From: Cephalotus follicularis
Taxonomy: Eukaryota > Streptophyta > Magnoliopsida > Oxalidales > Cephalotaceae
Assembly (NCBI GenBank): GCA_001972305.1
Contig: BDDD01000312.1
Location: 55,900-119,899, forward strand
Direction of reading: 5' to 3'
DNA: 64,000 bases
The translations under genes and the position numbers were made by a program. This document shows, one piece after another, positions 1 through 64,000 of this stretch. The notes under the pieces were generated by a model. It worked only from the letters and a program-made list of their open reading frames with translations, did not search any database and was not told the origin of the DNA. The stretch's first letter is position 1; each line of letters begins with the position of its first letter.

Positions 1-151
1 ATATATGTTTATGTTTTTATATATATTTATTCTTTTTATGTTATATATATATATCATATATATATATATATAGTGTGTGTATGTATGTTATATTTATATA
101 TTTGTTTTTGTAATATATATATATATATATATTAGATATATATGATATATG

Positions 152-184
<33 letters not shown>

Positions 185-336
185 CAACTGAAATTCAGAG
201 TAGGATTTAAAATTACTAATGTTTAACGTAAATTGAAACAATATATAAACTTTATGTATATATATACAAACTGTATTTATATAAATATAGAATAATTATC
301 TATATGTTTTTTCTATTTATAATGCATGTATATATA
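1..336. repeat. AT-rich low-complexity flank with TA microsatellites
   Basis: Runs of alternating TA dominate. No credible gene is visible; the open frame on the minus strand only translates the TA repeat. This is the insertion site of Tat-A: ATATA at 332-336 is repeated right after the far LTR at 13374-13378. Confidence 0.85.
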
Positions 337-835
337 TGTTGATGCAGAAATCCTTTCCTCAACAGCGTCCTACGTGGAGGACTTTGATTTGTTGAAGGAA
401 ACGTTGTGGTATGCCCGAGAAGAAGGTTGGTGGTGGTGACTGTGTTCCCTGCACAAATAAGCAAACAGCTCGGAGGTCCAAGAGGTTGAACTCACGGGGA
501 CACTCCGATGCTTAAGTTAGACAATGCACAGAGAATTTTAGGTTCTTTAGTATGCAAAAATGGCTGACCTTCGTATAATCATTGATTCTTGTATTTATAG
601 CCCTGGAATGTAACTGTTGAGCGCTATAAACGGAGCTGATAGGTATCCCCTAAGGAAATGCCGAGGATCTTGGGCATTTCCCTGATCTCCTCCGGATTTG
701 GTGCTTACAGGCTGTTATGCGCTATGCTTTAAGTGTGGTAACGTCTGACCACGTGCCAGGGGCTATGGTGGACATCTGGCATCACGACCTAAGGACACGT
801 GGCACTGCTCTTTAAGTAGATTTTTTTCCATATCA
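337..835 (-). repeat. LTR of Tat-A (3' LTR in element sense)
   Basis: On the plus strand it starts TGTTGATGCAGAAATCC and ends CCATATCA, so in element sense it begins TGATATGG and ends CATCAACA. It matches 12875-13373 along its length with scattered substitutions. A stretch reading 'cttgtatttatagccc' near 591 is the TATA/leader region of the LTR. Confidence 0.93.
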
Positions 836-851
836 TATACCCCCCTGATCC
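836..851 (-). other. Polypurine tract of Tat-A
   Basis: Directly inside the 3' LTR the minus strand reads a G-rich tract (CAGGGGGGTATA). The equivalent position in Tat-D (57328-57342) has the same G6 tract. This is where plus-strand DNA synthesis primes. Confidence 0.75.
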
Positions 852-1254
852 TTCTTCTCTGGCCTTGGTAGAGGAGGAGGAGCAGAGCAGGGAGCTGTGG
901 CTCGGGCAGAACTTCACTGTGGAACTGAATTTACACTAGCTGAGGAAAGAAGGCAAGGGACACATGTGGCTTTCAGCGAGGCCTTGCCGTTCATGGATAT
1001 GACAGACCCAATCCTCAGTTGGGCCCAGCCTTGCAGCCCAACCCAAATATTGAAAAGTCATGATATGACAAAATTCCTCTTTGCACCATAACGCCTTTAA
1101 TTAATTTCCATCATTGCACCGAAGTTTAAGAGTTTTGCACGCCTAACGCTTCGGTACCCACGCATAACCTCTTCGTTTCCCGCACCTGACTTGACAGGGA
1201 AATCTCCACCGTCGAGATCAAAAGAGATCTAAAGGTCCGAACGCGTTCCCAGGC

Positions 1255-1266
1255 TCTTTAAATACC
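1255..1266 (+). promoter_or_regulatory. TATA-like box of the antisense gene, Tat-A
   Basis: CTTTAAATACC lies about 235 bp upstream of the ATG at 1494. Tat-B has CTTTAAAT at the equivalent place (29199) and Tat-D has TATAAAAG (57731). A TATA-like element in all three supports a dedicated promoter on the strand opposite gag-pol. No transcription data are available. Confidence 0.5.
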
Positions 1267-1493
1267 CCATCTCTCTTGGGGAAAATCTTTACGCTCTCTT
1301 GCTTTCCAAAACCCTAGAATCTCTGCAAATCTCTTGCCCTTCTAACCTTCAAGCACAACTTCGTCTTCGTTTTCTTCTTTACCCAGATTCTCAGGTGAAC
1401 AGCTTTCCTCAATTTCTTCTTATTTCCTGCTTCTGTAGTCTAAGGTTTTCCATGTCCACTGCATCTTCGTCTTTCTCTCTCTCTGAAAATGCC

Positions 1494-2420
1494 ATGGCTA
1501 GAACTAAACAAACCAAGAGGATGATCAGACATCCTGAGGTGGTAGCCCGAGTGTCAGCGGGGGTTACCATTGCTGAGCATCCTCTCAATATGGAGGTAGA
1601 GATGGAGGCCGCTGTTGCTAGGGCTCCCAACGTTGTGTCCACAGAGGCTGGGGTTCAATTCTTTAAGACCCATTTTGACCAGACCAAGATACGCCCGAAG
1701 AAGTTGGCGGAGCTAGTCGAAGAGTTTTCCATCCCCATGAGCCTGGACCTTGAGATCCCAGCTGATCCCTGGACGATTACAGAGAGAAGACCTGGATATT
1801 TTGTGGTCTTCCAAGACGCCCTGGAGCACGGGTTGAGGCTTCCACTGCCTCCCTTTGCCAAGACCATCCTCGACCATTACCAAATCCATCCCTCGATGCT
1901 CCAGGCACAGTCCTGGGGATTTATCATTGGATTCCTAGTGAGGTGCTTGGAGTCCGGAGTGACCACCACGGTGAACCTGTTCAAGGAGTTCCACATCTTG
2001 AATGTTTCACCAAAGAAGCGCGGTTTCTACTTCAAATCCCGTACAAAGATGATCAAGTTGTTGGCTGAGAACACTAAGAGGGTCAAAAGCTGGAGGGAGA
2101 GATATTTCATGGTCAAGAACCTCTCAGGCTTCACACCCTGTCCCTGGAGTGATACCCTGGACACAGTAGGCCTAAACCAGAGGACGACCTTGACCGCGAC
2201 TGAAAAGACTGACCTGGGGGAGCTTCTGGTTCTTGCTCCTGAGGACGTGGCCGTGGTGGTGTTTGAGGATCGCCTACAACGGCTTGGGTTAAGTATGTCC
2301 CAGGGTCATCGGGCGAGGTTGGAGATGGATGCAGAGGAGAATCCCATGGGAGTTGTGAGAGAGAGGGGACAGGATATCCGAGATGAACTTGCATCCTCCG
2401 ATACCGTTGAAGGGGGATAG
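1494..2420 (+). CDS. Antisense ORF protein, part 1: histone-H3-tail-like N-terminus plus gypsy-type transposon domain (Tat-A)
   Basis: This is an intact 308-codon frame antisense to gag-pol. After removal of Met the N-terminus reads ARTKQTKRM, matching histone H3 residues 1-8 except K for A7. Residues ~90-200 contain the block GLRLPLPPFAKTILDHYQ followed by a WGFIIGFLVRC segment. From memory this resembles Pfam PF04195 (Transposase_28, 'putative gypsy type transposon'), whose function is unknown. I chose ATG 1494 because of its GCCATGG context and because the Tat-B and Tat-D copies start here. An in-frame ATG at 1452 would add 14 residues and bury the H3-like end. Part 2 follows, by splicing or as a separate frame. 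This is the only antisense copy whose first part is unbroken. Confidence 0.75.
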   Translation: MARTKQTKRMIRHPEVVARVSAGVTIAEHPLNMEVEMEAAVARAPNVVSTEAGVQFFKTHFDQTKIRPKKLAELVEEFSIPMSLDLEIPADPWTITERRPGYFVVFQDALEHGLRLPLPPFAKTILDHYQIHPSMLQAQSWGFIIGFLVRCLESGVTTTVNLFKEFHILNVSPKKRGFYFKSRTKMIKLLAENTKRVKSWRERYFMVKNLSGFTPCPWSDTLDTVGLNQRTTLTATEKTDLGELLVLAPEDVAVVVFEDRLQRLGLSMSQGHRARLEMDAEENPMGVVRERGQDIRDELASSDTVEGG

Positions 2421-2516
2421 TCGTACTTTGCTTTCCTCTGGAGTATTGTATTTATTTTTGCTTTATTATTTGCTTTTGATGTTTTACTGACCACTTCTTT
2501 GTGACCTCTTGCAAAG

Positions 2517-4260
2517 ATGACAAATCAAGAATCGACCATGGACGTCGTCAGGGCTGCCCGGGAGCAAGTCAGGACGGTGAATCCTGAGGAGCAGAGGCAA
2601 GAGGACCTCGAGAAGAAAAAGACCCTTGAGAGAAAAAAAGGCCCTCGAGAAAACCACTGCCGGGGCACAAAAGGGGACTGCCAAGGTGGCTGCTGATAAG
2701 GTCAGGGCCGAGGAGCATGCTCAGAAGAGTGTCGAGGAGGCAAGGGCCAGGGCTGAGGTAGCCGAGGAGGCCAGGACTAGAGTTGTGGCTGACCAGTCCG
2801 TGGAGGTAAGGGCCGAGGATGTTCAGGTCCAGGTTGCCGAGGAGGCAAGGACCAATGTGACTGTGGAGATAAGAACATTGGAAACAAGGGCCGAGATTTC
2901 TCGGGGTAAATGACCTGCTGCTGACAAACTCGTTCACCATTCGATGAGGTAGAGGACAAAGGAGGAGGCTACACCTCAGAACGAAACCACCGAGGAGGTC
3001 TCCCAGGACCCTGCCCTCATGTATCCTTCCAAGGAGCTGGAGAGGGTCAGTAAGATTCTCAAAGGACTTGGCAGGTCAGGGGTGAGTTTAAAGATGCAAG
3101 GGGTCGCCGTTGAGCTGGGCAAGGCGGGTCTCTTTCCCCATGAGTTGGAAGTGAGGGAAGATTGGGACGCTAACCACCTCTGGACTCACCTCTTCCAAAG
3201 TTTCTTCAGGGTTAGTAATCTTTTTCTAACCTTTTGCTACCCGTGAACCTTCAACTTCCTATTAAGCTTGTATTTCTTTTTTCAGGGCATAGTGGCTGCC
3301 CAGCTCTTGATAGAGAGGATTGACCAGGAGAGCGCCCTGCTTGAGCAAATTGGGCCCGAAAATGTCGAGCTCAAGAGGTCGCAGGACGTGTTACGGGCTT
3401 AACTCGAGGAGGTGATTGGGGTCCAGGAACAAATTACCGCCGAGAGAGATAGAGCCTTCCAAGATCTGACGAGGGAGAAAAAGATGAGGCTGACTAAAGT
3501 CGACAGAAGCATCTCCCTCGAGGAAAAGCTGAAGGCATTCGGAGAGAGGCTCGAGAAGTCGCACGAACTTGAGGTTGCCCAGACCAGAGCTGCGGTCGAG
3601 AGAGCCGTCCTTGACTTCAGGGCTTCCTTGGATTTTCAGGATGCTCAGGATAGGGCTGTGGAGAACTTTAGAGCTTCAACGGAGTTTCAGGATGCTATGA
3701 CCAAGGCCGTAGACAATTTCAAGGCCTCTGAAGATTTCAACAAGGAGGTGCTTAAGAAGTCTTCGGTCCTTTTTCGCCGGGGATTTTATTTCTGCCGGAA
3801 CATGGTTGAATATCATCCTGAGATTATGTTGGAGTCCATCATTTACGGGCCTTCGGTGACTGAATATGACTTCTTTCCTGATGGGGTTGATGATGCTGAG
3901 GAAAGAGCTTTTCGAGCCTTTGATGAGGAGCAAATTCATGCTCAGGAACCTGACTGGACGCCCGTGGGTAATGAGTTGGTTCGATTTGTCAGCCTTACCG
4001 AGGTGCCTGATCAAGCGCCTTTGACCGCAGAGCCCATCTCTCTTGTCCTTGCCGAGGATCCCACTGTTGATCCCCCGGCTGAGGATCCTACTACTGATCC
4101 CTGGGTTGAAAATCCTGCGCCTGGACTTGTGACCGAGGATCCTCTTTTTAAGTGCATGGGCGAAGATCCTCCACCTCTCACTATTGAGCCGGCTGCCGTA
4201 GATCCTCCGCTGTCTTCTTCTCCTCTTGTACATGAGATTCCTTCAGGGGATGAAAGCTAG
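2517..4260 (+). pseudogene. Antisense ORF, part 2: Ala/Glu-rich coiled-coil region with one intron (Tat-A, broken)
   Basis: It starts at an ATG just after a pyrimidine tract ending in AG, as in Tat-B (30473) and Tat-D (58291). The first exon encodes Ala/Glu/Arg-rich heptad-like sequence (AEEARTRV-type repeats). It carries a frameshift in the A-run near 2631-2639 and stops near 2911. A 75-bp intron at 3211-3285 (AGG|GTTAGT ... TTTTTTCAG) precedes a 325-codon exon, 3286-4260, interrupted by one TAA at 3400-3402. That exon has a long coiled coil, then the conserved block FRRGFYFCRNMVEYHPE, then an acidic Pro-rich tail of DPP/EDP repeats ending SGDES. The role is unknown. Confidence 0.7.
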
Positions 4261-5240
4261 AATAGATTTTTCTCTTTCTTTTTGTCTTGTAATTTCCTTT
4301 TGTGCTCTTTTTTAGCAATACAACTTGTAACTTCACTAAGTATTAATGAAACGCAAAGTTTTTTCACCTCTGCTCTTTTTCGTATGCTTTATTTGTGTTG
4401 TATGATTTATTATCTGCTTTGAATGCTCAGGCTTAATACTCACACCCTCCTTAGGATAATCATACGTAAGTCACCGAGCCCGACCTGTACTAATGTGAGC
4501 GTTGTAATTCCCCTTAGAAATTTTCACTTAGTCTAACATATAGACTTTATATTGTGGCCTTACAATTTTCAGGCCCGATTACCTAAGGTTTGTAGTCCCC
4601 TTAGGACGCCTTATTTCAAAGGTGCTTAGGTAATAATACTTAGCCTTTGCGAGTTCTGGTGTGTTCGCAGACCAAGTCTTAGGTCTGCTCGGGCAAGTTC
4701 TTACAGGTTTGCCGAGCAGGATCTTGTCTGGCCCATTATATTCTAGACTAGGTCGTCTGAGTTTGCAGTCCACGTAGGGACACTTGTTTCAAAGTGCTCA
4801 GTCCAACGAACTTGATCGTTGCGAATTCTTACGGATTCGCCTCTCAAGACACGATGTTGCTTTGGTCGGGCAAAGGGACGCCTACCAGTGTTTGCTCCCT
4901 TGGGAGTCTAGTTGCTTCCTTAGAAGTCTTTTGTATTTGGTCTTAGTTGCTCCCCTGGAGGGAGGCTTTAGTGCTCCCCTGGAGGGAGGCTTTTGTGCTC
5001 CTCGTGGGGAGTCTTCATTGAATTGAGATCTTGGCCTGTTTGAAATACTCCCTTGGGAGCATGGTCGGGCATGCCTATATTAAAGCTTCATGGTTGAGGG
5101 AGTTGATCGGTGGCTATTCAGAGGTTTAATGACATGAACATTGGGCCTCCGGTCCCTTGCAAACTTGGAACTATGATTTTTGCACACATTTCTTGAGAAA
5201 AAATTCAATATTATTGACATTCTTGAATTTGTACAACTTA
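4261..5240. other. Non-coding spacer between antisense gene and pol, Tat-A
   Basis: The spacer begins with the T-rich 3' end of the antisense gene. It then has degenerate short repeats such as 'gtccccttaggac' and 'cccttgggagtct', including a 23-bp direct duplication near 4953-5000 (GCTCCCCTGGAGGGAGGCTT). Tat-B (31825-32890) and Tat-C (53600-55440) have related spacers. No gene is supported. Confidence 0.7.
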
Positions 5241-6420
5241 CAAAGAATCACTGGTAATACTTCCTCAGATGCTTGGTATTCCATGCTCTGTGAATCTCCC
5301 TATCCCCCAGAGTTTCAAGTTTGAATGTTCTTGGGCGGAGCACTCTCTTAACCTTGTATGGTCCTTCACAATTAGGGGATAGCTTTCCTCTGGTACCGGT
5401 TGAATCTGCAATAGCTGAATTGCGTAGGACTAGGTCTCATTCCCTTAGTGGTCGGGGGTGTACCCTTTTGCTATCGTAACGGCCTACCCTCTGTTGGTAT
5501 GCTGCAACTTTGATAGCTGCCTTGTCTCTAAGCACTTCTACTAAGTCGAGAAGCCCTTCTTCATTAATTTCTTCGCTGAAATGTACAACTCTTGATGACT
5601 GTACACCGATCTTCACCGGTATCATAGCTTCAACTCCAAAACAAATGCTGTTTGGGGAATCACCAGTTGTTGTCCGAGGAGTGGTTCTATAAGCCCACAG
5701 TACACTTGGTAGCTCCTCTGTCCATCTTCCTTTGCTATGCTCAAGACGCTTCATCAAGCTCAAGATGATTTCTCTGTTGATCACCTCGGCTTGACCATTG
5801 CTCTGGGGGTAGGCTACTGAAGCCAACCTATGCTCTATTCTCCATTCTTTGCAGAAATCATGGAAAACCTGGCAATCGAACTGCTTCCCATTATCTGAGA
5901 CTATTACTCTTGGGACTACAAATCTGCAGATGATCGATTTCCATACGAAGCTCTCTGTGTTCTTCTCTGTGATCGTTGCCAGAGGTTCTGCTTCTACCCA
6001 CTTGGTGAAGTGGTCCACTGCACAATGAGAAACTTCCTCTACCCCGTTGCCACCATTAATGGTCTGACGAAATCCATCCCCCACTATGCAAAGGGCCATG
6101 GGGTCGTGATGGAAGTCAGGGGTTCTGAGGGTCTCCTGCTTATATTGGCGTACCTCTGACACCTATCACATTTCCTCACAAAGTCTATGACATCCTAGTG
6201 CATGGTGGGCCAGAAATAGCCCTGCCTCAATAATTTATGGTACAAGGTTCTACCCTCTGTGTGATTACCACAAACTCCTTCATGGACTTCCCTTAGAGCA
6301 TAATCGGCATCTAAGGGAGTCATACACCTTAGTCAAGGATAAGAGAATGACCTTTTGTAGAGGATCCCATCTCGGAACTGGTACCTGTTTGCTATGTACA
6401 CTAGTTTTCTCGCTTCAACG
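5240..6420 (-). pseudogene. Integrase of Tat-A
   Basis: The minus-strand translation shows the HHCC zinc-binding N-terminus (EVHEGVCGNH ... RKCDRC) near 6190-6310, interrupted by stops. The rve core follows with its acidic residues visible: D in DHFTKWVEAEP, D in VSDNGKQF, E in NGQAEVINREI. The longest open piece is 5437-6162. The C-terminal segment decays past 5440 and ends in a FKLETL-like tail near 5300. The enzyme would join element cDNA to the target. Stops and frameshifts make this copy non-functional. Confidence 0.9.
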
Positions 6421-6589
6421 GGGTCCTCGGGCAAAATCCCGTTCCTCGGCCAATTGATAAATGGAGTCATCCAGTTTGGCTCCTATGGTGTATCTATGTC
6501 CATCACATCTACCTTCGAGATAGTGGGCCTATCCAGATAGTCCATTAACACTGTTTTATTTCCCTGCAACTCCTCCGCTGTTGCTAACA

Positions 6590-6960
6590 TGGACAACTGA
6601 TTTGCTCAGGCATTTTCTGCTCTGGGACTTTCAAAACTCTTAATATTTGGAAGGCTGACTTTAAACTCTGAAAGTATGTTAAGTACTTAGCCATGTAGTC
6701 TTCTCTGGCTTCATATTCACTACTTTCCAATCCAACTACTAGCTGAGAATCACTGGAGGCTTCTATTTTTTGAACCTCTAGGTGCTTCGCGATTGTCAGC
6801 CCGAAGATCAGAGCTTCCCACTCGGCCTCATTGTTTGTGGCCTTGAAGCCAAACCTCAGAGCATACTTTATGGTTCACCCATCTAGACTAGTTAACACCA
6901 AGCCTGCTCCACTGCCAATGATGCAGGATGAGCCATCCACGGACAACTTCCATAACCCCT
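6590..6960 (-). pseudogene. Second (archaeal-type) RNase H-like domain of Tat-A
   Basis: Directly after the RT/RNase H frame, minus-strand translation reads WKLSVDGSSCIIGSGAG, then a stop in place of Trp, then NNEAEWEAL and SDSQLVVG. Those are the D, E and D motifs of a second RNase H. A tandem second RNase H is a known hallmark of Tat/Ogre-type elements. It is broken by stop codons. Confidence 0.8.
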
Positions 6961-6961
6961 T

Positions 6962-8260
6962 CTATTCTTCAGGGGTGTCTTCTTCCATACACTCCGTAAG
7001 TGTATGATCTCCTACAAAATCTGCCAAGACCTGTGATTTTATTGCTGGTCTGGCTTCGAACTTCACATCATACTCACCTAACTCAACCGACCACTTGATC
7101 AGCCTTCCCGAGAGGTCTGGCTTTGCTAGCACTTGTCTTAGTGTCTGGTCGGACAGGACCTTGATATTATGAGCTTGGAAGTACGACCTCAACTTCTTTG
7201 CTGCTATAATCAGAGCATAAGCAAATTTTTCTACCTCCGGATACCTCCCCTCAGTATCGTTCAAGGCTTTGCTGACATAATATACCGGCTTTTGAACTTT
7301 CTTCTCTTCTCTGACAAGCACTGCACTCACTGCGCCCGTTGTTGCCGCAAGGTACAAATACAAGTCCTCCCCATCCTTAGGTTTTGATATCAAAGAAGGG
7401 GAAGCCAGGTATTCCTTCAACTTGTCGAAGGCTGCTTGAGATTCTTCTGACCAAGAAAATCCCTTAGGATCTCTCAATACTTTGAAAAAAGGGAGACACT
7501 TCTTTACTGACTTTGAGACAAATCTGCTCAGGGCTGCTATTCTTCCATTCAGCTTCTGTATGTCCCTGATGGTCTGAGGAGGCCTCATGCTCTGAACTGC
7601 TGAAATCTTCTCTGAGTTGGTCTCTATTCCTCTACTTAAGACCATGAATCGGAGGAACTTACCAGAGGTGACCCCAAAAGTACACTTGGAAGGATTGAGC
7701 TTCATTTTATATCTTCTTAACACCTCGAAAATTTCCTCCAAGTCTTTAATGTGAGGGCTCCTCGCTGGCGTCTTGACGAGCATGTCGTCAATATAAACTT
7801 CCATGTTTCTCTCGATCTGGGGCTCAAAGATCTTGTTAACCAGTCGTTGGTAAGTCGCCCCAGTATTCTTCAATCCCAAGGGCATGACTTTGTAGCAGTA
7901 AATGCCTCTATCAGTGATGAAGGTTGTCTTTTTTCTCGTCGGGCCCATAAATGGGGATTTGATTGTACCCCGAGTATGCGTCTAACAAGCTCGGCATTTT
8001 GTACCCTGAGGTTGCATCCACCAACTGATCAATCTTTGGGAAGGGGAAGTGATCCTTGGGACAAACTTTGTTGAGGTCTGTGAAGTCAATGCACATCCTC
8101 CACTTGCCGTTTGCTTTCTTGACTAGGACCGGGTTCGCTAGCCAGTTAGAATAGTGCACTTCCCTGATGAACCTCGCTTGTAATAGCTTGCTCACCTCCT
8201 CTGATATTACTTGCTGCCTTTCAGGAACGAAGTTCCTTTTCTTCTGCCTTGTCGGAGGCC
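6962..8260 (-). pseudogene. Reverse transcriptase and RNase H of Tat-A
   Basis: Two overlapping frames, 7911-8744 and 6962-7948, make up RT plus RNase H. RT motifs include [23 protein letters not shown] and the catalytic YIDDMLVK (about 7772-7798). RNase H shows PVYYVSKALNDTEGRYPEVEK and LSDQTLRQVL. The frames are separated by a single-base shift in an A-rich run near 7930-7938 (GPDEKK...). The region copies element RNA into DNA. Apart from the frameshift the RT is well preserved. Confidence 0.92.
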
Positions 8261-9030
8261 TCAGAGGATCCAAACTTAGCATGTGCACCATGACTTCTGG
8301 GCTGATCCCAGGGACCTCCTCTGCCGACCAAGCGAATACATCTTTGTTATTTCTGAGGAACGTTATCAGTTCCCCTTTCTCCACCTCTCCAAGTTGTGAG
8401 CCTACTTGGATAGTTTTTTCTTCATTTCCGTCCTCCAAGGGCACCTGTAACACTTCTTCCACAGGTTGTGGACGCTCGGGTTCCACATCCCCTCTAAGCT
8501 CCATATTTGCTATGGACAAGGCCTTTTCCATCCCCTTGTCTATCACAGCAGTTTTGTAGCACTCTCTTGCTACCTGCTGATCTCCTCTGACTTTCCACAC
8601 GCCAAACCTCATTGGGAACTTCATCACCAAGTGTCTCGTAGACACTATTGCCTCAAAAAGTTCAAACCTGGACGCCCGACTATAGCATTGTACGGGCTTG
8701 GTGTGTCCACTACCAGGAATGTCATCTGCACCTGGGTCTGACATGGGGCCGTGCCTGCAACCACGGACAGGTCGATGGATCCCAGAGGATGGACCATCTC
8801 CCCTGCAAAGCCAACCAGTGGGGTCTTCACGGGCCTGAGATGATCGGTCGGTATCTTTAGCCTATCAAATGCATGTTTATACAAGATATCAGTCGAGCTC
8901 TCACTATCAATTAGGATCCTCTTCATAGTGAAAATTTCCACCAGAAGAATTACCACCACTGGGTCATCATGGGGGAGACGTACTCCCTCATAGTCCGCCT
9001 TGGAGAAGGATATCACCTCCTCATCTCCAC
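8261..9030 (-). pseudogene. Aspartic protease and linker of Tat-A
   Basis: The frame 8645-9016 holds a retropepsin-like domain: GVRLPHDDPVVV, ILIDSESSTDILYKHAF, then NAIVGRPGLNFL. The active site reads D-S-E where Tat-B has D-S-G, so the essential Gly is lost. The linker to RT (8261-8640) contains EKGELITFLRNNKDVFAWS, a segment that also survives in Tat-C. Downstream it runs into RT in the same or an overlapping frame. Confidence 0.82.
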
Positions 9031-9582
9031 AAGTCTTTAACCTCTTGCTATGCTAAATCTGTTGCACTGCAAGGGATTGCCTTCCATAGGCCTTTCTAGA
9101 CCTATTATGGTCGCCCCCAGATGCGACCCCCCCAGAGATGGTGTGGATGACACCTCTGGGCTGTTGCTATTACTCCTTTGGCTGTTGTGGAGCTTCTTCC
9201 CTGCGCTCCCGCCTTTGCTGAGGAGCATTCCTATCCACATACTTGCTTAGGTTCCCCTTACGAATCAGGTATTCTGTCTGATTCTTTAGCTGTCTGCACT
9301 CCTCGGCATCGTACCCGTGGTCACAATGGTACCAGCAATACTTTTTTGTGTCCCTCTATTCAGCTGAGGATCTCATTGGTGCAGGCCATTGAATGGGGAC
9401 CTTATCTTTCTCCACCCCAAGTATCCTGGTACGAGACTCCAGGAGAGGGAAAAATTGTTGTATGCCGGGATGGGCGCCCCTCCCCTTGGTGTTTCGTCTC
9501 TCCTAGAGAGCTTGTGCCTGAGGTCATCCTTATGGAGCTCAGTCCTCTCCTTCCTCTTTTCTTTCTTGCCAGGAGCATTTCA
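9031..9582 (-). pseudogene. Gag C-terminus with zinc knuckle, Tat-A
   Basis: Minus-strand translation near 9240-9350 gives KKYCWYHCDHGYDAEECRQL, a variant knuckle with C-x2-H-x4-(H/Y)-x4-C spacing, followed by LIRKGNLSKYV. The second His of the family (GHDTEEC in Tat-C) is Tyr here. The region is cut at 9582 by the nested solo LTR; gag continues at 11555. Confidence 0.75.
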
Positions 9583-11549
9583 TGTAGCGCCCTCGACCCG
9601 AGTCCACTTTAAGCTCAAAGCGAGCTCCGAAGATCGGTGCGTTACGTGGGTGTGACCTTTGACCGTCAAATCGTTTAACCATTTAACGATCCATTTCATA
9701 TCATTTAATCTTAACTTAGATTTAAAACCTAACATTATTACTTAATAACTTCACAGGATCGCATATGCTTATCTCTTTGAAACATCAATTTCAAAATATC
9801 ATATTCTCATTATCATGATCGTTTCTAATACCTTTGCATTTGTACATCATTCATTCTTTTGGCTTGTATCACAACCATATTTGAAAACATCATTAAAATC
9901 ATTTTCTTCACATTCGTAAACAAAACATTTTTAAAACCCTTTTTCTGTTCATATCTCATGAAACAGAACATTTCATAAAACTTGATGGTCGTGAGCCTCT
10001 AATGAACCCTTTCACACCGCTTCACCGGGGCATTATGCACTCCCCGATTACTATCCTTACATCACATGCATGTCCGCGAGCACTTTACGCTCCATTAACA
10101 TTAATCCATCTCGGATTCTTTCCCCTTGGATCGCCATTCAAGGGTGGTTCATTCATTAATCTTTACGAGATTAATCCTCAATGGATCGCAATCCAGTAGT
10201 TGTTCATTCATTTCATAAAACATTTTATAAAACATTTCTTAATACTTTGAATGACCAGCTCAAAGCATTCATAACACATTTCTCTTCATTTGAGTGATTA
10301 ACTCAAATGCATTCATAAAACATTTCTCTTCATTTGAGTAATTAACTCAAATGCATTCATAAAACATTTCTCTTCATTTGAGTAATTAACTCAAATGCAT
10401 TCATAAAACTATTTCATAAATCTTTCTTAATACCTTGAGTGATCAGCTCAAAGAATTCATAAAACATCATTGTAAAACCTTTCTAAAACTGGTTTTCCAT
10501 ATAGAAACCTTCATTTCATTTCCTTTCCCAATTCATGAAACATTTCTCATCACTTTGAGTAATTAACTCAAAAACCATTGTAAAATAGTTTTGCATAACT
10601 TTACTAAAATAGATATTTCATATAGAAATAAACTCTTTTATGGAAAATTTAAAACATAAGAGTTAAAGTAGACATCTCAAAGAATCCATAGAGATAAAAA
10701 TCATAAAATTCCATTGAGAAACGAAGCTGCAATGAATTTTTAAAGTTACAGTTTCCTTTTGAAAACAGGACATGAGCAGTAGAAGCAAACGGGGCCTCCA
10801 AAGCATCCTCCTCTCTAAACTCAACAGAAACCAACCCTTTGTTCAGCTGAGAATGCACACATATATAAAGAGGGAGAGAAACTTGGAGGCCAAACTTGCA
10901 TGGTGTCATCCATGACCTCACCCATGTGAGCTTGCCTCCATGTGATTAAATTAAACCAATTCAGCTGATGCCACCTGCCCTTTTCTGGCAAAATATCATA
11001 AGTCTTCCATCCCTTGCTTGACACGTGTCCTACAATCCATTTAAATCCTCCAAAACGGGATAAAAAGCTAGAATTCTGTACCTGACACAGGGCAAAGCAT
11101 CAACTCTTTATCCCTAAGCGTCGTCAAGGGCTTATCCTGAGTTCTCCAACTTGTATCCTGACTAAAGCGCTGATGCTTTCCTACAAAGCGTCGCCGCTTT
11201 AAGTCTCGTCCAGGTCAACCTCAATACTTGATCTCAAAGCGACGAAACTTACATTTGGAGCGTCGTCGGTTGCCTCCAAAGAGTCGACTCTTTACCTGGA
11301 ACCGTCGGCGCTTAAGCCATAATTTCCAGTCCAAGCAATAACCAATTTCCGCTTTCTTCCGGGGGCGCTGCCCCAGAGCCCCTGCCCGCTGACTGGGTAG
11401 CGGGACCCCCCATCCGCTCAGCGGGGAGCGGAACCCCGAACCCCTCCAGCGTAGGGTCATACTACGGGTCCCTTGAAATATTTGTCAATTACACAATAGC
11501 AATCATCTTTCTATAAATAATATCTTTAATGGAAATTCGGGTCGTTACA
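9583..11549 (-). mobile_element. Nested solo LTR (chromovirus/Tekay-like), ~1.97 kb
   Basis: It interrupts Tat-A gag. The flanks carry TTTCA at 9578-9582 and 11550-11554. The ends are TGTAGCGCCC and GGGTCGTTACA, i.e. TG...CA with a short imperfect inverted end. No internal coding region or second LTR is present, so this is a solo LTR from unequal recombination. Minus-strand start TGTAACGACCCG and length suggest a Tekay-type LTR, like the Tekay copy at 47030-52653. The family name is inference; the LTR-type ends and TSD are seen. Confidence 0.82.
10266..10397. repeat. 44-bp tandem repeat inside the solo LTR, 3 copies
   Basis: Three units start at 10266, 10310 and 10354, each 'cattcataaaacatttctc' plus 'ttcatttgagtaattaactcaaatg', with partial copies on both sides. 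Each unit carries the near-palindrome TTTGAGTAATTAACTCAAA. Confidence 0.9.
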
Positions 11550-11554
11550 TTTCA

Positions 11555-12829
11555 TGAATGCTCCCCTTTCTCCACCTGATGGCCTGACCATGATGTTTTT
11601 TGTTTCTTGGTTGCCATCCCCTCCTCGGCATTGATATACCTCTCTGCTCTTCTCAGCAGGTACGCCATATCCACTGCGGGCTTTTTCAGCAGAGAGAAAG
11701 TGAAGGGGGAGTTGTCCCTCAGCCCACTATTCAGCGCTGCCAAAGCGAAGGATGGCTCCGGGTCCTTCACTGTGAGAGACTCCTTGTTGAATCTGGTGAG
11801 GTAGTCTCTCAATGACTCATCTCTTCCCTGCACCACGTTGATCAGATGGGTTGAGTTCCTCCTCTGTGTGGCACTGTTGAGGAACTTTGTCACAAACAGT
11901 TCCACAAACTGATCAAAATTCTCCACCGATCCCTCTGCCTGGGTAGAATACCACAATTGGGCTGCCACAGTCAGTGTTGCCGAGAATCCTCGGCAAAGTG
12001 TGGCATCCGAAGCTTTGTGCAATAGCATGGCTTGGATGTAGGTGCGCACATGCTGGATAGGATCCGTGGACCCATTGTACTACTAGAGACTCATGAACAG
12101 AAATCCACTAGGGACACGCTCCTTCATGATCTCGGATATGAAGGGGTGGGCGCTAATGTTACGCACCTCGGACAGATATCCCCTTTGCTGCTCGGCTCCT
12201 TGGAACCTTCTCTCCATCTCTGCAAGCCTTCTGTTCATTGCTTGCTTGACATCTTCAATGTTCCTAGCCCTGCTAGAAACTCGTGACACCCCCGCCAGTG
12301 TGGCTGTGTGGTCCAACCTACTCCTCCGCAGTGTTCTTGTCCTGTGTGAGGCATTGGAGCGCACACGTATCTCCTCAACGTCCCCCTGGCGATCCACTTC
12401 CATCGCTTGGTGCTCGGGGTGCTCTACACGGGGGTTGTTGTCGAGATCCCTGGTAGTTGAAGTCTTTTCCCTCTGATATGTATTAATTTCAGCTCTCCTC
12501 CTTAGGGGTGTATTAACCCCTGACCGCCTTAGGGGGAGCATGCCCCTTTGCGGGTTTCGCCTTTGCCCACGAGGGCGTTGGTTCTCCTAGGCCGGCCTGT
12601 GCCGTCCAGATTGTCCTCTGGCCACTGGTTGAGCAGGTCTGGCCTGGTTTTGGTTGGCTAAGCTCATAGCCAACAAGTTGGTGAGGCGCTCCACTCCTTA
12701 AAGCAATTGTGTGAATTTCTCGCCAGTGATGGGAGCTTGCTCAGGAACCGCGACTTGTTCGCCTTCAGTGGGTGGGATCTCTTGTACACGGATGCCGGTG
12801 GCTCATGAATTATTGTTTCTTCTCGGCAT
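11555..12829 (-). pseudogene. Gag of Tat-A (N-terminal and capsid part)
   Basis: The start is the ATG at 12829 (MPRRNNNS), aligned with Tat-B (38399) and Tat-C (46028); it is followed at once by a TGA. The capsid region is open at 11552-12049 and shows the Retrotrans_gag pattern WYSTQAEGSVENFDQFVELF ... TKFLN ... YLTRFNKESL. An Arg-rich N-terminal part is open at 12083-12541. Gag would assemble the cytoplasmic particle. Stops near 12086, 12583, 12701 and 12803 inactivate it. Confidence 0.87.
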
Positions 12830-12853
12830 GATTCTTTCTGACTTTTCGCTGCG

Positions 12854-12873
12854 TTTCCCACATACGGCGCCAA
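12854..12873 (-). other. Primer-binding site of Tat-A
   Basis: Two bases inside the 5' LTR the minus strand reads TGGCGCCGTATGTGGGAAA. Tat-B has TGCGCCGTCTGTGGGAAA and Tat-C a decayed TGACGTCGTTTGTAGGAAA. A TGGCGCC start is usual for a tRNA 3'-CCA-anchored primer site. I do not assign the tRNA. Confidence 0.8.
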
Positions 12874-12874
12874 C

Positions 12875-13370
12875 TGTTGATGCAGAAATCCTTTCCTCAA
12901 CAGTGTCCTACGTGGAGGACTTTTATTTGTTGAAGGAAACGTTGTGGTATGCCCGAGAAGAAGGTTGGTGGTGGTGAATGTGTTCCATGCACAAATAAGC
13001 AAACAGCTCGTAGGTCCAGAAGGTTGAACTCCCGGGTACACTCCGATGCTTAAGTTAGACAATGCACAGAGAATTTTAGGTTCTTTAGTATGCAAAAATG
13101 GCTGACCTCTGTATAATCGTTGATTCTTATATTTATAGCCCTAGAATGTAATTGTTGAGCGCTATAAACGGAGTTGATAGGTATCTCCTATGGAAATGCC
13201 GAGGACCTCAGACATTTCCCTGACCTCCACCGGATTTGGTGCTTACAGGCTGTTATGCGCTATGCTTTGAGTGTGGTAACGCCTGACCACGTGCCAGGGG
13301 CTCTGGTGGACATCTGACATCACGGCCTGAGAACACATGGCACTGCTCTTTAAGTAGATTTTTTCCCATA

Positions 13371-13373
<3 letters not shown>
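12875..13373 (-). repeat. LTR of Tat-A (5' LTR in element sense)
   Basis: It matches 337-835 end to end at the same 499-bp length. It holds the element promoter on the minus strand (TATA-like 'ctataaatat' near 13131-13140). Confidence 0.93.

Positions 13374-13404
<31 letters not shown>
13374..13404. repeat. (TA)n microsatellite
   Basis: An uninterrupted TA run that includes the right-hand copy of the Tat-A TSD. The following 13405-13840 is AT-rich with no recognisable gene. Confidence 0.9.
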
Positions 13405-13409
<5 letters not shown>

Positions 13410-13840
13410 TGTGCTTATACTTTATGTTTGTATGCAAGACTAAAATTGTGTTTTGTGAGGCTGAGATTTTCTATTATTGACCTTGTTGAAGCTATATCGT
13501 GTCCATATAGCATTTTATGTACTTTATGCTTTGCTTCGTTCACAATATTAATATTATTATTAAATTGTGTGCGTATTTGATGGTGCTTGATTAAATCCTT
13601 TTTGCAAATTGGCTTTTACAGTTGTATTTGAGTTGTTGTGAAGCTAGTGTATGTTTTGAGTTAATGAGTATATGTGTTATCATTGATGTGGATTGATAAA
13701 AAAGCATTTTTATGCATTTGTTTGAGTTGAGATGAAATTGTTTATTTGGTTTAACAAGTTTTGATAATTTTTTGGAGAAGTTTTTTTGCTGATTACTTTG
13801 TTTTTTTGCATGTACTCATATATTAGGTACAATAATTTTT

Positions 13841-14245
13841 TTTAATTATTGGATACGGCTACATTATCGTACCCAAAGGATTTTTGGTATGGCTATGCAA
13901 CCGTACCTAATTCTGTCATATAGGACAGCTCATTGGGTACGGAGAATGAGCTCATTGGGTACGGTTTATAACTGCACCCAATTAGTTTTATTAATGGGTA
14001 CGGTTATAACCGCACCCAATAGTCAAGTTTTTTGTATTTTTTTTGGAACGGCTATATAGCCGTTCCAAAAGGATTACCTAAAGTTATTTGGCACAGCCGT
14101 TAGCCGTGTCAAACTTTTAGGCATTGTGGTCAAATGGTACGGTTTATTGCCTTACCTAATACCATTCCTGAAAGTATTAGGTGTGACAATTTGAGTTTTA
14201 GGTACGACTAATTAGCCGTACCTAAAAGTCTTTTATTTTGTAGTG
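13841..14245. mobile_element. CACTA-like terminal remnant
   Basis: Short palindromes such as GGGTACGGTTATAACCGCACCC and GGNACGGCTATATAGCCGTTCC recur about every 50 bp. The segment ends TTTTATTTTGTAGTG, the reverse complement of a CACTA start. This resembles the subterminal repeats of the clear CACTA at 38641-40799, with a different motif. No left end was found, so it is a truncated copy or a coincidence of similar structure. Confidence 0.45.
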
Positions 14246-14735
14246 TGTTTGACAATTGGACATGACACGGGTCGTCAATTTACGAAATTGGTCTCCTACG
14301 TGCCGGGTGTTTTACAATTGGACATGACGAGTGCTATCAATTTAGAAAATTGGCCACGAGTGTTTATCAATTGGACATAAAATATGTCCTCAATTTATGA
14401 AATTGGCTTAGTAGGTCATTAGTGTTTGTCGATTAGACATGACACATGTCCTCAATTTACGAAATTGGCCTTTTACGTGCTTGGTATTTGTCGATTGGAC
14501 ATGACACGTATCTTTGATTTACAGAACTGGCCTCTTACGTGCATAATGTTTATTAATTGCACATGACACGTGCCATAAATTTATGAAATTGATCTCTTAT
14601 GTGCCTAGTGTTTGTCAATTAGACATGACACGTGTCAACAATTTACGAAATCGGCCTCATTGGTCTCAGGTGTTTGACAATTGGACATATCATGACCCCT
14701 CAATTTATGAAATTGGCCTCATAGGTGTCAAAAAC
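14246..14735. repeat. ~62-bp tandem array, about 8 copies (left part)
   Basis: Units follow 'gtgtttgacaattggacat' then 'gacacgtgtcctcaatttat' then 'gaaattggcctcttacgtgcc'. About eight diverged copies are visible. The same family continues at 18093-18440 beyond the copia insertion. Confidence 0.9.
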
Positions 14736-14775
14736 AATCATCATAAAATTTTTTACCATTTAGAGGATTTATCAT

Positions 14776-15140
14776 TGTAGGATAGGTATATGGAAACCTT
14801 AAATAATGTATGCGGAAAATACAAATTAAGCAATGAACATAAACAAGTAAACAATCAATACAATAGTAAGTAAAGAGGTAAGAGTTAGAGAGTGTGCAAA
14901 CGAATTTATAGTGGTTCGGCAAATCCATGCCTACGTCCACTTTCTCAAGAACCCCTTGAGATTCCACTAGCTACCACTAGCAACCTTTGATTTTCGGTTT
15001 ACGGGTGCAAATCAAAGAAACCACCTTACACTTGATTTTGGGTTCCGGCAACAAAGTTAAATGCAAATTTGTAATCATTAAAACATATGATTGAGACTCA
15101 ACAATCTCCCCATGAATCTCCCTATGATTGTGACTTAACA
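14776..15140 (-). repeat. Left (3') LTR of copia element, internally deleted
   Basis: Starts TGTAGGATAGG and ends GACTTAACA on the plus strand. It aligns to 16759-17956 but lacks the segment equal to 17032-17864. The junction is at 15048/15049 (GGTTCCGG|CAACAAAG). The missing part contains the TATA box and the U3 repeat cluster. Confidence 0.93.
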
Positions 15141-15155
15141 ATCTCCCCCTTTTTG
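15141..15155 (-). other. Polypurine tract of copia element
   Basis: The minus strand reads AAAAAGGGGGAGAT directly before the 3' LTR. Further CCCCCTT tracts recur at 15248-15365 on the plus strand, i.e. several purine tracts upstream. The stretch 15156-15695 otherwise has no recognisable coding content. Confidence 0.75.
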
Positions 15156-15695
15156 ATGATTACAAAAATTTGCTTCATTATGGAAAAATATTACTTTTCA
15201 AAGCACAAAGTTTTTCTTTTAGATATCAACATAAAAACTTTAGATATTCTCCCCCTTAATGTGATATCTAACTCCCCCTTAACATATTCATCATTAAAAG
15301 CATATTTTCATATTTAGCTCCCCCTTAGTATAGGCTATCAATTTTTCTTTAAGCATTCTCCCCCTTTTTGTTAGCATCAAAAAGAGAATTTTAACAAAAT
15401 TGATACCAATTTAAACAATTTTAAAGGGATGATAAAGGGGTACCAATTGAAGTAAAAAATCCAATTGAAAGTTAAAATATCAAAAGCATAAACAATTTGA
15501 GAGATACCAATTGTTGGATAAGATGATATTAATGCCAAAAATAATTTTAGATGTTGAAAGATACCAATTGGAAATTAAAGATAAAAAACAAAGAGAGCAA
15601 AAAAAAAATACCTCCCCCTCAACAAGAGCTTTCTTCCCAAGTTATGTACTTGAACATATTGAGCTTGACTTCAAGCACACCTACAAAAACAAGGT

Positions 15696-16703
15696 TTATG
15701 TTTTTGGTACCCATTTGAACTTGGGTCCTTGCAAGTTAGTCACAAGAGTTCCTTTTGGAACCCAAATCTTTCTAGTTTTACCATAGCAAAGATTATTTCT
15801 ATAGATGCAAGAGGTAGAAATATGTCCTAATTTACCACAATAATTGCAAACAATTTTAGGCTCATTTTTAAAGAAATTCTTAAAATGTTTAACATTTTTC
15901 ATTTCTTCATAGCCGAGACCGGCTTTGTCAAAAACACACATTTGTAAACCTAACAGATTATCCAATTTAGCACTACTATTTGAAAAAGTTGAAAAAGATT
16001 TCTTTAAAGTATCAATCTCAATTTTTAGCTTTTCATTTTCTTCCATAAAATCAATTGACAATTTTGAAGAAATATTTAAAATATCAATCTCATTCATATA
16101 AAAACTATTTTTATCCTTTAGAGATTCAATTTCATTCAAATATTTTCTATTCTCAATTTTTGAAGTCTCCAATTCGTTAGACAAGGAAATGACATTTTTC
16201 TTTAGAGATTTGTTCTTCAAACAAATATTTTCATATTCTTTAAACAAGTTTTCATATGCATTTTGTAATTCTTCGAATGTAAAATCTACCTCAATTTCGC
16301 TTTCATCTTCACTTGTATCTTCTTCCAAAGCCATGAGACATGAAGTTACTCCTTCAATATTCTTTTCTTCATGAAAATCTTCCAACTTATCCCATATCTC
16401 CTTTGTCGATTCACAAGAAGAAATACGATCAAATTCGTTAGAACTTAAAGCACAAAAAATAATATGTTTGGCCTTTGCATTTAGTTTTAACATTTCTTTT
16501 TCCTTTTCATTGTATTTAATTCTTGGTTTAGAAATGTATTCTTTAGGCAATTCTAGACCAAAAACAATCAAATCCCAGAGATCATAATCAAAGGATTGGA
16601 TAAAGGAGGACATCTTAATTTTCCATTGACTATAATCATTTCCATCAAGAAATGGTGGCATGCTAATAGACTTATTATCATTAAAACATGAAATGGTTGT
16701 CAT
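15696..16703 (-). CDS. Copia-type Gag with zinc knuckle
   Basis: An intact 335-codon frame. It starts MTTISCFNDNKSISMPPFLDG, with WKIKMSSFIQS near residue 28 and SCESTKEIWDKLEDFHE near 100, a pattern typical of copia gag (UBN2/DUF4219 type). A long Lys/Glu-rich coiled coil spans ~135-250. A CCHC knuckle, CNYCGKLGHISTSC, sits near 288-301, followed by IWVPKG and KFKWVPK motifs seen before the protease in plant copia elements. The frame ends there, with no protease, so pol was lost. The open frame suggests recent activity or selection on gag alone; I cannot tell which. Confidence 0.85.
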   Translation of the reverse strand: MTTISCFNDNKSISMPPFLDGNDYSQWKIKMSSFIQSFDYDLWDLIVFGLELPKEYISKPRIKYNEKEKEMLKLNAKAKHIIFCALSSNEFDRISSCESTKEIWDKLEDFHEEKNIEGVTSCLMALEEDTSEDESEIEVDFTFEELQNAYENLFKEYENICLKNKSLKKNVISLSNELETSKIENRKYLNEIESLKDKNSFYMNEIDILNISSKLSIDFMEENEKLKIEIDTLKKSFSTFSNSSAKLDNLLGLQMCVFDKAGLGYEEMKNVKHFKNFFKNEPKIVCNYCGKLGHISTSCIYRNNLCYGKTRKIWVPKGTLVTNLQGPKFKWVPKT

Positions 16704-16742
16704 GGATCTTTATATCTCTAACAATTAAGAATAATGAGATAA

Positions 16743-16758
16743 CCTCTCTGATACCAAT
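16743..16758 (-). other. Primer-binding site, initiator tRNA-Met
   Basis: The minus strand reads ATTGGTATCAGAGAGG immediately after the LTR terminus CCTACA. TGGTATCAGAG matches the 3' end of plant initiator tRNA-Met. Confidence 0.9.
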
Positions 16759-17956
16759 TGTAGGATACGTATATGGCAACCTTAAATAATGTATGTGGAA
16801 AATACAAATTAAGCAATGAACATAAACAAGTAAACAATCAATACAATAGTAAGTAAAGAGGTAAGAGTTAGAGAGTGTGCAAACGAATTTATAGTGGTTC
16901 GGCAAATCCATGCCTACGTCCACTTTCTCAAGAACCCCTTGAGATTCCACTAGCTACCACTAGCAACCTTTGATTTTCGGATTACGGGTGCAAATCAAAG
17001 AAACCACCTTACACTTGATTTTGGGTTCCGGGTGCAAATCAATCAAACAACTTACAAGGGTTCACTCCCCTCTTTTACAATGAATGAATTGTAAAGATAA
17101 TATGTGTTTACAATAACCTCTCAAAGGTTGGATATGAAAGTGTAAACTAGTTGCAAGCTTTGGGTATGAAAGTGTTTAGCAAAAGCTTGATGTTCCTCTC
17201 TTTGTAGATGTGCAAGTTGAGCTTTTGTGATTGGATGTTCAAGAGTTGTTCCAAGTCATTTTGAGCTTGTTTCTTGGCTTGTATTTATAGCATTGTTCAG
17301 ATTATAGCCGTTGCAAAAGTCTTGGGCACTTTGGATTTCAAAATGTGTTGATGCAGCCTTGTTTTTGTCTCTGCTGGTGTAAAGACATCGATGTCTTTCA
17401 AAAGGAATCGATGTCTTTTCTGTTATAAGCAGTTGAAAGTGCGACAACTAGCCGTTCCATGTTTCCCGAGTCAAACCATTTAAAAAGACGTCGATGTCTT
17501 TTTAAAGGCGTCGATGTCATTTCTAGAAAATCTCCAGGCATTTGAGTCTTTGAGCATCACATCGACTTCTTCTTTGGGGGTCGATGTCTTTTCTGGTTTT
17601 GGCAGATTGGTCTTGAAAGACGTCGATATCTTTAGGAAAGGGATCGATGTCTTTGGTACGGACGTCAATGTCTTTGCTTGTATGGATCGATGTCTTCTCT
17701 AAAACATTTGATCAGTAGCATCTGGCACTAAAGACGTCGATGTCTTCTTGAAAGGCGTCGATGTCTTCTGTACGGACATCGATGCCATTTCTGGAAGGTC
17801 AATGTCTTTTCCCTGCAGATTAGTTTTGCCTTTTGTGGAACTTTGTAATATCTTGCACATCAAGCAACAAAGTTAAATGCAAATTTGTAATCATTAAAAC
17901 ATATGATTGAGACTCAACAATCTCCCCATGAATCTCCCTATGATTGTGACTTAACA
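16759..17956 (-). repeat. Right (5') LTR of copia element, full length
   Basis: Starts TGTAGGATACG and ends GACTTAACA on the plus strand, 1198 bp. On the minus strand a TATA box (GCTATAAATACAAG) lies near 17278-17291. The U3 part (17300-17956) is upstream and contains the palindromic repeat cluster listed next. Confidence 0.92.
17380..17810. promoter_or_regulatory. Cluster of ~15 GACRTCGATGTCTTT repeats in U3
   Basis: The motif AAGACATCGATGTCTT is a perfect palindrome at 17386. Degenerate versions (gacgtcgatgtcttt, ggatcgatgtctttt) recur every 20-50 bp through the LTR U3, upstream of the TATA box on the minus strand. Position and palindromy suggest an enhancer array; no factor is assigned. 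Confidence 0.6.
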
Positions 17957-18092
17957 ATCATATTGAACAATATGTTTGAAAAAATTAGTGGATCTCCATA
18001 TGAATATAATAATCATCCTCAAAGTTTTGGTCATTTCAAGTTCAAATTTGAACATCGATATATTACTAGATCCAGTATTTCTCTGCTTAGTT

Positions 18093-18440
18093 AGTTGAAC
18101 ATGGCACTTGTCTTCAATTTATGAAATTGGTTTCATACGGATCAAGCGTTTCAAAATTGGACATGGCATATGTCCTCAATTTATGAAATTAGCTTCACAC
18201 CGGTCAAATATTTCAAAATTGGACATCGCACATTTCATCAATTTATGAGATTGACTTCCTATATTAACTATTAGAAAATTGGATATGACACATAACACCA
18301 ATTTATAGAATTGAAATCTAATGTGTCAGAAATTTTAAAAAAATTGAACATGACGCATAACACCAATTTATGAAATTGACTTCCAATAAATCAAGAATTT
18401 GACAATTAAACAAGACACGTTACACAAGTTTATGAAATTA
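18093..18440. repeat. ~62-bp tandem array (right part), about 6 copies
   Basis: Diverged units of the array seen at 14246-14735: 'ttggacatggcatatgtcc', 'tcaatttatgaaattrgcttc'. About 130 bp without clear repeats lies between the copia TSD and this part. Confidence 0.8.
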
Positions 18441-19920
18441 ACTTCATTATATCAATTGATAACACTTAATACATAACTTTGTAATAAAAAAAACAACTGT
18501 TATGAGAATATAGTGACAATACCTTTTTTTTTTACTTGTATGTTGTTTTAAATTGATAACAGTTTCAGTGAATACATAACATAATTTACAAAATTAAAAC
18601 GCTGTGCAGTTTGATAAATGTTTGTATATCAAATATGACAATAACAAATTCACAAACGTAAAAAAATCAATAATAACTAAATCAATAATGACATAAAAGT
18701 TCAATCCAATTACATAATCAAATACTTCAAAGCGTATCCACTTTTGAGTCACTGAAATACAAGGGGAATGCAAACATGCCCAAAAAAAAAGACAAGCAGT
18801 CACTTTGTAGCAACAACCAATGCAGACCAAACAAAAAAGGGCGATTAGCAACAAACATGGTAAGAAGAATTCCATCAATCAATCTGAAATTAGGAGAAGT
18901 CAACATATCGACCAAATTCTGTGAATAGACGAGGTAACAGAAATCTAAGAATTATATACACCAAAATATATATAGCAATAATGATAAAAGATGGAAAGCC
19001 TGAATGAAAATCAAATCTGATTGAATTGTGATAGTTATTAATCAACAACATCATTACCAACCAATGCTTCTGCAACAAACAAGACCAAATCGTGATTACA
19101 ATTCAATCACATGAGAAAATTCTTAACAAAATCAAAGACCTGGGACTTTTTGTCATATTTTAAAATAAAAAAATTATAACAATTCAACTGTTCAAGTAGC
19201 AAAATGTGAACACAGGCAAACACCACAAACACATATAAATACAAAACATACAAATTACTAATACAAAATTCAAAGTGAATTATAAACATCAAGTTTCTAT
19301 ATTCAAGCTCCACACATTATCATCATCATAAACATAATAGCTCAACTTAGAATTTTCTAAGTCTATCAGTTCAATTGGTTCTATAAAGTTCCTCTTGGGT
19401 TTTCTTACTTTCTTTCCTTTTTTATTTATTCTGTTTCCCTTTTGTTTATTTTTTCTTGTGCTGCTTTTGTTTCCTTCACTTGGGATTGTTACCAAAAATG
19501 TAAAATCTTTTAAAAGGACCATGCTTTACTCCATATCTTATACCAATTAGTACACTCCCAATCACTAAACCTTGCACTAATCCAACTTTTGAGTATACTA
19601 GCTATTCGAAATTCTACATCAAATTTGGGAATAAGGCCTATTCAAGAATCAAGAGAATTTTGTGCATGTTCAAGGTCATAATATAAACAATACGGATTAA
19701 GAACAACGAAGCAAACAAAACTACAAAAAACAACAATTTGTAGCTAAAATAATCACAGGCATTTAAATTTCATAAACTGGATTCACAAGAGAACTGTAGA
19801 CGCCACGCCTTTTGAAATCAATGAGAGAAAATTACATGCGATACCAACTTTTAATTAAAAATGCTCATCATACTAAATTTTGAAAAAGGGCACATTAAAG
19901 ACTAGACATGGTAGCACCTC
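18441..19920. other. AT-rich intergenic DNA, no supported gene
   Basis: Short minus-strand frames (18594-18878, 19107-19313, 19289-19522) look like chance frames in AT-rich DNA. The last one is Lys-rich and I could not place it in a family. Confidence 0.6.
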
Positions 19921-19984
19921 ATATCGGGCTTTGAGTGTAACACCCCACGTCCGGGCAACAAACCCGAGACATTACTTTCACTAT

Positions 19985-21159
19985 AATACAACCAATGGGT
20001 GGTGGAGGCATAGCCATTCTTTCTTTCCCTTTCTTATCATAAGATCTACTATTAGATCTCTCCACATACTGAGTTGAGGGACGCCTTCCCTGCCTCCCTG
20101 TGTCAACCATTCTTCTTTTCAAAGAGGAGCTAGTTCTTCTTGCAGCTTCTTATAACCTTCCAGAGGTTTTGATCTGCAGATTCTCAAGATGCATTCTGTA
20201 CTCCTCGTACATCCCACTGATGTAAGTATCCACTACTTCATCCTCACGGACAAGTTCTTGACACTCCATAGTCTTGTCCTTGAACTTCTCAACATACTCC
20301 ATCAATTCTTCATCATATCTTTATCTTAGACGCCCCAACTCCATTACGGTTGTCTTCTTCTGAACATTGTAGAATTTGGCATAAAAGAGATTTGCCATTT
20401 CCTCCCAACTATTGATAAATAAGATAGCAAGTTAATGTACCAGGTGTAAGCTTTTTCAAAGAGAGACTTAGAGAACTCCCTGAAACGTAAGTCATAGTCA
20501 TAACTATGGACACCAAAAGTATCAATGAACCTCATGATATACTCCTTTGCATTCCCCTTCTTTCTATCAAAGAGTAAGAATGCAGGAGGCTTGTAATCAT
20601 ACGGATATGGCTTCCTTGTGATGTGAGCTGGATAAGGAGGACGCACCTTGAAATCAGAGACAGAGGACATCTCTTTCTTCTGCCTTAGTACTTTTTGCAG
20701 CTCTTCCCTTGTAATAAAGGCTGGACAAGGCTCAAAATGCATAAGCTTGTACATTTGAGCTGCAGGTGAAGGAATTTTATAGTCTACTGCTTCATTATGC
20801 TTCTCCTTAAAAAGATTAATTGTTCTCAATGGTAGATTAACCACTAGACTGGTGCAAATTGTTCTTGCTGCAACTAGTTCTTATTCTTCTTGTAATTCCT
20901 CTTCATTTGCTATCTCGGCTTATGCAGCAGCTTTTCCTTTGAGCATTTGGTCCAGCATTGCTTGCTGCTTCATGATCATCTCCATGAGTGGTAGTTGTGA
21001 GGTTTGCAGCTCCTTGATCACTGGCTGCATAACTTGTTGAATGGCGTTAGAAGTCAAGTTTCAAGATTCTTGCGTTGCTTCCATAGCTCTGCCTTAAATT
21101 TCTTCGTTATTGTTGAGTTATAGCTTGCCGTTGTTCTTGCTCACAGTCTTTGGTGGCAT
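19985..21159 (-). pseudogene. Gypsy gag remnant
   Basis: The minus-strand frame 20344-20844 reads FLLFDRKKGNAKEYIMRFID then DYDLRFREFSKSLFEKAYTW, the pattern of plant gypsy gag just before the capsid core. Upstream the frame reaches ATG 21159 (MPPKTVSKNNGKL) with internal stops. Downstream a Lys/Arg-rich piece (19919-20122) carries on to about 19985. The remnant belongs to the LTR at 21201 and is a different family from Tat. Confidence 0.75.
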
Positions 21160-21182
21160 TTTGGATCAAAGATGTCTTCCTC

Positions 21183-21625
21183 CCCAGTGGAGTCGCCAAA
21201 TGTAAGTATGGGATTCATGAATTGAGAAATTATGGAAGAATACTTCAATTGAAAATGCAAATTGACTAATAGAGACAAGAACTAAATGAGAACTTAAGAG
21301 ACGAATGGAAAGTTGAGAGAATTCTTGAAATTGCTTAAGCAAACTTGTACAAAATGAAGATTCAGATCCTTATTACAGAGATATCTTCACATATTTATAG
21401 ATACAATGAATGGTCAAGATTAATCCTTAACTAAATTACATAACAGTCTTCAGATCTTGACACGTGTCATAATAGGGATTAGTTATAACTGAAATCCCTT
21501 ATTTTATGGGAGTACCACTTGCGCCCCGATGCATGTGGCTTCTCTTCTTCAATTGTTACTTCACGCCTTTGTAGTACCCGCGCCTCTCCTTTAGCTATAT
21601 GAGAGGTTTTCTGCTGATGTGACAC
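21183..21625 (-). mobile_element. Primer-binding site and 5' LTR of the decayed gypsy element
   Basis: The minus strand at 21183-21198 reads TGGCGACTCCACTGGGGA, typical of a tRNA-primed site. The LTR starts at 21201 on the plus strand (TGTAAGTATGGG). A 'tatttatagata' stretch near 21395 suits an LTR TATA/leader. The outer end is not fixed; a CA near 21625 is a guess. No partner LTR was found, so the element is truncated. Confidence 0.6.
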
Positions 21626-22069
21626 ATAAGGCAATATAGTCATTTTAAATAACTTAAATTAACGCATAAACACACCCTTTCTTAATTACCTACTGCAAAT
21701 TGTTTAATGTTTATCGATTAATGGCACCATAGTGGATCAGATACAAGGCGATCTGGTTTTGTAAATTGGAAACGACTAGGAGACCGCTCTTCAATTATCA
21801 GTTTTTCTAGCTAGCGAATGAACCGCTATAAATCTACATCCGAACTTCTAACTACTCTAGCGTCTAGATAAAAAAGATGCTCCTTTTTTTATATGACGGT
21901 GGTGTTGTTGATTTTTTTTTTTTGGAACGTAATCTTTTTGATAATTCTATTACATGTGGTGTTAATTTGTGAATTTGTAGCTTTGTTCCAACTACTAACT
22001 TTTTGTTCATGCTATATATATTTGCTATGCAGTAAACATAAATTTTATTACAAAATTAGTGGGGATAGA
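21626..22069. other. AT-rich spacer, nothing recognised
   Basis: No repeat boundary or coding pattern was seen. The frame at 21893-22075 is T-rich hydrophobic translation of low-complexity DNA. Confidence 0.5.
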
Positions 22070-22467
22070 TGTTGAGGAAAGAAGGTTCTTCATCCTCTCC
22101 TAGAAGAGATCAGGACCCCAAGTCAAGGATCCGAGATCTGAGGTCCGAAAAGTAACACTCCTCGAGTGTGTGTCTTCTCTGAACCAGAACTCTTGAGGTC
22201 GAGACAGAAGCCAAAGGAATCTTTTGGAAAACGTCCATTGATCCGATGGTCCATTTAATGGGGATGTGACATGTTAGGTCCAAGTCAGATCATTAGAAAG
22301 AGACTGCAAGCTTTTGAGAAAGTTCATTCAATGCAGAGGGAATTACTACAATGCCTTTGCTCTAGGATAGCTGGAGAAGACAAAATCGACTTTTAAACGC
22401 ACTTATTACACCTATAAATACCCCAACCACTTGAGGAATAAGGGTTAGACAATTTCTCTCTCTACAC
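22070..22467 (+). repeat. Left LTR segment of element X
   Basis: The first ~265 bp align to 28195-28455 (shared 'ggttcttcatcctc', 'ccaaaggaat', 'gttcattcaatgcag'). A TATA-like CTATAAATACCCC is near 22412. Broken at 22468 by a TG-starting sequence. Confidence 0.75.
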
Positions 22468-24202
22468 TGTTGGATATTGGGAAAGCAGCGGAAGAAAATC
22501 ATTTCAGGGACATAGGGTTTAGGGTGAATAATTTTAAATTTTTTATTCCAGCAAAGGAATCACCCATAACCATTGCCCTAAAATATCCTGATTACACCCA
22601 AAGATCACTAATTGGTCAATTAAAAATCCCAAGGCCGATTCCAAGCATGGGAAGGCATAGGTGGATTAGGGTTTACAAACCCTAAAATTCGGCCACATAC
22701 CAAAATAGGAATTGGGTGCACACAAAACCTTAATTCCAATCCACCATTCTTCCACCTAAGGGTTTCACTCCCACTTGGAATGAGTTAGGGTTCAGCAAAA
22801 CCCTAACAACAACACACAACCTGCAATACAAACATGCTAGGGTTCGACAAAACCCTAGCAACCAACACACACACCACTTCACAAAGTTAAAGAGATGAAG
22901 GAAAAATCCTTACATAAAGTTTTTACTCCTTCACTCCAAACGTGTGTTCGTTTTCCTTGAGCTCCAAGCAATCCACCTTCACATTTTTTGCTCCCAAACT
23001 GGTGGCAAGAAGGTAATAGGAAAGTGTTTTGATTGAATGTTCTGTCGTAGAAAATTTCTCAAATTGGAGGTAGAGATTATAGAGGATCTCCACTTACAAT
23101 GAGTTATGGAGGGTGAGAGGAGAAGTATTTTAGCTTCACTCTTTTAGAACTTGAAAGTTCTTGGACTCCATTAATGGAGTACTCTTGCTCACGGTGAAGA
23201 AGAGAAGAAGAGAGAAAAGAGAGAGTCAACCTAGAGAGTGAGAGAAGACTAAATGACTTAATGAAAAGTTATGTCTTCAAAGTGTGCATGTCGTGTGCTT
23301 AAGTGATGTGAGACAAAATATCTCCACTCACATTAACATTCAACCAATCAAATGCAAGCATCACACACCTCTCATATCTCACAAAGGGGGCCAGCCAAGA
23401 CAAGCTTCATGAGCAAGCTTGGGATTACTTAATGGCTAAGTAAGTTGACAAAGTCCAACCTTCTAAAACCATTAGCATCCAACCAAGAAAGTAACTAAGT
23501 AGAAACTAAGTTACATTTAGGCATTCAAAGGGACATTGGGCCGGCCCATCATGAGCCACTCCAAGGCTTTAGGGTTCGGCCCTTTAGTCCCAAAAAACAC
23601 TCTCTCTCCATGAATTCTCAATAATTCATAAATGACCAAAATATCCCTTAGCCTGGAATGATCTATTTGTGGTGTTGCTAGAATTCACTTCCTTAGAAAT
23701 GAATAAAGTCCAGCAAAATAGATATTCACTGGCTAAGTAACATCTCCCAGATGCTATCCTCTCACTAAATGACATGTGTCCCACACATGTCAACTGATTC
23801 CAAAACCAGGTGGGACCCGAAATCTCGGTTGCATTCCAATACAATGATATATTTCCCAGAACATCTCATAGTTCTGGTACGACCATCCCAATAGTCTTTT
23901 GACAATCTAAATAGCCCCGGTGTGATCTCCAATCATCTCCAGATCCGTGGACCATAGTTCCCCGTCTATCATTCGTTAGCCAGTTAACCAGTGTTTTATC
24001 ACTGTCATCGGTTTATGTGTCATATATCCCTCGTCATACTCAGCTCTGACCGTGGACTAGGGTTTGGATTAATGTCACCCTAGGTAAAACTGCAAGAACT
24101 ATAATTCTATGAATACATTGAGACTATCGGAAGACTTCCCAGGAAACCACTCGTTTCCAATCTCCCAAGTGCCTGGCCAGGACTATAAGTCTTCAACGGT
24201 CA
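22468..24202 (-). mobile_element. Probable copia LTR (minus orientation), ~1.7 kb
   Basis: It begins TGTTGGATATTGGGAAAGCAG, so in minus sense it ends CCAATATCCAACA, close to the end of the LTR at 24207-25870 (CCAATTCCAACA). It likely ends near ACGGTCA at 24202. Flanks do not give a clean TSD and no primer site adjoins it. There are no coding patterns; short frames are chance. Confidence 0.45.
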
Positions 24203-24206
24203 TAGA

Positions 24207-25870
24207 TGTTAGAGATAAGTCCTATAAGAAGTTGCCATATTTTGTAATATGTAAACTTATCTTTAATGATATTCAATAAAATGTATAATTTATTATAAAT
24301 GGCTATGAGTTCATTTTAAATATTAATGTGTATATTAATATTTAAATGTCCTAAGATAAAAGTTGGAGGAACTAATCTCTTGATGAGATCAAGAAGTGGG
24401 AATTTGAACATCGGTAAACTTTATTCTTAACTCTTCCTAGTCGTAGGATTAAGTACTCAGGACATGCTTAGTCCGCAAAGACCAGCACATAGTATACCAG
24501 CTCGTTTAGAGGATGACTAATCTCATAAGTCATTTTATGGAGACAAGGGTAATACACGTAGGTGAATGAGTTCACTGAAGGTGACTCGCAAGATGGAGTG
24601 TCCGTATGAAAATTTTACTGTACGTCAAACGGACATTTCTAAAGACAGCAGTGTAACAGTGGTCCTTAAACATGAGCCACCACTCGTATCATGTGCATAA
24701 AATGCTATGCTTTGATAGTGCTCACATACGTCTTCTAACCACGGGGAGTATACGGGTATTAGTTGGGCATGGCAGGTTTATGGCAATGATAGGTGGGTAG
24801 GCAAGATTGGATCCGTCGCTCCCAGTAAAAGGGAAAGATGCTCATACTGATTAGTCATTGGCAGAAAATCCCTGGCCAGGGTAAGTGCAGTGATATGAGA
24901 GAAATGTTCAGATATCACTGGTTCGTATTAGAAGGGCACTTCTAATATGACAGGGCCAATGACATTAAATCATGGTACCATTTAATTAATCTATTGGGAT
25001 TTGACGTAAACCATACCCTAGGTTTAATTCGAGCATTAACAATGGAAGGATTAATCATGCATGTAACTATATTTTATGGTTCAAGATAAATTCATATTAC
25101 CTGGGGATCAGTATGCATTGCTAGATGTCGATGTTGATCAGTAGAATGTCTGAGATAGATTGATGACCTATTTCAAATGAAAAATGATTAAAAGAGTTTT
25201 AATTGAGAATATTAATTAAAGTGTTTTCATATGATGAAAAATGTTTAATTAAATGATTGCGATAATCATAATTTAATTCTACGGCTAGCGTAATTATGGA
25301 CCTAAAGAGTCACACACAATACAAGTGTTGATCTCCTCCAAGTATAAAATAAATCATGAGATGATTTAAATAAGGCTTTAAAATATCTAGTTTTTCTTAA
25401 GAGTTAAGTAAAGATTGGTAAGACATTTTATGCAATCTTATCTTCCTCGTTAATGCTCATTAATGACACTTACTAGCATAAGACAAAAGTTGAAGAAAGA
25501 ATTTTCTATGGTGAACTAGACGAGAAAGAGTTCTCTATGGCGATCAAAGGAGAAGAGAAGAGAAAGTGTTTTCTCTCACATCCAAGGAGTTGGAAGGAGG
25601 AGATCATCTTGGTGTGGATAGCTTTAGAGGTCTTCCTGTACTTGGGAGCTAAGTCAAAGAACCAAGGAACTAGAAGGAAGGAGAGACTCCATCCTGTAAG
25701 TTCCATTTTCTTCCTCTGATATTAGAAATAGTTTTTAATATGAGTAGACAATTTAATTAAGCATCAAATATCCTTGGAGAATGATTGGTTTTGTGTAAAA
25801 GTTTTTGAAACTCAATATGCCTGTTAAACGTTTTCATATATTGTGTTTCTATGCACTACCAATTCCAACA
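24207..25870 (+). repeat. Copia 5' LTR, ~1.66 kb
   Basis: It starts TGTTAGAGATAAGTCC and ends CCAATTCCAACA. An initiator tRNA-Met primer-binding site (TGGTATCAGAG) follows at 25873-25883, which fixes the right end and plus orientation. Internal sequence stops resembling copia within about 100 bp, so the element is truncated. Confidence 0.72.
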
Positions 25871-25872
25871 AA

Positions 25873-25883
25873 TGGTATCAGAG
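25873..25883 (+). other. Primer-binding site, initiator tRNA-Met
   Basis: TGGTATCAGAG two bases after the LTR end CCAACA. This defines the orientation of the truncated copia element. Confidence 0.8.
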
Positions 25884-26220
25884 ATGATATGTTGATTATA
25901 AGTTGTTTCAGTGATCTAGATTGCTAGTTATGATTAAGTTTACATGGTATTCATAGTAAAATACCGTATAAAAGACGAAGAGGACAGAGGTGGAGTCCTT
26001 AGCACTTAAGGTTAGACCTCGGGTGCTTCAGGTCAGACCTCGCTGCTTGAGATCGGACCTCAAGAGCTTGAAGTCAGACCTCCCCACTTGATAGCAGACC
26101 ACTAGAGATTTGAGGTCATACCAGAAAATGTATGTAAGTAGACTTTGGAGTTTGAATAGAAATCTTAAAGTATAAAGTTGGACTTTGATACTTTAAGGTA
26201 TACCTCAGAGGAAGAGGACA

Positions 26221-26685
26221 CTCCTCTGTTATACATGCCAGTGCGCTCGTCTGATAGTCAGACCAGTGCACTCCTCTGCCAATGCGCTCGTCTGATAGTC
26301 AGACCAGTGCGCTCCTCTACAAGTGCGATCCTCTGCTAGTCAGACCTTCTCACTCCTATGCCAATGCGCTCGTCTGATAGTCAGACCTTCGCGCTCCTCT
26401 GCCAGTGCGATCCTCTGATAGTCAGACCTTCGCACACCTCTGCCAATGCGCTCGTCTGATAGTCAGACCAGTGCACTCCTCTGCAAGTGCGATCCTCTGA
26501 TAGTCAGACCTTCGCACTCCTCTGCCAATGCGCTCGTCTGATAGTCAGACCTATGCGCTCCTCTGCCAGTGCGATCCTCTGATAGTCAGACCTTCGCACT
26601 CCTCTGCCAATGCGCTCCTCTATTAGTCAGACCTTCGCATTCCTCTGCCAGTGCGCTCGTCTGATAGTTAGACCTGCAGGCTCCT
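26221..26685. repeat. 41-bp tandem array, about 11 copies
   Basis: The unit is CTCCTCTGCCAATGCGCTCG plus TCTGATAGTCAGACCTTCGCA with regular 41-bp spacing (26271, 26312 and on). Sites read alternately 'cgctcgtc' and 'cgatcctc', which suggests a higher-order two-unit repeat. TCTGATAGTCAGA contains the inverted pair TCTGA/TCAGA. Confidence 0.92.
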
Positions 26686-27129
26686 TTGCAAGATGAACAT
26701 ATGTACTAGTCTGATCGTCAGACGTTAGCGCTAATATCCTCGGTAGTCTTTTACACAAGTTTGCTACGGTCAGAGGACTAAGAAACTTCGGGTTTTTTAA
26801 CCCTTAGTATATGTTTTTGAATATATATATTTCGTCTCAATCAATAAACTAATCTAGAGGTTCCAACGACCTCTCAACCATGGCTTATACCTGTAATATG
26901 ATTAATAAAGGTTTGGCCTAATAATTAAAATGTGACCTTGGAAACCCTCAAATAAATATCAAGTAAATGACGAAAATAAATAGTTTTAGGTCATCGCCTT
27001 CCTTCATTACTATTTATATGAATGATTATGTGGGGTAGACTTGTTGAGCACACTCAAGGTCATCGCCACATGGAAACACCAAGACCTGCCTCGAATATGG
27101 TGAAATGAAAAATTCTCGCCAAAATATTC

Positions 27130-27171
27130 TAGCCAAAATATGGCAACTTCTTGCAGGACTTATCTCTAACA
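27130..27171 (-). repeat. Inverted 42-bp copy of the copia LTR start
   Basis: The reverse complement begins TGTTAGAGATAAGTCCTGCA and follows the start of the LTR at 24207 for about 42 bp (ending CCATATTTTG), then diverges completely. It may be the end of another LTR in opposite orientation or an inverted duplication. Confidence 0.7.
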
Positions 27172-27172
27172 C

Positions 27173-27965
27173 GTAGTGCTCGGATAATGCCACTCTGGGC
27201 TCTTAGAATTCGACTTTTATCAAGCATGTTGGTTTCATACCGAGTTGTCTTGCACCTTCGTAGTACTCGGATAAGGCCACTCTAGGCCCTTAGAGTCTGA
27301 GCTGCATCAAACATCTCGATTTCATACCGAGTTGTCTTGCACATTCGTAGTCCTCGGATAAGGCCACTTTGGGCCCTCAGAATCCAGGTTGTATCAAACA
27401 TCTCGGTTTCATACCGAGTTGTTTTGCACCTTCGTAGTGCTTGGATAAGGACACTTTGGGCCCTTAGAATCCGAGCTGCACCAAACTTCTTAGTTTCATA
27501 CCGAGTTGTCTTGCACTTTCGTAGTGCTCGGATAAGGCCACTTTGGGCCCTTAGAGTCCGAGCAGCATCAAACATCTCGGTTTTATACTGAGTTTTCTTG
27601 CACCTTCGTAGTACTTGGATAAGTCCGCTTTGGGCCCATAGAATCTGAGTTGTATCAAACATCTCAATTTCATACAGAGTTGTCTTGCACCTTCGTAGTG
27701 TTCGGATGAGGCAAGTCTGGGCCCTTAGAGTCCAAGCTACATCAAACATCTCGGTTTCATACCGAGTTGTCTTGCACCTTCGTAGTGCTCGGATAAGGCC
27801 ACTCTGGGTCCTTAGAATCCGAGCCACATCAAACATCTCGGTTTCATACCGAGTTATCTTGCAACTTCGTAGTGTTCGGATAAGGCCATTATGGGCCATT
27901 AAAATCTGAGCTGTATCAAAAATCTCGGTTTCCTACTAAGTTGTCTTGTACCTTCGTAGTGCTCG
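27173..27965. repeat. 87-bp tandem array, 9 copies
   Basis: Units start at 27173, 27260, 27347 and on at exact 87-bp spacing to ~27956: 'gtagtgctcggataaggcca', 'aacatctcggtttcataccg', 'agttgtcttgcaccttc'. Because 87 is 29 codons, both strands stay open and give spurious 29-residue-repeat frames (e.g. minus 27282-27899). Confidence 0.93.
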
Positions 27966-28194
27966 GGAGAAAAAACATTTCGGACACGGGACAAATTCCT
28001 TCGTCGGCAAAAAGTGTCTCGGACAAAACAAAACCAAACATCCCAGTTTTAACCGAGATAAATACCCCCTAGGAAAAGCGTTCAACTTCTGTAAAAGAAA
28101 GAATTTATCTGATCTTGACCACCATTGTGTTTATAAGTAAAACAAAACTTCCTGAGCTGAATCTGAAGATTACGAACTTAGAAAGTGGGGGAAT

Positions 28195-28455
28195 TGTTAA
28201 GGATAAAGGGTTCTTCATCCTCCTCCTAGAAGAGATCCGAACCCCAAGACAAGGATCTGAGATCTGAGGTGTAACACTTCTCAGGTGTGTGTCTTCTCTG
28301 AACTAGGACTCCTAAGGTTGAGACGGAAGCCAAAGGAATATTTTGGAAAATGTCCATTGATCCGATGATCCATTTAATGTGGAAATGGCATGTCAGGTCC
28401 CAGTCAGATCACCAGGAAGAGACTGTAGGCTTTTGACAGAGTTCATTCAATGCAG
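28195..28455 (+). repeat. Right LTR of element X, truncated
   Basis: Starts TGTTAAGGATAAAGGG after a G5 polypurine tract at 28186-28191. Homology to the left LTR stops at 'caatgcag', where Tat-B LTR sequence begins. Confidence 0.75.
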
Positions 28456-28913
28456 GAGAAAAGAACTGAATGCTCTAAGAACAGTATTGGGTTGAGTGTT
28501 TTGCGTTCCTCCCTGCACACAAACAACAAACTGGTCAAAGATCCAGGATATTTCACTCCCGGGGACTCTCCAATGCTTAAGTCAGACAGTGTACAAAGAA
28601 GAAAGCTCTAAGGTTCTTTTAAGTCCAAAAATGACCGACTTGTGTAATGTATTTGATTGTGATATTTATAATGATGCCTGGATGTAACTGTCTTGCTTGA
28701 CTTGCGAAGATGATTATTATACCCCGAGGAAACGGCCGAGGATCTCGCACCGTTTCCTTATTTGGTGCTCTGGCGTTATAGAGCGTTATATTTTGATTTA
28801 TCTTTGTAACTGTCCGACCACATGTCTATAGCTTTAGAGGACATCTGGCTGAATCTCCAACGGACACGTGGCAACTTAATTTGAGTAGAAATTTTCCATA
28901 TCATATGCCCCTA
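28456..28913 (-). repeat. Left (3') LTR of Tat-B, missing its outer ~60 bp
   Basis: Aligns with the right LTR from 'gaactgartgctc' to the end CCATATCA. The first 60 bp of the right LTR (38444-38503) have no counterpart. The plus-strand sequence just inside (CATATGCCCCTATGG) is a weakened polypurine tract. Confidence 0.88.
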
Positions 28914-29195
28914 TGGTCTTCATTTTCTGGGCTTGTCAGAGGAGGAAGACCACTTGAGGAAGCATTCATTCTCTATGCATGCCTGTTGTGAGTGGTGTGG
29001 ACCACTTCGTCCTTTTGGGCCTTGTTATTCAGCCCAATTCTGGTATTAATTATGACGCTGCAGAGGAAGCGTTTTTTTTCTGTTCTTGTCTTTTCAGTTG
29101 CCGAGCATAAACTCTTTATTTCCAGCACCTGATTTGATGGGCCAATCTCTACCATTTAACCTAGCAGAGATCGCATGGCCTGAAATCAATCTTGA

Positions 29196-29206
29196 GCTCT
29201 TTAAAT
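29196..29206 (+). promoter_or_regulatory. TATA-like box of the antisense gene, Tat-B
   Basis: CTCTTTAAATT, same position and wording as in Tat-A (CTCTTTAAATA at 1255), about 240 bp before the ATG. Confidence 0.45.
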
Positions 29207-29439
29207 TGCTTTTCCTTCTTGGTGAAGTCTCTTTACCTTTCTTCAGATTTCAAAGCCTCTATTCTCTCAAATCTTCCAATCTTCCTAATCTTCAAAACAA
29301 TCTCCCCTCAAATCTTCCTTGCGATTATCTCAGGTGAAGTGTTTTATTTTACTGATCTTGTAAATCTGTTTAGGTAAACCAAGTGTTTTTATCGGCTTCT
29401 TATCTTCTGTGCCTCTCTCTCTTCTTCACAAATATCCAG

Positions 29440-30395
29440 ATGGCTATGACTAAACAAACCGCCAGACAAGTTACCAATCCAAATTTGGTACGTCGCTTGG
29501 CTGGAGAGGTCACTGTCACCGAGCGTCCCCTTGGTGCTGAGGAGGACATGGATGTTGTCACTGTGGGCACCCCAGATGCCACTTTTACCGAGGCCAGGGC
29601 CCAAGTTTTTAATACCCACTTTGATAGGAGTGTTCTCCACCCTGAAAAAGTGAAGGAATTGTCCAAGAAGTATTGGTTCTCGAGGAGCTTAATATACTCG
29701 CTTCCTCGAGATCTTAAGGAGGCCACAAAGAGCAAACTTGGCCTCTTATGGTGTTTGAAGATGCTTTGGCACACGGCCTATGACTTCCCATACCCCATTT
29801 TGCCATTCCAATATTGAGACACTACCAAATTCACCCTTCGTTACTTCAAACTCAGTAATGTGCCTTCATCATAGGTTTCTTGGTGAAGTGCTTGGAGATG
29901 GGGGAGACCGCAACGGTGGAACTATTCAAGGAGTTCCATTCCATCAATGCTTCTCCAGGCAAGCACGGCTATTACTTCAAGTCGCATGTTAGTCAGGCCA
30001 AGAAGTTATTGGTGGACCCTAATAAGTCTGTCAAGGGCTGGAGGGGGAGGTATTTCCTTGTTAGGAACCTCCCTGGCTTTACTCCCTACCAGTGGTGCAA
30101 TTCATTGGATATCCAACGCTTCAATCAGAGGACAATTTTTTCTGTATCAGAGAAGGCAGACCTGGGGAAGCTCTCTAATCTCGAGCCAAAGGAAGTGAAC
30201 TCCACTATCTTCAAGGATCGCTTGCGCCGTGTGGGGCTGAGCATGTCCTCTGGTCGGCGATTTTCCCTAGACGAGGGAGAGGAGATCCTGGTGGGGATAG
30301 AGAGAAAGAGGGTTCAAGATGCCCGAGAAGAACCCGTGTCCTTGCCCGTTAACGCGAGGGAAAGCTGTATTAAGCCTTCCTCACCTCCTCTATAA
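29440..30395 (+). pseudogene. Antisense ORF, part 1: H3-tail-like N-terminus plus gypsy-type domain (Tat-B, broken)
   Basis: The first ATG after the TATA-like box gives MAMTKQTARQV, identical to H3 residues 1-8 except M for R2. The following ~85 residues align with Tat-A (VTVTERPLGAEEDMDV; NTHFDRSVLHPEKVKEL). A frameshift near 29740 moves the domain block into another frame, and a TAA interrupts it near 29854. From 29880 the frame is open again to 30395 and matches Tat-A closely (VKCLEMGETATVELFKEFHS; FTPYQWCNSLD; DRLRRVGLSMSSGRR). It ends CIKPSSPPL. The domain call is as for Tat-A. Confidence 0.75.
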
Positions 30396-30472
30396 CTAAT
30401 GTCTTCATTTCTTATTTCAAACTCTATTTTTTGTCATATTTTTTTGCTATCTTCTTGTGGTTCCACGAGGCA

Positions 30473-31824
30473 ATGGCTTCTCGGTAACTCACCATTGATG
30501 TTTTGAGAGCTGCCATGGAGCAAGCGAGGGCTGCTGCCAAGGAGGAAAGGCAAAGAGCTCTGCAGAAATTCGCTGAGGGGAAGGAGAAGAGAGCATCAAA
30601 GGAGGTTGCTACTGCTGAGGCCGACGCTGCGGCAGCTACAGAGGCCGAGGCTTCCAGGGCAAGGTCTGTCCATGGCAAGAGAATTGCCAATGACCCACCA
30701 TCTCTTCCCTCCAAAAAGCAAAAGAAGAAGAGGAGAGATGGGGAAGGTTATTCTCGAGAAGGTGCTTCCGAGGTGAGTCCTCGAGAACCTGTCTGCCCCG
30801 ACGTGCCCGTGGACCTCGGTCGAGTAAGAGAGGTGCTTAAAGAACTCGATAACTCAGGTGTTAGCTTGAAAACCACGGGGGCAACAGTTGAGCTCGGTAG
30901 GTTGTGCCTCTTCCCTGTCGAGATGGAAGCAAGAAAAAACCGATCCGTCAGTCAAGTTTGGACCCATATCTTTCAGAGCAACATTAGGGTTTGTAACTTC
31001 CTCTTATTTTCTCTTTAAGTAAACTCTCTGCTCTTCCTTTAACCTTGTGCTTTCTTTTACAGGCTCTGAATGATGCTTATATCCTGCTGGGGAATGCTAA
31101 GGATGACTGTGCACTTATTGAGCAGCTTCAAGTTGAGGTTTTGGAGCTCAATAAGTTTGTTGATACGGCCCGTGCCCAACTGGAGGAGGTGCTCGGGGCT
31201 CAAGAGTCTATTATGGAGGAGAAGAGACAGGCTCTCGAAGCTCTGGCCAAGGCAAAGGAGTTTGGAGAGAGACTTGTAGGGGCCAATAAGCATCTTGGTG
31301 ATGCGTTGTTAGGTGCGGAGGACAAGTTATCAAAGATCCATGAGATGGAGGCTGCTCAGACTCAAACGGCAGTTGACAAAGCACTTGCAGAATTTAAGAC
31401 TTCAGCTGAGTTCCAATGTGCTCTGACCAAGGTCGTGGATGACTTTAGGGCTTCCAAAAGTTTTCATGAGGAAGTCCTTAAGGAATATGCATCACTCTAT
31501 CACAGGGGTTTTTATACCTGCTACAACCTGATTGGGCATCGTCCGGAGGCTCCTCTAGACTCTATCATTTGTGGTCCGTCAGTGGCCGAGTTCAAATTTT
31601 TTCTGGAAGGGGTTACTGCTACAGAAGAGAAAGCTCTTTAGGCCTTCGAGGAAGAAGCACGTCGTGCTCGGGGATCTGAGGAATCACCTAGGGTAGAGCA
31701 TCTAGGTGCTATGGTCCCTTTCCTTGACCTTGCTGCCGAGGATGTCTTGTCTCCTAAGCCTTTGAACTCCCAATTGCCTGTTTCTCCTCTTATATATAAT
31801 GTCCCTTCAGGGGATGAGGCTTAA
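30473..31824 (+). pseudogene. Antisense ORF, part 2: coiled coil with NLS-like stretch and intron (Tat-B, broken)
   Basis: It opens MASR then a stop at codon 5; the frame then runs to the intron donor. The first exon is an Ala/Glu-rich coiled coil followed by KKQKKKRRD, a plausible nuclear localisation signal, and a block shared with Tat-A (REVLKELDNSGVSLKTTG). The 74-bp intron is 30989-31062 (AGG|GTTTGT ... TTTTACAG). The last exon, 31063-31824, is 254 codons with one TAG near 31639. It carries the conserved YHRGFYTCYNLIGHRPE block and ends in a tail like that of Tat-A (PSGDEA). Confidence 0.72.
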
Positions 31825-32890
31825 ACTATAATTTCTTCTTTTTTGCCTTGTACCTTTTGTCATACTTTTCTCTTGTAATGTTACAAAGCTTTGGCATCAT
31901 TGAATCTTTTTTTATTCCCTTATGAACTTTCTCTTTTTCACGTTGCATGTTTTTGTAGTTTCATCCGAGCTTTGGTAATTCCCTTAAAAAATTTTACTTA
32001 GTCTATCTTATTTGTGGCCTGATATTTTTCAGACCAGGTTACCTAAGTTTTCTAGTCCCCGTAGGACACTTTGTGTCAAGCGCTTAGGCAAAGAGACCTG
32101 GTCTTTACGAGTTCTTAAGTGTTGCAGACCAAGTTGTAAGTCTGGTCTGACAAGTTCTTATGGATTTGTAGACTAGGATCTCGTCTGGTCTGATATTTTT
32201 CAGACCAGGTTGTCTGAGCTTGCAGCCCTCGTGGGGACACTTGTATTAAAGTGCTCAGTCCAACGAACTTGATCATTGCGAATTCTTATGTGTTCACCTC
32301 TGAAGTGACGATATTTGTCTGGTCAGACAAGTTCTTATGGATTTTTTGACCAGTATTTGCTCCCTTGGGAGTCTTTATCCGTTGCTTCCTTGGAAGTCTT
32401 TTAGTCGTTCTCTTAGGAATCTTTTATAATTTCCCCCTTAGGGGTCTTTTAGGATTGTTCCCTTAGGAGTCATCTTTAATAAGCTTGTATTTAAAGCTTT
32501 AGGAGCTCATCGAACGAGAGTCTTGAGTGCTCCTCTGGTGGGATTCTTTGTTGCTCCACTAACGGAGTGTCCTCGGATTGTAAACCTTAGTTTGTTCTAG
32601 ACATTAGTCTACTTTGGTGCTTAGTCTGTTCAAGACTTGGAGAGCTTTAGTCCTGTATCAAGGCTTGCTCTGATTGCTCCTCTGATAGGATTCTTCTCTG
32701 ACTACTCCCTTAGAAGTGTGGTATGACAAGCTTGTATCAAAGCTTTTGTTGAGGGAACTTGTTGGAGGCTGTTCAGAGGTTTAAGAACGTGAACATTGGA
32801 CCTCCTATCCCTTGAAAACTTGGAACTATAATCTTGGAACTGCTCTTTTTGAAGAAAAAATTCTTTGTATTAACATTCTCAAACTTGTAC
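31825..32890. other. Non-coding spacer of Tat-B
   Basis: Diverged short repeats (cccttaggagtc, gctcctctgg) like the Tat-A spacer. No gene is supported. Confidence 0.65.
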
Positions 32891-32894
32891 ATAT

Positions 32895-34090
32895 TTACAA
32901 TCTTCATTGTTAATATTTCCTTAGATGCTCGGCATTCCAAGCTCTAGGAATCTCCCTGCCCCCCAGAGTTTCAAGTTTGAATGTTCCAAGTCGGAACACT
33001 TTCTTCACCTTGTAGGGTCCTTCCCAATTAGGAGCTAACTTTCCTCGTGTGCCAGTAGGATCTGCCATGGCCACATTACGGAAGACTAGGTCTCCCTCCC
33101 TTAGTGGTCTGGGATTTACTCTTTTATTGTAATAACAGCTCACTCTCTGTTGGTAAGCTGCGACTCTGATGGTAGCTTTATCTCTGAGCTCTTCCACCAA
33201 GTCGAGGTGATTCCTCAAACCCTCTTCGTTATTAGCTTCGTTGAAATGCACAACTCTAGGTGAGTGCACTCCAATCTCTACTAGTATCATCAATCCAAAA
33301 CAAATGCTGAATGGAGACTCACCAGTTGTGGTCCGAGGAGTAGTTCGATAAACCCATAATACACTAGGTAGCTCCTCTGTCCATTTTCCTTTGCTATCCT
33401 CGAGGCATTTTTTCAACCCTAAGATGATTTCTCTGTTAATCACCTCTGCCTGGACATTGCTCTGAGGGTAGGCTACCGATGCAAGCCTATTCTCAATTCT
33501 CCATTCTTTGCAAAAGTCATGAAAAGCTTGACAGTCAAATTACATCCCATTATCAGAGACAATTACTCTAGGGACTCCAAATCTGCATATAATTGACTTC
33601 CAGATGAAACTTTCTGTATTCCTCTCTGTTATTGTAGCTGGGAGCTTGGCTTCTACCCATTTTGTGAAGTAGTCCACCTCCATAATGAGGTACTTTCTCT
33701 GACCGATTGCCACTGGTAATGGTCCGACAAAGTCCATTCCCTATTGCGCAAAGGGCCAAGGGGTCTTGATGGATGTCAAAGGCTCTGATGGTGTTCTACT
33801 TATATTAGCATTCTTCTGACACTTATCACATTTCCTTACAAAGTTGATAGCGTCTTGGTGCATGGTGGGCCAGAAATATCCCTGCCTCACCAATTTGTTG
33901 GACAAGGTCCTGCCCCCCGTGTGATTTTCACATATTCCTTCATGGACCTCCCTCAGAGCGTAGTCGGCCTCCGAAGGAGTTAAACATCTCAGCAAAGGTG
34001 TAGAGGATCCCTTATCTGAATTGGTATCTGTTTGATCTGTAGACCAACCTTCTTCCCTCCTCTGGATCCTCTGGAAAAATACCATCCCTT
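32895..34090 (-). pseudogene. Integrase of Tat-B
   Basis: HHCC finger: EVHEGICENH ... RKCDKCQK (33741-34085). Core: D in EVDYFTKWVEA, D in VSDNGM (followed by a stop), E in VQAEVINREI. The C-terminal part (32910-33443) is open and ends GTFKLETLGGREI then NAEHLRKY. The breaks at 33540 and 33740 are frame changes and stops. The region is more complete at the C-terminus than in Tat-A. Confidence 0.9.
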
Positions 34091-34194
34091 AGCCAATTTA
34101 TGAATAGAGTCATCCAGTTTGGCTCTTGTTGGATGTCAATGTCCATCACATCAACCTCTGAAATGGTGGGCCTGTCTAGGTAGTCTACCATCGG

Positions 34195-34741
34195 CTTGAT
34201 TTCTTTTTATCTCACCTATTATAGCTAACTTTGACAACTGGTCTGCTCTGGGCACTTTCAATACTCAGAATACTTGAAAAGCCAACTTCAAATTATGTAC
34301 ATGAGCTAGGTATTTAGCCATGGACTCTTCTCTGGCCTCATACTCTACACTCACCAGACCGACCACCAATTGAGAATCACTAGAGGCTTTTAGTTTTTGA
34401 ACCTCTAAGTGCTTTGCAATTTTCAGTCCAGCAACCAAAGATTCTCATTCGACTTCATTATTTATAGCTTCAAACCCAAATCTTAGAGCATACTCCAAGG
34501 TCCATCCATCAGGGCTAGTTAGCACCAAGCCTGCTCCACTTCCAAAAACGCAGGATGATCCATCAACTGATAGCTTCCATAACCCCTTTTCATTTTCTGA
34601 GTAGTCTTCTTCCATACACTCTGTAGGTGTATTAGCTCCTATAAAATCTACCAAGACTTGTGATTTTATTGCTGGTCTGGCTTCAAACTTAACGTCGTAT
34701 TCGCCCAATTCGACAGACCACTTGACTAGTCTGCCTGACAT
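34195..34741 (-). pseudogene. Second RNase H-like domain of Tat-B
   Basis: Motifs WKLSVDGSSCVFGSGAG, NNEVE-stop-ESL and SDSQLVVG are in the same order as Tat-A. The Trp-to-stop change seen in Tat-A at 'DGW' is not shared: here DGWTLEYALRFG is intact, while a separate stop follows NNEVE. The Tat-A and Tat-B lesions are therefore independent. Confidence 0.8.
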
Positions 34742-35880
34742 GTCTGGCTTTGCTAGCCTTGTCTAAGTGGCTTGTCGGTTAAAACTTTGATAGTGTGGGC
34801 TCAGAAATACAGTCTTAGCTTCCTCAACGTAATAATCAGAACATAGGCAAACTTTTCTACCTCTGGATACCTCCCCTCAGCATCATTCAAGGCCTTGCTC
34901 ACATAATATACCGACCTTTGAATTTTCTTCTCTTCCCTGACAAGCACTGCACTCATTGGGCCTTGTGTTACCACAAGGTACAAATACAAGTCTTCCCCAT
35001 CTCTTGGTTTTGATATCAGATGAGGGGAAGCCATGTATTCCTTCAATTTCTCGAAGGCTGTTTGACAATCTTCTGACCAGGAAAACTCCTTGGGGTCCCT
35101 TAACACTTTGAAGAAGGGTAATCATTTCTCTGCTGACTTAGAAACGAACCTACTCAGGGCTGCAATTTTTCCATTTAATCTCTGCACATCCCTAATAGAT
35201 TGAGAAGGCTTCATGCTCTGAATAGCCGAGATCTTCTTTGGGTTAGCCTCTATTCCTCTGCTTGAGACCATAAACCAGAGGAACTTACCAGAAGTGACCC
35301 CAAAAGTGCACTTGGATGGATTGAGGTGCATCTTATATCTTCTCAATACTTAGAAAGTCTCCTCCAAGTCCTTGATATGAGGACTCCTTGCTAGTGTCTT
35401 GACGAGCATATCATCGATATATACCTCCATATTCCTCCTGATTTGAGGTTCAAAGATTTTATTGACCAACCGTTGGTAGGTTGCCCCGGCATTTTTTAAT
35501 CCAAAAGGCATGACTTTTTCGTAGTACATACCTCTATCAGTGATGAAGGTTGTCTTGTTCTCATTTGGTCCGTACATTGGAATTTGATTGTAGCCAGAAT
35601 AAGCATCCAAGAAGCTCAAAATTCTGTAACCGAAGGTTTCATCCACCAATTGATCAATCTTCGGGAGTGAGAAGTGGTCTTTTGGACAAGCTTTGTTAAG
35701 GTCAGTGAAGTCTCTGCACATCCTCCACTTACCATTTGCCTTCTTTACTAGAACTGAGTTTACCAGCCAGTCAGAGTATTGCACTTCCTTATAAACCCCG
35801 CCTGTAATAGCTTGTTAACTTCATCTGCTATCACATGTTTCCTCTCAAGAGCAAAGTTTCTCTTCTTTTGCCTGGTCAGA
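34742..35880 (-). pseudogene. Reverse transcriptase and RNase H of Tat-B
   Basis: RT piece 35350-35784 contains [30 protein letters not shown] and YIDDMLVK near 35399-35425. Connection piece 35122-35346 has LNPSKCTFGVTSGKF. RNase H piece 34801-35106 has PRDGEDLYLYL and VYYVSKALNDAEGRYPEVEK. The pieces are separated by stops (for example at 35347-35349). Confidence 0.9.
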
Positions 35881-36249
35881 GGCCACATTGGATCCATACT
35901 TAGTCTATACACCATTACCTTTGGGCTGATCCCAGGGACCTCTTCTGCCGACTAGGTAAACACATCTCTGTTATTTTTTAGGAATATTATTAGTTCCTCC
36001 TTCTCTACCTCTCCAAGTTGTGAACCAACCTGGAACACTTTCTCTGCGTTGCCTTCTTCTAGAGGCACCTGCACAACATCCTCCATAGGCTATGGACGTT
36101 CGGGCTCCACTTCTCCTCTAAGCTCCATGTTAGCTATAGGAAGGGCTTTTTCCTTACCCTTATCCATTATGGTAGTTTTATAACACTACCTTGACACCTG
36201 CTGGTCTCCTTGGACTTTCCCCACACCAAACCTGGTTGGGAATTTCACC

Positions 36250-36660
36250 AATAAATGCCTTGTCGACACTATTGCCTCCATCAAGTTCAGTCTTGGTCAC
36301 CCAATTATAGCGTTATACGGGTCTGGCGTGGGGTCGTGCCTACAACAACCGATAAATCAATGGATCCTAGACAATGGACCATCTCTCCTACGAAGCCAAC
36401 CAGGGGAGTCTTCACTGGCCTTAGCTGGTCGGCCGGTATCCTTAATTGATCAAAAGCATGCTTGTAAAGGATATCCGCCGAGCTCCCACTATCAATGAGG
36501 ATTCTCTTCATGGTCAATAGTTCCACTTGAAGAGTCACAACTACTGGGTCATCGTGAGGGAGACATACTCCCTCATAGTCCACCAATGAGAATGATATTA
36601 CCTCCTCTTCTCCACCTAACTTCAACCTTTTGCTATGCGTGTATTGTTGCACAGCAAAGG
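36250..36660 (-). pseudogene. Aspartic protease of Tat-B
   Basis: The frame 36305-36652 reads GVCLPHDDPVVV then ILIDSGSSADILYKHAF, with an intact D-S-G active site, then GSIDLSVVVGT. The distal part is frameshifted near 36300. Compare Tat-A, which has D-S-E. Confidence 0.82.
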
Positions 36661-38399
36661 TCTGTCTAGCATAGGCTTTTCGAGCTCGGATATGGTCGCC
36701 ACCAGAAGCATCACACCCCTGGGTTGCTGCTCCTGTTCTTGCTGTGGAGCTTCTTTTCTGTGCTCACTTCTCCGCTACAGAGCATCTCTGCCAACATATT
36801 TTCTTAGATGACCTTTTCGAATCAGGTCCTTAATCTTATTCTGTAAGTTCCTGCACTCCTCCGTATCGTGCCTGTGGTCACGATGGTACCAGCAATATTT
36901 ATCTGAGTCCCTTTTCTCCAGCGCTGATCTCAATGGTGCTGGCAACTAGATTGGGACCTTTTCCTTTTCTACCGCCAGTATCCTGGTACGCGACTCCAAA
37001 AAAGGGGCAAAGTTGTTGTAGTTTGGAATTGGTGTTCCCCTTTTTGGGGATGCCTCCCTTTTGGAGATCTTGTGTCGTAGGTCATCATTTGTCAACTCGG
37101 ACCTCTCTTTTCTCTTCTGTTTCTTCCCTGGAGCACTTCGTGGGTGCTCCTCTTTCTCCACCTAATAGCCCGACCAGGAAGTCTTTTGCTTCCTAGCTGT
37201 CATCGCCTCCTTTACATTTACTTACTTCTCTGCCCTTCTCAACAGGTCTTCCATATCCAGAGCGGGCTTCTTTATAAGGGAGAAGGTAAAGGGTGAGTTA
37301 TCCTTCAACCCACTGTTCAGAGCTGCTAGAGCAAAAGATGGTTCCAAGTCCTTAATCATCAGAGACTCCCTGTTGAATCTGGTGAGGTAGTCTCTAAGGG
37401 ACTCATCCTTCCCCTGCACCACGTTGATCAGGTGGTTTGAGTTCTTCCTCTGAGTGGTGCTATTGAGGAATTTTGTAACGAACAGTTCTGTAAACTGCTT
37501 GAAGTTCGCCACCGAGTTTTGAGGTTGCGTGGAGTACCACGCTTGGGCTGCGCCTGTCAGAGTTTCCAGGAATCCTCGGTAAAGCACTGCATTTAAAGCC
37601 TGGTGCACTAGCATGATTTATGTGTAGTAGCGCACCCGTCATACTCCTTGAGACTCGGGAACCTAAATCCTCTTGGGATACGCTCCCTCATTATCTCTGG
37701 TGTGAATGGGGTACAGTTGATATTTCACATCTCGGATAGATACCTCTTCACCTGCTCGGATCCTTTGAGCCTCTTCTCCATCTCAGCAAACCTTTTGTTC
37801 ATGGTCTACTCGACATCGTCAATGTTCCTGATCCAACTAGAAACTTGCGATGTACCCATTGTAAGTCTGACTGAGTGATCTGACCTACTCCTCTGACGAG
37901 TTCCCATCCTATGAGAAGTGTAGGAATATGATCGGGTCCCCTCTTCCTCCACTGCACAATCCTCTTCCATCGGATCCTACTCCAGAAAGTCTTGTTGGGG
38001 ATTATAAGTGTAATCCCTTACACTTGAAGACTCAGCCCTTAGATATGTATCGATCTCTATTCTCCTCCTCAAAAGATATATCAATCTCTAACCGCCTTGG
38101 AGGAAGCGTGGCCTTCCTCAGCGGGTTTCGCCTGGCCCCTTGGGGCTGTTGAACTTCTGTGGATGGTCTGCTTGGAACAGCATTATCCTGGATGGCTAGT
38201 CTGCTCGGACCAGCCTGATTTTGGCTAGCTAAATTATTCGCCAGCCAGGTTGTGAGATCCCCATTTCCTGGAGCAACTGGTTGAATTGCTCGCCAGTGAT
38301 GGGAGCTTGCTCTGTAGCTACGACTTGTCCGACGACGGGAGCTTGATTGTTTGCTTGGCTGCCGGTAGCCGCAGAGCTGGTGTTTGTTCTCGGAGGCAT
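36661..38399 (-). pseudogene. Gag of Tat-B
   Basis: Start ATG at 38399 (MPPRTNTSSAATGSQ). The capsid part 37222-37614 is open with WYSTQPQNSVANFKQFTELF ... KFLNSTTQRKNSNHL. A zinc knuckle of type CWYHRDHRHDTEEC lies near 36850-36900. Several stops lie in the N-terminal half. Confidence 0.85.
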
Positions 38400-38423
38400 G
38401 GTTAAATGACTTTATGTTGCGTT

Positions 38424-38442
38424 TTCCCACAGACGGCGCAAA
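38424..38442 (-). other. Primer-binding site of Tat-B
   Basis: The minus strand reads TTTGCGCCGTCTGTGGGAAA one base inside the LTR. One change (G to T) separates it from the TTGGCGCC start in Tat-A. Confidence 0.75.
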
Positions 38443-38999
38443 CTGTTGATTTCAAAATCAACACCAAAACAGTCCCTTTCGTGGAAGGGTTTGATTTGTA
38501 GAGGGAAACGAACTGAGTGCTCCGAGAACAGTATTGGGTTGAGTGTTTTGCGGTCCTCCCTGCACACAAACAGAAAACTAGTCGAAGATCCATGAGGTTT
38601 CACTCTTGGGGACTCTCCGATGCTTAAGTCAGACAATGTACACTAGTAGAAAAAGAACTTTTCCCGACCGCTTTTTTTCCCGACCGTTATGCTGACCGCT
38701 TTAGCGGTCGGTAAATGCCCTCAACTGAAATCCTATTGCTGGCCCATTTGCAACCGCTTTTTTTGGAATTGCCGACCGCTTAGGCGGTCGGCAATTCTAA
38801 ATTTACCAATATTATTATTTATTTTATTTTAGCAACCGCATTTTTGTTTTGCCGACCGCTGTGGCGGTCGGGAATTGTCTTATCTTGAATTTATGCAGAT
38901 TTGACACCTTTCTTTTTTTTAAATGAAAGTGTAAAAGCTTAAAAAAACCACCGAGCCCCCAATCTCTCTCTCTCTCACCTCTCTTCGTCTCCCTGGCCT

Positions 39000-39640
39000 A
39001 CCTCTGCCATGTCAAAACCCAACAATACTTGAAGTTATATGAATTTCCTTTGGGCGTTTTTTGCGTCTTGACGAACGCACGAAGAAGTTGAAGCACCCCA
39101 TGTCGCCTCGTTTGTGCGTGGAGATGGACATGGTGGTGAAGCTTCCTGATGAAGTTGTCATTGCTATAGGGACTGAAGAAATCCTCCACCAGAAGATTGA
39201 GTACAACATGCGGATCAGTTTTTGCTTCCACTGTCACCTCCAAGGTCACCTGGAATCCAACTACAGTAAAAAGCAATCCCAGGCCACTCCCCATCTCGCC
39301 GACCCTTCCTCTTCTACTCCAGAAGGTAACGCTTCTATCCTTACCCCAAATGGGGATGTGGTGCCCGCTGCTTTGCCTGCAGGTACTCTGAGGCCCCATG
39401 CCAGGCACCTCAACCGTACCCCTGCCTCTGTTCTCCCTTCTCCCAGCGCTCACCCACCACCTGCTTGTGAAAATGCCCCATCCACTACCTCTCTCCTCTT
39501 TCAGGCTCTAGCCCAAGCCCCGTCCTGCCCAAGCCTCCCCCAAAGTATTCCTTCCCCTGGTCACACCCAACCTCCCAGCCAATCTACTCATTTAGCTATT
39601 CCCTCGGATGACAACACCCCCCCAACCTGCGTATAACCCT
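39000..39640 (+). pseudogene. Captured LINE ORF1-like (zf-CCHC_4/DUF4283) fragment inside the CACTA
   Basis: The plus-strand frame 39061-39636 reads RLDERTKKLKHPMSPRLCVE, then VVKLPDEV, then IEYNMRISFCFHCHLQGHLE. That order (VDE.T..L......RVCVE.D, then C-x2-C-x4-H knuckle) is typical of plant LINE ORF1 proteins and related host proteins. The last knuckle Cys is replaced (SNYSKK). A Pro/Ser-rich linker follows to the stop. Upstream the homology continues in another frame. This looks like a transduplicated, non-functional piece. Confidence 0.65.
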
Positions 39641-40252
39641 TATACCTCCTCTGCTCCACCTCAATCCTCACCCCATGTTCAACCTTTGGATAGTGGTAGT
39701 GAATCTCAACCCATTGTTATTCATAACCAATTCGCTCTCCTCATGTAATTAATTTATATCTAATTTAATATAGTTCATTTCTTTAGTATCTTGTCTTATA
39801 TTTTTCTATTTTTCAGGAGGTTTCCAGACTTGCAGAATCCAATGGTGAGTCTCTATGTTTTGTATTTGTCATCACAAAGTTGAGAATCTTGTATTTTTTA
39901 AGTTATTAATTTAATATTTCGTCAAACTCAGCTAATTGATTTTGTGGACAATTTATTTTTAAAAAAAAAACAATTTTGGATTGCGATAACTAGTGGTAAC
40001 GAAAAACCATGCCCATCACTATGAAATGCTGCAACTCAACACTAATGAATAAATTTATCGTATTATTTCTTACAAGTGTTGGTCTGGTGGTAACCGGTCT
40101 ATCCTATTTTGGTTTTACCGACAGTACAAATGACAAATAAGCACTGTAATATACATACTGTAATATACATATATGATAATTAATTACCGACCTTAGTGGC
40201 AATTGTACTGACAAATCTTTACAAATTTCATTTAATTTAAAAAATTATTCAC

Positions 40253-40575
40253 ATTTGCCGACCGCTTATATACATTCCCCGACCGCTTTTGCGGTCGGCA
40301 AATCCTTACAAAATTCATTTAATTTCAAAAATTATTGACAATTACCGACCGCTTATATATATTCCCCGACCGCTTTTGCGGTCGGCAAATCGTTACAAAA
40401 TTCATTTAATTTCAAAAATTATTGACAATTGCCGACCGCTTTTATATATTCCCCGACCGCTTTTGCGGTCGGCAAATCCTTACAAAATTCATTTAATTTA
40501 AAAAATTATTGACAATTGCCGACCGCTTTTATATATTCGCCGACCGCTATGGCGGTCGGCAAATCCTTACAAAAT
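40253..40575. repeat. ~85-bp tandem repeat in the CACTA right subterminal region, 4 copies
   Basis: Four units of 'gccgaccgcttatatattcc', 'ccgaccgcttttgcggtcgg', 'caaatccttacaaaattcat'. Each unit carries one palindrome and one half site. Confidence 0.88.
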
Positions 40576-41112
40576 TTATTTTTCTGACACCGATCAACAG
40601 CAACCGCTTCACTTCCCGACCGTTTGACGGTCGGCAAATGATAAAGGCGGTCGGGGAAACGGTCGGGTTATAATCGGCGACCCAGTTATAAGCGGCCGCC
40701 ATTGCGGTCGGCTCGGCGGTCGGGGAAACCTTTCGCCGACCGCTTTTAAGGTTTTGCCGACCGCTTTGACGGTCGGGAAATGTTCTTTTTCTAGTAGTGG
40801 TACAAAGAAGAAAGCTCTAAGGTTATTTTAAGTCTAAAAACGACCAACCTGTGTAATGTATTTGATTGTGGTATTTATAGTGATGCATGGATGTAACTGT
40901 CTTGCTTGACTTGCGGAGATGATTATTATAACCTTAGGAAACGGCCGAGGATCTCGCACCATTTCCTTATTTGGCGCTTTGGCGTTACGGAGCGTTATCT
41001 TGTGATTTATCTTTGTAACTGCCCGACCACGTGTCTGTAGTTCTAGAGGACATCTGATTAAATCTCCAGAGGACACATGACAGTTTAATTTGAGTAGAAA
41101 TTTTCCATATTA

Positions 41113-42250
41113 TATATAAAAGAGATAAGATTTATTGTCATCCGGTGCCAAACTTTTTTAGTTTACCACTTAATCTTATATCACTCAATGAACTGCATTA
41201 ATTTCAAAATCCTAATTAATGATATAAGATGAGATAAAAAAGACTAAAAATTTATGACTAAATAACAATAAATCATTAGTCAATATAAAAAGATGGATGA
41301 ATCTCTTTTGGATAACGATTTGCTGGCCAAGGGCATCTTTCAAATCCCACAGTTCATGTGCAATCCTAATATTTCTTGGGTGGTTTATTTATCTGTTCAT
41401 TTATTTAAAATAAGACATATATATGGGTTCTTTCAACTGGTAGTATAGTGCATGTAATGTAAGCAATTTGTATGATTATTGTAATAAATTGACAATATAT
41501 GTGTGTGTACGGGTATTAGTTTGGATTCATTATGCTGGGTAGATCAACCAATTTGTGAGCCACGATGGAAGGTAGGACCTGAAACTTTTGGAACAAAGGC
41601 TGATTTTAAGTTTTGTGGGAACATATCACAGTGGATACCAAAATACACAAAATAAATGAGCATAGGGGTAGGACTTGTGTTTTATATGATGTCTGTTTAG
41701 CTCATGCACGGTTCCCTTATATTATTGCGGTACATAAATCAATCTGATTGAGTAATAGCCCACCCCATTTATTTTCTTGGTCTGCCATTCAAAGATTGAT
41801 ATATAAATTTTCGAGATCATGACCAAAGAAAAAGAGGAAACTGAAAAATGAAAAGCAGAATCTATACAAAAACTAGAAACAAGCGGACAACACCAATGAA
41901 AGCACCATGATAATACGAGCATTGCGTGTCTGCGTGAACTTATGCCGTCCAAGCACGTACCTAGCTAGCCTTACAATCAATTCAATTTATAGAACAAAAT
42001 AGAGAGAGAGAGAGAGAGAGAGAGAGAAAACAAACAGATAATTAACAATAAAAAGTGAAAAAAGATTTTCTCTGTTAACAATCATACAGTCCTCAAATTC
42101 TGGCCATAGCACCAGTCAAAATGAAGGTCAATAGTCAAGCAGGGATTCATTAGACAAAGGTAAGCACTCAATGTTTATATAGAATAATAGAGACGTACAC
42201 AGAGTAGTTAATCCTGAAGTAAGAGGAGTAAAGGGCATAATAAACACACC
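41113..42250. other. Intergenic DNA upstream of the host gene
   Basis: AT-rich with no coding pattern. It contains a (GA)n run at ~42000-42027. A plus-strand TATA candidate follows at 42173. The minus frame 41722-41952 is not supported. Confidence 0.6.
42173..42182 (+). promoter_or_regulatory. Candidate TATA box of the host zinc-finger gene
   Basis: GTTTATATAG about 220 bp before the ATG at 42401. The leader between is CT-rich (CTCTCTCGCTTTCTCTCC, then (CT)n at 42363-42398), common in plant 5' UTRs. Inferred from sequence only. Confidence 0.45.
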
Positions 42251-42400
42251 AAGGCCCACACACCACCCTCTCTCGCTTTCTCTCCCTCTGTCTCTGATTA
42301 GATATTACCATCTCAGATCCTTCTCCATTAAAGAAAAAAGAGAACGCCTTCTACTCCCAAAATCTCTCTCTCTCTGTCTGTCTTTCTCTCTCTCTCTCAG

Positions 42401-44869
42401 ATGAAAGAGAGAGCTAAATTCGCAACACTTCTCTACTTCCTTCTTGGTTTGCTTTTTATGGCTCTCCTTACTTTCTTTCCAGAAGCCACACACCCTAAGA
42501 AACAACCATCTAAACGCAAGAAGGGAAAGATACAAAAGCAAAAGCAACCGTCTTCATGGGACCAAATCAAGAACCTACTCACCTGCAAGCAGATCGAAGG
42601 CGCAAGAGTACGCGACCCATTAAAGAGCGCTAATAATGGGTACTCAAAGGTAGGGTCGTCTTGCGGCTCTATATGCAGTTTCAGTAACGTAGTTCATGGA
42701 AACACAAGGGTAATCCACAGAGCTGATAACTCACCTGAGAGTAACACTGTGAGTCAAGAAACTGGTTTGCTGAGTCGAAACGGTGTTAGTACTACTGGGT
42801 CTTCAAGTAGGTCTCTTTCAGGGTCTGTGAGAACCAATTGTGGTGCATCGTCCTCAGCATCCTCAAGAGGCATGCAATTCAGGAAGCTCTCTGGGTGTTA
42901 TGAGTGTCACATGATTGTTGACCCTAGCAGGTATCAATATTACTATTGAATTACTGTCTTTTGATTGATTATAAAGTTAAGTATACATAAATATATGGAG
43001 AATAATTGAATTGGGGTTGATCAATCAGGTATCCATCTCCAAGAAGTACTTTATGTGCTTGCTCCCAATGTGGTGAGGTCTTTCCAAAGATTGAAAGCTT
43101 GGAGCTTCATCAAGCAGCTCGCCATGCAGGTAGTTTTTTTTTTCCTCAATTAATTATCCGTTTCTGTGACTCTTATAGAGGATTACTGCCCCATTTTGTT
43201 AAAGATATTATGTTTGTCGTTTGAATGTACCATAAGTTTTTTCATGATACTATTTATGAACATTCACATAAAAAAATACTATTATCAAAATTTTAGATAA
43301 CATAACAAATACATCAAAAATATATAAGTAATAAACAAAAAAGATGCATGTAGTTATTCTTTTTCTAATCACATAAATATTAATAATTAATTATCTATTA
43401 TTTAAATAACAAATATTATATTATTTATGTTTAGGTGTCAATACATTGTTGATTTAGTACCGGATATAAAACAATTACAACTGTTTTTGATTAATATAAT
43501 TGATTCCATGTCCGTAGGTTATTGCAATACTACCATATGAAGCATGATTAATACAGCTGTCCTTAAATAATTTAATTGGATGTTCTGATACTGTGACGTG
43601 TCCGTTTGTGATGAGTGAACCCTACATATAAAGCATAAGCCCCTTACTCGAGAATTTTTTTTTTTTTTTTATGAAGTCAATAATATATAATTATAATAAA
43701 ATCTATTTATAAAATAAAAATAAAAAAATTAATTACTATTTTATAATTATATTTTATTAATTCAATATAGTATCATAATTTATGAATTAGACCATATTTG
43801 GTAACGTTTCTCTATTACTGAAAGTGTTTTTTGACTCGGTAAAAGTTTAACAAAAATACTTTTAAAAAAAGTATTTTTATTTAAAATGAGTTAAAATAAT
43901 TTTTAAACTGGTCTGGTGACATCAGTTTGAAAAGTATTATTGACAATTATATGTTTTAACTTGCTAAAAATTTTTATAAATTTTAATATTTGATAAAAAA
44001 AAATTATAATACTTACAACAGTTTCAAAAATATATTTATTAAATATATATTTACTATAAAATCACTTTTAATAACATCACTTTCATTAAAAATATTTAAA
44101 AAAAATACTTTTTTGAAACCCAATGCATTACTAAACTAAACCGTACGTAACAATTTTTCTTTGAACACCAAGGACAGTGACCTACCCACAGATAGAAGTA
44201 AATATTTCTACAATCGAACAATTGATATGACATTTATGGGTTGCAGTTTCTGAGCTGGGCCCAGAAGATTCAGGCCGTAACATAGTGGAAATCATATTCA
44301 AATCAAGTTGGCTAAAAAAGGACAATCCAATCTGCAACATCGAACGGATACTGAAAGTCCACACCACCCAACGCACGATCCAACGGTTTGAAGACTGCAG
44401 AGACGCAGTGAAAACCCGCGCACTCAACACTGCCAGAAAGAACCCCAGATGTGCGGCTGATGGCAACGAGCTCCTACGCTTCCATTGCACAACCTTAACG
44501 TGTCCTCTCGGCTCACGCGGTTCTTCCAGCCTGTGCGGCTCGGTACCCGGCTGTGGGGTGTGCACCATCATCAGGCACGGATTTCAAGGCAAGAACGGAA
44601 AGGGCGTGGGCACCACCGCGAGTAGTGGTAGGGCCCATGACTCACTGACCTGCGTCGACGGTCGCAGGGCGATGCTGGTGTGTCGCGTGATAGCGGGGAG
44701 GGTGAGACGCGTGGCGGATGATGCGCCGCCAGATGAGGATACCGTATTGGCTAGCTCATACGATTCTTTAGCCGGGTACACTGGGATCTACTCGAATCTG
44801 GAGGAGTTGATTGTATTTAATCCAAGGGCTATCCTCCCTTGTTTCGTGGTGATTTACAATGCTCTTTGA
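42401..44869 (+). CDS. C2H2-type zinc-finger protein with PARP-like C-terminal region (host gene, 3 exons)
   Basis: Exons 42401-42930, 43029-43129 and 44247-44869 join in frame to 417 codons, with GT-AG borders (AGCAG|GTATC, ATCAG|GTATCC, ATGCAG|GTAGT, TTGCAG|TTTCT). Residues ~8-26 are hydrophobic (LLYFLLGLLFMALLTFF), a possible signal anchor, followed by a Lys-rich stretch. SSWDQIKNLLTCKQIE near 51 is a family block. A C2H2 finger, CSQCGEVF...LHQAARH, is encoded by exon 2. Exon 3 has ELLRFHCTT and GVCTIIRHGFQGK...GVGTT, resembling a PARP-like fold; activity is unproven. It resembles the Arabidopsis family that, from memory, includes At5g54630 and At4g27240. The frame is intact between two retrotransposons. 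Confidence 0.88.
43130..44246. other. Large intron 2 of the host gene, with possible MITE
   Basis: 1117 bp and very AT-rich. A segment ~43795-44135 opens 'tttggtaacgtttctctatt' and closes 'gaaacccaatgcattactaaac', with 'aaatacttttaaaa' near both ends in inverse order. This could be a decayed MITE, but no clean TSD was seen. Confidence 0.4.
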
Positions 44870-45506
44870 GTATCAGATTACATGTCTTTCTATCACATCA
44901 ACGGCCAACTTTACATTATCGTGTACATAAACTTTTCTTCGTATTGTTGTATTTGTTCAATTATGGAAATATTATAATTATTATATTTTTTTGGGTTCAA
45001 TGATTGATTAGTTGTTAGCTCAACTGCCCAATTGCATTATTTGTTGGTTAAATTGTTATATTCTAATTAGACTTTAAAACAGACTTTCTATATTAAATAT
45101 AGTAGTAATTGATAGTTGCATAATATTTAATAATTTAGGTAAACTTGCATTAAATTGTTTATTTGAAGTCACTGAAATCATTGATTGTACACGTGACGAA
45201 CACAGTATTTAATGAAGAAAATGAAATAATTGAGCTGCTTTCTTTTTAATTATTATTTATTTAAACTAGTACGAAACCGTGCGTTAATAAATTTAATTGA
45301 TATATATTATATTTCATCAAATAAATTTTAAATGTAGATAATTTGATTTAAATTTTTTTTTTATATTGAAGTCAATAATTAAGTAATTTCATTTATTTCT
45401 TAATAGCATAACTTTATATTTCAAAATATTTATGGAATTATTAAAGAAAATATTGTTTTTTATATAATAATAGACAAAGTTTTACTTTAATTATGATATT
45501 ACAAAT
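44870..45506. other. 3' flank of host gene and AT-rich spacer
   Basis: No gene. It ends with the first copy of an AT-rich repeat ('attaaagaaaatattgtttt', 'aataatagacaaagttttac') that recurs after Tat-C and Tat-D. Confidence 0.6.
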
Positions 45507-45984
45507 TGATACGGGAAAAATTATTATTTAAAACTTGGTACTGACATTTGTCACCTGGAATCAACAGTTCTCACTATTAAATCGCCTTAAATCGTGGCGA
45601 TAATGTGGAGTTAACTCCTTTATTCAAAAATAAGGAAATGGCCAAGAATTCCAGACGTTTTTAAAAGACTAATAACCTCCTTCATGATGTTAACAGTTTA
45701 GAGGAAGTTACGGAAAGTACAGCTATAAATACTCCCAATAAAAACTATGGAGAGGTCGGTCAATTTACCAGACTTTCATTATCTTCTCTGCTATTAATTG
45801 ACTTAAGCATCGGAGGGTCCCCGAGAGTAAAAACTCCTGGACTTTCTATAGTTTGCCTTCTTTGTGTGCAGGGAAGACCAGAGAACCTAAATCCAGTGAA
45901 TTCTTCGGACCATCCAACGCTTTTTCCAACAAATCAAACCTTCACACATGGAGGACTGTTGTGAAATCGATTTATACATCAACA
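45507..45984 (+). repeat. Left (5') LTR of Tat-C
   Basis: Starts TGATACGGGAAAAATT and ends ATACATCAACA. It aligns to 55603-56074. Contains 'gctataaatactccc' near 45722, the LTR promoter TATA box. Confidence 0.92.
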
Positions 45985-45986
45985 GT

Positions 45987-46005
45987 TGACGTCGTTTGTA
46001 GGAAA
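45987..46005 (+). other. Decayed primer-binding site of Tat-C
   Basis: TGACGTCGTTTGTAGGAAA compared with TGGCGCCGTCTGTGGGAAA in relatives. The four differences are all C-to-T or G-to-A transitions, as expected from deamination of methylated cytosine. Confidence 0.7.
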
Positions 46006-46027
46006 CACGACATGATTTGATTAAACA

Positions 46028-47029
46028 ATGCCTCCGAAGAAAACCAACTATGCGGCCGCTCCCGGTCAAACTTCTCTTACCAGTGAGCAATTTAACCAGC
46101 TCCTCCAAGAGATGAGGAGGCTCACTACTTTACTGGTAAACAATTTGGCCAGCCAGAATCAGGCTGAACCAAGCCAACCAGCCCCAGAACAACCACAGCC
46201 TCAAGAGGCCATGCGAAACCCTCAATTAGGGGCCACGGGCCCTCCAAGGCGGTCAGAGATTGATACATCTCTGAGAGTAGAGTCCAGGTGAAACCCGCAA
46301 AGGGGGGCAAGGCACCCTCCAAGGCGGTCAGAGATTGATACATCTCTGAAAGCAGAGTCCTCTAGTGCAAGGGATTATAATTATAATCCCCAGCATGACC
46401 TACCAGAGCAAGATCCAATGGAGGAAGACTACTCAGACTCCTACGCAAACGAAGAGGAGCCCCGTGCATGTTCCTACGCGTCTCGTACTAAATCACGACG
46501 AGGAGCAGGTCAGACTACTCGTTCAGACCAACCACAGGCCATCGCAGGTCTCTAGCAAGTCTAAGGACCAAGAAGACATTGAGCAGATCATGAATAGGAA
46601 GTTTGCTGAGATGGAGAAAAGGCTCAGAGAAGCCGAGCAGACGAAGGAATACCTGTCAGAGGTGCGGAACTTAAATTGCACTCCCTTCGCTCCAGCGATA
46701 CTGAAGGAGCCTATGCTGAGAGGAGTTCAGGTTCCCGACATTCAGAGAATATGACTGGTCCTCTGCCCCGATACAACATGTGAGGTTACACACATACCAT
46801 ACTTGTGCACCAAGCTCCAGATGCAGTCCTCTGCCGAGGATTTCAAGCGACCTTAAGAGGAGCAGCTCAGACTTGGTACTCCACGTTGCCCCCGAAGTTA
46901 GTGCTGAATTTCGAGCAATTTAGTGAGATGTTCGTCACAAAATTTCTTAACAGCACCACCCAAAGAAAGAACTCTATTCATCTTATCAGTGTGGTACAAG
47001 GGAAAAATGAATCCCTTAAAGATTACCTG
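46028..47029 (+). pseudogene. Gag of Tat-C, N-terminal part
   Basis: ATG 46028 starts MPPKKTNYAAAPGQTS followed by FNQLLQEMRRL and LASQNQAEPSQP, aligned with Tat-B gag. The frame shifts near 46290-46370, with a duplicated ~75-bp stretch (two copies of 'aggcggtcagagattgatac'). The capsid part 46805-47029 holds WYSTLPPKLVLNFEQFSEMF and KNESLKDYL. It is cut at 47029 by the Tekay insertion and resumes at 52654. Confidence 0.87.
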
Positions 47030-49762
47030 TGTCACGCCCCGAATCGTGGGATGGGCCCCACGATTCGACACGTGGCAAACCGTACAATCATCATTAAAAT
47101 AAGCATAAAAATTAAAACTTAAAATAAATTAAATTGAAATTAAAATTAAAATCCTTTATTTAATGTGTGGATTACAGACCCAATTCAAATCATATAAATT
47201 ACATCACCATGAACCAGAATAAAATAAAATAAATACGTAATTTATTTCTGTAATTGCGTCCATGGAAGCGTACTGTCGAGGAGGAGAACTTACTGTACTC
47301 TTTATCCTTGCCGCTGCTGCGATGTGCCTCCAATATCAGTACCTGTACCTGGCCCATTCAAAAGAATGGGTCAGCAACCCTGAAGGTTGTGTAGGTCACC
47401 CCATACACGGGAACATACCAGAGGAACAAGCAAACACAAGCAGAGGAGAAAATAATATAAATGTGCATGCATATAAATCATAGTCCATAGCATAATCATC
47501 ATCATCATCATTTATCCTCGGACTACTCTACTCAAAACATACATGACAGTCACATCAGAGGAGTCTAGTCCGGTCATCCTATGGTTATGGTCAATATACG
47601 TGGTTCACCTTTGGGATCACCAGCCCGTGGAATTCTCCTCCGGTTCACCTGCTGAGCGGTTCACCCCTTGGATCACCAGCCTTGGCGGAATTCACCCTTA
47701 GGTTCACCATTGGCGGATTCGCCCGAGGATCACCTGCCTCACGGAGTTCACCCCTTAGGTTCACCTGCTCGGCGGAATTCTCCCCAGTTGGGCTCACCAG
47801 CCTAATATTATCCTTAGACTTCATTTGCTAATTTCATTCATTCCTTACATTTATAATCATTTTTAAGGCATAGTGAAACGCATTTGGGACACCAATAAAA
47901 CGCATGTATGGGGCATTATCCCTAAACGCACCGTGCAGGCGTTAAATTCCCTTCTTCATTTCATTTCTATATTCACGCCATGACATTTAAACATTGGCGC
48001 CAAGAGCATTGTCTTCCTCCTCATGCACACTTAGTGCAACTGGTTCCGCAACAGACATGTCCAGGACTGTGAGTCTCCTTGGCTCCTACGCCGTACGATG
48101 GCAGCTGCCCGTGGCACCTCGGCGCCTCAACATTGTACCTCACCTCAGCACCTTTGGCGCGATCCCATGCCCTCGCTAGCATGCACTGGACGCAGGCGAG
48201 TCCCCATGGAGAGCCATGGCCGAGGATGGCACCTACACTAGTGAGCTCGGGCACTACAGTATTTGCATCTCGGACGTGTGAGCTCTGCATTACTACCGCT
48301 GGCGCCATGGCAGAGAAGAGATGGACATCTCTGCATGTCATCACTGCGGGACAGAGGAGCTCAACGTCCTGTAGGACCTGCTATGGACACATGCTTGGTG
48401 AGCATGGTCAGGGAAGCCCAGGCTGGCTGGCGGCCATGGTAGAACTTGAGCCTGGTAGAGCTCAGGCGTGATATGGTTCGGATCCTCGGACCAACACATC
48501 TTTCATTTCTTCGCTAGCGCCTCAGGTACATCACCACCATAGTTGACAGGGGAAGCTCGGGTTCGCCTGGCAGAGGAGAGACCACCACTCAACACAGTAG
48601 AGGAGAATCGTAGCAGCTCCTCAAACTTGCTGGTTGGCACCTCGGCAAGGCCAACACTGCCTTCTCAGACGACTTGGGCGACGTCCCAGCCCTGCTCCTT
48701 AGCACGACGTGTGGCACCTCGGACGTTATTCCCAGGTGCATGTCAAGGTGGCTCCTCTGACGTTCACCCTAGCATCTCGGCACGCCGTCTCTAGTGCTGG
48801 CAGAGGAGTTCAGGCATGGTAGGGAAGCCTGGCGCATGTCGGCTAGTGGCTTGACAAGTAACCCTGCTAGGACGCAAGGCTAAGAAGGCTTGGCATGCCA
48901 CACCTCTGCACAGGTCGTCCTTTACAAGTGCACTGGTTGTGCAACAATAGCGCACGAGACAATAAATAAAAGCAATCACACACAGGGCACATGCTAGCTA
49001 GGAGACGCCATTAGTAAGTTAATGTTCATCTTTTCCTTCTCTTACTACTAATACAAGATTACAAACCATATCAAACTAACAGCCACAAGTATAACAAGCA
49101 GAGAAGACAACATCAACACATAACAATCCACACACACAACATGCTGGTAGGCACCCAAGTATAGAGCAACCTACCTGGAAATGGTTGGAAACGGAGATCG
49201 TCTTCCTCAATTCCTGGACTTCCTTCCTTACCAAGGTTCACCACACTTCAAGTGGTCTCTTCCCTTTTTCCCTTGCTCTACTCCCTCCTTACTCCCCTAA
49301 AGTGAGTATTTAAAGATCTCCTTCTTGTCTTCTTCCCCCTTTTTCCAACAGCAGGTCCCATCTCCCACCTTCACTCATTCTCTCGAATTTTCTAGCTCCA
49401 GCGTCTGTGAGAAAAATGCCAAGCATAGTTCATGGCACCACTTGTCCTTTTATACCCACAAATGGAAGCCTCTAGAGAATTCACGAGATTTGAAGAAATT
49501 GGCTATTCTTTGGGCCTTGGACTAGTCACAACAATTGGGCCTCACTTGGGCCGTTTTACACTTTCTATAATAAAGCCCAAGAATGTAATTACACCATTAA
49601 ATTCAGCCCAATGAAATTAACATAATTTCTTTAGCCCACTTTCATAAATTATACCCCATTGAGGCCCAAATAAATACATTTTAAATTCGAGTCCGGCCCA
49701 AAAAGTGAGAAAATAATTATAAGGCCCAGAAATAATATTTTATAATATTTAGGGCTCTTACA
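47030..49762 (-). repeat. Left (3') LTR of the Tekay insertion
   Basis: 2733 bp. Offset to the other LTR is a constant 2891 bp with only scattered substitutions (e.g. gcggattcgcccg / gcggattcacccg). It has an internal run of 'ggttcaccn(8-20)' phrases at 47600-47800. All short frames here occur twice, once per LTR, and are not genes. Confidence 0.92.
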
Positions 49763-50074
49763 TCCTCCCCTCCTTAGAGAAATCTCGTCCCGAGATTTCC
49801 TAGGATGAAAACAACTGGGGATACTTAGTTTGCATATCATCTTCTCTTTCCCATGTAGCCTTTTCCGCTCCGTGGTATTGCCATAATACCTTTACTAACG
49901 GAATGGTCTTGTTCCTCAACTGCTTGACTCGTCGGTCAAGAATTCGGATAGGTATCTCTTCGAAACTCAAGTCCGTTCTCAACTCCAGTGGTTCCCAATG
50001 TAAAATGTGAGAAGGGTCAGGATGGTACTTCCGCAGCATCGAAACATGGAACACGTTGTGCACATCCGCCAGGG
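49763..50074 (-). pseudogene. Integrase C-terminus/chromodomain tail of the Tekay element
   Basis: The minus frame 49800-50063 reads HNVFHVSMLRKYHPDPSHIL, then LSFEEIPIRILDRRVKQLRN, then VLWQYHGAEKATWEREDDM. This is the usual integrase tail with chromodomain-like end in Tekay/Del chromoviruses, where it targets heterochromatin. The polypurine tract AAGGAGGGGAGGA lies at 49763-49777 on the minus strand. Everything upstream is deleted; the junction is at 50074/50075 (CCAGGG|TTCAAATC). Confidence 0.88.
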
Positions 50075-52653
50075 TTCAAATCATATAAATTACATCACCA
50101 TGAACCAGAATAAAATAAAATAAATACGTAATTTATTTCTGTAATTGCGTCCATGGAAGCGTACTGTCGAGGAGGAGAACTTACTGTACTCTTTATCCTT
50201 GCCGCTGCTGCGATGTGCCTCCAATATCAGTACCTGTACCTGGCCCATTCAAAAGAATGGGTCAGCAACCCTGAAGGTTGTGTAGGTCACCCCATACACG
50301 GGAACATACCAGAGGAACAAGCAAACACAAGCAGAGGAGAAAATAATATAAATGTGCATGCATATAAATCATAGTCCATAGCATAATCATCATCATCATC
50401 ATTTATCCTCGGACTACTCTACTCAAAACATACATGACAGTCACATCAGAGGAGTCTAGTCCGGTCATCCTATGGTTATGGTCAATATACGTGGTTCACC
50501 TTTGGGATCACCAGCCCGTGGAATTCTCCTCCGGTTCACCTGCTGAGCGGTTCACCCCTTGGATCACCAGCCTTGGCGGAATTCACCCTTAGGTTCACCA
50601 TTGGCGGATTCACCCGAGGATCACCTGCCTCACGGAGTTCACCCCTTAGGTTCACCTGCTCGGCGGAATTCTCCCCAGTTGGGCTCACCAGCCTAATATT
50701 ATCCTTAGACTTCATTTGCTAATTTCATTCATTCCTTACATTTATAATCATTTTTAAGGCATAGTGAAACGCATTTGGGACACCAATAAAACGCATGTAT
50801 GGGGCATTATCCCTAAACGCACCATGCAGGCGTTAAATTCCCTTCTTCATTTCATTTCTATATTCACGCCATGACATTTAAACATTGGCGCCAAGAGCAT
50901 TGTCTTCCTCATCATGCACACTTAGTGCAACTGGTTCCGCAACAGACATGTCCAGGACTGTGAGTCTCCTTGGCTCCTACGCCGTACGATGGCAGCTGCC
51001 CGTGGCACCTCGGCGCCTCAACATTGTACCTCACCTCAGCACCTTTGGCGCGATCCCATGCCCTCGCTAGCATGCACTGGACGCAGGCGAGTCCCCATGG
51101 AGAGCCATGGCCGAGGATGGCACCTACACTAGTGAGCTCGGGCACTACAGTATTTGCATCTCGGACGTGTGAGCTCTGCATTACTACCGCTGGCGCCATG
51201 GCAGAGAAGAGATGGACATCTCTGCATGTCATCACTACGGGACAGAGGAGCTCAACGTCCTGTAGGACTTGCTATGGACACATGCTTGGTGAGCATGGTC
51301 AGGGAAGCCCAGGCTGGCTGTCGGCCATGGTAGAACTCGAGCCTGGTAGAGCTCAGGCGTGATATGGTTCGGATCCTCGGACCAGCACATCTGTCATTTC
51401 TTCGCTAGCGCCTCTGGTACATCACCACCATAGTTGACAGGGGAAGCTCGGGTTCGCCTGGCAGAGGAGAGACCACCACTCAACACAGTAGAGGAGAATC
51501 GTAGCAGCTCCTCAAACTTGCTGGTTGGCACCTCGGCAAGGCCAACACTGCCTTCTCAGAAGACTTGGGCGACGTCCCAGCCCTGCTCCTTAGCACGACG
51601 TGTGGCACCTCGGACGTTATTCCCAGGTGCATGTCAAGGTGGCTCCTCTGACGTTCACCCTAGCATCTCGGCACGCCGTCTCTAGTGCTGGCAGAGGAGT
51701 TCAGGCATGGTAGGGAAGCCTGGCGCATGTCGGCTAGTGGCTTGACAAGTAACCCTGCTAGGACGCAAGGCTAAGAAGGCTTGGCATGCCACACCTCTGC
51801 ACAGGTCGTCCTTTACAAGTGCACTGGTTGTGCAACAATAGCGCGCGAGACAATAAATAAAAGCAATCACACACAGGGCACATGCTAGCTAGGAGACGCC
51901 ATTAGTAAGTTAATGTTCATCTTTTCCTTCTCTTACTACTAATACAAGATTACAAACCATATCAAACTAACAGCCACAAGTATAACAAGCAGAGAAGACA
52001 ACATCAACACATAACAATCCACACACACAACATGCTGGTAGGCACCCAAGTATAGAGCAACCTACCTGGAAATGGTTGGAAACGGAGATCGTCTTCCTCA
52101 ATTCCTGGACTTCCTTCCTTGCCAAGGTTCACCACACTTCAAGTGGTCTCTTCCCTTTTTCCCTTGCTCTACTCCCTCCTTACTCCCCTAAAGTGAGTAT
52201 TTAAAGATCTCCTTCTTGTCTTCTTCCCCCTTTTTCCAACAGCAGGTCCCATCTCCCACCTTCGCTCCTTCTCTCGAATTTTCTAGCTCCAGCGTCTGTG
52301 AGAAAAATGCCAAGCATAGTTCATGGCACCACTTGTCCTTTTATACCCACAAATGGAAGCCTCTAGAGAATTCACGAGATTTGAAGAAATTGGCTATTCT
52401 TTGGGCCTTGGACTAGTCACAACAATTGGGCCTCACTTGGGCCGTTTTACACTTTCTATAATAAAGCCCAAGAATGTAATTACACCATTAAATTCAGCCC
52501 AATGAAATTAACATAATTCCTTTAGCTCACTTTCATAAATTATACCCCATTGAAGCCCAAATAAATACATTTTAAATTCGGGTCCGGCCAAAAAAGTGGG
52601 AAAATAATTATAAGGCCCAGAAATAATATTTTATAATATTTAGGGCTCTTACA
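50075..52653 (-). repeat. Right (5') LTR of the Tekay insertion, truncated
   Basis: Matches 47184-49762. It lacks the counterpart of 47030-47183, so the U5 end and primer site are gone along with gag-pol. Confidence 0.92.
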
Positions 52654-53186
52654 ACCTGACCCGATTCAACAATGAGTCTCTAATGGTAAAGGACCTGGAA
52701 CCTTAATTTACTGTGGCAGCCTTGAACAGTGGTGTGAAAGACAACTCAACTTTTACTTTCTCCCTAATAAAGAAGCATGCTCTAGATATGACAGACCTCC
52801 TTAGAAGAGCTGAAAAGTATGTAAATGCAAAGGAGGGTCTGGTGGCTAGAAAAGAGATGAGGAAAGGAGGGCCAGAGCTAACGAAAGGTGACCTGAGGCA
52901 CAAACTCTCCAAGAGGGAGGACTCACCAAAAAGGGGATCATCAATCCCCAATTACAACACTTTCGCCCCTCTCTTAGAGACGCAGACCAGAATTCTTGCA
53001 GTGGAGAAGGAAAATGTCTCAATCCAGTGGTCAGCTCCGTTGAGATCCCCAACAGACAAGAGGAACTCGAGAAAGTACTGCCGATACCACCGCGATCATG
53101 GGCATGATACGGAGGAGTGTAGACAGTTAAAAAAATCAGATAGAGAACTTGATCTGCAAAGGTCATCTGAGGGAGTATGTGGATAG
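52654..53186 (+). pseudogene. Gag of Tat-C, C-terminal part with zinc knuckle
   Basis: Continues from 47029: LTRFNNESLMVKDLEP, then a TAA where relatives have SFALAALNS, then AALNSGVKDNSTFTFSLIKK. The knuckle KYCRYHRDHGHDTEECRQL has all four ligands (C-x2-H-x4-H-x4-C). The frame ends at 53186. Confidence 0.85.
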
Positions 53187-53600
53187 GGATGCTCCCCAGG
53201 GAAGAAGGGAGTGCAGAGAAGAAGCTCCACAGTAGGAAAAGGAGTAGCAACCTAGATGTGTGATACACACCATTTCTGGAGGGATCACGTTTGGAGGCGA
53301 TCGTAGTCAGGCCAGAAAGGCCTATGTAAGACAGACCTTTTTCATGCAGCAACAACACACGCAGGGAAAGAGTTTGAAGATTAGTGGAGAATAAGAGGTG
53401 ATATCCTTCTCAGAGCCGGATTTGGAGGGAGTACGTCTCCCTCACGACAACCCAGAGGTGTGATACACACCATTTCTTGCTTAAGAATGGTTCTTAACTG
53501 AGAGAGGTGGAGAAAGAGGAACTGATTACTTTCCTCAAAAATAATAAAGATGTATCTGTCTGGTCTGCAGAAGGTAAGTACTATCAGTGAAGAAATGTAT
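53187..53600 (+). pseudogene. Protease/linker scrap of Tat-C
   Basis: Translation gives GVRLPHDNPEV (start of protease) near 53436, then jumps to EVEKEELITFLKNNKDVSVWSAE (pre-RT linker) near 53500-53572. The protease body is deleted between them. After 53575 the sequence is spacer, so RT through integrase is deleted as well. The line 'gtgtgatacacaccatttct' occurs at 53259 and 53458, a direct repeat. Confidence 0.75.
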
Positions 53601-55440
53601 AAATGATCAATCCATTCAATAAAAATGATGTTTCTTTAATAAATTTTCAAGTTTGCAAAGGACAGGAGATTCAATGTTCACGTCTTTAAACCTCTGAACA
53701 GCCTTTAGCAGTCCTCGCAATAAAAGCTCCAAGCCTCAATACAGGCTCATTCAAGACTCCCAATAGATGAGTAATCAGAGCAGGGCCTTGACACAGAACC
53801 AAAGCTCTCCAAGTCTGAAGCAGACTACTCCCAGCAGATGAGAAATCAGAGCAGGCCATTGATACAGAATCACAGCTCTCCAAGTCTAACGCAGACTACT
53901 CCCAGCAGAGGAGCAATCAGAGCAGGGCCTTGATACAAGACCTAGAGCTCTCCAAGTCTGAAACAGACTACTCCCAGGTGAGGAGCAGTCAGAGCAGGGC
54001 TTTGATACGACTCACAGCTCTCCAAGTCTGAAGTAGACTACTCCAGTCGAGGAGTAGTCAGAGCAAGCCCTTAATACAAGACCATAGCTCTCTTAGTCTG
54101 AAGCAGACTCTTTTTAAAGCTTTCATACAAGCTTAGTTAAAGACTCCCAATGGAGCAATCAGAGCATGCCCTTGATACAGGACCATAGCTCTCCAAGTCT
54201 GCTTGGATCAGAGCAAGTCCTTAATACAAGACCATCGCTCTCCAAGACTGCTTGGATCAGAGCAAATCCTTAATACATGACCATAACTCTCGAAGTCTGC
54301 TTCAGCCAGAGCAAGCCCTCAATACATGACCATAGCTCTCCAAGTCTGCTTGGATCAAAGTAAGTCCTTAATACAGGACCATAGTTCTCCAAGTCTGCTT
54401 GGATCAGAGCAAGTCCTTAATATAGGACCATAGCTCTCCAAGTATGCTTCGGCCAAAGCAATTCCTTGATACAGGAGCTCTCCGACTCTCAAGCAGACTA
54501 AAACTTCAATACAAGCTTATAAAAGACTCCTAAGGGAGCAGTCAGGGCAGGATATTCAATGTTCATGTCCTTAAACCTCTGAATAGTCTTCAATAAAAGA
54601 CTCTCAAATGAGCAGTTAGAGCAGGAGGTTCAATGTTCACTTCCTTAAACTTCTGAACAACCTTCAATAAAAGACTCCTAATGGAGCAATCAGAGCAGAT
54701 CCTTGATATAGGACCATAGCTCTCCAACTCTGAAGCAGACTAAAGCTTTAATACAAGCTTATTCAAAGACTTTCAAGAGAGCAATCAGAGCAGGTCCTTG
54801 ATACACGACCATAGCTTTCCCAGTCTCAAGCAGACTAAATCTTTAATAAAAGTTTATTCAAAGACTTCCAAGAAAATAATCAGAGCTGACCTTTGATACA
54901 GGACCATAACTCTCCAACTCTGAAGCAGACTAGCTTTAATACAAGCTTATTCAAGACTCCTAAGGGAGCAATCAGAGCAGACCCTTGATATAGGATCATA
55001 GCTCTCTAAATTTTAATAAAAGTTTATTCAAGACTCTCAAGGGAGCAGTCAGAGTAGGTCCTCCAAGCTTTAATACAAGCTTATTCAAAGACTCCTAAAG
55101 GGGTAAATACTGGTCTGTAAACCAGTAAGAACTTGTCAGACCATACCTAAATCGTATCTTGATCTACGAACACATAAGAACTCGCAAAGATCAAGTTTTG
55201 TTGGCTGAGCACTTTGATACAAATGCCTCCATGGGGGCTAAAAAACTCAGGCGACCTGTTCTGAAAAATATAAGACCAATACAAAATACTGGTCTGTAAA
55301 CCCATAAGAACTTGTCAGACTAGACCTAAAACATATCTTGATATGCAAACACATAAGAACTCGCAAAGATCAAGTCTCGTTGGCTGAGCGCTTTGATACA
55401 AGTGCCCGACCTAGTCTGAAGAATATCAGGCCAGTACGAA
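53601..55440. repeat. Expanded spacer repeats of Tat-C
   Basis: About 30 diverged copies of 'gaccatagctctccaagtct' with 'gatcagagcaagtccttaat'. Regular 49-bp units occur around 54205-54440 and longer ~60-100-bp units elsewhere. This is the reverse complement of the short Tat-A/Tat-B spacer, much amplified. No coding content. Confidence 0.85.
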
Positions 55441-55602
55441 AGACTGCTAAAGTCTTGAAGTCTTCCACGGCCCCAGCCAAAGAAACTCAGACGAAGTTTT
55501 CAATTCTGCAAGGGTTTTGTCAACTGCCTCTCTCCAGAAAGACACCTCATAAATGCTCCTCCTCCTTTTCACAGTCCAAAGAAGAAGGATCAGAAGGGGC
55601 AT
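55441..55602 (-). pseudogene. Antisense-gene scrap and polypurine tract of Tat-C
   Basis: The minus strand near 55450-55530 reads AVDKTLAELKTSSEF, matching Tat-B AVDKALAEFKTSAEF in the last exon of the antisense gene. So Tat-C once had the gene in the same relative orientation. The polypurine tract GGATCAGAAGGGGCATC (plus strand) ends at 55602. The plus frame 55338-55628 across here is a chance frame. Confidence 0.6.
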
Positions 55603-56074
55603 CTGAAATGGAAAAAATTCTTATATAAATCTTGGCACTGACACGTGTCACCTAGAACCAACAGTTCCCATTATTAAATCGCCTTAAATCGTGGTGATAA
55701 TGGGGAGCTAACTCCTTCATTTAAAGATAAGGAAATGGCCAAGAATTTCAGACGTTTCCAAGGGACCAATAACCTCATTCATGATGTTAACAGTTCAGAG
55801 GGAGTTACGGCAGGTATAGCTATAAATACCTTCAAAAAAGACTATGGGGAGGTTGGCCAAGACTTTCATTATCTTCTCTGCTATCAACTGACTTAAGCAT
55901 CAGAGGGTCCCCGAGAGTAAAAACTCCTGGACTTTCAATAGTTTGCCTTCTTTGTGTGCATGGAAGACCAGAAAACCTGAATGCAGTGAATTCTTCGAAC
56001 CATCCAACGCTTTTCCCAACAAATCAAACATCTGCACGTGGAGGACTGTTGTGAAATTGATTTCTGCATCAACA
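55603..56074 (+). repeat. Right (3') LTR of Tat-C
   Basis: Starts TGAAATGGAAAAAATTC and ends CTGCATCAACA; aligns to 45507-45984. Followed by TSD copy CAAAT. Confidence 0.92.
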
Positions 56075-56263
56075 CAAATCTTTACCAATCATTACAGAAG
56101 ATATTGTTTTTTTTATACAATAATAGACAGGGTTTTACTTCAATTAAAATATTACATATAATTGTAAAATTGATTTTTTTAAACCGTAATTTACAATTAC
56201 TTTATAGATACAGTTTTACTTTAATTAGAAGATTGCAAATCTTTACCGATCATTAAAGAAAAG
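56075..56263. repeat. ~160-bp AT-rich host tandem repeat, target of Tat-C and Tat-D
   Basis: The phrase 'aaatctttaccratcattaa' at 56076 and 56237 gives a ~161-bp period. Related copies ('aataatagacagggttttac') precede Tat-C (45450-45506) and follow Tat-D (60561-60690). Each retroelement sits at a different point of the same repeat. Confidence 0.7.
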
Positions 56264-57327
56264 TGTTGATACAGAAATCCTTCTCTCAACAGTATCCTAC
56301 GTGGAGGACTTTTATTTGTTAAGAGAAACGCTTGTCACTGATGCCTGTAAGGAAGAATCTGATCTGGGACACCTGCACAAGGTAACAACAATGGTGAAGG
56401 CCCAGGAGGTTGTTCTCCCGGGGACACTCTGACGCTCAAGTTAGTCAAGTGCAGATGGAATACTATGCTCTCTTGAATGTGAAAATTGCTGACCTTTGTT
56501 CAGTGTGTTGAACTTGTATTTATAGTGGATTTCTGTAACTGATTGAGCATGAAATTCGGAGTTGATGACTGTCCCCTAAGGAAATTCTGAGGATGTCGGG
56601 ATTTCCCTTATCTCTACCTGATTTTTCTCTTCTTTCCTTTGTTGTAGTTGATTAGGATTCTATCTCCTTGTTTGGATAAGTGTAGATCCCGTGAAATCTG
56701 TTGTAGTTAATCTCTTTATCCTATCTTCCATATCTGTTAGTAGTTAGCCTTATCTCCTTTACTTAGAGGATAAGGATCCCTGGAATTTAGGCTAACTCCC
56801 TATCCCCATTCCGTGAATGAGGAGGAGACCTTCTATCCGAGGAGAGGAGCTGTTGTGAGGCCAATGAGATAGTCGGCCCCTGACCTCGAAGTCTTCTCGG
56901 CCCATAGATCTGTATTTGAATTGGATGGACTTTGGTTCTTTGCCTGAGGAAAGAGATCTTGGAAGTGGAGCCATTGGGCGTGTCCTCGGCACTTATGCCG
57001 AGGAGAGGTCCTCCTTGAGTTGTCGCTTTCTTGACTCCCTGATTATAGTCATTTGGAATAGATGACTTGTTATGTGGCCGAGGGTGTCCTCGGCTGAGTT
57101 GCCTCAAATGGTGTCCTCGGACATGGATCCGAGGTGGATAATGTTTACACTAAAATCACTGGGTGTCCTCGGCACTTATGCCGAGGAAGAGTCCTCCTTA
57201 TATCACTGTTTTACAGGTCAACAGGCTTCCTCTGCCTTTAACTTATCAATTCGTGTCACTTAAACACTTGTCCGTGTTTGCATAAGGACACATGTCGCAT
57301 CAGATTTAACAACTTTTTTCCACATCA
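56264..57327 (-). repeat. Left (3') LTR of Tat-D
   Basis: Starts TGTTGATACAGAAATCC and ends CCACATCA. Longer than the other Tat LTRs. It contains two palindromes CCTCGGCACTTATGCCGAGG (near 56983 and 57168), the second repeated in the right fragment. Confidence 0.88.
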
Positions 57328-57342
57328 TATGCCCCCCTGGTC
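57328..57342 (-). other. Polypurine tract of Tat-D
   Basis: The minus strand reads CAGGGGGGCATATG just inside the LTR, nearly the same as in Tat-A. Confidence 0.75.
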
Positions 57343-57730
57343 CTTGTTCTCTAACCTTGGTCTGAGGACAAGGAGCAGAGTTGAGAGCCATGGCCCAGGC
57401 AATCCACCTTTGCTATGCTTACTATCAAACCTCTTCTTATACAGCAGCCGAGGACCAAGACTTGTATCGTTGTTCTTATTTCTTGAAGGGGTTGAGCGTG
57501 GCCTAGTGGAGGAGCAAATCTCCCCCCTTATCTTCTCATGTCGCATCAGTTGGTCTTCGTGTCTTGGACCCCCATCATTACCTTTAAGTAGTGTATTAAA
57601 TATGCTCGACACATGGCGCTAGTAGAGGGTTTCCCGCCTCTGTCTTTTCGTTCCCCGCGCTTGGAGTGTCTATTGATTTCCCATCCATTGGATCTTTATT
57701 AGATGGAAGGCCAGGATTAGATCTGGGGTC

Positions 57731-57738
57731 TATAAAAG
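57731..57738 (+). promoter_or_regulatory. TATA box of the antisense gene, Tat-D
   Basis: TATAAAAG, 245 bp before the ATG at 57976. The best TATA match among the three copies. A CT-rich leader with repeated 'cttgctttcttgcactc' follows. Confidence 0.6.
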
Positions 57739-57975
57739 AAACCCTAAATCATTAAGCCACTCTTTTACGCTTTCTTGCACTCTTGCTTTCTTGCACTCTT
57801 GCTTTCTTGCTCTCTTGCTTTCTTACTGATACCAGAGAATTTCCAAGACCCACAGTTCTTTAAACCTCGTTTCTTCGCCTTTTAATCATCTTCATCCAAA
57901 GTAAGTTGCTGATCTTTTTACTTCTCTTGAACTGATTCTTGTCTCTCCTTTTCTTTATCTTCTACTTCAATTTCA

Positions 57976-58290
57976 ATGGCTAGAACCAACCAAACTGCTA
58001 GGGTTTCCCATCCTTTGGAGGTTGAGCCCATGGCTACGATATATCCCCCCACTGGGGGTCCCCTTCAATCGGAGGGTAGCCCGGGGGCCGTTGACCCGAG
58101 GTGGGGGTCACACTGGTCCGAGGCCGAGGAAGCTCCTGGGAGCGTGGGATCCCCGGCCCCATCCGTGTCCCAAGAGATGGGAGAAAATTGTATTAAACTT
58201 TCATCTCCTCCGTCTTCTTTTTGTCTTCGTATTTCTTCTAACTTGTTTAATTTTGTTTTACTAACGTTTTTGACCTCTGCCTTCGCAGCA
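57976..58290 (+). pseudogene. Antisense ORF, part 1 with H3-tail-like start, central domain deleted (Tat-D)
   Basis: ATG 57976 is the first ATG and gives MARTNQTARV, identical to H3 residues 1-8 except N for K4. After ~45 residues the frame jumps to the end of part 1 (QEMGENCIKLSSPP, like CIKPSSPPL in Tat-B), so ~230 residues including the gypsy-type block are missing. The frame then reads through the part1/part2 gap to the conserved ATG at 58291. Confidence 0.7.
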
Positions 58291-59665
58291 ATGTCTTCTC
58301 GAAGAAGTTTCCGAACTTTGTTCTCTGCATGCAGGGGCTCTAAGCCCACCTCTGACACAGTTGCAGAGAAGCAAAAAGAGGCCGAGGAAGAGGCCAGACT
58401 GAAGGCTGTGGCCGAGGAGGCCAGACAAAAGGTGGCCGAGGAGGCTGCCAAGAAGAAGGCTGCTGAGGGGGCCAGACAAAGGGCCAAGGATGCTGCTGCT
58501 GGGGCTAAGCAGTTAAAGAGGCCGGGGTCAAAGGCAAAAGGACCAAACGCCCTGGGGATGACCATTCCTCGGACAAGCTTCCACCTAAAAGGGGGAGGTT
58601 TATTACTGAGACCGAGATGGAGGCCATCCTCGGGCGAACTGCTGACGTCCCCATAATCCTGCCTCCCCCCAGAGACGTGGAGAGGATGTTGGACGAGCTA
58701 GAAGGAGTTGGGAAGGGCTCCTCCAGCTTGAATACTCCAGGGGTTCCTTTTGCCCACAGCTCACTTTGCCTCTTCCCGGATGAGCTGAAGCAGAGAGAAA
58801 AGTGGTCAAGCAAGGACCTTGTGCACAAATGCTTGCGAAGCCAATTTGAGGTAAAGGGAGGTCCTCGGCCTGTACTGTTTGTCCTTGTATATTTCCTTGT
58901 GCTAACTTCCATCTTCTTATGCAGGCTTTAAACAATAACCATCTCCTGATTGAGAACTACTCAATCATTTTGGAGAGGAACGATAATCTGAGGCTTGAGG
59001 TGATGGAGGAGAAAGAAGTTTCTCGGGCCGCCAAGGCTCAATTGGAGGAGGTTCTCAAGGCTCAGGAGGCCGCTGCTGCTGAGAAGAACAAGGTCGTGGC
59101 CGAGAAAGAGGAAGCTCTCAAAGAGCAAGCCAAGGCTCAATACTTGTTCGAGTCCTTGCAGAAGCAGCACGAGGACAAATTGAGGAGGAATGAAGAGGAC
59201 ATGAAGAGGCATGAAGAGGAGAAAGCCAAGGCTATGAAGGATGCCCTTGATGAGTTTAGGTCCTCGGACGAGTTCGTCACTTTGATGGAAGCCTCTGTAG
59301 AGGACTTCAAGGCTTCTGATGCCTTTGAAGCTGAAATTGTGAAGGAAACTGCCGAGAACTACCGTCGGGGGTTCTACACTTGCAAAAACTGGGTGCAGGC
59401 TTTGCATCCGGAGGTTCCTCTGAACGACATCGCCTTCTGCTCGGCCGCCCAGGCCTTCGACTTTTATCCTGAGGGATACGAGGCTGAGGAAGAGAAAGTC
59501 GAGGAGGCTTTAACAAGGAACACTGGTCAAGGAATTGGTGAAGTGGCTCCTGGCTCCGAGGATCCTGCCTCAGCAACTACTGCTCCTCTTCCTCCTCCAA
59601 GTGCAACTGTTGTGCCTCCTGCTCCCGAGAATGACTCCTCTGCCAATCCTCCATCCTTAGCTTAG
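58291..59665 (+). pseudogene. Antisense ORF, part 2: coiled coil with intron (Tat-D)
   Basis: It starts MSSRRSFRTLFSACRGS after CCTTCGCAG. An Ala/Glu/Lys coiled coil (AEEARQKVAEEAAKKKAAE) follows, then a one-base shift near 58540. The other frame resumes (ERMLDELEGVGKGSSSLNTP; HSSLCLFPDELKQREKW) up to the donor. The 74-bp intron is 58851-58924 (GAG|GTAAAG ... TTATGCAG). The final exon 58925-59665 is 247 codons, open to its stop: coiled coil, NYRRGFYTCKNWVQALHPE, then a Pro-rich tail. This is the best-preserved last exon of the three. Confidence 0.75.
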
Positions 59666-60381
59666 CTTTCCCTTTCTTTTTGTAATAGTTTCTTTTTCTA
59701 CTATACTTGTAATCTTCTCTCACATGAATGAAAGAAATCTTTACAACTTCTGCCGTCTTTACATTTTTGCACTACGAACTTGTAGTATTTGCATTTAGCA
59801 TGTATGTTTATAATCCCCTTAGGGACTCTTGACTTCTCGTAGAAGTAGACATTCCTCCACAATGGATAATCACGTAAGAAATATCAATAACGAAACCACT
59901 AGTGATCTCTTCCCACAAAAGAACTTTCTAACTGTGTAGAGGTTGACCTCTGCGTTGCACTTGTTAATGATCCCCTTAGGAATTTTCATCTTCGCAGTAA
60001 TCTCTGGCTTCTCACATAAGTGAACACTTATCTTAAAAATAACTTAAGTAACTTTAACAGAAATATAAGTAAAAGGAGGCTTTGCCTTCTCGGACTTGAT
60101 CTTCAATTGACAACTCCCTTAGGAATTTTGTACTGGACGCGACCTCGGATTTCTTGCACAGGTTAGCAAATAACTCCAAAAAGGCTTGAGTAAAAAAGAA
60201 CGAGCCCTCGCTTTCTCGGACATAGTCGACTCCACTCGCGTTTGAGCTTTGAGTGTGTATGTATACTGATTGTTCCTTAGAACTTTTAACTCAGCACAAA
60301 TCACCAACCTTTGGAGCGCGAGGTCACACAATTTTGATAGTCCATGTAGGACCCTTTTTCTCTGAGAGTACTTTAATTTGA
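59666..60381. other. 3' flank of antisense gene, Tat-D spacer
   Basis: T-rich 3' end of the gene, then 'ccccttaggaatttt'-type phrases as in the other Tat spacers. It ends at the deletion junction, where ACTAAAATC is shared with the LTR interior (57148 and 60382). Confidence 0.65.
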
Positions 60382-60560
60382 ACTAAAATCACTGGGTGTC
60401 CTCGGCACTTATGCCGAGGAAGAGTCCTCCTTATATCACTGTTTTACAGGTCAACAGGCTTCCTCTGCCTTTAACTCATAAATTCCTGTCACTTAAACAC
60501 TTGTCCGTGTTTGCATAAGGACACGTATCGCATCAGATTTAACAACTTTTTCCCACATCA
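60382..60560 (-). repeat. Right LTR fragment of Tat-D
   Basis: Matches 57148-57327 almost exactly (GGGTGTCCTCGGCACTTATG onward) and ends CCCACATCA before TSD AAAAG. Confidence 0.92.
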
Positions 60561-61099
60561 AAAAGATTGTTTTTTTCGTACAATAATAGATATGATTTTA
60601 TTTTAATTAAAATATTATAATTGATTGTCATATTGTTTTTTTTAGATTGATTATTTTAAACCATAACTTACAATTACTTTTTATCAAAATCTTTACTAAA
60701 TCAAGCAATCACGATGTACTTTTTAATCAACTGAATTTTCCTGCATGCTTGCAATTTCAGTGTATCAAAATACTGCATTGTTATTGATTTGTATTCAAAT
60801 TTTAAATATAAGTATATGATGGGTATGCAAGAGAATAAGCTTCTCTCTAACATAACCTTATGGAATCGTTGCCTATTTTCATCGCATTAATCTCACTGTA
60901 TGTATATGAGGAGCCGAAGCTTAGGTTTTATTGCTTATAATAGATTCAAGGAATGTGTTTAACACCATCGTAACCCAGGACCAAGTTGCGGAAACGATAG
61001 CAGCTGTCTTCTTCATAGTTTACGCTTCACTCCTTTAAAATCCTTTAATGTTCTGATCGGTGCACTGATATTAACCATTCCTTGGGGAATCATACTAAC

Positions 61100-61500
61100 T
61101 TTTTTTTAGAGCTACTCCTCTCCATATTTATCCTCTTCATATTCTTTCATACTTAATTTTTTATCATATCATATAATTGTATTTTTTAAATCTAACGGTT
61201 GAATTTAGTCTACTATCTAGATGAATCGTGCATGTCAATTTTTAAGTCGAATGGAACTCTATAGGTATGTTTTTGAATAAGAAACTTTTTAATAGCATAT
61301 GTAAAAAAATATATAACGGTCGAATTTGTTATGTGTCAAAAACATAATTATTGATTTTTGGTCGATTTGAAAATTGACATGCACGATCTATCTAGACAGT
61401 AAATAAAATTTAATGGTTGAATTTGAAAAATATAATTGTATGATATGATAAAAAATTAAATATAGAAGAGTATGGAGAACATGAGTTAAAGAGGATAAGA
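61100..61500. mobile_element. Foldback MITE with ~140-bp inverted arms
   Basis: The left arm (61107-61252: 'catacttaattttttatcat', 'ctagatgaatcgtgcatgtc') is the inverse of the right arm (61362-61500). The loop is ~110 bp. Arms differ at scattered sites and indels. The family is not fixed; long arms and no coding fit a Mutator-type foldback. The flank 60561-61099 shows no gene. Confidence 0.8.
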
Positions 61501-62776
61501 TTCTTTTTTTTGTTTTTTTCTGGATGTATTATTAATTTTGTGTATAGATCAAAATGTTGTCATTATTCCTTATTAACTTATGACTTTAATTTGTAAAGCT
61601 AACTCTTCGGTCAATGTCAGTTGAGTAGGTTATTTATGCAAATAGACTTAGTTATATCTCATCCATTTCACCAACCTTAAAGTTAATGTAACAAAATTAT
61701 CTCTGAAAATGATCAGTAAGGGTTCCCTTTTTATGAAAACGAGTCTGTCAAAGAAACAACTAATGTAATGTAATGTAAGACATGAATATAAGAAATGGCG
61801 TGTTTCATATTCATCTTTGCGTTAACTTCATAACAACAAAAATTACGTAGGCCCATTCTGGATATATCTTGTAATAATTAAAGGATTAAATGTAGAGATT
61901 CGTTGTGATTTAAGTAACGTGGTAAGATTATTTATTGTTAAGAGGAGACTTCCTAAACAATAAATAATTATGTAATCCCCTCGAAGATTATGAAGATCTT
62001 GAACACACATATCAAAATTTATATAATGATGGGGACCAATGCTTTTGGTTCCATGAGAAACTTCCTTGTCTCGGCACAGCTATATCTCAACTTGCAATTG
62101 CTTATAACTGAGATTCGCAAGTAGCATGCGTTGACAGGTTCTTGATTGGCCATTTTATTCTTGTTTTTGTTTTTCCTTTGTTCTCTTTTGGAAATAGGCC
62201 ATCTTTCTTAGTTGTGGAGATATATGTGCACGTCATTGCACAGAGTGATCTTAATCTTTTCCTACTTTGTATAGACAATTTAATATGCTAAACAACCGAA
62301 TTCATTGCCCATCAGTAATCGAGGAACACACATATATAAGAAACGCACACACGGCATGTGCTTTGATAAGATTGCCGGGTTGACTGGAAATGCAACAACT
62401 GAGGATGATCTCCTTGTATCATGAGGTTTCATGTATTCATTGCGATGAAGTGTGCCTAATTATTCATTTTACTTAGCACTTGATTTTCTTTTGGTTTGTT
62501 TATTTTATAGTACTTGAACATTGACCAGGAACTCAACAGGACACTCATTTTCACTCATCTAGTCAAAAAATGGGACATTGTGATATTAATTACCACCTCT
62601 TAAGTAGGATTACTAAAAACTCAACAAATTTTTTGCTAATTATGGCCCATTGGTACATGTATCATTTGAGAACGTACCATATAATCACATGAGGACGTTC
62701 CATAGATCATAAAATAAAGCACTAAGTGTCCTTCTCCTTTTTAATGCAGAAGTAGTGCTCACAAATGCAATTGAAA
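61501..62776. other. AT-rich intergenic DNA, nothing recognised
   Basis: No coding pattern or repeat boundary was seen on either strand. Confidence 0.55.
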
Positions 62777-62990
62777 GTATTACTATCATAGATATTTATA
62801 ATATATGAGTGACATAATAAATGCATAACATATAATGTGTCATCTAACTAGTTGAAAAAATAATAATTGCGTCAGTTTTTTTTGCTACTTCATTTCACTA
62901 GTTATATGACATTTTATATGTTATGCATTTGTTATGTCACTGTATATGTTACAAATAACATTACAAGGTACTCTTATGCATAAATTTCGC
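62777..62990. mobile_element. Second foldback MITE
   Basis: 'gtgacataataaatgcataa' at ~62812 pairs with 'ttatgcatttgttatgtcac' at ~62921; arms of ~90 bp around a short T-rich loop. Different sequence from the MITE at 61100. Confidence 0.75.
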
Positions 62991-64000
62991 AAAAAAACAT
63001 CTTTGACGTAGTAATATCGCTTATAACAGGTAAGTCAACTTATTTCAAAATTTATATGTCAATAATAAGGAATTAATCACAACATGTGCCAATATTCAAC
63101 TATATGTTTTACGTGCATAAATTAATTTCAAACAATTTCATTAGATGCTCCCAATCTCATTATTTTCATTCATTTTGATCATTTGATAATTATTCCCCAT
63201 TATTTAACATTAAGTGAAAATCATCTCAGAAGCATAATCTAACATTATTTTGCAGCCTAAAAACAAAAAAAAAAAAACCCCTTTATTGAGTGATATATAG
63301 ATTTAAGTCATAGTAGCAAGAAAGAAAGTGACCCAGAACATGATCTCGTTTTCATTTGACACTCAAACTAAGTATCCATTAATAATGCGATTTGTATTAA
63401 TTTACCGAGTAAAAGTAGCAAAGACTCAAAAATTATTCAATTGAAGTACGTTCATAATTGAGGATCTCGACTTGAGAAACAACTTAATTTAATGAAGTAA
63501 TTTTTTTTTAATTTGGGTATAACACTATCTTATTATTAAAAAGTTCTGTTAAATAATAATGTGCTCACTTGCATCTTGTAACATAATGGTCTCTGTACCA
63601 TATTTAGAAGCAGACCCACTATTTTCCTTTGTTGCTTTGCCAGATTTTACAACGGCTGGTTATGGGTTGCTTGTTGGATTTGGGTTTTTGATGGGAGCCC
63701 AGCCCACATTTGATTTGTTACATTTCTTCGACTTTGTATGGGTTTGGCAACCCTGAGAAGGAAGAACCTCGTATTCAAAACTCTAATCATATTGTGCAAA
63801 ATAAATGTTACCATCAACGTCAAGTGTTGAATATTTTATTAATGGGATTTATTCTTCATTAAATTATCAGATAGTACAAGTTACGAGACACTAGAGAGGT
63901 GATACAATTTTCTTATAGGAACTTTTCCCTATGTTACATAGTTATGTTCAGGTTTAATGGACTGTTATATTTACCAACTAACGTAATAAACAATATTTTA
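62991..64000. other. AT-rich intergenic DNA to window end
   Basis: No supported gene. The frame at 63559-63756 (65 codons, hydrophobic) has no recognisable family or splice context. Confidence 0.5.

Follow-up and report, generated by a model that had tools for sequence, protein, structure and literature searches.

Why a protein encoded by a retrotransposon should begin with the residues that open histone H3 is the question raised by this locus. The window analyzed here, a stretch of 64,000 nucleotides from contig BDDD01000312.1 of Cephalotus follicularis, contains on its plus strand an ATG at position 1494, in a GCCATGG context, that starts an open reading frame (ORF) of 308 amino acids (MARTKQTKRMIRHPEVV…; 1494..2420, stop at 2420). 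The protein begins MARTKQTKRM, and the codons at 1497..1520 (plus strand) specify ARTKQTKR, corresponding to H3 residues 1-8. Mature H3 starts with ARTKQTAR (the host H3 genes were also read in the genome), and the two peptides agree at 7 of 8 residues, as the initial annotation had observed. Past residue 8 the protein does not run on as H3 (KSTGGKAPRKQLATK); position 9 is M in this copy, which confirms the earlier remark that K9 is missing and that the likeness ends there.

The ORF belongs to an LTR retrotransposon, referred to here as element 1. Gag, reverse transcriptase (RT), RNase H, and integrase (rve) domains were found in gypsy order on the minus strand, with a gag region at 11552..12586 and a pol region comprising RT, RNase H, and integrase at 5437..9052. 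They are flanked by two minus-strand LTRs, a 5' LTR (12875..13378) adjoined by a PBS-like TGGCGCC and a 3' LTR (337..839) adjoined on the element strand by a polypurine tract. The LTR pair shows 93% identity (K2P 0.071), equivalent to an age of about 2.7-5.1 million years under two rates that we assume. Antisense to gag-pol, the ORF lies between pol and the 3' LTR, in the roughly 4-4.6 kb that separate the pol ORFs from the LTR. Residues 104-170 of the antisense ORF (aORF) product match the Transposase_28 (TRP28) domain PF04195 (1803..2003, plus strand; E 1.3e-10; 41.8 bits, the cut-off being 26.2). Judged by its LTRs, its domain order, and its antisense TRP28 ORF, element 1 is a Retand/Tat-type Ty3/gypsy element, and the proposal of a Tat-type antisense protein was thereby borne out by the minus-strand gag-pol and PF04195. 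In gene position, orientation, and domain, the aORF resembles the antisense TRP28 proteins described for Retand elements (PMC11963269).

Two more aORFs with such a start were found in the window. The aORF of element 2 starts with MAMTKQTARQVTNPN… (MAMTKQTARQ; 29440..29817, plus strand) and its frame is broken further on; the TRP28 part, at 29748-30341, lies in a different frame and contains stops, and LTR pieces occur near 28588-28906 and 40796-41115. Element 3 has an aORF starting with MARTNQTARVSHPLEVEP… (MARTNQTARV; 57976..58185, plus strand), with a TATA box (TATAAAAG; 57731..57738, plus strand) about 245 nt 5' of the start codon, and no TRP28 domain was detected in its aORF region. Element 1 differs from H3 1-8 at residue 7, element 2 at residue 2, and element 3 at residue 4, and at each of the eight positions the H3 residue is present in at least two of the three elements. 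ORFs with splice-like borders, judged by eye, follow the first aORF in all three elements (2581-2913 and 3403-4260 in element 1; 30488-31641; 58292-59665). The ORF at 2581..2913 (plus strand) is likely an exon that follows in the same antisense gene, while those at 3403..4260 and, in element 3, at 58850..59665 (both plus strand) look coiled-coil-like by eye and are likely last exons. The three window elements therefore probably share a multi-exon antisense gene with a coiled coil at its end.

The same window contains further repeated sequence. Tandem arrays occur at 26236-26675 (41-bp unit), 27172-27966 (87 bp), 40212-40581 (87 bp), and 53756-55006 (49-95 bp); some are near Retand-type elements, and they are comparable in kind to the repeats targeted by VANC proteins. 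Tandem arrays are reported for about half of the Retand elements with recent activity (PMC11963269). A direct repeat of 2.58 kb (47184-49766 and 50075-52657) within a plus-strand element region is 99.1% identical, which points to recent duplication, and an inverted repeat of 143 nt with 80% complementarity and a 59-nt gap is present at 61134-61276 and 61336-61478.

The occurrence of the tail was then examined across the genome (1,577,397,061 bases, 1.58 Gb, in 9746 contigs) with degenerate DNA patterns, expected counts being taken from the base composition of the window. DNA coding for MARTKQT was found at 2551 sites (1278 and 1273 on the two strands; reversed pattern 2, as 0 and 2; expected 0.94), and DNA coding for MARTKQTAR at 548 sites (285 and 263; reversed pattern 0; expected 0.004). 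Given these counts against their controls, and two more window aORFs with the tail, a chance match was set aside. The claim had been made to depend on enrichment among related elements; the tail is enriched genome-wide, and the claim was not refuted by this check. However, because the sites stem from descent within one family, they are not independent events, and no formal probability is claimed; the functional argument rests on codon-level constraint and not on raw site counts.

K follows at position 9 in 14 of the 548 MARTKQTAR sites, nine of which are H3 genes (continuing KSTGGKAPRK) and five family copies; the H3 genes account for 9/548, and the other 539 sites encode an exact ARTKQTAR outside H3. 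We read 44 of the 548, namely the first 30 listed and the 14 with K9, and apart from the nine H3 genes all 35 were related to the element 1 protein by tblastn (L064 weakly, E 0.19). These 44 were compared as protein sequence, antisense placement having been read on the window elements. Another 20 of the 2551 MARTKQT sites, chosen for their unusual codons, all looked by eye like members of the same family. The copies fall into subfamily A (MARTKQT-R/K-R-I), subfamily B (MARTKQTARQVTxP), subfamily C (MARTKQTAR-V/A/S/P-SPPLEVEPL), and a fourth, D-like type (copy L049). Most subfamilies have the full ARTKQTAR, a stronger match than the initial annotation claimed from the element 1 copy, which lacks A7. 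Where they align with element 1, C and B/D copies are mostly 42-58% identical to it (tblastn), and PF04195 was detected in A, B, and C copies. Many family copies are broken, 17 of the 30 top-ranked A places having at least one internal stop. Five copies (L061, L063, L064, L069, and L072) read MARTKQTARK, their K9 being one base away from the CAA codon usual in subfamily B. The C copies were read only through the MARTKQTAR pattern, which itself selects for the tail; the bias is milder for the B list, drawn with a 99-aa query containing the tail, and milder still for the A list, drawn with the 308-aa protein.

Relatives outside Cephalotus were not found: three protein searches returned 8, 13, and 10 proteins, all from Cephalotus, by a method limited to relatives that have several exact words of five residues in common, and absence elsewhere is therefore weak evidence. 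The gene models of the 13 distinct Cephalotus relatives begin elsewhere than at the tail. A scan of viral contigs matched two stretches, neither of which codes for a relative, and no relative by sequence was found in the PDB at E up to 1.

Codon-level comparison was carried out on 50 of 128 scored subfamily A places (the 30 best, window copy included, and 20 ranked at the bottom) and on 20 of 150 subfamily B places spread along the list. In the A sample, the H3 residue was retained at A1 in 36 copies, R2 in 46, T3 and K4 in 49 each, and Q5, T6, and R8 in 48 each; position 7 was R in 34 and K in 11, position 1 was V, P, S, or G in ten copies and D or I in four, and K9 was never seen. The B sample gave A1 19, R2 14, T3 18, K4 20, Q5 20, T6 19, A7 14, and R8 18, again with K9 in none. 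Residues 2-6 and 8 are thus kept, residue 1 is mostly kept, 7 is free, and 9 is lost. For residues 2-6, pN/pS was 0.06 (A) and 0.19 (B), compared with 0.48 and 0.69 for residues 9-40. Among 303 five-codon windows in the 30 best A copies, RTKQT ranked sixth by pN/pS (0.045; median 0.31) and seventh by pN, a constraint in A equal to that of motifs in the TRP28 region (FKEFH, for example); the same analysis included 14 non-A copies, which came through the MARTKQTAR pattern and carry the same tail bias.

When the K4 codon alone was left free, 2702 sites were found, with K in 2551 (reversed control 13). Seven of the first 100 sites listed lacked K, one being unrelated and six family-like, with N4 in L136, L138, and L140, E4 in L135 and L137, and R4 in one. 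Element 3 (57976-58040) forms an N4 subgroup with L136 and L140 (111 bases read each), in both of which the following sequence is the same as in element 3. A trap of the H3K9M kind, considered for the M9 of element 1, was dropped, M9 being present in 3/50 A and 0/20 B copies. From the pattern of constraint, we conclude that the N-terminus is best described as a selected, protein-level mimic of the K4-bearing end of the H3 tail.

A mimic of this kind would need a free end, and the element 1 start codon was therefore considered together with its upstream region. As the initial annotation had pointed out, an in-frame ATG is present at 1452, opening a leader (MSTASSSFSLSENA; 1452..1493, plus strand), and translation from it and its equivalents would make the H3-like stretch internal, with no free tail. 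In subfamily A such a start has some appeal, since an in-frame upstream ATG within 300 nt is open in 23 of 30 copies examined, where it would bury the tail if used, and 32 of the 50 sampled copies have an open leader; such an ATG is seen, however, in only 3/13 B/D and 0/24 C copies. With no open upstream ATG in 24/24 C copies and few in B/D, the MARTKQ start alone is common to the subfamilies, and in subfamily C the tail looks like the protein start, as far as the genomic sequence indicates. The leader is also under weak constraint (its pN/pS is 0.67 in the 32 A copies where it is open, and in these the tail has 0.23) and is out of frame in some A copies that conserve the tail (L012, L121, and L122, for instance). 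Its Ser richness in A stems from a pyrimidine tract in the DNA, and the pyrimidine-rich stretch, with donor- and acceptor-like sites upstream, resembles a 5'-UTR intron, although these site scans had no shuffle control. Donor-like sites lie 60-170 nt 5' of the tail in 19/30 A, 10/12 B/D, and 22/23 C copies (likewise without shuffle control), and AG stands directly at the ATG in 6/12 B/D, 16/23 C, and 0/30 A copies, nine of the 30 A copies having AG 6 nt earlier. An intron in the 5'-UTR upstream of the tail is thus possible; if real, genomic stops just 5' of the tail in C may be intronic, and the leader at 1452..1493 may be 5'-UTR or intron and not coding. A TATA-like sequence (TTTAAATA; 1257..1264, plus strand) lies about 230 nt 5' of ATG 1494, and a box of this type about 220-250 nt upstream was found in 25/30 A copies and, with the cut-off unchanged, in 2/13 B/D and 6/24 C copies, in a scan without shuffle control. 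As an account of the family as a whole, translation from upstream ATGs is, on balance, improbable, although in subfamily A it may occur. Methionine removal is favored by a small second residue, and A, V, P, S, or G occupies this position in 46/50 A copies.

Other accounts accept the tail as the protein start, or leave the protein aside, and explain its conservation without H3. The most serious holds that the tail is kept as a nuclear-localization signal, a basic tail contacting DNA or RNA, or an N-terminal stability signal, the match to H3 being coincidental. The tail is indeed basic, continuing in subfamily A as KR/RR-IIRR, and a coincidence in one ancestor could have been copied thousands of times by descent. 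A simple basic signal, however, has no need of T3, Q5, and T6, which are constrained like the basic residues; the match falls precisely on the start of the mature protein, in the register of H3; and A7 is kept in most sampled B copies and in the C and D-type copies read, although for C and D the search pattern itself requires A7. We regard this explanation as unlikely, if less so than translation from upstream. Capture of a host H3 exon, of which the first codons alone survived, could account for the exact ARTKQTAR at 539 non-H3 sites, for the five copies reading MARTKQTARK, and for the CGN (CGA) codon at R2 that a few copies, such as L044 and L049, have in common with H3 genes. Yet of the 60 Arg codons at R2 in the A and B samples 59 are AGR, as opposed to CGN in 9/9 H3 genes; in the family copies read the likeness does not extend past residue 8 or 9, bar scattered single residues; and the five K9 copies continue in a subfamily-B-like manner (KISTP, KVTDP, KTITP). 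No trace of a recent capture was found, in agreement with the initial annotation, and capture is very improbable. Slightly less probable still is conservation of the DNA or the sense RNA as a primer site, packaging signal, or regulatory signal. The stretch does lie close to the element's 3' end, a place where cis signals are found, but synonymous codons vary freely over it: K4 is AAA in 33 and AAG in 16 A copies and AAG in 13 and AAA in 7 B copies, T3 is encoded by ACT, ACC, ACA, and ACG, and A1 by GCT, GCC, GCA, and GCG.

Compared with these accounts, it is likely that this Retand/Tat gypsy family encodes an antisense TRP28 protein bearing a selected mimic of H3 residues 1-8 (A-R-T-K-Q-T-x-R, without K9), which would act as a decoy or an adaptor for a host protein recognizing the H3K4 end of H3. 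Once the methionine is removed, a free H3-like tail would be exposed; the TRP28 domain, predicted to bind DNA (PMC11963269), and the later coiled-coil-like parts would tether the protein to the DNA of the element inside the nucleus, where the tail would occupy or recruit the host protein. LSD1-type active sites read R2, K4, Q5, and R8, and SNAG tails occupy the same site. The conservation of residues 2-6 and 8, the free position 7, and the lack of K9 best fit an LSD1-type active site, judged from known structures, on which the choice among targets is based. The tentative first choice is accordingly an LDL-group LSD1-type H3K4 demethylase, blocked by the tail as a pseudosubstrate, so that H3K4me1 would stay in place and silencing downstream of H3K9me2 would fail. 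In Arabidopsis, LDL2 is reported to remove H3K4me1 and to promote silencing downstream of H3K9me2 (PMC13157976, PMC11204290); since LDL2 acts after H3K9me2, a decoy would break silencing even with H3K9me2 retained.

The PHD fingers of VIM/ORTH-type proteins of CG-methylation maintenance are a slightly more doubtful target, and recruitment of WDR5/COMPASS-type H3K4 methylation is more doubtful again. The domain layout of VIM/ORTH proteins, with their PHD fingers, is described in PMC8594673. A decoy for readers has to be set against the incomplete retention of A1 in subfamily A (36/50) and of R2 in subfamily B (14/20). Many H3-tail readers require A1. Directed against LDL demethylases (or the VIM PHD finger), an H3-tail decoy could have uncoupled H3K9 methylation from silencing at the element's own copies and driven the amplification to thousands, a scenario that we put forward as speculatively as the demethylase itself.

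Histone mimics are known from the SNAG tail of SNAIL and GFI1, which engages LSD1, from the tails of PAF15 and DPPA3, which engage UHRF1, and from influenza NS1. There, as proposed here, a host protein that recognizes the H3 tail is engaged by a brief stretch of H3-tail-like sequence lying at the end of a protein or close to it; those proteins, however, are of cellular or, in one case, viral origin and match H3 over fewer residues, whereas the tail kept by this retrotransposon family covers H3 1-8. The SNAIL1/SNAG peptide has been described in the LSD1 active site (PMC3715402). Histone mimicry as such is already known, and what would be new is its occurrence in a transposable element. The initial annotation knew of no such description, and none was found in the literature searched, judged from titles and the beginnings of abstracts.

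Among element-encoded proteins, VANC of Arabidopsis VANDAL elements undoes silencing, and its targets form tandem repeats (PMC10398659); it is likewise an anti-silencing protein, but of other elements and another protein type, and histone mimicry is not described in the abstract of that report. The geminivirus protein TrAP inhibits SUVH4/KYP by binding its catalytic domain (PMC4606454), and is therefore a parasite protein directed against a plant H3-modifying enzyme, again with no H3-tail mimicry described in the abstract. Maize Grande offers a parallel in its accessory gene gene23, which is antisense like the tail-bearing gene, has a promoter of its own, and encodes a nuclear product (PMC7264820). 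For Retand, antisense TRP28 is reported in 97% of recently active clusters, and the function of TRP28 is given as unknown, possibly DNA-binding (PMC11963269). The H3-like tail is an addition made here, the main text of that paper being without mention of histone, N-terminal, chromatin, or Cephalotus.

The function of antisense TRP28 proteins is an open question in print, and the tail mimic offers a concrete, testable one. If confirmed, it would be a case of a transposable element using histone mimicry against plant silencing, and the family would amount to a natural experiment on the H3 residues that matter to the target.
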